Source: Tomocerus qinae
Taxonomy: Eukaryota > Arthropoda > Collembola > Entomobryomorpha > Tomoceridae
Length of the DNA: 64,000 nt
Direction: 5' to 3'
NCBI GenBank assembly: GCA_020055645.1
Contig: CM034546.1
Coordinates: 131,213,875 to 131,277,874, forward strand
Shown: piece after piece, positions 1-64,000 of the stretch
Layout: each line of letters opens with the position of its first letter
Numbering within the stretch: the first letter of the stretch is position 1
Made by a program: the position numbers and the translations under genes
The notes under the pieces: model-generated
The model's input: only the letters and a program-made list of their open reading frames with translations
What the model was told of the DNA's origin: nothing
Database searches by the model: none

Positions 1-2617
1 AAATGAACACGAGTCAATGGAGCGGAGTTAAAGCACGAAAGGGAAGAAATTTTTTGGCGGCTAAATGTTAAGTACGTTAAGTGTGGCAGTTCGATTTCAT
101 TACCAAAAAGTTTTGTTTCAAACAAATGGAGATTTTTTACGGTTTGCGGAAGGCAGGAAATGTCTAAAAAAGATTCTCGAATTTCCAATTCGGTGATTTT
201 CATTGTTGTTTTCCTCGTAAATGGAATATGTCTTAGAATCAATTTGTGAACAGAAAAACTGGCATTATTCCAAGAAATGACCTTGACATCTGCTAAATCA
301 AGATGTTCGATGATTACATCGTAGCTTAAGTCAATTGCCATATTGTTGCCACAAAGTTCAAGTCGATTTATTTTAGACAAATCTAGAATGTCGTTAACAG
401 TCACATCTTTCAGTTCTTGTCCATTCTGAATAAATGAGACTCTATGCAGCGTTAATTCCTCCGGAGAAAGTCGATGGGCCTTAGACAAAGCCAGGGAACA
501 TTTTTTCAATTCAATTTTCTTAGTTTTCCCGCCAAATTGTAAATTTATGGTATTTCCTTCTACTTTCAAATGCGTACCGAATAAAATTCGGACTAACTGG
601 TTGATATTAACAATGAATTGTTTGCCATGTAAATTTTCTTCGAATTGCAAATTCATGTACATCAGAAAATTCAAAATTTCTATCTGCGACGGCGCGCCTT
701 TCAAATCGATCAGTTTATTCTCAAACACATTTGTCAAAGAAAACTGGATGCTTTCATTTGTCCGTATTGAGTACCTGATAATACTTTTCAACGTGCGGAT
801 GACCTTTTCCATCTGTTCATTTTTTTCTAAGCAAATGACGTAATTGAATTTTGTTGTCTCTGTCTTTAGTTCTTCATCGATGAACCTTGCAAGTCGGACA
901 CATTCTTCGAATCTCTCCTCGATAATTAATTTCTGCAATTGTTGTTGATCAAGTAATTTCTTTTTTACTCCAGGGAACTTTTGTCGGAGGCTTTCATCTG
1001 CATATTTTGTGAATGGAAGTATTTTGTAATCCACAAATCCCTTGCAGCCAAGAATCTTAGCTAAGGTTTTCATTTCTCTCGATCGTTCATTATGACGAAT
1101 CTCTTGTTGCAGCAATCTATGAATACTGAACAAGTCCATTTCTATCAAACGTATGTCCTTGCACAATAACTGGTTAATAATTCCGTCATTGTACATTTCC
1201 AAAACTTTACCAGTTCTGGTGACTAACGAATATTTTTCTAGTAAATCGATCGCCTCACTTAGGTTGCGCATCTTCAAATTTAAAATTTTGATAAGAAACA
1301 TTGCCTGGACGTCATCTGGTCGGATATATCCAAAAATCATCAATAATTGATATGCCAACTTGCTCCTTTTCTCCTTCAGAATTAAATCTAACGAAATTTT
1401 AACATTTGTACTGATTGTTCTTTCGTAACCATCGAATTTCGATTCCACTATTGCTTCTAAGTCCTTGGTATACGTTTTTTCAATGTAACTGGCCAATTTG
1501 ATCCGTCCATTATTCAAAGCAGCCACTGCCAATTGGAGAGCCAAAGGGATATACCCTAACAGTCGACCTAATTCTTTGAGTTCATAATCTACAGGGCTTT
1601 TGAGGATTTCCTTGTCTAAATTTGCGTTTAAAAATTCTAAACTTTCCATTTCACTGAAAATGTCAAGCTGGAAATCGGAGATTTTCCCAAATCCAATATT
1701 TTCTGTTCCTCAGTCTTTCCACCTTGAAGTTATTAAGCAGTGAAAATTCTCGCAGTCTTTGGGAAGTACTGCTTGAATCCCGTCTTCACCTTGGTAGCTC
1801 TCGGCATTATAATCGAAGATCCATAGACATCTCCACTTTCTGAGGTATTCGTAACATTTCCGCGAGAATTCGTCCACGTACACCAATTCATTTCGATTTC
1901 TTACTTCTAAATCCCGTGCGAGACTTTTGAAAGAATGCAGCAGACTTCCTTCCCCGCAGTCAATCCATATAATTTGTTGATAATGTTCGTCATAGTGGTG
2001 GGCATACCATTTTGCAGTCAGAGATTTCCCGACTCCTCCCAGTCCAGTATACTTGGCTGCATCTGCAGACTCACAGATCACAACAGTCGGTTTTCATCCT
2101 TCAAAATTCGATCTCGTAATTCTTCCACTAATAATTTTTTCTTCAATATCCTTTTATGTAGAGATTTTATCAACGGTTTAAAATCCGGCCACCACCTGGC
2201 TTTATGGGCCCAAATATCAATCAAAGGATTGACTATTCCTTCAATTTTATTGGCACAATGTTCATTACAAGTCATTCGCAATATTTTCAGAAATATCTTT
2301 CGAACGTGATCCCAGTCTTTTTGTTGAATTATAAAAAGCAGCTTAGAATTTCTTTCAAGAGTCGTCCTTCTCCCTTCCTGCCAATATTAAATGTATAAAA
2401 TTAATTCAGTAATTATCCATGAAAACTATTAATATTCAAAATTTATGTAAAATGATCATGTTTTAAGGATCAAAGAAAATAGAAATGTCTTACTTACAAT
2501 TTCTTCCATTTCATTTCTTGAAATTATGTTGTGGTCGATTAAGGCCAGCAAAATTTCAGTTAGGTTGGTAATATTTTCTGATAGGTATGTTAAATTGTTA
2601 TTAATTTCGCTAACCAT
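1..2617 (-). pseudogene. CARD / NB-ARC / LRR-like NLR-type gene, broken and cut by the window edge
   Basis: Exon 1 (2498-2617, ATG at 2617) and exon 2 (2377 down to 1) are separated by a 120-bp GT-AG intron and join in phase. The first ~90 residues are helical and look like a CARD. The P-loop GLGGVGKS follows, then a Walker B-like LWIFDY and LITSR, the order typical of NB-ARC ATPases (APAF1/CED-4 and plant NLR relatives). Downstream comes an NB-ARC helical part (GRLLGYIPLALQLA). The last ~180 residues show irregular leucine-rich repeats (LELCGNN, LDLADVKVISW, LTYLTF). The frame shifts by one near 2081-2095, just before the P-loop. An in-frame TGA lies at 1710-1712, where relatives often have Trp after ITSR; the same frame then stays open to base 1. 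It is either a recent pseudogene or carries sequence errors. By family it would be a cytosolic innate-immune or apoptotic sensor. Confidence 0.75.
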
Positions 2618-2649
2618 CTTCGAAACGTTCACGGTAAAATTGGACAACG

Positions 2650-3756
2650 CAAATTTTTAATTCCTTTTAACAAAATGCTTGTTTTGGGCGATGCTTATAT
2701 CATAAAAATCCAATAGTCACTTGAATTGAGAATTATCCAGATGATTACTTAATTACTTATATTTGATTATTACAACATTATTCACCGTATCGATGAAGTA
2801 TTCTCATTGTGATTACTAATTTATTATGCTTGTACTTTAGCTTCTGTGAGGGTAATTGTGTTATTTACACAGAAATGCAAGTAGTGCATGATAGGAGAGG
2901 TCTAACTAATTAATGATTGTTTAATTGTATCAGTAGCTGTATATCTCATGTCCTACTCAATACTTCCGTTCGATTTCAAGTTTACACTTGATGACACATA
3001 TAGTGAAAAGCGAAAACCTATTTAAGTGAGACGACCTTGTGGGTAACATATACTTGAAGCACGTATAATGTGATGCAACTCTGCACTTTGTGTACATATA
3101 CTATCATGATTTATCGTTACCTATACTACAAGTAAAAAAAAATTTTTTAGCTGTCCATAGGTTCATCTGTTCTGGTTTAGGCTTGTTCTTCAGAGATACA
3201 CACTTTGACACGTATGCTCTTCATATAAATATAATACAAATTCTTTCTATCTGCTGATCATGAACTCACCTTCACAAAAAGGAATTAAAACTTGCAGTAA
3301 AATTGATGTAATCTCTAAATATAAACCAATGTATACAATTCTGGATATACTACCAAAAATTCTAAACACCAAAAGAACGAATTGCGCACACGAAAGGTTT
3401 AAGTTGTCTTGAAACGTTTCTCACGAGAGAAATTGCACATTTATGCCCATGTACTGCATTGTGCGTATGTATAATATTAATTTAACATCACCATGGTGTA
3501 TTAAGACATACAGTTTCCATCTTATCAATAACTAGCTACAGTGTAACAACAATAGATGTTTATTAATCTTATCTGACATCATAATCATTGTTGGGTCCTG
3601 AATAGTAAGATGATGTAGTCATGTAGTGTGTGAAATGCCAACCTAAATCATGTGTATGTTAACTAGATTACTAAATGTTAGCTACAAAATAATCGTTATT
3701 ATCCTAAAGTGGTATTGTAAAAACGTAAAATCATTCATTCTACTTGATTTGTGCTT
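2650..3756. other. AT-rich stretch without a recognised gene
   Basis: I see no coding signal, tRNA or clear repeat here. It lies upstream of the NB-ARC gene and beyond the 3' tail of the LINE, so it may hold the promoter or 5' UTR of the NB-ARC gene; no specific motif could be supported. Confidence 0.5.
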
Positions 3757-4375
3757 GATTGATTGATTGATTTAGCTTTATTTAAGTGACATCAATAGGC
3801 CATCCAATTACACGAATTGAAATCAGTAATAATTACTTATAACTACCACCACTTTTCACAAAGAGTCACTGGCTCCCACAACTTCCAATCATACAAAATA
3901 CATGTTCGGATATAAATATAATTAATAATATACATATATCTTATTCCTGATAGATTCCAAATACCGTTTCAAATTATCAACCAATTGAGGTAAAGACAGA
4001 TTTACATATACCCATTTCGCGGTAACTTATTCCTGGCCATCGCGGCAGAGTGTTTTACCGAGGAAATGCGTGCTATATTGACAGTTGCCCTTAGAAAAGA
4101 ACAACTACAGTTACTCCTAAAACTGAACCAATCCTCAGTTCCTGCCATTCTATTATTCACACTCTTCCAGACCACCTTAATCAGAGATATTTCCCTCCTT
4201 TCAAATATGGTATGTATTTGTAGTCTACATAGCAATCTACCTATGCGTCAACTTTGCCCTTACCCTTCTTGCTCCTACAGCTGATATTTGAGTTTTTAAA
4301 ACCTTTAAATTTACATAATCGATTATAGAAAAAGTTAACAACAAATCTATTAATTCTGTCCTGGATTATCTGTAA

Positions 4376-5716
4376 CTAGTAATAGGCCCGTTCTCCGAAC
4401 GGGAAATGGGTAACCCCTTAATGGGGTTACCCATTTGCATCATAAATCATGTCATGAGTATGTATTTGCATTATGATTTAAAAAAGTATGAAAATTAACA
4501 GATTAAAATGTTTAAAAAATCATTGTAAATATACGTCATTTTAAAGAACCCCATCGTGTTAAATAACCCTGTCATTTTAAATAACCTCATCGTGTTAAAT
4601 AACCCCGTCATTTTAAATAACCCCATCGTGTTAAATAACCCCCTCATTTTAAATAACCCCGTCGTTTTAAATATACGTCATTGTGAAGAAAAGAAAGAAA
4701 TTTTTGCCTTAAAACCCAAATTTTTTTTATTTTCACTGATAGTTTGTCGCCTCCACCCCCCATAATTCTACGGTCCTGGTAAATGACACCGCCATTTTAA
4801 ATAGACGTCATTGTAAATGACCCCGTCGTTTTAAATAAACGTCATTGCAAATGTACCCGTCATTTAAAATAGACGTCATTGTAAATGGCCCCGTCATCCG
4901 TCATTTTAAATAGACGTAATAGATTAAATTTAGAATCACCACTTCATTTTGAATAACCTCGTTGTTTTAAATCTATAAATGTCATTTTAAAAAATCTCGT
5001 AATTTTAAATAACCTCGTCATTTTAAACATTCCTGTAATTTTAAATAATCTCTTTATATTAAATATTCCCGTCATCTTAAATATTCCGTCATTTTCACCT
5101 CTTCATTTTAAGTAGCTCTGTTATTTGAATTAGCTAACACTATTTTAATGGTCCTCGTTATTGCTATCTATTTTCTTACCCCGTTACATTAACTAACCAA
5201 TTCTATGTCAAGTCAAGTCAACCTATTCAATCCACAACCAAATCATACTAACTAAATAAACGTTGCCTTGCTATTAATAGTTTGACTCCACTGAGGTCGC
5301 CCCGTTCGAGGTGAAAGGGACATTAATCCCTTTACATAGCGGAGGCCTGCTTGCTTAAAGAGTAGGACTTTGTCAAATTTTTGAAATTCACTGGCAAAAT
5401 ATTTTCTACTAAAAAATAAAAAACCGGAGTGGCTACCGTCTTCATTATTAAATCGAGTAGGTCAGGAAAAAGTTTGGTAAAGATCGGATGAAAACTGTAG
5501 GAGGAGTATCTGGACAAAGCGTGACAGATCGGAGCGTTTTCTCCCACTCCTTCAATGTTAAAATTCGAAATTCAAAAAATCATAAAACGATTTCTATGAA
5601 AGATATCGTTTTGAAACTTGAGGTTTGGGGTTCTGACTATGATATGAACATTCAGTAAAAATTTGAAAGTCGTAGATTGATGTTAAAGGGGAAATGAATT
5701 GCTATTATTATATAGA
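4376..5716 (-). mobile_element. Non-autonomous Helitron, 1341 bp, inside the LINE
   Basis: On the minus strand the element begins TCTATATAATAATAGC at 5716 and ends CTAG at 4376. It is preceded by host A (5717) and followed by host T (4375), the canonical A|T Helitron target. A stem CCCGTTC/GAACGGG lies 7 nt upstream of CTAG, and a second strong hairpin (ATGGGTAACCCC paired with GGGGTTACCCAT) lies just before it. There is no protein. The middle is filled by an 18-bp minisatellite (about 4540-5170). Removing the element rejoins the LINE reading frame across CAA|TTA with no lost base, which fixes both ends independently. Confidence 0.92.
4540..5170. repeat. Minisatellite, ~18-bp unit (TTAAATAACCCYGTCATT)
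   Basis: At least eight clear units run from 4555 to 4680, alternating CATCGTG and GTCATTTT variants. More degenerate copies spaced by ATAGACGTCATT continue to about 5170. It lies wholly inside the non-autonomous Helitron; internal minisatellites are common in such elements. Open frames here (4556-4765) are repeat translation, not genes. Confidence 0.85.
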
Positions 5717-8639
5717 TTGCAATTTTGTTTGGACGGCCCATATACAAATAGCATTATCGTAAATAGATATAACATAACAGTGTAGTAACATGCCCATAAC
5801 TTTATCTGTCACAGTCACAAGTCTCTTCAGCGAATACAAACGGGCTATCGCAACCTTAACTCTGATATCAACATAATCAAGATGCAACTTGAAGGTTAGA
5901 GTTGAATAAATAATGACACCCAAATACTTAAAACTAAAAACCCGTTCTAAAACATGACCATCATACAAAACATCATCATACTTTTCATATTTCACAATAC
6001 TATCACCTCCTTTGTGTAATATCATATATTGGGTTTTTTCGACATTTAATTGAAGTTTATTTTTACAACACCATAAATTAAATCTAGATAAATTGTTATT
6101 CACGGTAGTAATTGCATCATTAACATTAACATTGTAAACCCAGCACACTAGATCATCGGGATAAAGTGCATAATCAATATCGAAAACATTACCCACGTCA
6201 TTTATAAAAATACTAAAGAGCAGAGGTCCTAACGATGACCCAGCTCCTGTTCCTGTATTAATGTCATAATCATTAGAATAAAAATCACGATTTTTTAATC
6301 TCACTTTTCTGCCGCTTAAATAGTTTTTCAACAATCTTACCATATAAGGCTGTACTTTAAATTGCTCTACCAACTTAGAAATTAACAAATCATGATGAAC
6401 ACTATAAAACAGTCTTCAAATCGATAAAAACAGCCACTACCCTTCCATTTGTACCATTTATACTGTCATGGATACTTTGCGTAAGTTTCAATATTGCATT
6501 TTCACATCCCCTATTTTTTCTCTGAACCCAAACTGATTTGTATCAAAATCTGCTTCTACCATGTCGGTCAATCTAGAAAAAATCACCTTTTCAAACACCT
6601 TGCATAAGAACGTTACTACAGCAATTGACCTGTAGCTCCTTGCTCCCAATCTGGGACCCTTGACTTTGTACAAGGCAATTACATTTGCACATTTAAATTG
6701 GATTGGTATTAAACTACACTCAAAAATACAAGTAAATAGGACTGCCAGCGGGACCGCAATTACATCAAAAATTTCCTTAAACACTCTTTTAGGTACATTT
6801 TGTTTAGATCCTCCACCTTTGTCAACAGTCTTGATTGCTTTAACAATTTCCAGCTCAGAGACCTCAATTACTATCTTCATTACAATCCATTACAAAGTTA
6901 GTACAATATGAATTAATTTTTTCCTCCATTACACACTCATCATAAGTACCGTCCTTTTTGACAATAAAGACTTCAGCAAGAGTTTCACAAATATCTACAT
7001 CTTCCTCAACTACTTTTCCACTATCATCTAATAATTTTAAAATTGGCACTGAAGTCTTATCTCTGAAACCAGTAATGTCGTCTACTAAATTCCACACATT
7101 ACTAGATTCAAAATTTCAAACCTTTTTTTATAGTATTTTCGCTTGGCCGCAAATAATAAGTTTTTAACAGTCCCTCTCGATTTTCTGTAGGCTGACCAAT
7201 CGTTTTTACATTTAGATTTTTTAGCTATACATTTTAACTTATCTCTAATCTTACAATTATTAGCTATTTCATTACTGTACCACGGTGTATTTCTATGTTT
7301 GCACAGCTTCCTAGTGATGGGAGCGTGAGAGTCTAACATAGATAACGTATCTTTTTCAAACTTGTCTAAACTATGATTCAAATCTTCAGCCGTAACTAGG
7401 TAACTAAAATCTATGCCTTTGAAATCATTGACAACATTTTCCCAATTTATATTCGAATAATTTCTACTCTCAACCAATATCCCAGTAGTAGTGACTCTTT
7501 TTTCTTTTCTTACAACATATGTTAAATCATGGTCTGAGCCACCAAACGAAAATTGACCAGTTTCTGTGTATAACCTACTGTTGATGTATATATGGTCCAG
7601 CAGTGATCTGGAAGTGGCAGTAACTCTTGTTGGTTTACTAATAATTTGCTTTAAATCAAATTCCGAAGCCAAATTATAAAGCTCAGTTCTAAATCTTGAT
7701 CGCTCAAGGGCATCAATATTGAAATCACCAAAACAGATTTGTTCTACTTTATTACACTGTACTGTAGATAACTTAAAACATTCCTAAGGGACTCTAAAAA
7801 ATAGGAATCATGATTTTTGTTAGCTTTGGTAGCAGGTGTATTGTACACCGTAGTAACAAGTATTTTTGGCATTCCTTTTGTAGAAATAATTATAGAATTA
7901 ATTTCAATAAACTGATTTTTATAAGTGGGCTGGGTATATCAACAATTTGAAATGAGAAAAAATTATTAATGTATATTAACATCCCGCCTCCAGCATTAAT
8001 TTCTCTATCAATTCTGTAACAAAAATATCCTCTTATATTGAAGTAACGAGTTAAATCATGACTAAAAAGTTTACTTTCTGTAACCCCACACACAGCTACC
8101 CCATTTTCATTAAGCAGCAGACCTCTTAATTCATTGATTCTACTCTTAATGCCATTTACATTAATATGAATAAATTTTAAGCCTTTTCTTAATCTTGGTG
8201 TGTAGATGCGGTTACTGGTATCAAAGGCTTCTCTTAACATAGATTCGTTTACCGTAAGACTACTACAGTTATGAAAAGGAGCACAATCTTCCGTATTTAA
8301 ATGTGAATTCGATGATGATGACTGATTGTGTTGAGATATTTGAACGTCTTGAATTGCTTCAAATTGCTTGATTGATATCCCCTGAACAGCATATTTATAA
8401 ACGAAGCACTAAATTGACGAAGCTGAGAGTTTTGAATGTAGATATCCAAACAAGGCGATGAGTCCAGTTTCCGCATCTCACGCAGGTAACCTTGTGCCGT
8501 TTTCCACGTTCACCGTAACATTTTTCAACGACATTTCCGTGCTCTCCACTTTCATCTAATTTACCAGAAAATAGTACTTTTCCAGATAGTTTTCAATAAA
8601 TTTAACTTAAAAATATACAGTCCACTGTGCCTGTGCTTC

Positions 8640-8900
8640 ATTGCAAGCACGTATGCAGAACTGAGTTTCGGAGGGGGCTAGATTTCCAATAGATATTTTA
8701 AGTATATATATTCGCACGCAGCGCGAAAATTTTGGCTTTTTTTGAAGGAAATGAGTCAAAAATGGCCTAAAAGTGGCAAATAATCGCTCAAAGCGCGGAA
8801 TTTTTTGCTATTTTGAGAAAAAAATTCCCTTTTTCTTGGATTTCGGGAGGGGGGGGGGGCTTCAGCCCGTAAAGCCCATCCCTATATAAATACTTCCTTG
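8640..8900. repeat. Dispersed low-complexity repeat with GCGCGAAA core
   Basis: Sequence around 8715-8860 (CGCAGCGCGAAAATTTTGG, then TCAAAGCGCGGAATTTTTTG) resembles 54680-54770 (CGCGCAAAGCGCGAAATTG followed by CTTTTTGGCCTTTTCTGG). Both carry short runs ending in TTTTTCT-type tracts. It looks like a dispersed noncoding repeat family of unknown class; similarity was judged by eye. Confidence 0.4.
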
Positions 8901-9589
8901 CTTCATTGTCTACTATCGTGCGTGGCAATATTCAATCATAAAAGATGATACGGATGTTAAAAATGAATAATCATACCAAATTTTAAGCAAATAAGATGTC
9001 TATTTCTGTAAGTTATTTTTTAATTATTTCCCATAATTTTTTTAAGTCGAGAGTTTACAAAACATGATGATTTTACATGATTAAATATCTGTAGATATGA
9101 CTATAAATCCTGACAAAACAGTGACTATGTAGATTTTAGTTATTGTTAGACACAATAATGGTTTTCTCTTTTCATATAAGTACACATTCCATAAAACCCC
9201 TTCACCAATTCCTAGATTTGTACAATTTTATCATAATAATATTCAACAATGAAAGTTTTGTTGCTTAATACAATATGTCATTGATATATTGTAAATCATA
9301 ATACACTGAGATCTAACGGAAAGTCAGACGAAGCACTAGACTGTATGCAATTCAAGCACTTATGTCTTTCAGCATTTAATACAAAGATTGTAAACATAGA
9401 GGTAATATGAATTATACTATTTGCATCAATATTATACAGTATATTATTTTTTAATTAAATCCTAAATACCTACACCTTGAATTATTTGACTTATTTATTC
9501 CCCGATACATCAAAATCAGATGGTAATTTAGTGGCAGTGGGTGCGCTGGTCAGGAAATCAAAATGCGAAATTTAAACTGGTATTATATA
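8900..9589. other. AT-rich stretch without a recognised gene
   Basis: No coding frame of note, RNA gene or tandem repeat was recognised. Confidence 0.5.
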
Positions 9590-10215
9590 GTAACTAGTGA
9601 ACCCAGCTAAGGGGCAAACCTAGCACTCAAGAGAAATTCAGCTGGCCACCCAACACAGTAATAAAAACAATTTCGAAAAGATCCATTGCGTTATTATGTT
9701 AACTTTGGAAATACAAAGTTTATTTAAATTAATATACTTTTGGTTGGAAAAATTAGCTGCAGCCCCAACTTCGTGCTAAAAAAGAATTCCTAAACCAAAA
9801 TAATAACTGTAGATCGTAGCGCCGAATACAGGGAACAATGAAACATTCCATTTTCGAAAAAAATCCCAAAAAGTCACCAAAAAGCTCCCTTTCTAAATCA
9901 AAAGAAATTAGATTCCCCGTGGGATTTTAGATAAACGTACAAACGGCATGAGTCAACTTACGAATAAATATTTTTAAAGAATAAATAGTTAGTTACCCAG
10001 ACTGTTATTTAATTCTAAAAAAGGTGTGCCAACTGCCAAAGGAATCAAGAGGGTAGTAAAAAAGTAAACCCAGCTCAGCTCTACTAAAAAATGTTAAACA
10101 AGTTTGTCGATATAGGGGAACCAATTTATATTAGAAGTTTTGAAATGCTATTTAATAAGGCACATTGCGACCATTACGAAACGTCCCCTTTCGCTAATCA
10201 TTTCCATTTAATCAC
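9590..10215 (+). repeat. Diverged extra copy of a repeat found in both palindrome arms
   Basis: This segment matches 28840-29400 in the right arm in the same direction, and so 16550-17100 in the left arm inverted. Shared stretches include AGCTAAGGGG, AAAATTAGCTRCAGCYCCAAC, GTAGATCGTAGC, AAAAAGGTGTGC and the CGATATAG..GAACCAATTT block. Identity is clearly lower than between the arms. It shows that part of the arm is an older dispersed repeat. Confidence 0.75.
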
Positions 10216-10307
10216 GACTCTCCACCATTCAACCTTCTTATGTAAATTTCTATTATTATTTTAATGTTGCAATAATATTATGAAACGACTCATTTCGGTT
10301 GTTTAGA

Positions 10308-10402
10308 AGAATTAATGTTTTCAATAATGTACCATAGCGCATACCTCCATGTACTAAATTTAGCACATGAAGGTATGCGTTGGAGTACATTACTGAAAAC
10401 AT
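10308..10402. repeat. Inverted-repeat hairpin, ~40-bp arms
   Basis: TTAATGTTTTCAATAATGTA on the left pairs with TACATTACTGAAAACATTAA on the right, and the inner arms (GCGCATACCTCCATGT / ACATGAAGGTATGCG) continue the stem. The loop is about 11 nt. It resembles a small MITE; no target duplication was identified. Confidence 0.65.
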
Positions 10403-10979
10403 TAATTTGGGCTTGCGCATTTTGCTTTTATGGAACATGCATACATTACGTGTGCAGTTGATGGGAGGAGGAGGTACTCAAATGTGTTACAGTCAACACT
10501 TGCGTTACACATGGGGGAGGGGGTTTTGCGTTACGATATATATACAGGCTCCCTAGGCTCTCCCTACCACACGTACAGACATATATAGACAGGTAATTTT
10601 TTCCAAGTCTGAGATTATATTATAGATATACTACAACAATCTATAATTACCAATACTAAATATAACTAAGGGTGTTTTGACTGTTGATATTTCTATTGAT
10701 CATTGAGTTGATTGGGTTTTTCAATTTTCGGTATTCGAAAAATAACAATTTGCCTGAGTAGAAATAAAATTTTAAAATAAAATCGAATTCTAACGAGATA
10801 TAGTAAATGAGATTATCATCCGTCAAAGTACCCTTGAAATTTTACAATTAAAATGTTGAGACTTAAAACCTATATTAACGAACAAAAAACAATAGTCTGT
10901 ACTTATATGTTAATATAGTAATCTGTAAAAAGTAGATTTCAAACCAAATGAGGCAAAAATTTACAAAGTAATCATAAAA

Positions 10980-11440
10980 CTAGAAATCTGCATCCAGAGT
11001 AAAGTGCATTTCATCTTTTTTGGACATAACGCCCGCCTTTTGATATTCTCCGACCTTTTTCTCAAAGAAATTAGTCTTTCCCTCCAATGAGATATGCTCC
11101 ATGAAATCAAATGGATTTTCTTTGTTGTAAATCTAAAAGTAAATAGAAATTACGCATAACTTTGGTATAATAACTTTTGATTAGGATTAAATAACATATA
11201 ATAATTAGCATTTAGCATTACCTTTTTGCAACCAAGTTCACTCAGAAGACGATCAGCAACAAATTCAATGTATTGACGCATCAACTGGCAGTTCATTCCG
11301 ATCATGTCACAAGGTAAAGACTCTGTAAGGAATTCTTGCTCAATCACAACTGCTTCTCTTATAATCTGCACAATTCTTGACTCTGTAGGTTTATTCACCA
11401 CGTGTTTGAACATCAAACACGCAAAATCACAATGAAGTCC
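10980..11440 (-). CDS. RRM2: Ribonucleoside-diphosphate reductase small subunit (R2), last two exons only
   Basis: Exon 11222-11440 (73 codons) starts after an AG acceptor, encodes [15 protein letters not shown] onward including [11 protein letters not shown] and [17 protein letters not shown], and ends at a GTAATG donor. Exon 10980-11132 encodes [18 protein letters not shown] through to the terminal FTLDADF, the conserved C-terminal heptapeptide that docks R2 on the large subunit. The intron (11133-11221) joins in phase. R2 carries the diiron-tyrosyl radical cofactor used to make deoxyribonucleotides. These 124 residues are about the last third of a normal R2 (~390 aa) and show no defect. 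The upstream exons, with the first metal ligands, were not found at higher coordinates in the window. It is either a gene with an enormous intron, a partial duplicate, or a rearranged or misjoined locus. Confidence 0.9.
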
Positions 11441-11504
11441 CTTTTTAAAACAAAATTAATTGGACTTTATTCATTAGCTTCATAAGTATATTTTTATTTT
11501 AATA

Positions 11505-11880
11505 TAATGTCAAAAATTATGAAAAATGACAAAAATTATGAAAAATTATGAAAAATGTCAAAAACTGAAAAATGTCAAAAACTATGACAAATGTCAAAAA
11601 CTATGAAAAATGTCAAAAACTGAAAAATGTCAAAAACTGAAAAATGTCAAAAACTATGACAAATGTCAAAAACTATGAAAAATGTCAAAAACTATGACAA
11701 ATGTCAAAAATTATGAAAAATGTCAAAAATTATGAAAAATGACAAAACTATTTATTTGAAACTATTCGAATTTATTTGAAACTGTTCGCATTTATTTGAA
11801 ACTGTTCGAATTTATTTAAAACTGTTCGAATTTATTTGAAACTGCGAATTTGTTTGAAACTCGTATTTGGAGTTCGAGAC
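11505..11880. repeat. Two minisatellites: AAAAATGTCAAAAACTATG and GAATTTATTTGAAACTGTTC
   Basis: From 11505 to 11745 a ~19-bp unit (AAAAATGTCAAAAAYTATG with GACAAATG variants) repeats about a dozen times. From 11750 to 11870 a 20-bp unit (GAATTTATTTGAAACTGTTC) repeats about six times. The first unit recurs reverse-complemented at 52147-52407. Confidence 0.9.
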
Positions 11881-11998
11881 TTACATTTGTCTCTACTTCA
11901 TGTATCTAGTGGGGACCAATGTGATTTAAGGATATACTGTGAAATGGTCTGAGAAACTGGTCCAAAAATGAAAAGGTGAGCTGTGTATGAATTTAAGA

Positions 11999-13071
11999 GA
12001 TGTGTATGAAAAAAAATATTGAATCTCAACTAATGATAACCTATGCAGATAGGGGAATGTAAAAAACAGTTTCTTTCCGATTTTTGATGCACCGCCCCCT
12101 TCCCTCAGGACACACCCCCCGAAGGTCGAAAAGCATATACAAAAAATCTCGGTAACTACTTGACCGATTTGGATGAAATTTTTTTTAATTGAATAAGACA
12201 ATATTTGCCCCAGGGGTTCTGCGATTCATTTCAAAATTCGAACTCCATCATTCAAAACAAATTTCAAAATTTTGAAAAAAGTCGTTTTTTTGAAATTTAA
12301 CGCTTACAGAGCAAATCTTACTGTAATATCTATAGAAACAGCCTGTTGACATATTACATCAATTTGACCTCTGAAAATGTCAAAGGTCAACTTTTTGAAA
12401 CGCTCCAAAATATCTTGTGTGACCTATCAATCAGCATCTAAATAACTCGAGCAGAACGATTATGATGTAAAATGACGCAAATGTTGTACCAGTAATAGGT
12501 CAAAGATCAATTTGTGACAATGTTAGTTTTGTTATTTTATAGAAATTGAACCTTTGACCTATTACTGGTACAAAATTTGTGTCATTTTACATCATAATCG
12601 TTTTGCTCGAGTTATTTAGATGCTGATTGATAGGTCACACAAGATATTTTGGAGCGTTTCAAAAAGTTGACCTTTGACATTTTCAGAGGTCAAATTGATG
12701 TAATATGATAATTAGCTCTTTCTATAGCTATTACTGTAAGATTTGTTCTATAAGCGTTTAATTTCAAAAAAACGACTTTTTTCAAAATTTTGAAATTTAT
12801 TTTGAATGATGAAGTTCGAATTTTGAAATGAATCGCAGAACCCCTGGGGCAAATATTGTCTTATTCAATTTAAAAAAAATTTCATCCAAATCGGTCAAGT
12901 AGTTACCGAGATTTTTTGTATATGCTTTTCGACCTTCGGGGGGTGTGTCCTGAGGGAAGGGGGCGGTGCATCAAAAATCGGAAAGAAACTGTTTTTTACA
13001 TTCCCCTATCTGCATAGGTTATCATTAGTTGAGATTCAATATCGAATTTCAAATTTTTTTTCATACACATC
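11999..13071. mobile_element. Foldback element, ~1.07 kb, ~500-bp imperfect arms
   Basis: The ends GATGTGTATGAAAAAAAAT and its complement bound a near-symmetrical hairpin centred near 12535. Matching arm segments include CCGATTTTTGATGCACCGCC, AAATCTCGGTAACTACTTGA and CCAGTAATAGGTCAAAG. The arms differ by scattered substitutions and small indels, so it is older than the palindrome. It lies between the left palindrome tip and the rest of the left arm and is absent from the right arm, where AATTTAAGATATGTGAGTAG is uninterrupted. No coding capacity. Confidence 0.85.
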
Positions 13072-13129
13072 AGTAGTAAGGGAAGGGGGGGTAGAGCCCA
13101 TGCACGTAAAGGGACAGGGGTATACGGCC

Positions 13130-13420
13130 CATGCATGGAAAGGTATGCCCCTACTCCTTATACATGGATAGGTATATGTACTCAGGCCCACATGTATTTT
13201 CCCTATGTACTCCGGCCCACATGCATTTTTCCCTATGTTCTCAGACACACATGTCCTCAGGCACTGCATGCCTTCTCCCTTCATTCTCAGCCACACATAT
13301 CCTTTTCTTATGCATGGATGCTTGCCTGTATTTGCCCCTATGTACTCAGGCACATGCATTATCTCTATGTATTCAGTCGCATGCATTATCCCTATGTTCT
13401 CAGGCACATGCATTTATTTA
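13130..13420 (+). repeat. ~30-bp repeats CCTATGTWCTCAGGCACATGCAT
   Basis: Around ten irregular units of CTATGTACTCAGGC / CTATGTTCTCAGGCACAYATG occur here. A short patch of the same motif lies at 17500-17575 in the same arm; both are mirrored in the right arm (32510-32780 and 28365-28425). The three overlapping frames here are repeat translation. Confidence 0.8.
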
Positions 13421-13459
13421 TTTCAAATATTTCCAATTAACCCCTTAATTAATCAATTT

Positions 13460-14130
13460 AATCCTATTCATTCGCTTGTTCACCAAAAGTTATAAAAAAT
13501 GCTATTAAAACCAAGATTGCATTTAGTATCGCCAATTTAAAATTGATATAATGCGCCAATTTAATTGCAATGAGTTTCTCAATCGGCAAATAAGGGCGAT
13601 TAGTGCCCCCATCGGTTGCATCTAACTCTGATCGATGAACACTTGTCAATTTATGACAACAATTATCAGCTGCTAAGCTATTTTATACTTTGGTACTGAA
13701 TTTCATTCAAAATTTAAACATGAAACTGAAATGAAACTATTTTTTACCATTTCTACTGCTTACCACCACATTTTAGATGGTGGTATTTAACTGTAATCCT
13801 ATTCATTCGGTTGTTCACCAAAAGTTATAAAAAATGTTATTAAAACCAAGATTGCATTTGGTATCGCCAATTTAATATTGATATGATGTGCCAATTTAAT
13901 TGCAATAAGTTTCTCAATCGGCAAATAAGGGCGATTAGTGCCCCCATCGGTTGCATCTAACTCTGATTGATGAACACTTATCAATTTATGACAACAACCA
14001 TCAGCTGCTAAGCTATTTTATACTTTGTGTCGAATTTTATTCAAAATTTAAACACGAAACTTAAATGAAACTATTTTTTACCATTTCTACTGCTTACCAC
14101 TACATTTTAGGTGGTGGCATTTAACTTTAA
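13460..14130 (+). repeat. 335-bp tandem duplication
   Basis: Two copies start at TAATCCTATTCATTCG (13460 and 13795) and share the CACCAAAAGTTATAAAAAATG and CAATCGGCAAATAAGGGCGA blocks with few differences. Both encode, on the minus strand, near-identical 61-residue open frames. The frames follow the duplication and have no recognisable family, so coding is not supported. Mirrored at 31840-32470. Confidence 0.85.
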
Positions 14131-14332
14131 ATATCATTAAAACCCACTTACCACGGGTAAGTGGTAAACGGTATTTTGTACCAGAGTTTATTGGGTTTTT
14201 TACAAAACATACAATAATGTGCACTAAAGCTCCTTCTATATAAGCAAAACATACTAATATTGTCAGATTTCTATTCAAAAATGTAAACAAATGTATAATT
14301 TGGTGGAAACAAAATAATTAGCTTTAATACTT

Positions 14333-14402
14333 CGTGAATCACGTAAATATATAGGCATCACAATCACGATCGTGATGTCTATATACTTTTACTTACGAAT
14401 CG
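14333..14402. repeat. Hairpin around a CACGATCGTG core
   Basis: GTGAATCACGTAAATATATAGGCATCAC pairs imperfectly with GTGATGTCTATATACTTTTACTTACGAATC around the palindromic core ATCACGATCGTGAT. Mirrored at 31525-31595. Confidence 0.6.
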
Positions 14403-15548
14403 CCAATGAATGCTTAGAGGTACATAAGTGGAAACATTAATTATACTGAATTTTAATTAACCACTTACATATGTATTACTGTACTGCTTTAAGCTCCACA
14501 TTAATGAAGGAAATTCTTTAAGTCAATGTAAACAGTAAAATATAATAATGAATCGTTTTTCACTAGTTGTTATCAAACAGTATAATAATTAATATAGGTG
14601 CTCACGAAAAATACTATTACCTGTGATAAAACATGTTAAAATTTGATTTTTGATTTTATAGACGAAAATAATGGTAGTTTTAGGATTACATGGTTGTTGT
14701 TATTGTCAGCTGTGGTTTTCCTATATATACTATAGTATATGTTTGTATTTATGCATATAGTTATATAAAAAACCCTTAAACCCAGAAAATCCGGGGTCGT
14801 GGGTTTTTTTCCTAAAAAACCCGGTTTTTACAATCAAATAATTTAAAAATCTGAGAGCCACATGTTCTAGACAAATGCTGGAGGATCAACACAAAATTTA
14901 CCGAAATGAAATCGGTCGATTAATTTTTGATTTATGTCCACTATTCTAAAGGTCTGTAATTTGAAAAAATGTATAAGCAAAACCAGAGAACGACGCATAA
15001 ATCTAGAGTGGTAGAGTACACAAAACAGTTATGGAACTAGAGTTACAGGTTACAGTGCATACTCAAAACAAACTAGATATTTGTTTTTTGTCCTAGTTCC
15101 GTCTTTCTTACACATTTTTGATCTGTTTGAAAATATATCCGAATGTTATAAAAGTATGAATTGGCAGCTATCTAATCTGTTGTTCGTGGGCGAAAGTAAA
15201 TGTAATTTTGTGTTGGCGGAATTTTGAGTGCCGAAGGGACTACTTTATACCAGGGAAGGATTTAATTTTTAGTATAGTGCAGTTAACTTTGCTTTTGCTA
15301 GCATTGATGTACTTGTGGGAGGAGCTAAACCTCCACTATTAGTCACCCTTAATTCCTATATTATTATCAGCTTAACCCATTAATAATAGTCTAATTCCGT
15401 GGTTTGGCTCCACAGTAAGTGTACATAGCAGAAAAAGGATTTTTTCAAAGTCCATTTACCAATCTGAGGGCCAAATTTGAATGTCTATACTGCCAAACTT
15501 TTGCGCCAAATTGGCGCCTGTTCTCAAACTCTAATCCACCAGAGGTGG

Positions 15549-15863
15549 TATGAATAAGAATAAGTATTTACTACCAAGTTAAAAGTATAAGTAAAAGGTT
15601 TAGACTTGAAGTAAAAGTTAGAAGCAAAAGCATTTGCTTGAAATCGAATGAACAAAAGAATATTTTTCCTATCCCAGCAAATACTTTGCAATTGTAGTAT
15701 TGTATGTAGATGTTGTATTTACTTCTAATGGTAGCAAATGCTTCATGAAGTTTAGCAAATACTTTTAATCCTAGATTAAGCATAAGTAATTGCTAATAAT
15801 TTTGTTCATACCAAAGAAACCTTTTACTTCAAAATCTTAAGGTAGACCTTATTCATACCATTC
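15549..15863. mobile_element. MITE-like element with GGTATGAATAAG inverted ends
   Basis: The left end GGTATGAATAAG and right end CTTATTCATACC bound ~315 bp. Subterminal TAAAAGGTTT / ACCTTTTACTT-type stretches are also inverted. There is no coding capacity and no clear target duplication. Mirrored near 30067-30383. Confidence 0.5.
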
Positions 15864-17589
15864 GTTGTCAATGGCTGTCAACTAGCCAATAGTAATGATT
15901 AAATTATGAGAGATATCATCAACAAATATGTGAGATTCTACAAGAAAACCGGCGTAGCCTACTAAACCTAGTAGGCTAGAAAATGAATTTAAAGCCAACA
16001 CATTCGTTTTAACCTTTCAGAAATTCTGACTCTGACCAACGGGTGTTTACCAGCTATGCAATAGTTGAAAGCATAAAAATATGCATTGACTTTCAATATT
16101 TATTAAAATTCGTAGGATTTTTGTAAATAATATGGGACTGGGACCATTTTTTAGACCGAAAATGGTTCTATTTTTTGGTGGAATAAACCAATTTTCATAT
16201 TTTTCCCGCTGCACCGGGTTTTTTGTAGACTATCACATATAACAAAAACTTTGGACATATTAAGCTGTTTCAGGCTTAATCTTAGTATATGTCCCAGCTT
16301 AAAGTTAACTGAATACATTCAGACGCAGACTTCAAACAGGCTGCTGCACAAAAAGGCTGAATTGGCCATATCACATTCGTTCACATTTGATCTCATGTAA
16401 TGTCGTAATGCACTGTCCTATGGAACAGTAATCCGTAACCATGGGATCGAATTATCGCACTGTTGTACAACCAATGGCACAATAGAAATTCACAAGGCAA
16501 ATTGATTATACCAGCGTTGGCATAGAGAAAAGCATGGATGAAAATGATTAGATACATTTCGTATTCGTAATGATCATAATGTACCTTAATTAGAATTTAA
16601 AACCTTCTAATGCAAATTGGTTCTGCTATATCGAAAAACTTATTTAACATTTTGTAGTAGAACTGATGGTACATTTTACAATCCCATTGACTTAATGTGT
16701 CAGTTTGCACACCTTTTTGTAGAACTAAATAACTGTACTGGAGCCACTTATTATTCTATGAAATATTTAAGATTGTACAATGTTCCAACACCTTGTGTAT
16801 CTAATTTTTCTGGTTTTAAATGGGTGCTTTTCGCTAATTTTTAGGATGGTTATTGTTTTAAAAATGGTGTATTTCAATATTCCCTGTACTTGATGCTACG
16901 ATCTACACATATTATTTATTATTTTAGTTTAGAACTTCCTTTTGATCAAACAGTTGGAGCTGTAGCTAATTTTCCAACTCAGTAGAAAAGAAAAATATTG
17001 TATTATAAAGTTAATATAATAACTTAAGTAAGGGAAATACCCATGATACTCCGGAATTTCTCCAGTCCAAGGTTAACCCCTTAGCTTGGTACACTAGTAT
17101 CTTTTTTTCCATGCAACAGAAATCCCCTACTTTATAGATAGTCTTGTATTTAAATGTATTTACATGGTGCATTTCACAACCATAAAGTCCAGTTTTGCAG
17201 CTTTTTCAGTTATGTCCTGTCTTAATCTATTTACTAAATATGCGGTGATCCATTTAAAATTATATTATATTCAGAATTTCGGAACCAATTTCTGGAATAT
17301 ATAAACATAGCACACAATAGTGTTATTTTACCTGTCAGTAGAACGGATATTGTTACATTGTGAAGTATATACTTATTTCATGTAATAATAAACATGTTGG
17401 AAACTGATAGTGAAACTTTACCTACACATTTTCATCAACACATTCATGAATAAGTTTTTTCCCTTGCCTAATACATAGATAGGTATGAACCCTAAATCTT
17501 GCGTGTGTTTCTCCCTATGTACTCAGGCACACATGCAGTCTCCTTATGTTCTCAGGCACTACATGCCTTCTCACTTCAGGTTATCACGT

Positions 17590-19020
17590 TATCAGGCACA
17601 CATAGGACACACACCATAGGTCAGACACATATACTAACGGTCACACACACACACACACACACACGAACCGACAGAAAAATGTACAAGCAAATAAGACATA
17701 TATACAAACGATTGGACAATCATATATGCAAACCGAAAGACACGCCTACTATCAGACAGACACATATGTAAAATGTAAACGCACAGCCACACATACAAAC
17801 CGACAGAAACACACAGACACGTATAAACAGACACACTCAAACAGACACGTATAAACAGACACACTCGAACAGACACATATAAACAGACACACACTCGATC
17901 AGACACGTATAAACAGACACATACTCGATCAGACACGTATAAACAGACACACACTCGATCAGACACGTATAAACAGACACACACTCGATCAGACACGTAC
18001 AAACAGACACACACTCAAACAGAAACACACTCACGCAAACATACACTCACGAACCGACTGAAACATATACAAACAAATAATACATACATACTAACGAACG
18101 GACAATCATATATGCAAACGGAAAGACACACCTGCTATCAGACAGACACATATGTAAAATGTAAACGTACAGCCACACATACAAACCGACAGAAACTGAC
18201 TCAAACAGACACGTACAAACAGACACACACTCAATCAGACACGTATAAACAGACGCACTCAAACAGACACGTACAAACAGACACACTCAAACAGACACGA
18301 ACAGACACGAACAGACCGACACAACTCAAAACAGAAACACACTCACGCAAACAGACAGACGCATTTAAACTAGCAGATGTACAAACGAACAAACAAACTC
18401 ACATACAAACGGGCAAACATATACGGTATGGCCACATACAACACGGACGGAAATACACATAATTCGTACAGACATACAAAAATATAAACTTACACATACA
18501 AAATACGGACAGACATACAAAAATACATTCAGACATACAAAAATACGGACAAACTCACAAAAATATGAACAAAAACTCAAAAATATAAACTAAGACAATT
18601 ACAGGCAAACACATAAATGTGGACAATCATAAAAATACGTCCAGACATATATAAATACGGTCAGACATACAAAAATTAGATCAGACACAAAAATACGTAC
18701 AAAACAGACAAATGTACGGATAAACACTCAAGCATGCGTACAATACACACAAACATGCGGACAAGCCCACAAGAATATTTACAAACCACACAATCGTATG
18801 GACAAACACAAAATAAGTTCAAAACTGGCATAAATATGAACAAACACTTAAAAATACAAAAATTTGGACAACCACATAAAATACAAAGATACACAAAATC
18901 TCGGAAAACACTAAAAAACAATACACAAAAATACAATCAAACAATCAAAAATATGGACAAACTCATAAAAAATGGGCAAACACACAAAACACATACAATC
19001 ACAAAATATGGAAAAACATA
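17590..19020 (+). repeat. CA-rich ~30-bp minisatellite
   Basis: The block starts with a (CA)n run at 17642-17664, then units of the form ACACACTCGATCAGACACGTATAAACAGAC repeat through 18350. Shorter ACAAAAATACGGACAGACAT-type units follow to about 19020. Many short Cys/Val-rich frames on the opposite strand are translations of the repeat. Mirrored at 26900-28290. Confidence 0.9.
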
Positions 19021-19369
19021 AACATGCAGTCAAACACACAAATATGGACAAATATAAATACCAATGTTTAATTCCGTTTATCAATCCAAAATGTATTGCG
19101 GAACTAATGCGGAAGCTTTAATATCAATTTTGTTAAACTCGATTGAATCAATACAAACTGTATTACATCTATGCAGAAATTTTGATATAAATTTAAACTC
19201 GGATGTTTCATAACAATTTGTATTATTAATTCGAAGTTTTGAAATTTGTAAATAAAACTCGGATGTATCAATACAAACTGTTGCACAAATTTTAAAAGTT
19301 AAACTCAGTTATATAAATACTCAATGTTGGAAATGAATGCGGATATCTAACTGAGGGAATGTTTCATAC

Positions 19370-19740
19370 AAATTTTGTAATACAAATGCAGATGTTTAAT
19401 ACAATCTTTGTTATACAAATGCAGATGTTCAATAAAAAATTGTAATACAAATGCAGATGTTCAATGAAAAATTTTAATACAAATGCAGATGTTCAATGAA
19501 AAATTTTAATACAAATGCAGATGTTCAATAAAAAATTGTAATACAAATGCAGATGTTCAATGAAAAATTTTAATACAAATGCAGATGTTCAATAAAAAAT
19601 TGTAATACAAATGCAGATGTTCAATAAAAAAATGTAATACAAATGCAAATGTTTAATACAAACTTGGTTATACAAATGCAGGTATTTAATACAAACTTTG
19701 TTATATCAATGTAGATGCTCAATACAAACTTGCCAGACTA
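19370..19740 (+). repeat. ~32-bp minisatellite (AATACAAATGCAGATGTTCA)
   Basis: About ten units of TAATACAAATGCAGATGTTCAAT plus a short AAAAAATT spacer are head to tail, with looser copies extending to 19980. Mirrored at 26190-26560. Confidence 0.9.
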
Positions 19741-20490
19741 ATACATATGATCATTTTCTCAACTTTGTAATACAAATATTGATGTTTAATTCAAACTGTA
19801 AAATATGGTTGTTTAATACGAACACAAATGTTTAATTCAATCTGTATTAAAATAACGCGGATGCTTAATTCACATTGTATTAAATTAATTCGGATGTTTA
19901 ATTCACATTGTATTGAATGAATGTGGATATCTAATACAAAATGTTTTAGATTAAAGAGGATATCTAAATCCAAATGTTTTAAATTAATGAGGATATATAC
20001 TGTATTCAGTTATTGTAATTATTAACCAATCATCCACTTTGATTGTAGAATATTATAATATTGGTAAAAAGAATTAACTATACTATATATTGGTTTGGAT
20101 ATTTTAGTATTTATTATAAATTAAATTTGAGATATCATGTATCTTGTATTTCACTTATTTGTTGCGCTGTATCTTGTTTCTAAATTGTTTTTAACATTGT
20201 CCCCATTTTATGATGCAATATATTATGAGATTGGAAAGGAAACCTTGTACAACTATCTTAAACATGCTTGTTGTTTTGTTAGACTTACAGTTTCATGGTT
20301 GATAATATAATTATTCATACTATTTATCATCTAATTCGTTTAATTATATAGCAACCTACTTTTAGAAATAGGAAATTTAACATTTGCACAGTGGAAATTT
20401 AAGTCAATTTAATTCTTCAACAGATAAATGGTAAATAGTTGCTATGTAGTAATTTATACAGTGCCACGAGGGAGGGAAGGATCTCCGATT

Positions 20491-20690
20491 ACGCTTCGCG
20501 TATATATGCCAAAGGCATAAGTCTTACGCTTCGCGTATATATGCCGTAGGCATACGTCTTACGCTTCGCGTATATATGCCGTAGGCATACGTCTTACGCT
20601 TCGCGTACATATGCCGTAGGCATACGTCTTACGCTTCGCGTACATATGCCGTAGGCATAGGTCTTACGCTTTGTGTATATATGCCATACT
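20491..20690 (+). repeat. 35-bp double-hairpin repeat array, left arm (6 units)
   Basis: Each unit holds two small perfect hairpins: TACGCTTCGCGTA and TATGCCGTAGGCATA. Six units are present; the first has CCAAAGG in its second loop and the last is degenerate. The mirrored array in the right arm has seven units, so copy number changed after the arms formed. It is not CRISPR-like because the units abut without unique spacers. Confidence 0.92.
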
Positions 20691-20840
20691 ATAGATCTAC
20701 ACTTGTACATATAACTCTAAATTACACCATTTTCTCTCTTCACTTAACTCCACGTATCCCCATTTTTTTTTATTTATTTTAATGCACAGCGTCTAATACC
20801 ATGTCCCATATCAGTTTAATCCATCTTAATCCATTAATTT

Positions 20841-20863
20841 CAGTCTTACGCTTCGCGTATATA
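20841..20863 (+). repeat. Left half of a solitary 35-bp unit, target of the Ginger insertion
   Basis: GTCTTACGCTTCGCGTATATA precedes the Ginger element, and TATATGCCGTAGGCATATGTCTTG (23439-23462) follows it. Joined, they give one unit of the same 35-bp family as the arm arrays. The insertion site is the TATA between the two hairpins. Confidence 0.85.
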
Positions 20864-23438
20864 TGTCGTAGCCCGTGAGAGGACATGGGCTGTCACCGTG
20901 ACAGCCTAGGCTACGAGAGTGGCATCTCATAGCCTAGGATTTGAGAGGACGTCATATCAGGCTCTGAGAGGACGTTCGGTCAGCACTCTTAATAATATAG
21001 TAATATATGCATAGTTATAGTATAATTAGTTATCAGAAAAGTAAATCATATGCAGGTAAGCCAAAGTCGGTCATTGAGTACGAGTGTCCTTATCCTTATC
21101 ATAAGAAATGAATTAGAAAGGTGAAAAGTAGTCACAGCAGAATAAGCAATGTGCCATAATGGAAGTCCCTAAATATTTTTTGGATTACAAAGTGCGAAAT
21201 AGTAGTCAATTTCCCAGTGAAACTGAGTACGAAGAACTAAAAAGTATCCTAAAATTAAAAAAAGGGGAGAACATTGCGAGCCTATGTCGAAGTAAAAAGT
21301 TTAGGGTTCAAAGCACTTATAAATTAGAGACCAGAGACTGCGATGAAGTAATTGTGTGGAGGAGCACAGAGAAAAGAATACTGAAACAAAGTGATTTTTT
21401 TGTAGCAATGAAGCGCTTTCATGATGACACAGGTAACGTTATTTATATAATTATAATAATTTGTATTGTATTTTAAAAAATACGATGACTAAACCAACAA
21501 TACAACAACTAAAAGTATTATGTAATATTAAATAATGTAGGTCATCCTGGAAGGGATATTACTATGAAAAAAGTACAAGAAGTTTATGCAACTGCTCCCA
21601 AGCGGCTGGTTGAGGCTTACATTAAAAATTGTGGACCTTGTAATAACCTTCGTCCGATTCCTAAACTCCCTGTAGGAAAGCCAATTTATGCAAAGGGCCC
21701 ACTTGAGCGAATCCAGATTGACTTGGTAGATATGAGGTCCAAGTCCAAGAAAGACGACGAGGAGTATAAATGGATTCTTCATGTCAGAGATCATTTCAGC
21801 AAGTTTAGTTGGGCTTTCCCTCTAAAGAGGAAAACTTGCAATGAAGTCACAAATGCCTTAAAACATTTATTTTTTTCGTTTGGACCACCCTCTATTCTTC
21901 AATGCGATAATGGCGGAGAATTTACAGGAAAAGAACTGCAAACGATGGTAAAAGAATATTTCCCTGCCATTAAAATTATCCATTCTCGCGCACGACACCC
22001 TCAGACTAATGGCCTTATCGAAAGAGGAAACGGTGTTTTGGAAACAAGATTAGCGGCGCACATGATAGGCCGTGGAGGACATTGGTCATCATATCTGTCA
22101 GGCTTAATTTTTCATATGAACACAAGTTTTTGCAGACCTATCAAAACTACCCCATTCGAAGCTTTTTTTGGACGTAAATTAAACGTAGAGAGAACAGATT
22201 TAACGGAGAAGGCAGTGGACTTTGATGTGGAAGAAGATGATTTTGGAGAAGAAGAAGAAAACATTGCTCTGAAAAATGATAATGTGGTTGTAGAAGTGGA
22301 AAATAAAAATTCAGAGGTGACTTATGTTTTTAATATTTTTATTATCTAATTTGATTACTAAATTTATTTTCATTTAACCTATATTTTGTCTGATTATGTC
22401 ATAGCTTTTAACACAATTGTGGGTGCTGTATGAAATTCATCCGCCTATTTGCTGGGCTATAGCAGAATTGATGAACAAGAAGACTCACAGCAAAAACTTC
22501 TTTCTATTTAAAATAATCAAAGTTTTGGAAACAGGGCCATGCGCTGAACTAAATGGAAAGATTATATCTGTTGGGGATGAGATAACTTGGGCAAAAATTA
22601 TGGCAACCGATCATCTTGGAACTAACCTGTCAAACATTGAGAGTCGTCTTCAAATTTTTTGGACCTATCTAAACGACCGCAAAAAACAAGGTGACCGTTA
22701 TCTGAGAAAAGTATCAGCCCTAAAAACCTTCAACACGGGCGACACAGTGTCACTTCCAATTACTCGTGTAGACAGATCTAACACATGTCCTCTAAACCTT
22801 CCTTGTTTGGTCCTCCAAAGGTTTGACAACGGCAATTTACAACTTCAGTGTAGTGTAGGAATAATAGAAGGGTTCTTTATGGAAAGCCGAGTTGGTGTTT
22901 GGTCAGCTACTTTAGACACAACGTCATGGCCATTAACTTATGTTAAATACATAACTGCAATTCGCTCAGTTACATCTTACGCCTCAGGTTCTATTTGTAA
23001 ATGCAAATCCGGATGCAAAACAAATCAATGTATTTGCAAGAAAAATAATGTTCCATGTGGAACAAAATGTCATGTGGGTGTATCCTGTAAAAATAATGAC
23101 TAATTGCTGATTGAATATTATTGCCTTAACACTTTGTTTTATGCTTTCTATAGAATACTGAAACTTATAATGACAAAATATGAAGATCAAGTTATAACAT
23201 GACCTAATGAAATTTCGTTTTGACTAATAAAAATAAATTTTTGCAAGATATAATTGCTAGCAAAACACAAGTTCTTAGCGTATCATCACTTTTTTGGTAT
23301 CAGGATAGCTATTATAAAGAAGTTAACCGTCCTCTCAGAGCCTGACATGACGTCCTCTCAAATCCTAGGCTATGAGATGCCACTCTCGCAGCCTAGGCTG
23401 TCACGGTGACAGCCCATGTCCTCTCACGGGCTATGACA
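20864..23438 (+). mobile_element. Ginger-type DNA transposon, 2575 bp
   Basis: The element begins TGTCGTAGCC and ends GGCTATGACA. Its 111-bp terminal inverted repeats (20864-20974 and 23328-23438) differ at only three positions. It is flanked on both sides by TATA, a 4-bp target duplication. TG...CA ends, 4-bp duplications and an integrase-like transposase are the described hallmarks of Ginger elements. The TIR contains further short palindromes (GGCTGTCACCGTGACAGCC). It sits in the palindrome spacer, not in the arms. Confidence 0.93.
21159..23103 (+). CDS. Ginger transposase (retroviral-integrase-like), three exons
   Basis: Exons 21159-21432, 21541-22316 and 22405-23103 have GT-AG introns and matching phases, giving 582 residues. 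The first intron is bridged to make the HHCC zinc finger typical of integrases (HDD-TGHPGRD ... NCGPC). The DDE core has D152 (IQIDLVDM), D214 (LQCDNGGEF) and E252 (PQTNGLIERGNG), with 37 residues between the last two. An acidic linker follows, then a C-terminal Cys-rich block (CKCKSGCKTNQCICKKNNVPCG) seen in Ginger/KRBA2-like proteins. The ATG at 21159 follows the left TIR by ~185 bp. Function: binds the TIRs and catalyses cut-and-paste transposition in the nucleus. No stop or frameshift is seen, so it may be active or recently active. The intron calls are inferred from splice signals and domain continuity. Confidence 0.9.
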
Positions 23439-23462
23439 TATATGCCGTAGGCATATGTCTTG

Positions 23463-25097
23463 TTTAACTCATTTTTGAAGTCGTATTATCCAATTCCACT
23501 AAACGTAATCATTATTACAAATAATCCGTAGAATCATAATTTACGTTGTATACAATAATATCCGGCAACTGTACTAACACTAAATACTGCTACAGCTAAA
23601 ATACATTGAAAATCCTTTCTGATACTCTATTAAACGATTTACCTTAAAATATTAGATAATCAAGAAAACCATTTAGATTATTTAAGATGAGTTTTAAAAA
23701 AAATAATTACCAAAGATGAACTCTGTTAGTTTGATTAAGCTAAAAATACGCACAGCTTATTTCAATATGTAAACTCATTTATGTGAATCCTTGTAAATTT
23801 TAAGTACACGAAGACGTAAAAGTTGACTGACAAGCATAGCAGTTCAACCCATCATCCGATATTTTTAAACTGATCAGATTGTAACTAGAAGCTTAGTTCT
23901 ATTCATTAAATACTAATTAGGATGTGAACTTTATATGACTTTGACGTTATCTTACTTTTACAGCATTCTGTTGTAGGGAGGGTTATTTATAAAATTTGTG
24001 CCTCTGGAGCAATGCTGATGTTAAGATTAAGATTCTGTATGCTATAAACAGTCCTTATACCTGTTTGTATTTCACCACGAATATTTAAAACTATAAATAA
24101 AAACCAAAATGTTAGACTGTCCGTCAGTAATACTTGACTGATTGGCAATACAATTACGCTGTGACATGAAATCCAATCCATTGTTTGTTTTTATCATTTC
24201 TACAGGAATAATTGTTACATTTACTAATTTTATGTGTTTATTATTGTATGCATTATAATTTGGAATTGAATTTATGGCTCGTGTGTGTGCATTGAAATTG
24301 ATTATTTGTGTAGGCTACTTATGATGAATATTATTCTATATGGAAACTGATTATAGTTCTACTGATAATAGTTCTCAGTTGACTTTTTGGCAATACACTT
24401 ACACTGACAAGGATCTACCCTGTTGTTTCTCGTCATTGATACAGCTATTGCATAACGGGACATCTTTTTCATCACTACATAACTACTTATATTGAAACCG
24501 AAATCACCCAAACTTTATTAGCTCTCATAATACCCTAAGAAAAGGAATTTCATAGCTTTTTAAGCATACCTATAGATGATGGTATAAGGTATACTTCCCT
24601 ACTTACCCCAATAACTTATATCAACCTCACACCATTTCAATTTAAGTTCAGATTTTCTCATTTTTTCGTTTCCCTTAAATCCAACTTCCCTAATTTTTGC
24701 TAATCAATTGAGCCCAAATTTAATTCTCAATAATTACTTTAAAGCCACCAATGTGTTTAACATTATAATATGAATTCTTCTATTAAAATAAATACATTTG
24801 ATAAATATTTATACCTCTTACATACATTGGAAGCCTTAAATCTTCAAATAAGTAATTTTGTTACTAGTTAATACTAAAATTGAGCATTGGTTATATCAAC
24901 ATTAATTAAAATGTATTTTTACGTATACATTCCACACTCAGTTTTATATTTTACGGAATATTAATATTTTTCAAACTATAGCATGCAGCGGAGGGTAAAC
25001 TACTTATCTTCACAAATAGTAGTTCTGAACCATCAAATGACCATTCAAAGTTTAATAAAATACATTATTTAATTTTAATTTCTTGGTTAATTGGCTT
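23463..25097. other. Remainder of the palindrome spacer
   Basis: AT-rich sequence with no convincing gene, RNA or tandem repeat. It is single-copy within this window, unlike the arms. Confidence 0.6.
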
Positions 25098-28000
25098 AAT
25101 TAATGGATTAAGATGGATTAAACTGATATGGGACATGGTATTAGACGCTGTGCATTAAAATAAATAAAAAAATGGGGATACGTGGAGTTAAGTGAAGAGA
25201 GAAAATGGTGTAATTTAGAGTTATATGTACAAGTGTAGATCTATAGTATGGCATATATACACAAAGCGTAAGACCTATGCCTACGGCATATGTACGCGAA
25301 GCGTAAGACGTATGCCTACGGCATATGTACGCGAAGCGTAAGACGTATGCCTACGGCATATATACGCGAAGCGTAAGACGTATGCCTACGGCATATATAC
25401 GCGAAGCGTAAGACGTATGCCTACGGCATATATACGCGAAGCGTAAGACTTATGCCTTTGGCATATATACGCGAAGCGTAATCGGAGATCCTTCCCTCCC
25501 TCGTGGCACTGTATAAATTACTACATAGCAACTATTTACCATTTATCTGTTGAAGAATTAAATTGACTTAAATTTCCACTGTGCAAATGTTAAATTTCCT
25601 ATTTCTAAAAGTAGGTTGCTATATAATTAAACGAATTAGATGATAAATAGTATGAATAATTATATTATCAACCATGAAACTGTAAGTCTAACAAAACAAC
25701 AAGCATGTTTAAGATAGTTGTACAAGGTTTCCTTTCCAATCTCATAATATATTGCATCATAAAATGGGGACAATGTTAAAAACAATTTAGAAACAAGATA
25801 CAGCGCAACAAATAAGTGAAATACAAGATACATGATATCTCAAATTTAATTTATAATAAATACTAAAATATCCAAACCAATATATAGTATAGTTAATTCT
25901 TTTTACCAATATTATAATATTCTACAATCAAAGTGGATAATAATTACAATAACTGAATACAGTATATATCCTCATTAATTTAAAACATTTGGATTTAGAT
26001 ATCCTCTTTAATCTAAAACATTTTGTATTAGATATCCACATTCATTCAATACAATGTGAATTAAACATCCGAATTAATTTAATACAATGTGAATTAAGCA
26101 TCCGCGTTATTTTAATACAGATTGAATTAAACATTTGTGTTCGTATTAAACAACCATATTTTACAGTTTGAATTAAACATCAATATTTGTATTACAAAGT
26201 TGAGAAAATGATCATATGTATTAGTCTGGCAAGTTTGTATTGAGCATCTACATTGATATAACAAAGTTTGTATTAAATACCTGCATTTGTATAACCAAGT
26301 TTGTATTAAACATTTGCATTTGTATTACATTTTTTTATTGAACATCTGCATTTGTATTACAATTTTTTATTGAACATCTGCATTTGTATTAAAATTTTTC
26401 ATTGAACATCTGCATTTGTATTACAATTTTTTATTGAACATCTGCATTTGTATTAAAATTTTTCATTGAACATCTGCATTTGTATTACAATTTTTTATTG
26501 AACATCTGCATTTGTATAACAAAGATTGTATTAAACATCTGCATTTGTATTACAAAATTTGTATGAAACATTCCCTCAGTTAGATATCCGCATTCATTTC
26601 CAACATTGAGTATTTATATAACTGAGTTTAACTTTTAAAATTTGTGCAACAGTTTGTATTGATACATCCGAGTTTTATTTACAAATTTCAAAACTTCGAA
26701 TTAATAATACAAATTGTTATGAAACATCCGAGTTTAAATTTATATCAAAATTTCTGCATAGATGTAATACAGTTTGTATTGATTCAATCGAGTTTAACAA
26801 AATTGATATTAAAGCTTCCGCATTAGTTCCGCAATACATTTTGGATTGATAAACGGAATTAAACATTGGTATTTATATTTGTCCATATTTGTGTGTTTGA
26901 CTGCATGTTTATGTTTTTCCATATTTTGTGATTGTATGTGTTTTGTGTGTTTGCCCATTTTTTATGAGTTTGTCCATATTTTTGATTGTTTGATTGTATT
27001 TTTGTCTATTGTTTTTTAGTGTTTTCCGAGATTTTGTGTATCTTTGTATTTTATGTGGTTGTCCAAATTTTTGTATTTTTAAGTGTTTGTTCATATTTAT
27101 GCCAGTTTTGAACTTATTTTGTGTTTGTCCATACGATTGTGTGGTTTGTAAATATTCTTGTGGGCTTGTCCGCATGTTTGTGTGTATTGTACGCATGCTT
27201 GAGTGTTTATCCGTACATTTGTCTGTTTTGTACGTATTTTTGTGTCTGATCTAATTTTTGTATGTCTGACCGTATTTATATATGTCTGGACGTATTTTTA
27301 TGATTGTCCACATTTATGTGTTTGCCTGTAATTGTCTTAGTTTATATTTTTGAGTTTTTGTTCATATTTTTGTGAGTTTGTCCGTATTTTTGTATGTCTG
27401 AATGTATTTTTGTATGTCTGTCCGTATTTTGTATGTGTAAGTTTATATTTTTGTATGTCTGTACGAATTATGTGTATTTCCGTCCGTGTTGTATGTGGCC
27501 ATACCGTATATGTTTGCCCGTTTGTATGTGAGTTTGTTTGTTCGTTTGTACATCTGCTAGTTTAAATGCGTCTGTCTGTTTGCGTGAGTGTGTTTCTGTT
27601 TGAGTTGTGTCGGTCTGTTCGTGTCTGTTCGTGTCTGTTTGAGTGTGTCTGTTTATACGTGTCTGTTTGAGTGTGTCTGTTTATACGTGTCTGATTGAGT
27701 GTGTGTCTGTTTGTACGTGTCTGTTTGAGTCAGTTTCTGTCGGTTTGTATGTGTGGCTGTACGTTTACATTTTACATATGTGTCTGTCTGATAGCAGGTG
27801 TGTCTTTCCGTTTGCATATATGATTGTCCGTTCGTTAGTATGTATGTATTATTTGTTTGTATATGTTTCAGTCGGTTCGTGAGTGTATGTTTGCGTGAGT
27901 GTGTTTCTGTTTGAGTGTGTGTCTGTTTGTACGTGTCTGATCGAGTGTGTGTCTGTTTATACGTGTCTGATCGAGTGTGTGTCTGTTTATACGTGTCTGA

Positions 28001-31000
28001 TCGAGTATGTGTCTGTTTATACGTGTCTGATCGAGTGTGTGTCTGTTTATATGTGTCTGTTCGAGTGTGTCTGTTTATACGTGTCTGTTTGAGTGTGTCT
28101 GTTTATACGTGTCTGTGTGTTTCTGTCGGTTTGTATGTGTGGCTGTGCGTTTACATTTTACATATGTGTCTGTCTGATAGTAGGCGTGTCTTTCGGTTTG
28201 CATATATGATTGTCCAATCGTTTGTATATATGTCTTATTTGCTTGTACATTTTTCTGTCGGTTCGTGTGTGTGTGTGTGTGTGTGACCGTTAGTATATGT
28301 GTCTGACCTATGGTGTGTGTCCTATGTGTGCCTGATAACGTGATAACCTGAAGTGAGAAGGCATGTAGTGCCTGAGAACATAAGGAGACTGCATGTGTGC
28401 CTGAGTACATAGGGAGAAACACACGCAAGATTTAGGGTTCATACCTATCTATGTATTAGGCAAGGGAAAAAACTTATTCATGAATGTGTTGATGAAAATG
28501 TGTAGGTAAAGTTTCACTATCAGTTTCCAACATGTTTATTATTACATGAAATAAGTATATACTTCACAATGTAACAATATCCGTTCTACTGACAGGTAAA
28601 ATAACACTATTGTGTGCTATGTTTATATATTCCAGAAATTGGTTCCGAAATTCTGAATATAATATAATTTTAAATGGATCACCGCATATTTAGTAAATAG
28701 ATTAAGACAGGACATAACTGAAAAAGCTGCAAAACTGGACTTTATGGTTGTGAAATGCACCATGTAAATACATTTAAATACAAGACTATCTATAAAGTAG
28801 GGGATTTCTGTTGCATGGAAAAAAAGATACTAGTGTACCAAGCTAAGGGGTGAACCTTGGACTGGAGAAATTCCGGAGTATCATGGGTATTTCCCTTACT
28901 TAAGTTATTATATTAACTTTATAATACAATATTTTTCTTTTCTACTGAGTTGGAAAATTAGCTACAGCTCCAACTGTTTGATCAAAAGGAAGTTCTAAAC
29001 TAAAATAATAAATAATATGTGTAGATCGTAGCATCAAGTACAGGGAATATTGAAATACACCATTTTTAAAACAATAACCATCCTAAAAATTAGCGAAAAG
29101 CACCCATTTAAAACCAGAAAAATTAGATACACAAGGTGTTGGAACATTGTACAATCTTAAATATTTCATAGAATAATAAGTGGCTCCAGTACAGTTATTT
29201 AGTTCTACAAAAAGGTGTGCAAACTGACACATTAAGTCAATGGGATTGTAAAATGTACCATCAGTTCTACTACAAAATGTTAAATAAGTTTTTCGATATA
29301 GCAGAACCAATTTGGATTAGAAGGTTTTAAATTCTAATTAAGGTACATTATGATCATTACGAATACGAAATGTATCTAATCATTTTCATCCATGCTTTTC
29401 TCTATGCCAACGCTGGTATAATCAATTTGCCTTGTGAATTTCTATTGTGCCATTGGTTGTACAACAGTGCGATAATTCGATCCCATGGTTACGGATTACT
29501 GTTCCATAGGACAGTGCATTACGACATTACATGAGATCAAATGTGAACGAATGTGATATGGCCAATTCAGCCTTTTTGTGCAGCAGCCTGTTTGAAGTCT
29601 GCGTCTGAATGTATTCAGTTAACTTTAAGCTGGGACATATACTAAGATTAAGCCTGAAACAGCTTAATATGTCCAAAGTTTTTGTTATATGTGATAGTCT
29701 ACAAAAAACCCGGTGCAGCGGGAAAAATATGAAAATTGGTTTATTCCACCAAAAAATAGAACCATTTTCGGTCTAAAAAATGGTCCCAGTCCCATATTAT
29801 TTACAAAAATCCTACGAATTTTAATAAATATTGAAAGTCAATGCATATTTTTATGCTTTCAACTATTGCATAGCTGGTAAACACCCGTTGGTCAGAGTCA
29901 GAATTTCTGAAAGGTTAAAACGAATGTGTTGGCTTTAAATTCATTTTCTAGCCTACTAGGTTTAGTAGGCTACGCCGGTTTTCTTGTAGAATCTCACATA
30001 TTTGTTGATGATATCTCTCATAATTTAATCATTACTATTGGCTAGTTGACAGCCATTGACAACGAATGGTATGAATAAGGTCTACCTTAAGATTTTGAAG
30101 TAAAAGGTTTCTTTGGTATGAACAAAATTATTAGCAATTACTTATGCTTAATCTAGGATTAAAAGTATTTGCTAAACTTCATGAAGCATTTGCTACCATT
30201 AGAAGTAAATACAACATCTACATACAATACTACAATTGCAAAGTATTTGCTGGGATAGGAAAAATATTCTTTTGTTCATTCGATTTCAAGCAAATGCTTT
30301 TGCTTCTAACTTTTACTTCAAGTCTAAACCTTTTACTTATACTTTTAACTTGGTAGTAAATACTTATTCTTATTCATACCACCTCTGGTGGATTAGAGTT
30401 TGAGAACAGGCGCCAATTTGGCGCAAAAGTTTGGCAGTATAGACATTCAAATTTGGCCCTCAGATTGGTAAATGGACTTTGAAAAAATCCTTTTTCTGCT
30501 ATGTACACTTACTGTGGAGCCAAACCACGGAATTAGACTATTATTAATGGGTTAAGCTGATAATAATATAGGAATTAAGGGTGACTAATAGTGGAGGTTT
30601 AGCTCCTCCCACAAGTACATCAATGCTAGCAAAAGCAAAGTTAACTGCACTATACTAAAAATTAAATCCTTCCCTGGTATAAAGTAGTCCCTTCGGCACT
30701 CAAAATTCCGCCAACACAAAATTACATTTACTTTCGCCCACGAACAACAGATTAGATAGCTGCCAATTCATACTTTTATAACATTCGGATATATTTTCAA
30801 ACAGATCAAAAATGTGTAAGAAAGACGGAACTAGGACAAAAAACAAATATCTAGTTTGTTTTGAGTATGCACTGTAACCTGTAACTCTAGTTCCATAACT
30901 GTTTTGTGTACTCTACCACTCTAGATTTATGCGTCGTTCTCTGGTTTTGCTTATACATTTTTTCAAATTACAGACCTTTAGAATAGTGGACATAAATCAA

Positions 31001-32854
31001 AAATTAATCGACCGATTTCATTTCGGTAAATTTTGTGTTGATCCTCCAGCATTTGTCTAGAACATGTGGCTCTCAGATTTTTAAATTATTTGATTGTAAA
31101 AACCGGGTTTTTTAGGAAAAAACCCCACGACCCCGGATTTTCTGGGTTTAAGGGTTTTTTATATAACTATATGCATAAATACAAACATATACTATAGTAT
31201 ATATAGGAAAACCACAGCTGACAATAACAACAACCATGTAATCCTAAAACTACCATTATTTTCGTCTATAAAATCAAAAATCAAATTTTAACATGTTTTA
31301 TCACAGGTAATAGTATTTTTCGTGAGCACCTATATTAATTATTATACTGTTTGATAACAACTAGTGAAAACGATTCATTATTATATTTTACTGTTTACAT
31401 TGACTTAAAGAATTTCCTTCATTAATGTGGAGCTTAAAGCAGTACAGTAATACATATGTAAGTGGTTAATTAAAATTCAGTATAATTAATGTTTCCACTT
31501 ATGTACCTCTAAGCATTCATTGGCGATTCGTAAGTAAAAGTATATAGACATCACGATCGTGATTGTGATGCCTATATATTTACGTGATTCACGAAGTATT
31601 AAAGCTAATTATTTTGTTTCCACCAAATTATACATTTGTTTACATTTTTGAATAGAAATCTGACAATATTAGTATGTTTTGCTTATATAGAAGGAGCTTT
31701 AGTGCACATTATTGTATGTTTTGTAAAAAACCCAATAAACTCTGGTACAAAATACCGTTTACCACTTACCTGTGGTAAGTGGGTTTTAATGATATTTAAA
31801 GTTAAATGCCACCACCTAAAATGTAGTGGTAAGCAGTAGAAATGGTAAAAAATAGTTTCATTTAAGTTTCGTGTTTAAATTTTGAATAAAATTCGACACA
31901 AAGTATAAAATAGCTTAGCAGCTGATGGTTGTTGTCATAAATTGATAAGTGTTCATCAATCAGAGTTAGATGCAACCGATGGGGGCACTAATCGCCCTTA
32001 TTTGCCGATTGAGAAACTTATTGCAATTAAATTGGCGCATCATATCAATATTAAATTGGCGATACCAAATGCAATCTTGGTTTTAATAACATTTTTTATA
32101 ACTTTTGGTGAACAACCGAATGAATAGGATTACAGTTAAATACCACCATCTAAAATGTGGTGGTAAGCAGTAGAAATGGTAAAAAATAGTTTCATTTCAG
32201 TTTCATGTTTAAATTTTGAATGAAATTCAGTACCAAAGTATAAAATAGCTTAGCAGCTGATAATTGTTGTCATAAATTGACAAGTGTTCATCGATCAGAG
32301 TTAGATGCAACCGATGGGGGCACTAATCGCCCTTATTTGCCGATTGAGAAACTCATTGCAATTAAATTGGCGCATTATATCAATTTTAAATTGGCGATAC
32401 TAAATGCAATCTTGGTTTTAATAGCATTTTTTATAACTTTTGGTGAACAAGCGAATGAATAGGATTAAATTGATTAATTAAGGGGTTAATTGGAAATATT
32501 TGAAATAAATAAATGCATGTGCCTGAGAACATAGGGATAATGCATGCGACTGAATACATAGAGATAATGCATGTGCCTGAGTACATAGGGGCAAATACAG
32601 GCAAGCATCCATGCATAAGAAAAGGATATGTGTGGCTGAGAATGAAGGGAGAAGGCATGCAGTGCCTGAGGACATGTGTGTCTGAGAACATAGGGAAAAA
32701 TGCATGTGGGCCGGAGTACATAGGGAAAATACATGTGGGCCTGAGTACATATACCTATCCATGTATAAGGAGTAGGGGCATACCTTTCCATGCATGGGCC
32801 GTATACCCCTGTCCCTTTACGTGCATGGGCTCTACCCCCCCTTCCCTTACTACT
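25098..32854 (-). repeat. Right arm of the giant inverted repeat
   Basis: Reverse complement of 13072-20839 with the same blocks in mirror order: 35-bp array, 32-bp minisatellite, CA-type minisatellite, dispersed repeat (28840-29400), MITE-like element, 335-bp duplication and CTATGTACTCAGGC repeats. Visible differences from the left arm include one extra 35-bp unit, CTTACCTGTGG versus CTTACCACGGG near 31767, and scattered single bases. Confidence 0.9.
25245..25485 (-). repeat. 35-bp double-hairpin repeat array, right arm (7 units)
   Basis: Mirror of the left-arm array with one additional standard unit; variant units occur in the same order (degenerate at one end, TTTGG loop variant at the other). 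Confidence 0.92.
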
Positions 32855-32879
32855 CACATATCTTAAATTCATACACAGC

Positions 32880-33012
32880 TGTTCCAATGACGAAGGTGAA
32901 CAGTTCCAACTACAAAGGTGAACTGTTCCAATGACAAAGGTGAACTGTTCCAATGACAAAGGTGGACTGTTCCAACTACAAAGGTGAACTGGTCCAACTA
33001 CAAAGGTGCCAC
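32880..33012 (+). repeat. 22-bp minisatellite at the right outer edge of the palindrome
   Basis: About six units of GTTCCAATGACAAAGGTGAACT, alternating with CAACTACAAAGG variants. One diverged unit in the same orientation (GGTCCAAAAATGAAAAGGTGA, 11960-11980) lies at the left outer edge. Confidence 0.85.
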
Positions 33013-33300
33013 TTTATTATGAGTCTGCCGCTGCTCTACTGTAGTAACAGCAAACTCATAATAATTTTAGGAAATGTGGATGTAATGTTGTGTGTATTAC
33101 TAAATATAAATAATAAATAATAATAAGAATTATGATTCAATGTATCTCGGGGTTAGGTTTCGTGCTTGCCCAATCTATCCGATGCCAATTAGACTTCCGT
33201 AGTTAGTTTAAAGAAACACAAATTTAATATGACAGTTAGTTAATTGACAAAGATCAGAATTGAATTTAGGATATTAGAAATACTGGAGAAGACGAGGTTC

Positions 33301-34368
33301 TCAGTGTTGGTGCAATAGCTGACCGAATGGAAGTGTAGGCTGAAGCTGAGCAGCATGTCGACTACTACGACAACTTGGTTTGCTGGAAGGAATGTTGGGT
33401 TGGAGGGAACGGCGCACTATGGGCTGTTCGCTCCTTTTAGCGTAGGCATTATAGGGAGCTCTGCTCTCTGACATTCTCCTCCCTCGAACGAGGACATCTT
33501 GGAATGGACGATGTGATAATTCTGGTGGTCTTTTTGTCTTATTTTCTCGCTGACAAAGATTGCGTTTTTGGATATAATCTTGTCTTTCCCGAACTTTTGA
33601 TGGATGTAGACGTGTGCCCACTGTTTGTAGAACTGGTTATTGGCGTAGATACATCTTGATTTATGGTGTCCATGCAAATAGCACCACGTACAATAGAGTT
33701 CAGAATCGGATTCATTTTCAAAAGCTTCAGAGGATTGAGGTAACTCAGATAGTGCATTGATCTCTAAAATGTTTGGATCAAAATCGACGGATCGAACTGA
33801 AGATATATCTGATGAAAGATTAAATATCAAATGAATCAAATCAGGATTAATTATTTCTAATAAATTTTTAATGCCGTGACGTCTGATGTAATGTGGAATT
33901 TCTGTCAGATAGTTGAGTAATTCATTTGGAGTGGAAGGTTTGTACTTGACCAATTGCATAATTTGTCGAGGAGTTAGGATGTGGTCAGGGGTGTTGTCGT
34001 AAAAACGAGCTTTTAAATCACGCCGTTCATACAACTTTTTGAATAGAGATTTGCCTGTGTTGTCAAGATGTTTCAAATAAGGTGAAACGACAGAGTTGAA
34101 AGAAGGATGGGACTTTAATTTAGGAATTTTGAGGCCAATATTTTGGATTCTATCAGCTGATTTCTGCAGGTAGTAAATAGGTTTCATATTGTTTCTCTTA
34201 GCGTGTGCAATTAAATCAACGATTTGATTTTGAAAAATTCTAATCAGATCGTGTGAGTCAAACCGTGCAAAAGTCTCAAGTGCATTTGTCAAGTGTCTAG
34301 ATTTTAACAAACGAAAATGAAAGTGATCTGTTCTAATACGATGAATGCTTTTTTCAGCTTAGTTAAAT
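33301..34368 (-). CDS. Unknown protein with a CCHC zinc knuckle
   Basis: A minus-strand frame runs from about 34368 (upstream of the first strong codons near 34310) to 33417. It reads as a compact helical protein. Residues near 33990-33860 (ILTPRQIMQLVKYKPSTPNE) resemble the spacing of an HRDC-type helical domain, but weakly. A zinc knuckle C-x2-C-x4-H-x4-C (CTWCYLHGHHKSRC) lies near 33650. After the knuckle, a second overlapping frame (33301-33621) is rich in Arg/Ser/Pro and may be the real continuation after a one-base shift. It sits downstream of the BEL/Pao integrase on the same strand, the wrong order for that element's gag. It could be a retroelement nucleocapsid-type protein or a host gene fragment. 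I do not recognise it. Confidence 0.45.
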
Positions 34369-34439
34369 AGACGCTGAAGGATATCTATGGAGTTTAACAT
34401 AATTATTCATTACTATGATAAACAAACAATTTGCAATCG

Positions 34440-36451
34440 AAAATCAGCGATCAAGACTAGGTCCCCAATTTTGACATTCTTTTTCTGCTGATGCCACTAT
34501 GTCTTTCTGGTTAATGTTGAGAGATATTCCCACAGCCATCTTTTCCAGAAATGATCCGCCAATCGCTGTGCTATCCTTCACTGCTTTCTTAACACCAAAT
34601 CATCATCAGAAAATCTTCCAAAAGATCCTCGGAATGCAGCTACATTAAACGTCCCCATGAAGAAATGACTAGGGGTAAGACTTTCCGGATCATTCGGATC
34701 CACAGAAACATGTGTTAATGGTCGACCATTGACTGTAGCTTCAGCTTCTGCAAACAACGTCTGTAGAACTTCGTCCTTAGTGTTGCTTTCCTTAAGAACT
34801 GATCCTAGTGCAATCTTAACAGATCTGATCAACCTATCGTAACTTCCTCAAAAATGTGAACCTGCCGGGGGATTGAAATACCACTCTATCCCTTTTACAG
34901 CTAAGTTAGTAATAGTCTTGTTTTTATTCAAATCCTTAAGAGACTTCTTTATCTGGCTGCCTATGCAAATTAGTTCCATTATCAGAATATATTTTGTCTG
35001 GGTAACCACGTCTATTAATCATATGCTGAATAATGATCGTCGTAGAAAGTGAATGTGCAACTTCCCAGTGAATAGATCTTGTGGTAAGACACATGAAAAT
35101 CACTCCATATCGTTTTTAACTTGGCTCCCCGACTTCGAGTAAATTTAAGAATTGTACCGATAATACCGGTTAAACGGTACCCATTTCTGGCATGACAGGT
35201 CTATAAATGATGCTCTCATCTTTTTCAACAACATATAAAATGGTTTCCTATGGACATTCCATGTCATAATAATAACAAATGGTGACACGCTTGTACCCAA
35301 ATTCGAGTAAATTTAATTAATTCGTATATATTCCACGCAATTAAACGGCCTTCAGCATGACACGGCTATAAATGATGCTCTTACCTTTCTCAACAACATA
35401 AAAATGGTTTTCATGGACATTCCATGTCATAATAACAAATGGTGACATTGTACCCAAATTCCAGTAAATTTAATTAATTGTATCCCTATTCCGCAATTAA
35501 ACGGCCTTCACATGACACGGCTATAAATGATGCTCTTACCTTTCTCAACAACATAAAAAGGTTTCCATGGACCACTCACATATTACGAATATAATAGCAG
35601 TCCTCATGTTCAAAAGCCAAAACTTTTGTCTCATTTCGTTAAAGACACACTGTTGACGATTGTGCCCAGCAAGTTCATGATAACAATGAATCAACAATCT
35701 TGTCATAGAATGTTTCGGATTCAATATGATTAGGTGCTTTGTGTCATCAAAGATTTCGTTTGCCCTGGAGATTCGCCCTTTGATTCTTAAAAATTCATCC
35801 AAAAAGGTGACAAAGTCTTGCTTGACTTTAGAATTTCCTTTCCTTTGCTCAGTAATTCAATCTCATCATTAAAATTCTTTTTCAGAGATTTTAAAATCTG
35901 TAATCTCTCTGCTTTTCCATATTCCTCTACTGACAATGGAGACAAAGTCAGTGGTTTCTTACTTATCTTACGAATGCAATTAAAGACAAATCGCAAAATC
36001 CATGCTGTCACACGTAATGTTTTCCAATATGAAAATTGCGTTGCACCTGGAATAACTTGATGTTCATGATGAATTACATTTACGAATTCCTTTTTGAGCT
36101 CTAACTTCTCGACTTTGCATTCTTCACCATTACATTTTGCATTTGAATTCCATTTCTCTTCAGATTCCAAAAGAAACTTTGACCCTGCATACCAACGACA
36201 ATCGCTCCTAAAGTCACATGGTTTATTATCCCTGGTAGACTCATCAACCCCATTTTCAATTGTAGAGATCCAATGCCAATTTCTACGTTAGTTAATTCGA
36301 AAATTTCTCCAATTCTATGGGAAGCGAAAGGTTTAAAAGTACGAGCGTCGGAATTCAACCAGCACAGAACCGTCTTTGAGTCTGACCAGAAATATACATC
36401 ATCCTTTATACATAAGATCTTTGTAAAGTGTGTGTGTCCGTCCGTCAACAT
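34440..36451 (-). pseudogene. BEL/Pao retrotransposon pol remnant (RNase H + integrase)
   Basis: From 36451 downward: an RNase H segment ([17 protein letters not shown] with [13 protein letters not shown]), a frameshift near 36101-36170, then the RNase H to integrase linker (35787-36170). The integrase zinc-binding part (35545-35802: GRISRANEIFDDTKHLIILNPKHSMTR in two blocks, HELAGHNRQQCV) follows. After 154-bp satellite copies (about 35130-35560) comes the integrase core around 34900-35130 (YGVIFMCLTTRSIHWEVAHS, YSDNGTNLH), then the C-terminal part (34578-34832, NGRPLTHVSVDPNDPESLTP) and FWKRWLWEYLSTL. Multiple frameshifts and stops make it nonfunctional. No RT or LTRs were recognised next to it. 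Confidence 0.85.
35130..35560. repeat. 154-bp satellite copies inside the BEL/Pao integrase
   Basis: About three diverged units (GACACGGCTATAAATGATGCT, CATGGACATTCCATGTCATA, CCCAAATTCGAGTAAATTTA) lie between the integrase core and its zinc-binding part. Flanking coding homology resumes on both sides, so they were inserted after the retroelement. Confidence 0.8.
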
Positions 36452-36454
36452 TTG

Positions 36455-36800
36455 AGAGCTTGAATTTGGCTCAGTGGCGTTGGAATGTTACAAATAATTC
36501 CAGGCTCTCAACACACACAAGTCACACAATACAATAATAATATCTCAGCTCATTCCACTTTTTGCTGCTCTTCTCTCTCGAAGCAGCAAAGGAGTGGCAT
36601 CAAACGGATTTTGAGCGAACAACAATTTTCAACCTGGTAGAGCCAGATTTAAATCAAGCGTAGTTTGGCTTGATCTATCTCTGTCTCTGCTCCAGTCTGT
36701 TGTCGCATGCTGATTGACTGAAATTTTTTGGTATCTTCTCCTATCTGCTGTCAACTATTCTCTGTTGACCAAGTGCTGCCGTTGGACCATTTGCCGGATT
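36455..36800. other. No recognised gene
   Basis: Unremarkable sequence between the BEL/Pao remnant and the hairpin macrosatellite. Confidence 0.5.
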
Positions 36801-36834
36801 TCAAATTAAAAAACGTCATAACTAAGGTGATTTT

Positions 36835-36965
36835 CATCCCAGTTGTCATTGAAAATTTGATTCAAACAATAACAAATGATACATTCCTGGTTTATTGTAC
36901 TCGGGTAAGAAAACCGAGTACAATAAACGGAATGTGTCATTTGTGATTGTTTGAATTGGTTGTCA
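36835..36965. repeat. Inverted repeat hairpin, ~55-bp arms
   Basis: The arm containing AACAAATGATACATTCCTGG and TTTATTGTACTCGG pairs with CCGAGTACAATAAACGGAATG and CATTTGTGATTGTTTGAATTG. The loop is about 9 nt. It is related to the hairpins in the adjacent 380-bp array. Confidence 0.7.
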
Positions 36966-38540
36966 AAATTATTATTCATTTTAAATGCATTGAGCATTTT
37001 GTGTCTAATCTTCATGTATTGTATTATGTAGTACTGTTATAGTCCTAGGAAAGAGTGGTATTGCCAATGTGGAGTTGCTCTTGGATATGCATTCTGATTG
37101 GGCGTAATTTTTTTGAAATCCAGTCTGCTGATTGACTATTGCTACATCGAATACTTTATAGATTCCCCAGATGGGGGAACTTTAGCAACACTTTGCAATT
37201 TACTACAAAATACAATACACGATATCAATATTATACACATGATGCACACAAAGATTATAACTTTGCAAGGTACAACAACGGAATCATTTGTGAATGTTTA
37301 AATCGGTTTTAAAATTATTATTCATAGTAGAATGAATATGATTCCGTTGTTGTACCTTGCAACATTCATTTTTTGTGTGCATTCTGTATATTATATTATT
37401 GTATTGTATTTTGTACTACTGTTAGTCCCAGCTGGAATGGTATTGCCCATTGCGGATTTGCACTTGGATATGCATTCTGATTGGGCGTAATCTTTTGAAA
37501 TCCAGTCTGCTGATTAACTATTGCTACATCGAATATTTTATAGATTCCCCAGATGGGGGAATTTTAGCAACACTTTGCAATTTACTACAAAATACAATAC
37601 ACCATATGAATATTATACACAGGATGCAGACAAAGATTATAGCTTGGCAAGGTACAACAACGGAGTCATTTGTGATTGTTTGAATCGGTTTTAAAATTAT
37701 TAAAAGTAGAATGAATATGATTCCGTTGTTGTACCTTGCAACATTCATTTTTTGTGTGCATTCTGTGTATTATATTATTGTATTGTATTTTGTACTACTG
37801 TTAGTCCCAGCTGGAATGGTATTGCCCATTGCGGATTTGCACTTGGATATGCATTCTGATTGGGCGTAATCTTTTGAAATCCAGTCTGCTGATTAACTAT
37901 TGCTACATCGAATATTTTATAGATTCCCCAGATGGGGGAATTTTAGCAACACTTTGCAATTTACTACAAAATACAATACACCATATGAATATTATACACA
38001 GGATGCAGACAAAGATTATAGCTTGGCAAGGTACAACAACGGAGTCATTTGTGATTGTTTGAATCGGTTTTAAAATTATTAAAAGCAGAATGAGTATGAT
38101 TCCGTTGTTGTACCTTGCAACATTAATTTTTTGTGTGCATTCTGTGTATTATATTCATGTATTGTATTTTGTAGTACTGTTAGTCCCAGCTAGGAATGGT
38201 ATTGCCCATTGCGGATTTGCACTTGGATATGCATTCTGATTGGGCGTAATTTTTTGAAATCCAGTCTGCTGATTACCTATTGCTACATCGAATATTTTAT
38301 AAATTCCCCAGATGGGGGAATTTCAGCAACACTTTGCAATTTACTACAAAATACAATACACTATATGAATATTATACACAGGATGCACACAAAGATTATA
38401 ACTTTGCAAGGTACAACAACGGAGTCATTTGTGATTGTTTGAATCGGTTTTAAAATTATTAAAAGCAGAATGAGTATGATTCCGTTGTTGTACCTTGCAA
38501 CATTCATTTTTTGTATGCATTCTGTGTATTACATTCATAC

Positions 38541-39100
38541 CAATTGAAGGTCTTCGCATGACACGGCTATAAATGTTGCTCTCATCTTTTCAACAACATA
38601 AAAATGGTTTCCGTGACATTCCAATGTCATAATAACAACAGTGAGCATTGTACCCAAATTCGAGTAAATTTAATTAATTGCATCTATTCTACCAATTAAA
38701 CGGCTCTCACATGACACGGCTATAAATGATGCTCTCATCTTTTTCAACAACATAAAAATGGTTTCAGGCGGACATTCCACATGTCATAATAACAAATGGT
38801 GACATTGCACCCAAATTCGAGTAACTTTAATTTAATTGTATATATTCCACCAATTAAAACGGCCTTCATGACACGGCTATAAATGATGCTCTTACCTTTC
38901 TCAACAACATAAAAATGGTTTTCGCGGACATTCCATGTCATACAACAAATGGTGACATTGTGTCTGGTAACTTGAGTAAATTTAATTAATTGCATTCATT
39001 CCACCAATTAAAACGGCCTCTTTAAGGACACGGCTATAAATGATGCTTCTTACCTTCTCAACAAACAGGTACCATCAATGGACATTCCATAGTCATAATA
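38541..39100. repeat. 154-bp satellite block in the macrosatellite
   Basis: About three to four diverged units with GACACGGCTATAAATG and CAACAACATAAAAATGGTTT replace macrosatellite sequence after unit four. Confidence 0.8.
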
Positions 39101-39193
39101 CCAGCTAGGAATGGTATTGCCCATTGCGGATTTGCACTTGGATATGCATTCTGATTGGGCGTAATTTTTTGAAATCCAGTCTGCTGATTACCT

Positions 39194-40261
39194 GGTTCCC
39201 GGATATATGTGCCAACGGTCAAATGTGCCAATTATTTTTTTCAGAGATTTTGAGAAGTGCCAAAAACAAAAGTGCCAATGAAATTAAATGCCAATGCAAG
39301 TTTAATTAGTCATTGTTAAGTCTCATGTTATGTACAAGGGTATTACTTTGTAAATTATAATCCTATGTGAGTTTAAGTCTTTCATCCTTGATTATTCCGT
39401 CCCACTAAATGTGTACATGCATTTAAATAATCGATAATAATATTAGGTTTTGTGAGATACTGTACAACCTGAAAAGAAATCTTTTCATCAAGCTCCCTGT
39501 ACCTTTTCTTTTGAGGTGTTGCCATTCCGCTGTTAAAGTAAACGATCATAAGCGAACAATTACTTTATTCGCTTTGGAAATGGGACAATAACATCTAAAT
39601 TGATGGATGCGGTTTATTCACTCTAGATAATAATTAAAACCATGATGCCAACTTCCAAGCAATTTGTTGTTCTTAGTACATCTTCTTGTACATGTTTCCA
39701 ATATCTTACGTTTTTAACAACACATGTTTTATATAGGAATACCTGTGCAGGTGTTTCTTTTCAACTACTGGGGCCAAGGCAAATGATAAACAGAAATAAA
39801 TGTAGGTTCACATGACACGGCTATAAATTTTGCTCATCTTACCTTTCAACAACATAAAAATAGTTTCCATGGACATTCCATGTCATAATAACAAATAGTG
39901 ACATTGTACCCAAATTCGAGGTAAATTTTAATTAATTGTATCTATTCTACCAATTAAACAGCCTTCATACGACACGGCTATAAATGATAGCTTATCAGCT
40001 TAGCGTTTACATATCAGCGTATTCAAATTACACAAGGCTTTCTTGATTGATCTAAGTTCGTTAGTCTTCCATTTACTATGAACTACAAATAGAATTGCTA
40101 GAAAAGCATAAATATTTTAGAATATATCATCCAAAGCAAACTTTTGGGATTTTGGCATTAAATGCTTTGGCACTTAAATTTTTGGCACTTTTGAAATTGA
40201 CACTTATGGACATTGAGAGTGCCAATTGGCACTTTTATTTTGGCACTTATATCCGGACACC
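39194..40261. mobile_element. Non-autonomous DNA transposon, 1068 bp, 8-bp target duplication
   Basis: GATTACCT occurs at 39186-39193 and again at 40262-40269, inside what is otherwise one continuous 380-bp macrosatellite unit (CTGCTGATTACCTATTGC). The element ends are GGTTCCCGGATATATGTGCC and, inverted, GGTGTCCGGATATAAGTGCC (17 of 20 match). Both subterminal regions are crowded with AGTGCCAA / TTGGCACT motifs in opposite orientation. No transposase is present. Its interior (39800-39990) contains one or two copies of the 154-bp satellite. 8-bp duplications fit hAT, P or related superfamilies; the ends match none I can name. Confidence 0.88.
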
Positions 40262-40678
40262 GATTACCTATTGCTACATCGAATATTTTATAAATTCCCC
40301 AGATGGGGAAATTTCAGCAACACTTTGCAATTTACTACAAAATACAATACACTATATGAATATTATACACAGGATGCACACAAAGATTATAACTTTGCAA
40401 GGTACAATAACGGAGTCATTTGTGATTGTTTGAATCGGTTTAAAATTATTAAAAGTAGAATGAATATGATTCCGTTGTTGTACCTTGCAACATTCATTTT
40501 TTGTGTGCATTCTGTGTATTATATTATTGTATTGTATTTTGTACTACTGTTAGTCCCAGCTGGAATGGTATTGCCCATTGCGGATTTGCACTTGGATATG
40601 CATTCTGATTGGGCGTAATCTTTTGAAATCCAGTCTGCTGATTAACTATTGCTACATCGAATATTTTATAGATTCCCC

Positions 40679-40812
40679 AATTAAACTTGGCCTTCACATG
40701 ACACACTTGCCACTAAATGTTGCTCTCATCTTTTTCAACAACATAAAAATGGTTTCCATGGACATTCCATGTCATAGCAACTAAATAGTGACATTGTATC
40801 CAAATTCGAGTT
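40679..40812. repeat. Single 154-bp satellite segment patched into a macrosatellite unit
   Basis: Within one 380-bp unit the sequence passes from GATTCCCC directly to AATTAAACTTGGCCTTCACA and leaves at AAATTCGAG|TTACTACAAAATAC. It replaces the stretch between CCCCAGATGGGG and CAATTTACTAC. It is a substitution, not a simple insertion. Confidence 0.8.
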
Positions 40813-42379
40813 ACTACAAAATACAATACACCATATGAATATTATACACAGGATGCAGACAAAGATTATAGCTTGGCAAGGTACAACAACGGAGTCATTT
40901 GTGATTGTTTGAATCGGTTTTAAAATTATTAAAAGTAGAATGAATATGATTCCGTTGTTGTACTTTGCAACATTCATTTTTTGTGCATTCTGTGTATTAT
41001 ATTATTGTATTGTATTTTGTACTACTGTTAGTCCCAGCTGGAATGGTATTGCCCATTGCGGATTTGCACTTGGATATGCATTCTGATTGGGCGTAATCTT
41101 TTGAAATCCAGTCTGCTGATTAACTATTGCTACATCGAATATTTTATAGATTCCCCAGATGGGGGAATTTTAGCAACACTTTGCAATTTACTACAAAATA
41201 CAATACACCATATGAATATTATACACAGGATGCAGACAAAGATTATAGCTTGGCAAGGTACAACAACGGAGTCATTTGTGATTGTTTGAATCGGTTTTAA
41301 AATTATTAAAAGCAGAATGAGTATGATTCCGTTGTTGTACCTTGCAACATTAATTTTTTGTGTGCATTCTGTGTATTATATTCATGTATTGTATTTTGTA
41401 GTACTGTTAGTCCCAGCTAGGAATGGTATTGCCCATTGCGGATTTGCACTTGGATATGCATTCTGATTGGGCGTAATTTTTTGAAATCCAGTCTGCTGAT
41501 TACCTATTGCTACATCGAATATTTTATAAATTCCCCAGATGGGGGAATTTCAGCAACACTTTGCAATTTACTACAAAATACAATACACTATATGAATATT
41601 ATACACAGGATGCACACAAAGATTATAACTTTGCAAGGTACAACAACGGAGTCATTTGTGATTGTTTGAATCGGTTTTAAAATTATTAAAAGCAGAATGA
41701 GTATGATTCCGTTGTTGTACCTTGCAACATTCATTTTTTGTATGCATTCTGTGTATTACATTCATGTATTGTATTTTGTAGTACTGTTAGTCCCAGCTAG
41801 GAATGGTATTGCCCATTGCGGATTTGCACTTGGATATGCATTCTGATTGGGCGTAATTTTTTGAAATCCAGTCTGCTGATTACCTATTGCTACATCGAAT
41901 ATTTTATAAATTCCCCAGATGGGGAAATTTCAGCAACACTTTGCAATTTACTACAAAATACAATACACTATATGAATATTATACACAGGATGCACACAAA
42001 GATTATAACTTTGCAAGGTACAATAACGGAGTCATTTGTGATTGTTTGAATCGGTTTTAAAATTATTAAAAGCAGAATTAATATGATTCCGTTGTTGTAC
42101 CTTGCAACATTAATTTTTTGTGTGCATTCTGTGTATTATATTCACGTATTGTATTTTGTAGTACTTCGAATATTTTATAGATTCCCCAGATGGGTAATTT
42201 TAGTAACACTTTGCAATTTAATACAAAATACAATACACTATATTAATATTATTATACACAGGATGCACACAAAGATTACAACTTTGCAAGATACAACAAC
42301 GGAGTCATTTGTTAATGTTTGAATCGGTTTAAAATTATTAAAAGTAGAATGAATATGATTCCGTTGTTGTACCTATCTT

Positions 42380-43145
42380 TCCTATCTTTCCTGTACAAAC
42401 GATGTTAGTTCGGGGGGACAATAGCTCTACCAGATTCATTTTTTTCCCACATACATTTTAGCATGTAATATTATTATCACCATCGTATGCTACACTTTCT
42501 GCAGTGCGTACTCAACTCTATGAATAATAAAGTGTAGCTTAGGATGGTGATAATAATGTTATATGCTAAAATGTATGTAGTACTGTTAGAATTATCAATT
42601 AGCGACCTTTTTCAAATAATAACCGCAGTGAAAATCGTCTCTGATTGGTGGATGCATTTTTAAAACTGACCAATCAGAACACAGAATTCCATGACAAAAT
42701 ATAATTGTCAATTATAATAATGATTTTCATAAATCATTCGCATGGGAAATATTTATTTCAAAACTGAACTTTGAACTCAACCCACTGCCAACGACTGTAC
42801 CAATAAATATTCCCCCTGAGAATGTTTATGAAAGTCGTAAACTTTTGAAATGAAATACTATGATCTGATTTGTCAGAATGCATTTGGTAGAGCTAACGAT
42901 ACTAAACCTTATAGCTGGAAAGTCAGCATTGGGTCTAGAATCTAGACAATCTTTTCCACGGTTTTACATGAGTCAGTCTGTCTAAAGACTAATGTATATG
43001 TCACAGAAGATTTGTACAGACCGGACATATGCAAAATGCCTAGGATATGTAAAGTGGAAAGCCAAAATTTTGATTATTAACGAACCTAACCTAATATAAA
43101 ACATTTAGTTGAATGTCAAATGTACCTTCATGTAGTTTGATTGAT
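42380..43145. other. Noncoding stretch with two small inverted repeats
   Basis: No gene was recognised. A MITE-like hairpin lies at 42450-42576: CATACATTTTAGCATGTAAT pairs with ATGTTATATGCTAAAATGTATG, with inner GATGGTGATAATAAT stems. A weaker inverted pair (TTTTCATAAAT / ATGTTTATGAAAG) lies around 42730-42835. Confidence 0.6.
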
Positions 43146-43464
43146 CAGGCATACAGAAAATGTTTTTCTGCCCGGTAACCAAAATATTTTGGGCTTCCCT
43201 TTTCGGGCTTCCCGGTAACCAGGTTAGGGCAGCCAACAATCGTTGCCTGCCCGGTAACTACGTTAGGTCTTGGGTTCGCAAGTCCACATTTGTTATTATA
43301 AAATCTGTTCAGTCGGGCAGCGATTACGAGGGCTGCCTGCCCGATTTTACAAAATTACTGCCCGCCGGGAGGGCAGCGCTTCGCGCTGCCTGCCCGGTAA
43401 CCGAATATTTTTTTTGCCTGCCCGGTAACGAGGTTACCGAAAAATTACATTTTCTGTATGCCTG
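43146..43464. mobile_element. hAT-type MITE, 319 bp
   Basis: The ends CAGGCATACAGAAAATGT and ACATTTTCTGTATGCCTG are perfect 18-bp inverted repeats, flanked by the 8-bp duplication TGATTGAT (43138-43145 and 43465-43472). Ends starting CAGG with 8-bp duplications are typical of hAT. Inside, GCCCGGTAAC occurs about six times, and GGGCAGCGCTTCGCGCTGCC is palindromic. The predicted short frame is not a gene. Confidence 0.9.
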
Positions 43465-43555
43465 TGATTGATTTTACTTTTTGTTAAAAATTTAGATCTG
43501 GAAACTTATTGGATTAGTTCATTTAATTGAACATCTGTATTTTTTAATACAAATT

Positions 43556-43775
43556 ATATTGATCCTTCGGGACAATATTCAGCTGATCCTTCGGGACAGT
43601 ATTTCACTGATCCTTCGGGACAGTATTTAACTGATCCTTCGGGACAGTATTTAACTGATCCTTCGGGGCTGTATTTAACTGATCCTTCGGGACAGTATTT
43701 AACTCATCCTTCGGGACAGTATTTAACTGATCCTTCGGGACAGTATTTAACTGACCCTTCGGGACAGTTTTGAGT
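43556..43775 (+). repeat. 24-bp minisatellite upstream of the Helitron Rep frame
   Basis: About nine tandem units of CTGATCCTTCGGGACAGTATTTAA end 25 bases before the Rep start codon. The opposite-strand frame of TVPKDQLN repeats is an artefact of the array. Confidence 0.9.
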
Positions 43776-43798
43776 CTTCTAGAAATACTGACATCAAA

Positions 43799-46440
43799 AT
43801 GTCGGGAAGGCAAAAGCGATCCGCGCAGGCTACAAAGGAAGTCCAAGCCAAGCGAATGCGGGAACGCAGAGCGAATCAAAGTGCTGAGCAAAAAGCTCAA
43901 CAACGTGCACAAAACGCTCAACAAAAGGCTCAAGCTAGAGTCAATTATACTGATGAGCAAATAGCTCAACAGCGTGCACAAAACGCACAACAAAAGGCTC
44001 AAGCTAGAGCCAATTATACTGATGAGCAAATAGCTCAACAACGTGCACAAAACGCACAACAAATGGCTCAAGCTAGAGCCAATTATACTGATGAGCAAAT
44101 AGCTCAACAACGTGCACAAAACACACAACAAATGGCTCAAGCTAGAGCCAATTATACCGATGAGCAAACAGTGCAAAGAAATTCTGTTGCAAGACTGCAA
44201 AAACAACAGAGAGTAGGAAGAATCTCCAATACTACTTTTAAAAAGGCCCGCATTTGTAAAAATGACAATGTTGTTGTAGATCTTCACTCTTTGGGTCCAA
44301 TGAATTGCAAATGCAGTTCATGCGGGTCTTTAAATTTTCGACATGAATTACCGTCGAGAAATAAAGGTGACAATGCAGATCTCACTTACTGTTGCCACAA
44401 AGGCAAAGTAGAATTGGATCCTGTTATGTGCCCGCCTATAATAAAAAACCTGTTGCAAGTAAATGCAGAGGATTCAGATGACCTTAAAAAGGTCAAAAAG
44501 AACTTTATGGATAACATCCGTAATTTTAATAATGCTTTAGCATTTGCTTCGATGGGAGGGCAGTATAAGCCTCCCAGTAATGTCACTATTGGCAATGGGC
44601 CTTATTGTTTTAAAGTCCACGGAATGGTTTACCATATGACATCAAAACGGGCCTACCCTGCCGATGGGAAGGTACCAGTGTATACTCAGCTGTACATGCT
44701 GGATACTTCCTTATTAGCCGCCGAAGCTCGGATGAATCATCCTTCTAATCAAAAGTGCCATAAGCCAACTATGGTAGATTTATCTGCTTGGATGGGTCAA
44801 AATAACCAACTCGCTAGCACATACAAAATGCTGCGAGATGTTGAAATGGCGCAGATTAAAAAATTTAATCAGCCAATTCCAGAATTGGTGCTTTCGTTTT
44901 CTGTTACTTCTGAAAATGATAGGAGACGATATAACGCTCCGACTTCAAATGAGATAGCGGTTGTGTTTGAAGCAAACGAGGAGGGAGAACCTCCATATAA
45001 TAGAGACATATGTGTCTACAACAAATTTACAAATGAGACACAGCAGCTCAAATTCTATGACCCTAAGTGTGATCCAATGGTGTATCCACTTTTATATCCT
45101 TATGGAACTCTAGGTTGGCATAAGGATTTAATGAATAAATTTGGGAAAAGAATAACCCAGATGATGTATTACAGTCACTTACTGGCTATACGAGATGAAT
45201 TTAATCATTTCATCTCTGCCGGAAAATTAACTCAGCAATTTATTGTTGACGCATATTGCAAAACAGAAGCAAACCGTTTGCATTTTATAGAAGAAAATCA
45301 ACCCAAGTTACGGATTGAAAGTTATCGTGGTTTAATGGACCAATTGCGCAGAGTCCAAACTGAGACAGGTGCTGAGGCCGGTAAGATGATAATCTTGCCA
45401 TCATCTTTTCAAGGAGGACCTAGGAGTCAAGTCCAGAATTTCCAGGATGCAATGGGAATTGTTAGAAAGTTTGGAAAGCCAGACCTTTTCATTACAATGA
45501 CCTGCAATCCTAAGTGGCATGAAATAAATGACAACCTTAATGGTTGCAGTATTGAAAATAGACCTGATTTGGTCGCTAAAGTCTTTAATGGAAAAGTTAA
45601 AGAACTTCTAGAAGATATTACGAAAAAGTATATATTTGGTCGCGTAACTGCTTACGTGTATGTAATTGAATTTCAAAAACGCGGACTTCCTCATTTGCAC
45701 ATGTTGCTTATGCTAGAAAATGACCAAAAGCCTCGAACTGCCGAGGATATTGATACATTTGTCTGGGCAGAAATTCCAGATAGAAATAAGGATCCTGATC
45801 TTTATGAAATTGTCAGAAAGAACATGATTCATGGTCCGTGTGGATATAAATGCATGGACGAAAAAGGGATGTGTTCAAAACAATTTCCAAAAGAGTTTCA
45901 AGAAGAAACCCGAAATAATGATAAAGGATACCCAAAGTACCAAAGCCGTGCTGGCCAAAAAGCTATTGTTAAAGCCAGAGAAATAGACAATTCATGGGTT
46001 GTACCATACAATCCTTATCTTTTAAAAAAGTACAATTGTCATATCAATGTCGAAATTTGCAACTCTGTTCAGAGTGTGAAATACCTTTTTAAATATGTTT
46101 ACAAAGGTCACGATGCTGCAAGTGTTAAAATCACTGAAAAAGGTGACCAACAACGCATACTTAACCATAACGAGGTTAAAGACTACTTGGATACACGCTA
46201 TGTTAGTGCTCCAGAAGCCATGTGGCGACTTAATGGATATAAGATGCACGACCAGTCGCATCATATTGTTCGATTGGCAATTCATTTAGAGAACTGCCAA
46301 GGCGTTTGTTTCAAATCTGGAAACGAGCAAGCAGCTTTGGAAAGAGCTCTTTTAAAGGAAACCACACTTACAGCTTGGTTTAAATTGAATGAAACAGATG
46401 AAAATGCAAGACAGTATTTGTATACTGAAATACCTATGCA
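43799..46440 (+). pseudogene. Helitron Rep endonuclease portion (N-terminal ~880 codons)
   Basis: Starts MSGRQKRSAQATKEVQ. Four tandem copies of a 23-residue Gln/Ala-rich repeat (YTDEQIAQQRAQNAQQ..., 69 bp at DNA level) probably form a coiled coil. A Cys-rich patch follows (CKCSSCGSLNFRHEL), then the Helitron N-like domain (YPLLYPYGTLGWH). The Rep nuclease has the two-His motif (RGLPHLHMLLML), FITMTCNPKWHE and the tyrosine motif (KYLFKYVYKG). Rep nicks single-stranded DNA to start rolling-circle transposition. The frame is open to the P-like insertion, after which a stop arises in inserted DNA. Excising that insertion and one target copy rejoins EIPMH to YVFHQNP in frame. Confidence 0.93.
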
Positions 46441-46906
46441 CAAGATTTATAAACCGTAGTTTCCATGAACACTGACAGGTTGGCTTGTCAGGACGATGAA
46501 AAATAAAAAATCACTTTTTTCCTCCTGGACCCAATTTTCCCCCAATTTGAGTCCAGATCACCGATACCGACTATGTCGAATGTCATAATGACTATGTCAA
46601 GTTACAATGTCGAAATGCGGATTAAATTAAATTTCCTAATGATTTGTGGCTTAGAGGAAAATAGTTCAGGAAAAGATGTCCCACAAATCGGTCACAGCTC
46701 TTGTTTTTTCAGAAACACCCCTCTCTATATAATATTCTTTTATCTTATACAATAATAATAATAGCTCTCCAATAATAATAATCATACTACACAAAGCAAG
46801 CAAAACAAAAATCATTATTCAACAAATACAGCAAAAATTTACTAATTACATTTTAAACGATACAAACAGACATACAAGTATTATAAATCAAATATTAAGC
46901 GAAATA

Positions 46907-47693
46907 TTATCCACTAGTGTTTTCACACGAGCCTTTCCAATCATCTAGCATCTCTTTTTCACTTACACCAAATAAGGAATCCCACTCTTGTTGCATCTCA
47001 GATTCACTCATTATGTGCGCATCTATTTCGTCTACTTCTTCTGAATCAGGAACATGTGATCTTAGGAAATGGATGATTTTGTTTCTTCTTTGAAACTTCT
47101 TTGAGTTTAACTGCCTGTTCACATACTTGATCCTAATGAAAATTCTGGTTTTAGCATACATACCAATAAGTTTTTCTGAAATATTCGGAAAAGACTCTGT
47201 TAATTTTGACTGTAAAAGTTCCAGAACTTTTTCACCCCGATACAAACCGTATTTGTCTCCTTTCTCTCGAAACAAGTGCAGAAAAACTTGTTCAAATTGC
47301 ATAAATGTATTCAAAAAATTTTCTGTTTAGTCAAAATCATTTTTAATTGTTTTTCCGAGAAAATCGTTTCGGAGTTTGCAAGTACTTCGGACTTTGCAGT
47401 TTTGTACATGGTTATGCATTCCGTTTTTTTCGGCTTAGTTCATCTTGCAGTAGTTTTACTTTATCACTCAAAGCTTTCAATCTGCCTGTTTCCCGAAGTC
47501 GCTTTAATCTGTCCTTTCTAATCTTCCTGGCCTTAGCTTGTCTACAAGATTTTATTATCTGTTTTAAACGATTTGTTTCATCCTCGATATCAGGAGACAT
47601 AGTTGTGTTGTGATTTGTGGCAATCTGCGAATGACCTTCTATGACCTCCGGATGGGGCGACAAATCATTTTCATTTTCAAAACTAATGAACAA
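46907..47693 (-). CDS. C-terminal fragments of a P-like transposase-related protein
   Basis: Two minus-strand frames. 47412-47693 is charged and helical (KARKIRKDRLKRLRETGRLK), probably a coiled coil for dimerisation. 46907-47314 holds KLIGMYAKTRIFIRIKYVN followed by a basic stretch and an acidic tail, a pattern I associate with the C-terminus of THAP/P-element transposase-like proteins. They are probably exons of the same transcript as the THAP exon at 47944-48198, but the exact splice joints are not certain. The RNase H-like core expected between them is absent. Confidence 0.6.
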
Positions 47694-47928
47694 AACCCTA
47701 TTAATATGTAGTTTTAGTTTTTATACTCGAATTTCTGGTTATTACGTGATCTTAATGACTATCCCATTGTCAAGCTGTGCTACGAAGTACTTATGATCGT
47801 TGCCAGATGTAGGAAGCTTAATAGTAAACTGATGTTGAGGCAGTGGTAGTCCTAATAATTATTAACAGTAATAGTAACGGTTGCATTAAGTTGGATAGAT
47901 TTGTATATCTATACGTAAGTAATAATTA

Positions 47929-48198
47929 TTAGCTACCTTTCAAAAATAATGCCGGTGTAGCTCTTGACTTAAGTATTTTTCTACCTCTTGTGTCTGTCTT
48001 AAAGTTTTGACTCGAAAAATGTCGATTACATATACGTCGACATTCTTTTCCGGAACTATTTTCCTCTAAGCCACAAATGGAGAGCCATTGTTTGCGAATT
48101 TCCAAATCATTAGGTAATCTATGCAAAGAGTAAAGGTTTGTAAGATTTCCTTTTAGTCTCCGAGCGTTGGGACACCCTTTGATAGCGCATTTCGACAT
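47929..48198 (-). CDS. THAP domain (DNA-binding) exon of the P-like element
   Basis: ATG at 48198 begins MSKCAIKGCPNARRL. The C-x4-C ... C-x2-H zinc ligands are complete (CAIKGC, then CRRICNRHF), the invariant Trp is present (RKQWLSICGLEE), and the end matches the AVPTLF-type box as ATPALFL. A splice donor (AAAG|GTAGCT) follows near 47940. THAP domains bind transposon ends or host promoters. It lies ~30 bp inside the right TIR, as expected for the first exon. Confidence 0.88.
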   Translation of the reverse strand: MSKCAIKGCPNARRLKGNLTNLYSLHRLPNDLEIRKQWLSICGLEENSSGKECRRICNRHFSSQNFKTDTRGRKILKSRATPALFLKGS

Positions 48199-48366
48199 TG
48201 TAACTTATTTAATTAATTATGCAACAGTCGGTATCGGTGACCTGGACTCAAATTGGGGGAAAATTGGGTCCAGGAGGAAAAAAGTGATTTTTTATTTTTC
48301 ATCGTTCTGACAAGCCAACCTGTCAGTGTTCATGGAAACTACGGTTTATAAATCTTGACCTATGCA

Positions 48367-50358
48367 CTATGTTTTTCACCAAAATCCTGTTGAAGCTAAT
48401 CATTGGGCACCACGCAAAAAGGGAGCCGAAAAAGCCATTAGTAGAATGTATGGTGTTCATTTTAGTGATACAGAAAAGTATCATTTAAGACTTCTTCTCC
48501 TACATATTAGAGGAGCTAGAAATTGGGTTGATTTGTATACAGATCAATTTGGTGAAGTTTGTACTTCATTTGTCGAAAATTGTAGACGTAGACATCTTCT
48601 TAAAGATGATACAGAGTTGAATGATACTCTTAATGAAGCTTCTTTAACGACGTTTCCCAAGCAAATGAGAATGCTTTTTGCATGGTTGTTGGCTTTCAGC
48701 GGAACACCAAATGGAGGAACACTATTTGAAAACCACAAAGTAGCATTGTGTGAAGATTTTGAGAATGCTAAAATGTCTTATCCAGAGGATAGGGCATTAC
48801 ACGACATAATTGACACGCTCCGTTTGCATGGAGCTGATTGGAGTGGACTTGGTCTACCCATTCCTAGGGAAATTAATGATTTAATTCCTCCTGAATATGA
48901 TGTAGAGACTCAAAGGGAACTTGGAGAGTTGTATCTGGCTCAGCTTAATGTTGAACAGAAAGAAGTGTTCGATATGGTTATGAAAGCTATTGATAACCCT
49001 TTGGAAAAGAATAGATGCTTCTTTGTTGACGGTCCCGCTGGTAGCGGAAAGACTTTTCTCTATAATACTCTTCTTTGTGTCCTACGTCGTCGTAGTGATA
49101 TTGTTTTACCAGTAGCTACCACTGGAATTGCCGCTACATTGCTTGACGGTGGGAGAACATATCATTCCCAGTTTACAGTACCGGTTCCCACAACAAGAGA
49201 ATCAGTATCACACATGAAGTCTTTGTCACGAGAGGCTGATATTTTGAGAGCAGCTAAGCTCACTGTTTGGGATGAGACCGGAAGTACTCTAGGTAAAGCT
49301 CTGACTGTTGTAGACAGACTTTTAAAGGAGGTAAATAAGTCTAAGGACTTAATAAATGAATACCGATTATTTGGTAACATGGTCATTCTTTTTGGAGGTG
49401 ACTTTAGACAAACGTTACCCGTTGTAGTCGGTGGAAACCGAGTTCAAATTGTAGAGGAATGTATGAAACGATCTCCAATCTGGCGTAGTATTACTCAGAT
49501 TAAATTAAAACAAAACATGAGGGCTGCTAATGATGTTGCATATGCAGACTGGCTACTTTCCTTAGGAAACGGCACTCTCTCCAATGATGATATTCTTGGA
49601 GAAAACGTTTTTGAAATACCACCCCAATGTATTTGTAATGGCTCATTAGTGGATGAAATATTCTCAGAGTCATTTACTGCTGATGAAGCTGAAAATTTTG
49701 CTTCGAGAGCAATATTGTGTCCTTTAAACGAGGACACTTTTGAATTTAATGATTAAATTTTGGATCGTTTGGAAGGACCAGAAAAGGTCTATTACAGTGT
49801 TGACAGTATTGATACTGATGACGATCAGGAAAAAATGACTTTCCGGTCGAATATTTGAATACTTTAAATGTATCAGGGATGCCTGTGCATAAGTTGACTC
49901 TCAAAGTAGGAGCGGTTGTAATGCTGCTACGAAATTTGAATTGGAAAAGAGATCTTTGTAAGGGAACAAGACTCATTGTCAAGGAATTAAAAGAAACCTT
50001 GATTATTGCCAAAGTTGTATCTGCTGGAAAATCTCAGGGACAGACTGTGTTGATTCCACGAATCACACTTACCCCTTCAGAAACCCCTTTTCCTTTTGCT
50101 TTGCAAAGGAATCAGTTTCCAATACGAGTGGCTTTTGCCATGACTATTAACAAGTCACAAGGACAGACTTTGGATAAGGTTGGGCTTTGTTTGCCTCAGC
50201 CAGGGTTTGCGCATGGTCAAACTTATACTGCTTTCTCGAGAGTAAGAACATTTGAAAACATCAAAGTTCAAGTTAAAGATACAGAAGTGCAAGGAAAACT
50301 TATTCCTGGCAGCCATCGAGTGTTCACTCAAAATGTAGTGTACAAGGAAGTTCTTTAA
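48367..50358 (+). pseudogene. Helitron PIF1-like helicase portion, with stop and frameshift
   Basis: Continues from the Rep part after the P-like insertion. The rest of the Helitron middle region (YVFHQNPVEANHWAPRKKG) precedes the helicase: Walker A GPAGSGKTFLYNTLL, Walker B VWDETGS, LFGGDFRQTLPVV and KLKQNMRA. A TAA stop at 49754-49756 and a one-base loss near 49840 break the frame. The final segment (49855-50358) retains GMPVHKLTLKVGAVVMLLRN, PIRVAFAMTINKSQGQTL and HGQTYTAFSRVR (motifs V/VI). It unwinds DNA during rolling-circle transposition. Given the stop, the frameshift and the insertion it cannot be active. Confidence 0.93.
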
Positions 50359-50699
50359 ATTTAAAGAATTTGGAAGTGGTCTATTACATCTAGACTGGGT
50401 CAGTGGTGGGTACTTTTCCACAACAAAAGTTGTGGTATTTTGCTTAAAAGATTCTCTTTGGGTACTTTGAGTGTGGTCTATTACATCTAGACTGGGTCAG
50501 TGGTGGGTACATTTCCACAATGAAAGTTGTGGTATAAGTTTTGTCAAAGACTAAAATTGTAACCGTAAGGTTAAAATATAAATTTAGTTTTTAAATTTAA
50601 AACTAAATATTTAAATTTTTTGAATTTCCTTTTCTGAATATTCAAGCGCCCTGTTATTAACCCCGTCCGTAGGACGGTTAACCTTTACTCGTTAAATAA

Positions 50700-51500
50700 T
50701 AATTCATGATTATCTCTGATCGATTTCGACAATCGACTGGCCATGACAGCCGCCTGTAGTTCTAGCCTACGTATGGACATTGGCCGTAAAGGAGCTACAC
50801 GATTTTTTTCACAGACAAAAGACACATTATTAATTCATCGCCCATTACTAATCCTTATGTATGAAACTGCAGAGAAAGCCTTAATAGCGTCGCAGAACGT
50901 ATGTAGCTGCAGCGTTTTTCATATTCACTGAATAGCATCTTGGTATCTTTTGACACGGTATCCGGTATTCCCTTGGCACGGCAACTAAACAACTGACGAT
51001 TTTTGCAGTGCAACAAATGCGGTGCAAGATTATGCAATACCAAAGTATGCAGTGGTGGTAATATGCCAAATAAGAGGCTAATGCTGAGGGCAAAGGGCCC
51101 TCGGACGACTCTATTTATACGAACATGCTCCTTCTCTCCCAAAATTACTTTGTCGCCATTGGCTAGGCCAATGAAACATTCTAAGATGTTTCCAAACAAG
51201 TTGAAACCTAGGAAACGAATCGGCATTCGTGACACAGCTCCCTCCCAAAAGAGACCTCTTACAAAGTTTTTAATTCTTTACATTCAACATTATTATGGTA
51301 CAAGAGTTGCTATATAATACAATATGAATTATAAAGTATATTATTATTACGATAGAATATGGAAGAGACGGGATTTTACAACTCAATGAAATCAAATAAA
51401 CATATCAATATTAATACTAGGCCCAGACTAAGCTAAATATTCTTCTTCATGAAAATACATTGTGTGATTTAAAATTTACTTTGACGGATTACTATCCAGT
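50700..51500. other. No convincing gene; short Cys-rich peptide possible
   Basis: A short plus-strand frame near 51003 reads QCNKCGARLCNTKVC, which could be a remnant of a zinc-binding C-terminus such as those of piggyBac-like transposases, but a stop lies directly upstream and support is weak. A ~55-bp segment (CAAACAAGTTGAAACCTAGG through CGAATCGGCATTCGTGACAC, 51185-51240) recurs at 51885-51940. Confidence 0.35.
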
Positions 51501-51509
51501 TTCTTTCAC

Positions 51510-51870
51510 TTCCTTTTTGGTTCTTCCTTCTCCTCCTCTTCGCTCTCAGAAAGCGACAGGTCAACTTCTTTAGCAGCCAGCGTGAGATCCTCCGTATTCT
51601 TAGTAGTAGTGACAGTAACAAATGTTTTTGTTGTCGGCGGCTGGGTTGCTTTCATCAATTCTTCACTAAAGCGGTCAATTTCTCCAGCTTATCTTCAAAT
51701 TTCTTCGTCTCTTCAGAAGTTACGATGGATGATGCATTTGATTTTGAAGCTACTGTTGGGTGCGGCAGATGTTTAAAGGCTTGGTCTAGGTTTCTTTTAG
51801 GAATTTTCATAGTAATGGCCAATGGATTCCGTCCTTCATCGCGTTTTTTATTTAAGGTTTCTCGCAAATA
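51510..51870 (-). other. Fragmentary acidic coding-like sequence, unknown
   Basis: Minus-strand frames read KFEDKLEKLTALVKN and then, after a shift, KTFVTVTTTKNTEDLTLAAK followed by an acidic SESEEEEKEEPKRK tail. It has the look of a disordered protein segment, broken by a frameshift. Family not recognised. Confidence 0.3.
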
Positions 51871-51909
51871 ACATGGAACATCCTAAGACGTTTCCAAACA
51901 AGTTGAAAT

Positions 51910-52164
51910 CTAGGAAACGAATCGGCATTCGTGACACTTCATATCAGACATGCTTCTCAATTTCAGTAGCCACGATTTCCATTTCACATTCAAAGAATCT
52001 GTCAGCTCATCGTCCCATCCAATGCCCGCTCTCCAGATTTCTTGCAGTAAAATCTTAGCTTTTACTGTGAAATGAGATAAGTATCCCAGCGGGTCAAAAT
52101 ACTCTGTTTTCAAAACTTGCCTTTTAGTAGATCTTTGTGATCCAGTACTGATAATTTTTGACAT
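51910..52164 (-). pseudogene. BEL/Pao pol fragment (RT to RNase H connection)
   Basis: The frame reads STKRQVLKTEYFDPLGYLSH and LLQEIWRAGIGWDDELTDSL, the conserved DPLG and W-x-GI-WDDEL signatures of BEL/Pao polymerases between RT and RNase H. Only ~80 residues remain. One side abuts minisatellite at 52147; the other enters the 55-bp direct repeat. Confidence 0.8.
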
Positions 52165-52407
52165 TTTTCATAATTTTTGACATTTTTCATAATTTTTGAC
52201 ATTTTTCATAATTTTTTGACATTTTTCATAATTTTTGATATTTTTCATAAATTTTGACATTTTTCATAATTTTTGGCATTTTTTATAATTTTTGACATTT
52301 TTCATAATTTTTGACATTTTTCATAATTTTTGACATTTTTCATAATTTTTGACATTTTGCATAATTTTTGACATTTTTCATAATTTTTGACATCTTGCAT
52401 AATTTTT
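52147..52407 (-). repeat. Minisatellite CATAATTTTTGACATTTTT (reverse of that at 11.5 kb)
   Basis: About 13 units of 19-20 bp. Reverse-complemented, the unit is AAAAATGTCAAAAATTATG, the same family as 11505-11745. Confidence 0.9.
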
Positions 52408-52409
52408 TG

Positions 52410-52514
52410 TGTCGTGCTGAGCACCTGTCGTGCCAATATCCGCACTTGTCGTGCGTCGTGCCAATATCCGTCGGGAGTCGCGCTGATATCTGTCGTGCGT
52501 CGTGCCAATATCCA
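52410..52514 (+). repeat. ~30-bp GC-richer repeats (CGTCGTGCCAATATCCG)
   Basis: Three to four units of GTCGTGCGTCGTGCCAATATCC lie between the minisatellite and the truncated histone gene. Confidence 0.75.
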
Positions 52515-52682
52515 CTACGTCTTGGAGGAGACTCCGGTGTCCGGGTGAACTTGTTTCAACACTTTGTAGATGTAGATTGCGTACGACTCCTTCCTCTTAC
52601 GTTTCTTCTTGTCACCCTTCGAAATATTCTTCTGCGCTTTACCCGCCTTCTTGGCTGCCTTCCCGCTAGTCTTTGGTGGCAT
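52515..52682 (-). pseudogene. H2B: Histone H2B, truncated after 55 codons
   Basis: ATG at 52682 begins [19 protein letters not shown], followed by a basic run and [20 protein letters not shown], the N-terminal tail and first histone-fold helix of H2B. After SSK the frame gives Thr and a TAG stop, where H2B normally continues AMSIM for ~65 more residues. The break coincides with the start of the CGTCGTGCCAATATCC repeats. Codons are more GC-rich than the surroundings, as expected for a histone gene. The missing part includes the rest of the fold, so the product could not form a nucleosome. Confidence 0.9.
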
Positions 52683-52916
52683 TTTCAGATGCGATGCAAT
52701 ACAACTTCTTCTACGCCCGGGTAAAGATATAGAAGTAGAAGTAACCAATGGGCACTACAATCCCACCGAAACTAAATCCCAAATAGCCGAATACCTCAAT
52801 AACCTAACATAACACGTGTAAATGATACTACAACAGTACTAATCACGTTGTAAATAATAATATATGCAAAAATTACACATATTATCATAATTCACAAAAT
52901 AATATTAATTACGTTG

Positions 52917-53993
52917 AAATTAATTAATTGTATCTAATCCACCAATTAAACGGCCTTCACATGACATGGCTATAAATGATGCTCTTACCTTTCTCAACAA
53001 CATAAAAATAGTTTCCATGGACATTCCATGTCATAATAACAAATGGTGACATTGTACCCAAATTCGAGTAAATTTAATTAATTGTATCTATTCCACCAAT
53101 TAAACGGCCTTCACATGACATGGCTATAAATGATGCTCTTACCTCTCTCAACAACATAAAAATAGTTTCCATGGACATTCCATGTCATAATAACAAATGG
53201 TGACATTGTACCCAAATTCGAGTAAATTTAATTAATTGTATCTATTCCACCAATTAAACGGCCTTCACATGACACGGCTATAAATGATGCTCTTACCTTT
53301 CTCAACAACATAAAAATGGTTTCCATGGACATTCCATGTCATAATAACAAATGGTGACATTGTACCCAAATTCGAGTAAATTTAATTAATTGTATCTATT
53401 CCACCAATTAAACGGCCTTCACATGACACGGCTATAAATGTTGCTCTCATCTTTTTCAACAACATAAAAATGGTTTCCATGGACATTCCATGTCATAATA
53501 ACAAATAGTGACATTGTACCCAAATTCGAGTAAATTTAATTAATTGTATCTATTCTACCAATTAAACGGCCTTCACATGACACGGCTATAAATGATGCTC
53601 TCATCTTTTTCAACAACATAAAAATGGTTTCCATGGACATTCCATGTCATAATAACAAATGGTGACATTGTACCCAAATTCGAGTAAATTTAATTAATTG
53701 TATATATTCCACCAATTAAACGGCCTTCACATGACACGGCTATAAATGATGCTCTTACCTTTCTCAACAACATAAAAATGGTTTTCATGGACATTCCATG
53801 TCATAATAACAAATGGTGACATTGTACCCAAATTCGAGTAAATTTAATTAATTGTATCTATTCCACCAATTAAACGGCCTTCACATGACACGGCTATAAA
53901 TGATGCTCTTACCTTTCTCAACAACATAAAAATAGTTTCCATGGACATTCCATGTCATAATAACAAATGGTGACATTGTACCCAAATTCGAGT
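52917..53993 (+). repeat. 154-bp satellite array, left of the gap (~7 units)
   Basis: Units start TAATTAATTGTATC at 52921, 53075, 53229 and onward every ~154 bp, with conserved blocks CACCAATTAAACGGCC, GACACGGCTATAAATGATG, CATGGACATTCCATGTCATA and GACATTGTACCCAAATTCGA. Unit similarity is high here, higher than in the copies at 35.1-35.6, 38.5-39.1, 39.8-40.0 and 40.7 kb. The array runs straight into the run of N, so its true length is unknown. Confidence 0.95.
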
Positions 53994-54093
53994 NNNNNNN
54001 NNNNNNNNNNNNNNNNNNNNNNNNNNNNNNNNNNNNNNNNNNNNNNNNNNNNNNNNNNNNNNNNNNNNNNNNNNNNNNNNNNNNNNNNNNNNN
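53994..54093. other. Assembly gap (100 N)
   Basis: Exactly 100 N, a conventional placeholder for a gap of unknown size, at the end of the 154-bp satellite array. Linkage and distance across it are uncertain. Confidence 0.99.
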
Positions 54094-57000
54094 GTCTTTA
54101 TTTTTACACATTTAAAGCAAGGAATTACATGCAGTGCAACATTTACATATCTACTACTGTAACATTGATATTACACTTTAATCTCTTTTTAGAGTATTTT
54201 TAATTATTTTAATTTGATTCTAAAGAAATGTTGACACATCAAGGAAATAAAACGTAGAACACTTAATTATAGGTATAGGTAGATTATTAAGCATCGGTTT
54301 CCGAAAGCTTTATCAATTCACCCCTGCAATCTGTCTGTGAGTGAGTGAGTGAGTGTATGGTCACAATAACTTTCGAATGGATTGAGATAACTCAATGAAA
54401 CTTACAGTATATGGTCTAAGGACCATGACAATTTACGAGTTCGAGAATGAGGTGGATATGACCTTTGACATGGGAGTAATTAATTCTCCTTCGTCATTAG
54501 TATTAGAAGCCTAAAGTTACGGTACGATTATATTCTACTCTACCGATGCTATTTTATAACGTTTATCAAGGTTTATTTTTAACTATCATTCTAAACTACT
54601 ATGTACAAAGATAATTCAATGGACATTAAGGTCCACCACCCCTCAGTCGGGGTATCTAGTAGCCAAAAATTAAACATAGCCGCGCAAAGCGCGAAATTGT
54701 TTTGAGCTTTTTGGCCTTTTCTGGAAAAAGTTCTTTTTCTCAGATTTAAAGGGCGCTGGTCCCCATGGATACGTTCCGAAGCGGATAAATCCTGGAGGGT
54801 CACAAGGCTATTTGCTTCAAAACATTTTTAATTATTTCACAAAAACATTCTGACTTGTTCGGCCAAAAATATTTCTTTTTTTGAAAACTGGCCACCATGA
54901 CCTTCAATGGTCGAAATTGTAACAAGTCTGAACCTTGAGACCCTACAAGGTTTTTAGCCTAAATTTCCAGACTAACTATGTCCAGATTGATTGGAAATTG
55001 GATAATGTATCCATGATTAGGTGGAGTTAGGAAAACTCCTACAAAGTCTTCAACTACAGGTAGATTAAAGAATTGTAATAGGGGGCTGTACCTACTCTGA
55101 GCAGGCACATTGTATGTATTAATTCGAATTATAGTGTAACCTCTAAATTGTGTTTATTTAACAAAATTTTTTAAAAATAGGGAAAGAAAGGATTGTGGAT
55201 AAATTCAAAATGTATTTCAGTTTTTTAAAATTTTGGATCCACAAATCCGACATTTGGGGCTTTAACTAAATACGGGCTCGACTTCTGTAATGTCCTTTTC
55301 CAAGTCACCCGCATGCCAGCATACTATTTACCCGACAAAAACACTGTTACACGGAACACGGATTCAAAAACACTGTCATGCCAGCTGTTCAATCTCTACA
55401 AATACCCGTTTAGGTGGGTATTACAACAATTTAATAAACATTTAATTTTTGGATTAAATTTCTTCGTTTTTGTACTAAATCTAATAAAAATCTTTTAGAT
55501 CGACTGAATTTGTTTTTAAATAAAATAAATGGAAACTGACTTTGAAAAATCGATCTCATCTGTTGGAACACTAAATATAAAATTTAATAGACAATTAAAT
55601 GTTTAATTAATTAAATAATTGTAGTACCCCCTAACGGTTACTTTCGTAAGTGGTTTCGTTTCGTACCCATTGATTGTGTTGTCGGGTAACGCTTTGCTGG
55701 CCTTCGGGTGGTTTTGAAAAGGACATCGCTGAAGAAGAAGTAAACCTGTGAGAATCTGAATTAATACATACACCAAGTGCCTACTCATTACCCTCTATTA
55801 ACCAACCTTAATAAATATGTCGATTTTTACTTCAGACAAAGTTATTTCTATGAACATTAATAAATAAATCTATTTTCTTAGATTTAGTATAAGTATCTCG
55901 AATTATAAATAAACTTCATGATTAGATTTCTTTTGGAACATTGGAATTTTCGGGTCCCGCAAACTTTACCCTTTTACATCACAGCGATTAGGAATAATTT
56001 TAATATAGTGATTTGGATGGAATAAGTTTGGTTTTCCAACAAATGGAGTTGATCACAACAATTTTCACAACAGTAATTCACACTGCTTACCACTGCACTA
56101 GTTGTACCACATCTATAGATTTTGTATACATAATATATCTAGAGTAATTCAATATACATTTTATAATGATGTATACGTCACAGCCATTTTATACATTTGA
56201 CGAGTACATAATAAATTACGTTACACTTTTATTTTTAAATTCCATGTAAGGCTCTATAAGAGTTTTTACGTTCACGAAAATCGCATCTAACAGATTTTGA
56301 GCTGTAGATGATTTGATTTTACAGCGGTTTTTTGCACTGCATGTTTAAAATTTGATTTTTTAAAACGTTTGTTATTAAAAATGAGTTCCTTTGTCATTTC
56401 TTTAATGTTTTTTAAAAATAGTAAATAATAAAAGTTAGTAATCAATTAAATTATTATAATTAATAATTAATTACAATAATAAAATTAAAATAGTAAGTTC
56501 TTTAAAACCAAACCTTTCTTTGGATTTAAAAAAATTTTTAAATTGTGAAATTTCAAAATCTGTAATAAAATGATGTAAATGACCATAAAAACTGTAATAG
56601 GTCTGTGTATGGAATTTCAAAACAAAAAACTGCTTATTTATAACCTAATAGATATTCTTCTGAATAGTATAAGGTGTTAGCACTATATTGATTGACATAA
56701 ATTAATCACATAATTACACTAGATTGAATTCTGAACACGATTAAATTCACAGTAAATACCATCAAGATTAACATCAAGTACAGGAACATTTTACATTAAT
56801 TTAAATACTAGAATAAATAGCAGGGTTTCCTATTCTACAACTATTTACAACATGTGTGACGAAACCCCAAAAAATCATATTGTAAAAATTCCAACTTGTA
56901 TGTAACCAAGTACTGTAACAGGTAATATTAACTTAAAATTGAGTATTTTGAACAAAAAAGTGAATACTTGCCCAAAACAGAGCATATTGTACTTCGGTAA

Positions 57001-57120
57001 ACAATTATCACAGTCACATTTTCCACATTGCCAGTAACAATATTTCTCTGACTACTTTAATGACTAACTAAATAACCAGAATAAAGAAAAAAAAATTGTA
57101 ATATACTTTTGGGGAAAAAT
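54094..57120. other. Mostly noncoding; one inverted-repeat element
   Basis: No gene was recognised. It includes a (GAGT)n microsatellite (54340), the GCGCGAAA dispersed repeat (54650-54800), and an inverted pair: ATGTCCTTTTCCAAGTCACC (55290) and its complement GGGTGGTTTTGAAAAGGACAT (55706-55726), with TTACCCGAC/GTCGGGTAA inside. The pair suggests a ~440-bp MITE-like element. Confidence 0.55.
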
Positions 57121-60100
57121 TCAATAGAAATTGTTTGGAGGCCAATATCGGCCTCTGTCAGATCCAGGAAATCGGTTAGCGCTGTTATTTGGAGCAGACA
57201 AATTGGGAGGTGGAGTAGCCCTATAGGGCGTTGGGAGAAAAACATAATTTCCTCCTTGAAGCAATGGATTTTGGAATCCTCCATATCGCATATACTGCAA
57301 TGTATTATGATGGAAATAAATAGGTTGACGATATAACGGATGATCCCGAAAAGTTGGCGGATTTTGAAATCCGGGTGATGAGGCGCCACTATTAATTTTC
57401 TTTTTAGCAGCATTCTTTGACTTTGGACTGGGAGAAGCTTTTGGTTTCAGACAGTTGCAATTATTCTTCGACATTGGGCAATCTTTGTAGCATTCATGAT
57501 TTACAGTGCAGGGATGACCTTGAGAACATTGCCTTCTGCATTTCTCAATACACTGGTATTTCATGTGTGGGCGAATATCTGCTCCATGACAAACAAACCG
57601 ACACTGATGCCCACAGTTAAAAATTTTCTCACACCGACGATCACATCCAGGTGACAGTGAAGCGACCTTGTTGCATTCAATAATCGTCTGAAAAAAAATA
57701 AAAATCATTTTATTAATCAAAGTACAATATTTTATAGTAAACTAAATTGGAAAATGTTTACCTTGTGACTACAATCAGCAGATTTGACCACCAATCTATG
57801 ACAAATTACTTCCAATGGACTTTGATGACATTCCATTTCCTCTTCATGTCCACATGATAGTATCTTTATTACCATAGATGAGCATTGTGGTTCTTTCTTT
57901 AAATGGCTGGGATATTTTATCATATGTCCCCATGGGCAAATCTTTTCGATCATTGATTCGCTCTCGATTTTGACATTTCCCGATCCCGCAAACGGCAAAT
58001 AATTACCGATACTCCCCATTTTCACAAGAGTGGTGTTGATTTTTCTCCATGTTTTCGATGCTGCTTTCAAGCAATACATATTTCCAATCATAAAGAGTCC
58101 GTGCCTGTAAAAATACAAAAATTATGCTAAGTCAACATTAAAAAACATAATTACTACATAATAGGTACTTAGCGTTTTTTGGTAAATTACCTTAAAATTG
58201 AACCTTAACCTTAAATTTTAAGGCCCAAATCTGCTAAAGGCCACGTGGTGAGAATTTTATAATTTAAGGTAAAAAATTAGACACTAAATGTAACACTAAA
58301 TTTTTATTTTAGTGTATGACGCTATTTTGAAACTTACGATTTTAACGTTTTTTTCTCTTGACACTAAAACGCTAAGTACCTAATAAAGTACACATAAAAC
58401 TTAAATTTATTTTTAATACTTTACCTAGCTCGAGACATTGCAATACACACTTTGCTGTCTGTTTTTAGGGACCCAATATCATTTTTGTCATTGCTTCGAA
58501 CCAGCGACAATAAAATGATATCATTTTCTTCTCCCTGATAATCATCAATAGAGCTGACTTTCACTCCTCCGTTTTTCACCAAATTCCCGAGTTTCTACAG
58601 AGAATTAATTTACTACTTTTAAAATATTTGGCAGCATTAAATTTTTGGAAACGATTTAAAAAAAATACTAACGTTTTCCATCCGCATTTTTTGGCAATAC
58701 TCAGCAGCAAGCACTGTGATCTGATTTGGCTGGTAGAATCCTTCATTTAGGAAATACTTGATAAATCCAAACAGGCAATTGACTTCATATTTATTATAAC
58801 AGCTTCCTGATCCCTTGTCCTATAAAATTTTGGTTTTATCTTCAAAATTGATGAAATAAAAAAAATATTTAGAACAAAAATTGCATTCACAAAATAAATA
58901 AAAAATAATAAAAACATTATTATGTGATAAAATACACAAATAAATTCTAACCCTTGATTCGGCGTTGCGATGATCAACAAAAAATACGTTTTTAGAGCAG
59001 CCTTTAACGTCAGGAAAATTGTAAACATCAGGATGGTTAAATACTCCTTGATAAATGACTGGGCATACCATCCGAGCAATTTCAGGACGCATTCTGTGCT
59101 GAACTTTTAATTGTGTCCAATTCTGATTGCCTTGGATCTCTCCATTTTGAATAAGTCTTGTCATCAAAGATAAACCGGCATTGTACTCAGATACAAAATT
59201 GTGACCAGCAGTCAAATTCCTCAATCGTTTGTAATCCCCAATCATAATCATCTGCTGACAATACTCAGATAGAGAGGCGACGACAAGCGCCTCTAAAATA
59301 TGCGCAGCTTCTTCAACAATCATAATTTTCGGTTTCGTCTTGTGGAAAATATCTTTGTACTTCACAGCTCCTGTTGTAGTCATTCCGATGACTTTAGCTG
59401 CCCGAATGGATGTTTCTACGCTGACGCTGTTTTCAATCTGAGAATATTCTTCCTCTAGGGACTTGATTTTATCATTCGTTTCCTCCACAATGCATTTAAC
59501 GCATTTAATAAGGTGAAAGTACAACGCCCACCGGGAAGAAAGTATTTTGATCCTGTTCAAGCCGGTACCTTCACATTGTTCGAGCATACCAGATATATTT
59601 TCTGAAGTCAGCCAATTGTTGTCTAAATACTGGGATATAGAATCCAAATAAGAAGACAAGAGAAAGTCTTGATGGAAAGTGACCAAAAATAGACCGTCGG
59701 TTATACCTACATATTTTCCATTGAGGCCATACCAATTTAAGGGATCTTTTATGATTTGATTTTCACACTTCTTCCATTTGTCAAGAACGAGTTTACTTTT
59801 GGTATCTTCAGATAATTGGTCAAAGATTTTTGCAGGCAATTTTTGAAAATTTAATATTCCTTGCCGCACGAGCAAATTTTGAAAATTGAGATCTTTGATG
59901 GAATTGAGAATTCTGTGGAATGATCCGATTCTTTTTGAAAGCATCTTTTTCTCCTGATGACTTTCTAATTTATTTTTGAAAGCCAATGGTTGAATAATCT
60001 CAGATTTTGAACCACTGCCAATGCGGAGAATCATTTTATGAGCTTCTTCCTTCCCAACACCAAGATCGATTGAGATAAAATCAAAAATTTGCTCCAGTGT

Positions 60101-62524
60101 TCTATCCACAACTTGATTTGTGAAGCCAACTATAATTATTGGCGAATTAATAAGCCAATAATTTGATAATAGCAATTTGATGATTTGCATCTTAAGGAAG
60201 GTCTTCCCAGTTCCAGGAGGTCCTTGGATTATGGTCATTTCTTGTGTCACAGCTTTCTGGAATGCTTCGTATTGACCTCCGTCGAAATGCAATTGATATG
60301 CAGTTGGCCAGTTTTTTAAATCCATAGGAGCCGCCCTGTATAGCTCTTGACTCGAAGATTCGACTAGTTTATTCAGCAAAACTGAAAAATCCAATTTACG
60401 TGATTCGTATCGTAAGTAAGGTGGCGGATGGGGAGTTGTAACAGCGTCCACGATGTACTTCTTCAACGGAAACGTATTCAAGTCGACAGTTTGTAGATAT
60501 TCTACAGAAAACTTGTAAGTGTCATGAAATGATGAACTTTCCATCATCAGAAATTGATTATTACTCTCGTCTACAGTCCAGCTTGATCCTTGCTTTGAAA
60601 ATTCAACTCCCAACTTCAGAAATTCTTGATTGCTCACCCCGATTGGAAATTCTATTCGAGATTTAATTACAGCAAATTTTACTGTCTTGAAGTCTTCGGT
60701 TGTTAGCAGCAATAAGGATCCAATCGTGAAGATAGTTGATTCCTTCCAGTCAACATTCTGCAATTCGCTTTGATCAATTGGAACCAAAATTGTCCCGCAC
60801 CTGTTTACTTCCAAGTTGCTGCTCTTCCCATCAATTTGAATTTGAACGTTGTGAAAGAGTGAATTCTTTTTAAATTTCTTCCACTCAGCCATATTGACTC
60901 CATCTTTCAAAGGTCGTAGAAAATCTTCCAATAACAGTTGAAATTGGACATCCAGATACTTTTCACATGAAGAGTATGCTCCAATTACGTGATTTTCTTT
61001 CTGACTAACAATTTGAGAATCCACGAATAAATCCGGCTCTATGGGCTCGACGCACAATTCGGAACTCTGGTTTGGAGTTGTTGTTGAAAAATTGCAATCC
61101 AAACTCAGGTTATCAATTTCTTCCCTAAAATTCAAGAAATAATGTTTTTACTTACTTCTTACTGGCGATAAAGCTTTTAAAATTATATCGTACCGTATGA
61201 TAAAATCTTCCCATTTGTCACGATGCATCAGGTAGAGCTTCAATGTTGCTTGAGCATCCTGAATCTAAATCATAAAAAATTATTTCCTTCTAATTGTTAA
61301 ATTAAAAAAATTATGTTCATTACTTAATTATTTTAATTAAATACATAGTTTAACAAATTTAACAACCACTAAAAGACCTGTTTAATATCAGAATTTGACT
61401 TACAGAACTGTGTTCACCCGTCTGTATGTTGAATCTCAAATATTGATTAGTTAGATCCTTCAAAGACGGTAATAATTTCAGTTGCTGCTCCTGCATAAAA
61501 TATCTGAAAATATTTAAAAGAGTATTACTCTTTCCTATTTATTGACAACTGCTGAATTTATATTAAGTGCAGAAATGTATAAAATCGAACATAGCAGTAT
61601 CTCTGATAAGATGTCTCGGGTGGTTGTTTAATTTCAAAACGTCCAGATCATTAGCGATTGCATGACCTATGAGTGTTTTTGATTCCACCATTTCAGCAAC
61701 CTCTTTCAAGACGGTATCTGTATCAGTAGCTGTTAAAATACAATTAGATCAAGAATTAATTTAAATATTTTCTATTTCATCCTTTTTTTATGTCGTTTAG
61801 TTAAAGAAAATTGTTATTTTTTAGTTTTTAGAGGTTGATTTTGAATGTTCTTATCAAGTAAGGTAAATTTAATTTCAATATTTCAATTGTAATACGTGCA
61901 TCGTGTATGCTCGCACATTACCCACCCAAAACTTGGTTTTACATTGTCAATTTAAAAAAGCTTCGATATTTACACTTAATAAGGTAATTTTAATGTTTTT
62001 TCCACTTTGCAATAGTTTTCCTTTAATTTAAAATATTTTATATTAAATATTATTAATAGTTCAGATTTATTTATTTTGAATTTTTGAAAATTACAAATGA
62101 CATCCTGTTGATCAGTATTGTTAAAATAGAATGTATTACCGTTTATCAAATCCTCAGGTCTGACTCCACTGAATTCTGTTCTGAAATCCGTAACTTCTTT
62201 CCTCGGCCGGACAAATTTGTCATAGATGCAATATCCATGTTCGTTGACAATGGAGATGCGGGCCAATGCATTAATATTAAAATCACCAACTCCCACCATT
62301 TCGCAGTCGATGGCCAATAAATTCGTAATTGAAGTATAATACGGGGGAAGAAAAATGGTCCCGTTCTCTTCTTCCCGAATACTCCATGGTTTCCTTCCGT
62401 AATGATCATACTGAATAAATCCTAATGGATTGAAGAACTGTTCAGGAATCCTGCAGCCCTTAAAATTTTGACTTTCATAATTGAAACGGTTTTCTGGCAC
62501 AACGTTTTTGGTATTCAGTTCCAT
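57121..62524 (-). CDS. DEDDh exonuclease - ZNFX1-like helicase - NFX1 zinc-finger fusion protein
   Basis: Nine exons (62140-62524, 61591-61729, 61404-61503, 61194-61264, 58952-61124, 58673-58819, 58425-58594, 57762-58104, 57121-57687) with GT-AG introns and matching phases give 1364 residues. Residues ~68-232 are a REXO4/ISG20-type 3'-5' exonuclease: D73 and E75 (AIDCEMVG), D156 (GHAIANDLD), H206 and D211 (EHSSIQDAQA). The superfamily 1 helicase follows: Walker A GPPGTGKT at ~533-540, IVEEAAHILE, QHRMRPEIA, DDYQGEENDIILLSLVR, IAMSRAR. Motif III is GDYKRLRN, where ZNFX1/UPF1 relatives have Q and P. The C-terminal exons carry Cys/His NFX1-type repeats (CGHEEEMECH, FNCGHQCRFVCHG, CSQGHPC) and a Pro/Asn-rich tail. 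Expected role: RNA helicase and RNA 3'-end trimming, by analogy with ZNFX1. The exonuclease-helicase joint rests on one 69-bp intron (61125-61193, phase 2). The donor of exon 2 (AT|GTTCGA) is weak. Confidence 0.88.
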
Positions 62525-62559
62525 AACTTTCCAAATTTTCGACGCAATCTTTTACATGA

Positions 62560-62772
62560 CTAAACTAAACGTAAGTTGAGGTTGAGGATGAGGAGAGTGA
62601 AAGTGACGGCGAGAAGGACAAGGAGGCTAAAGAGGAGCAAGAGCAAGGTGAGGACTACATGATCTGTGTTGTAAGGTACAGTAGTATCTGGGTAAGGTAC
62701 ACTAGTATCTGGGTAAGGTACACTAGTATCTGGGATGTCGATGTCGTGGCTTGAATTCTCATCGGGTGCCAT
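62560..62772 (-). CDS. Small membrane-anchored protein with PYPDTSV repeats, unknown
   Basis: ATG at 62772 begins MAPDENSSHDIDIPDTSV. It has three tandem PYPDT(S/T)V repeats, then a ~22-residue Leu/Val-rich membrane segment (VVLTLLLLLFSLLVLLAV), and ends at 62560. The stop lies 35 bp before the exonuclease-helicase start on the same strand. It could therefore be a separate small protein, an upstream open frame, or part of the 5' UTR. I do not recognise it, and only length and composition support coding. Confidence 0.4.
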   Translation of the reverse strand: MAPDENSSHDIDIPDTSVPYPDTSVPYPDTTVPYNTDHVVLTLLLLLFSLLVLLAVTFTLLILNLNLRLV

Positions 62773-62989
62773 GTTTACTTTCTATCAATGCCAATTAAAA
62801 ATGTCTGTTTAAGGGCTGAAAAATATGTGGAGAGGAGTAACTTTTTTCACAGAAATATCAAGATATGGCAAAGATACGAATATTTTGACAGACAAGTTTT
62901 GCCCTTTTTATATCAAAACTTTTTTATCGAAATGTACGAAAATACGGATAAGGTAAAAGTGAGTCGTCATGTGCTAGAATGCTAGATTT

Positions 62990-64000
62990 ATTTACTACGT
63001 CTTATGTGTGTTCGTGTGTGGGCGGTTGAGTGAGATTCACTAACCGATGAGCTAAAGGAATAAGAAGGAAGATTTTCTAATTGATGCTCTAATAATATCA
63101 ATTGATAGACAGTAATGGTTGATTTAACTTCCAATCTCATCGATTGGCAAATTAGAATTTGGAAATTTTGGGTTGAATTTCTAAAGAGAAAAAAAGAACA
63201 AGTGCCTAAGCTAAAAAGAAACGTAGATTTAAAGATAGCGCGTTAGTGACCTTGGGCTGAGATTTTCATCTTCCCAGCTTCGGTTTACTCTCTCTCTCTC
63301 CGGAAAAGAGAGATGCACTCATTTCCCTATAGAATGCCTACTATGATGATTTATCTGTTGTCTGTCTCCATGAGTGATCCGATTCCGATTTTATCCGACT
63401 GACGATCTAATCATGATCTATAGAATAATATGATGACACGACAAATATAATAATTTCATAGCAGATTATAGTATTTGATGCAGTCAAATAATAATATTTT
63501 TCCCTCAGCCGAAATAGATGTCTACAGTTTCAACTATCATGGGAATCTATCAGAGTGACAACCAAAACCATGATATTTAGGTATAAAAACATGTTTATTA
63601 TGATTGAGAATTCAGTCCTGAGACTTCGGACGTCAACATTTCGCAACTTTTCAAGCATTTTGACACAAACTTTTCCGAACATATTTTAGATTTTGGAATA
63701 TAAACAATATTTTCATGCATATTTTGGGAATTAAAACATCTACCGATATTTAGGCCAGGCTTAAAAATTCTAAGAAAATGTCAATTTGTGCTTAGGAAAG
63801 TATTGTGTACGATTTCAAGTATCTATATGTTCTTGAAATTCTATAGAAAACGTGAATGAGTATCAAATTTCTATGCTTTCTTATGATTATGTAATTGTTT
63901 CACTTTTTTCTTAATATTTTTACCTGTCTTATTGCGTGGATCGTGAAAAGCTTTAAAGTAATTAAAAATGTAACTTTGGCTACATTCATCGTACAATAAG
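62990..64000. other. No recognised gene
   Basis: AT-rich sequence with a short (CT)n run at 63291. A 65-codon plus-strand frame at 62788-62985, diverging from the small membrane protein, has no family resemblance and is left out as a gene. The region probably contains upstream regulatory sequence of the exonuclease-helicase gene, but no specific element was identified. Confidence 0.5.

Follow-up and report, generated by a model that had tools for sequence, protein, structure and literature searches.

ZNFX1 belongs to a family with roles in defence and silencing (PMC11959080), and passages of PMC11959080 and PMC9200344 describe, for vertebrates and C. elegans, its function on double-stranded RNA or silenced transcripts and its ARM-type fold. 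The ARM-type N-terminal domain is presented in a passage of PMC11959080 as a possible unique feature of ZNFX1, and the way in which ZNFX1 acts on RNA and the purpose of the ARM domain are treated there as open questions. A helicase and a 3'-5' exoribonuclease are combined in a single chain in HELZ2, which lowers LINE-1 RNA according to passages of PMC9839780. A nuclease-dead HELZ2 mutant is reported in the same passages to have only minor effects on LINE-1 restriction, and the nuclease in a fusion therefore need not be the effector.

We analysed a 64,000-nt stretch of Tomocerus qinae DNA (the window), which encodes on its minus strand a protein that joins an exonuclease to a ZNFX1-like helicase (Table 1). 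Our main reading, with a probability of roughly 0.55, is that a ZNFX1-type SF1 helicase carries a REXO4-type DEDDh domain in place of its N-terminal part, and that RNA predicted to be bound by the helicase half is likely degraded by the same protein in the 3'-to-5' direction. The nine predicted exons (62524-57121) form a spliced coding sequence of 4095 nt, or 1364 aa, and the eight introns are all GT-AG and 69-410 nt long. Translation of these exons reproduced the correctly spliced open frame of 4095 bases given in the preliminary description, with the last codon as the sole stop. Pfam called RNase_T, the ZNFX1 domain, AAA_11 and AAA_12 in the protein, with one helicase only and no RNB nuclease, whereas the HELZ2 nuclease is of the RNB type and lies between two helicase domains; the two are not the same fusion, in line with the different nuclease type noted in the preliminary description. 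A tblastn search of the window for further copies matched only the gene itself, and scans of the window with Rfam at the gathering threshold and for tRNA with bacterial settings gave nothing. The window is also rich in mobile elements and repeats.

Table 1. Positions of the fusion gene's exons, junction and principal motifs within the window
Feature	Position	Residues (aa)	Strand	Content
Exon 1	62140..62524		-	Start codon, N-terminal extension, Exo I motif with D73 and E75
N-terminal extension of nuclease	in exon 1	24-66	-	Contains FNPLGFIQYDHYG
Exon 2	61591..61729		-	Exo II motif, catalytic D156 at 61649-61647
Exon 3	61404..61503		-	Exo III motif residue H206 at 61412-61410
Exon 4	61194..61264		-	D211 at 61258-61256; exonuclease domain ends
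Intron 4 (fusion junction)	61125..61193		-	69 nt
Exon 5	58952..61124		-	724 whole codons: linker, ZNFX1 domain, RecA1, start of RecA2
ZNFX1 domain PF25396	60533..60796	342-429	-	Pfam E 1.7e-08, 34.8 bits against a cut-off of 27
Walker A GPPGTGKT	60200..60223	533-540	-	Motif comparison
Deviant motif Ia IIVGFTNQVVDR	60101..60136	562-573	-	LVVCYTNHALDQ in unfused relatives
Motif II IMIVEEAAHILEA	59288..59326	832-844	-	Motif comparison
Deviant motif III MIMIGDYKRLRN	59216..59251	857-868	-	LILIGDHQQLRP in unfused relatives
Exon 6	58673..58819		-	RecA2
Exon 7	58425..58594		-	Motif V and first part of motif VI
Exon 8	57762..58104		-	Remainder of motif VI, end of RecA2, start of Cys/His-rich part
Exon 9	57121..57687		-	Cys/His-rich part (no Pfam call), Pro/Asn/Gly/Tyr-rich tail, stop

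The exonuclease-helicase frame is confirmed as a real observation at the level of the predicted exons, and it is beyond chance because a fused homologue aligns with it over both halves. The preliminary description knew of no protein with this domain order and proposed a search of arthropod proteomes for both domains in one chain; the order is in fact already present in two deposited fungus-gnat proteins under plain ZNFX1 or helicase names. These are P0001 of Bradysia coprophila, located on a 9.3 Mb contig and named NFX1-type zinc finger-containing protein 1-like isoform X2, and P0002 of Pseudolycoriella hygida, named Helicase required for RNAi-mediated heterochromatin assembly 1, partial. P0001 and P0002 each give one junction-crossing BLAST alignment with 39-43% identity over both halves, one of them covering residues 26-1236 of the window protein at 39%; the linker is conserved at 38-60% with the two gnat genera. 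A third close relative of the helicase, P0009, is modelled without the exonuclease on a 5.7 kb contig. Among matches listed in a literature search that left out bioRxiv preprints and took in few subscription journals, none was a published account of the fusion. A search of viral contigs for a carrier of the helicase side gave 69 matches to two peptide patterns from its alignment (A3), of which 0 were confirmed.

In the exonuclease half, the five residues D73, E75, D156, H206 and D211 are present and align with ISG20L2, ISG20 and AtSDN1, in agreement with the intact DEDDh domain described earlier, and at least 126 of the 127 aligned rows share each of them. The PDB sequence match is ISG20L2 (E 8.8e-29). 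REXO4 is the closest stand-alone family by profile search and tree, and the functionally named rows among the profile-search matches listed read REXO4 or REX4, with the exception of P0128 (interferon stimulated 20 kDa exonuclease). On the basis of this search and of trees built from REXO4-type rows, with no ISG20 or AEN rows set against the window domain, the nuclease is of the REXO4 type, and 3'-5' RNase activity is predicted as likely. The listed REXO4 proteins, at 165-525 aa under the length limit of the search, are far too short to accommodate this helicase.

REXO4-type enzymes are thought to trim the 3' ends of ribosomal or similar RNA, and the fused protein could likewise be a housekeeping trimmer in which the helicase serves as an unwinding aid, unrelated to defence or silencing. 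Such a role would suit the spread of REXO4 family members, among the matches listed, over many animal groups, and also the conservation of the exonuclease, which is the best-conserved part of the fused proteins (57% identity between window and Bradysia and 58% between the two gnats, with RecA1 at 42% and 57%, respectively). We nevertheless consider it unlikely, as the searches made recovered the fusion from the window and the two gnats only, the fused protein evolves fast outside the nuclease, and the helicase partner is of the ZNFX1 type, a defence and silencing family.

The helicase half combines a ZNFX1 domain with an SF1 core that is nearest to ZNFX1 by PDB and protein searches, tree and fold. 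Its best PDB sequence match is human ZNFX1 9q9z (E 1.6e-106), and structure prediction, an earlier proposal, gave an AF2 model of exon 5 (mean pLDDT 76.7) whose top PDB fold match is the helicase core of the same entry. Similarity to the canonical Bradysia ZNFX1 (P0018) starts at window residue 274 and P0018 residue 252 (BLAST); upstream, in the position of the ARM-type part of ZNFX1, the window protein has the exonuclease, and Pfam names nothing at the N-terminus of P0018. By alignment, then, the REXO4-type nuclease occupies the place of ZNFX1's N-terminal ARM-type part.

The window protein also differs from ZNFX1 in its C-terminal region, which is reduced. The NFX1-type Cys/His repeats reported in the preliminary description hold in so far as this stretch aligns with the zinc-finger part of P0018 (BLAST, E 1.7e-15), but they are few: the window protein has 2 CGH triplets, where P0001 has 15 and P0018 has 11. 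Pfam calls no NFX1 finger in the window protein at E up to 1, which says little because canonical P0018 and P0107 get none either (E up to 0.01). A pattern for the C-terminal RZ-type finger is present in P0018 and P0107 and absent in the window protein and P0001.

A further difference from ZNFX1 lies in helicase motifs Ia and III. The H, A, L and Q of motif Ia are replaced by Q569, V570, V571 and R573, and the H, Q and P of motif III by Y863, R865 and N868; among 117 unfused relatives, 116 or all 117 share the same residue at these positions. The consensus forms (TNHALD and GDHxQLxP) are absent in the window protein and present in P0001, P0002 and P0009; both gnat proteins thus keep the motif Ia (H, A, L) and motif III residues. 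These changes could mark a failing helicase, and one explanation sees in the window copy an active nuclease joined to a helicase that only binds RNA or is decaying, with the ATPase cycle uncoupled and the helicase half acting as an RNA-binding scaffold. The long branch of the window helicase in trees is in keeping with this. Against it, the Walker A motif, located as described earlier, and motif II are retained, motifs IV to VI are near consensus, and the 724 open codons of exon 5 argue that the helicase is not simply a pseudogene; overall we regard this explanation as rather improbable. In P. hygida it is the nuclease that deviates, with N at the position of catalytic D156, which suggests that the nuclease is dispensable there, in a gene model that looks chimeric at both ends. 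The earlier claim of a helicase-nuclease thus stands as to the single chain, which is conserved beyond this genome, and less well as to function, since the motif changes in the window and the D-to-N change in P. hygida imply that both activities may not be needed.

Under our main reading, ZNFX1-like binding of double-stranded RNA or silenced transcripts would place the nuclease on RNA of foreign or transposon origin, and destruction of the RNA would take over from the signalling or templating supported by ARM-bearing ZNFX1. In the window lineage motifs Ia and III changed while the nuclease stayed conserved, and the helicase half would therefore likely serve for binding more than for strong unwinding. 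A putative role in defence or silencing, also suggested in the preliminary description, would be exerted through RNA destruction. The natural replacement of the ARM part by a nuclease in the window and two gnat genera would amount to evolution's own experiment, and the fusion suggests that RNA bound by ZNFX1 is worth destroying. The question is testable in Bradysia, a laboratory fly that has the canonical ZNFX1 as well.

At intron 4, 12 of the 47 GT-AG pairs tried keep the frame open, and the best 6 of these all preserve the fusion. The modelled pair 61193/61125 scores second to 61193/61104, and the acceptor is therefore uncertain by 21 nt; acceptor 61104 would remove 7 residues where P0001 shows a 7-residue gap and fits the homologues slightly better. 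Retention of the intron leads to a stop at 61150-61148, just past the exonuclease domain, and would yield a 246-aa stand-alone exonuclease. If retention were frequent, the gene would have two products with the spliced fusion as the minor form, and both the shortness of the intron and its donor (TACG|GTACGA), which deviates from GTAAGT, would be compatible with this; the fused form is, however, annotated in two other genera, and frequent retention is highly doubtful. No support was obtained here for the helicase having its own first exon, a possibility raised in the preliminary description, as the first Met in exon 5 is residue 310 at the earliest, downstream of conserved helicase-side sequence. 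That the gene model strung together neighbouring REXO4 and ZNFX1-like genes is very improbable indeed: in its favour, the exons are predictions, P0009 is modelled without the exonuclease and the search also gave REXO4-type domains joined to unrelated ones, some likely model errors (for example Orchesella P0006 with eIF3A), but two other genera have the identical order with a conserved linker, and the position of the exon 5 Met also argues against it.

The exonucleases of the fused proteins form one clade (support 95/91), as do their helicases together with P0009 (100/100), and the fusion therefore probably arose once. Canonical Bradysia ZNFX1 groups with that of a springtail in the tree, and among 129 proteins scanned the only other carriers of the nuclease's N-terminal extension were from Orchesella or were two unnamed proteins of the REXO4 type; together these hint at transfer between springtails and gnats. 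Counting against a springtail link, the fused exonucleases group with five Orchesella or Orchesella-like REXO4 sequences with support of only 75/11 (92/94 for the split that adds the unnamed row P0179, not starred), and the window exonuclease has its highest plain identity with a bug REXO4 (P0135, 55%). The top-scoring profile-search rows are tapeworm proteins (P0127-P0129), which on a quick tree form a long branch close to the fused and springtail sequences and are left out of the careful exonuclease tree. The nuclease may instead have originated in gnats, because the profile that picked the REXO4 set included an Orchesella sequence and no dipteran REXO4 was named among the best 120 of 1533 rows. 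Only tentatively might a single swap of the ARM module for the nuclease have taken place in a springtail-type lineage and the finished gene have passed between springtails and fungus gnats, where it would now help to control transposons or viruses alongside a canonical ZNFX1 that was gained separately. A passage of PMC12051294 reports 17 P450 genes as passed from springtails to B. coprophila, and if the springtail link holds, an RNA-defence gene would join them.

The fused architecture is, as judged from sequence comparison, a conserved variant of the ZNFX1 family with a predicted function, and no description of it was found in the literature searched. Splicing of the nine minus-strand exons reproduced the open frame of the preliminary description (4095 nt with a single stop at the end, 1364 amino acids), and each of the eight introns has GT-AG ends; they measure 69-410 nt and are 15-25% GC versus 39% GC in the coding sequence. 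The union of a nuclease with a ZNFX1-like helicase in this frame was borne out by Pfam, which called RNase_T, ZNFX1, AAA_11 and AAA_12 domains (see table). By sequence, the top solved structure for the window protein is ZNFX1 (9q9z, E 1.6e-106), and the best for its first part are ISG20L2 and ISG20. Alignments placed D73, E75, D156, H206 and D211 on conserved DEDDh positions, as had been described. The NFX1-type Cys/His repeats noted earlier are present but few (two CGH triplets); Pfam is no guide to them, because canonical ZNFX1 proteins also go without a Pfam call for these repeats. No RZ-type finger was found by pattern in the window protein.

The preliminary description had proposed searching for both domains in one protein, and such proteins exist. 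Residues 1-300, searched against proteins near full length (1087 candidates scored, E <= 0.001), matched eight proteins, two of which carry RNase_T together with ZNFX1 and AAA domains: P0001 (1571 aa, on a 9.3 Mb contig) from the fungus gnat Bradysia coprophila, and P0002 (1716 aa) from Pseudolycoriella hygida, a fungus gnat of the Sciaridae by its recorded lineage. The remaining six have RNase_T without ZNFX1, joined to other domains in P0003, P0004, P0006 and P0008 and with no further Pfam domain in P0005 and P0007; their sources include fungi and the springtail Orchesella cincta. Single BLAST alignments cross the junction to P0001 (window 26-1236, 39.5%) and P0002 (window 57-1101, 43.0%), linker identity among the three proteins is 38-60%, and a BLAST alignment of P0001 with P0002 spans 1050 columns at 56% identity. 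The ends of the P0002 model are not trusted because C2H2 fingers precede the fusion and the C-terminus falls outside the alignment with P0001. The searched data hold one more close helicase relative, P0009 (805 aa, 5.7 kb contig), whose model lacks the exonuclease and after which E-values step from 7e-151 to 5e-104; among the best 120 of 1551 helicase hits, only P0001 and P0002 have RNase_T.

An alternative raised earlier, that the helicase has its own first exon, found no support at the fusion intron. Exon 5 lacks any Met upstream of aa 310, a point already within conserved helicase-side sequence, so that the helicase could be a gene of its own only with an additional first exon, unseen here. 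Among 47 GT-AG pairs tried, 12 leave the frame open, and the six best-scoring pairs shown all keep the fusion. The modelled pair ranks second; the first-ranked acceptor, 21 nt further on, would delete 7 residues, in keeping with a 7-residue gap at that place in P0001; the gap in P0002 is shorter. Retention of the intron would bring in a stop and yield a 246-aa product that still contains the whole exonuclease domain.

The nuclease is REXO4-type, as judged from a search whose profile was built on four exonuclease slices (1533 hits from 7994 scored); functional names among the best 120 of the 1533 are RNA exonuclease 4 or REX4, with one exception in name, a tapeworm 'interferon stimulated 20 kDa exonuclease'. 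After exclusion of P0006, whose match is too short, D73 and E75 are conserved in 127/127 rows and D156, H206 and D211 each in 126/127, the exceptions being N at D156 in P0002 and a gap at H206 and D211 in P0007. Exonuclease identity is 57% between window and Bradysia and 58% between the gnats, and the RecA1 values are 42% and 57%; thus constraint seems to be stronger on the nuclease than on the helicase in the window's lineage, and in P. hygida this may be reversed.

The helicase is ZNFX1-type without the N-terminal part, in whose place the exonuclease stands; BLAST aligns it with the canonical Bradysia ZNFX1 (P0018) only from window aa 274 onward. A passage of a review describes the ZNFX1 N-terminal part as an ARM-type fold (PMC11959080). 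Two motifs deviate from those of 117 unfused relatives (the best 120 of 1551 matches, minus P0001, P0002 and P0009). Motif Ia reads TNQVVDR versus TNHALDQ, with H, A, L and Q each 117/117 in the relatives, and motif III reads GDYKRLRN versus GDHxQLxP, with Q and P 117/117 and H 116/117. P0001, P0002 and P0009 retain motif Ia H, A and L and motif III H, Q and P, with the motif Ia Q replaced by E. In SF1 helicases, motif Ia contacts RNA and motif III links ATP hydrolysis with unwinding. The structure prediction proposed earlier was made for exon 5 alone (AlphaFold2, 724 aa, 49 rows, mean pLDDT 76.7, pTM 0.73); its first fold match is 9q9z (E 1.4e-33, TM 0.59 by query, rmsd 8.4), and the model confirms the fold class only.

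Exchange of the ZNFX1 N-terminal part for a 3'-5' exonuclease would place a nuclease on helicase-bound RNA. Passages of the cited papers describe double-stranded RNA binding by ZNFX1 in antiviral immunity (PMC11959080), a requirement for C. elegans ZNFX1 in positioning RdRPs correctly on target transcripts (PMC9200344), and HELZ2 as a helicase and 3'-5' exoribonuclease in one chain able to lower LINE-1 RNA, where the helicase counted for more than the nuclease (PMC9839780). Because of these RNA roles and the HELZ2 precedent, we favour the inference that the fused protein would act by destroying RNA to control transposons or viruses; the window copy probably relies on binding and nuclease.

In the exonuclease tree (43 rows; 84/127 omitted, among them fish sequences, the three from tapeworms and two long ones from fungi or other sources), the three fused exonucleases form a single clade (bootstrap/SH-aLRT 95/91), which groups with five Orchesella or Orchesella-like REXO4 proteins at 75/11, and at 92/94 on adding one more row. 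An N-terminal extension (pattern as in FNPLGFIQY) occurs in the window protein and P0001 and is missing from P0002; among 129 proteins scanned, the other matches are P0006 and P0130-P0134 only, which also rank top by sequence comparison and of which P0006, P0130, P0131 and P0133 are Orchesella. In the helicase tree (32 rows; 89/121 omitted), the fused helicases and P0009 form a long-branched clade (100/100) that joins, at 97/95, a 100/100 clade of the Bradysia canonical ZNFX1, a B. odoriphaga protein and Allacma fusca, a springtail by its recorded lineage. Constraining the two Bradysia canonical proteins with three other insect rows was rejected (p-AU 3e-69), and from this and the 100/100 clade the canonical ZNFX1 of Bradysia is judged springtail-type.

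The canonical proteins concerned (P0018, P0050, P0107) lie outside the window. P0018 of B. coprophila is 56% identical to P0107 of Allacma across nearly its whole length, and the B. coprophila helicase part is 63.5% identical to Allacma and 42% to cockroach. This likeness is a candidate for animal-to-animal transfer or a contaminant, which is possible on the Allacma side because that contig is only 27.6 kb (Bradysia, 9.3 and 15.2 Mb). According to one report, B. coprophila acquired 17 P450 genes from springtails (PMC12051294), and we propose that the fusion or its parts may have moved between springtails and gnats by the same route.

Elsewhere in the window, the 7.8 kb inverted repeat with its spacer is either a very long terminal-repeat element or a fold-back.

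Features of the window protein (aa) and of the window (nt)
Feature	Position	Remark
RNase_T	aa 71-219	Pfam
ZNFX1 domain	aa 342-429	Pfam
AAA_11	aa 512-637	Pfam, best stretch
AAA_12	aa 883-1071	Pfam
Minus-strand ORFs	3-2093	STAND/NB-ARC-like appearance by eye; no Pfam match in 3-1709 (E <= 0.001)
P-loop GGVGKS	within 1710-2093	
Inverted repeat, 7.8 kb	13072-20839 and 25098-32854	arms 98.8% identical, spacer 4.3 kb
Integrase ORF	21513-22349	rve; in spacer
Cys-rich ORF	22405-23103	in spacer
ORF	33417-34358	HRDC domain match, E 3.6e-06
Satellite arrays	35190-42165 and 52920-53993	units ~155-bp and ~380-bp
Helitron	43751-50358	
Helitron_like_N ORF	43751-46459	
PIF1 helicase ORF	48359-49756	
ORF	49822-50358	apparent Helitron continuation, by eye
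19-bp array	52151-52407	inverted recurrence at 11506-11751
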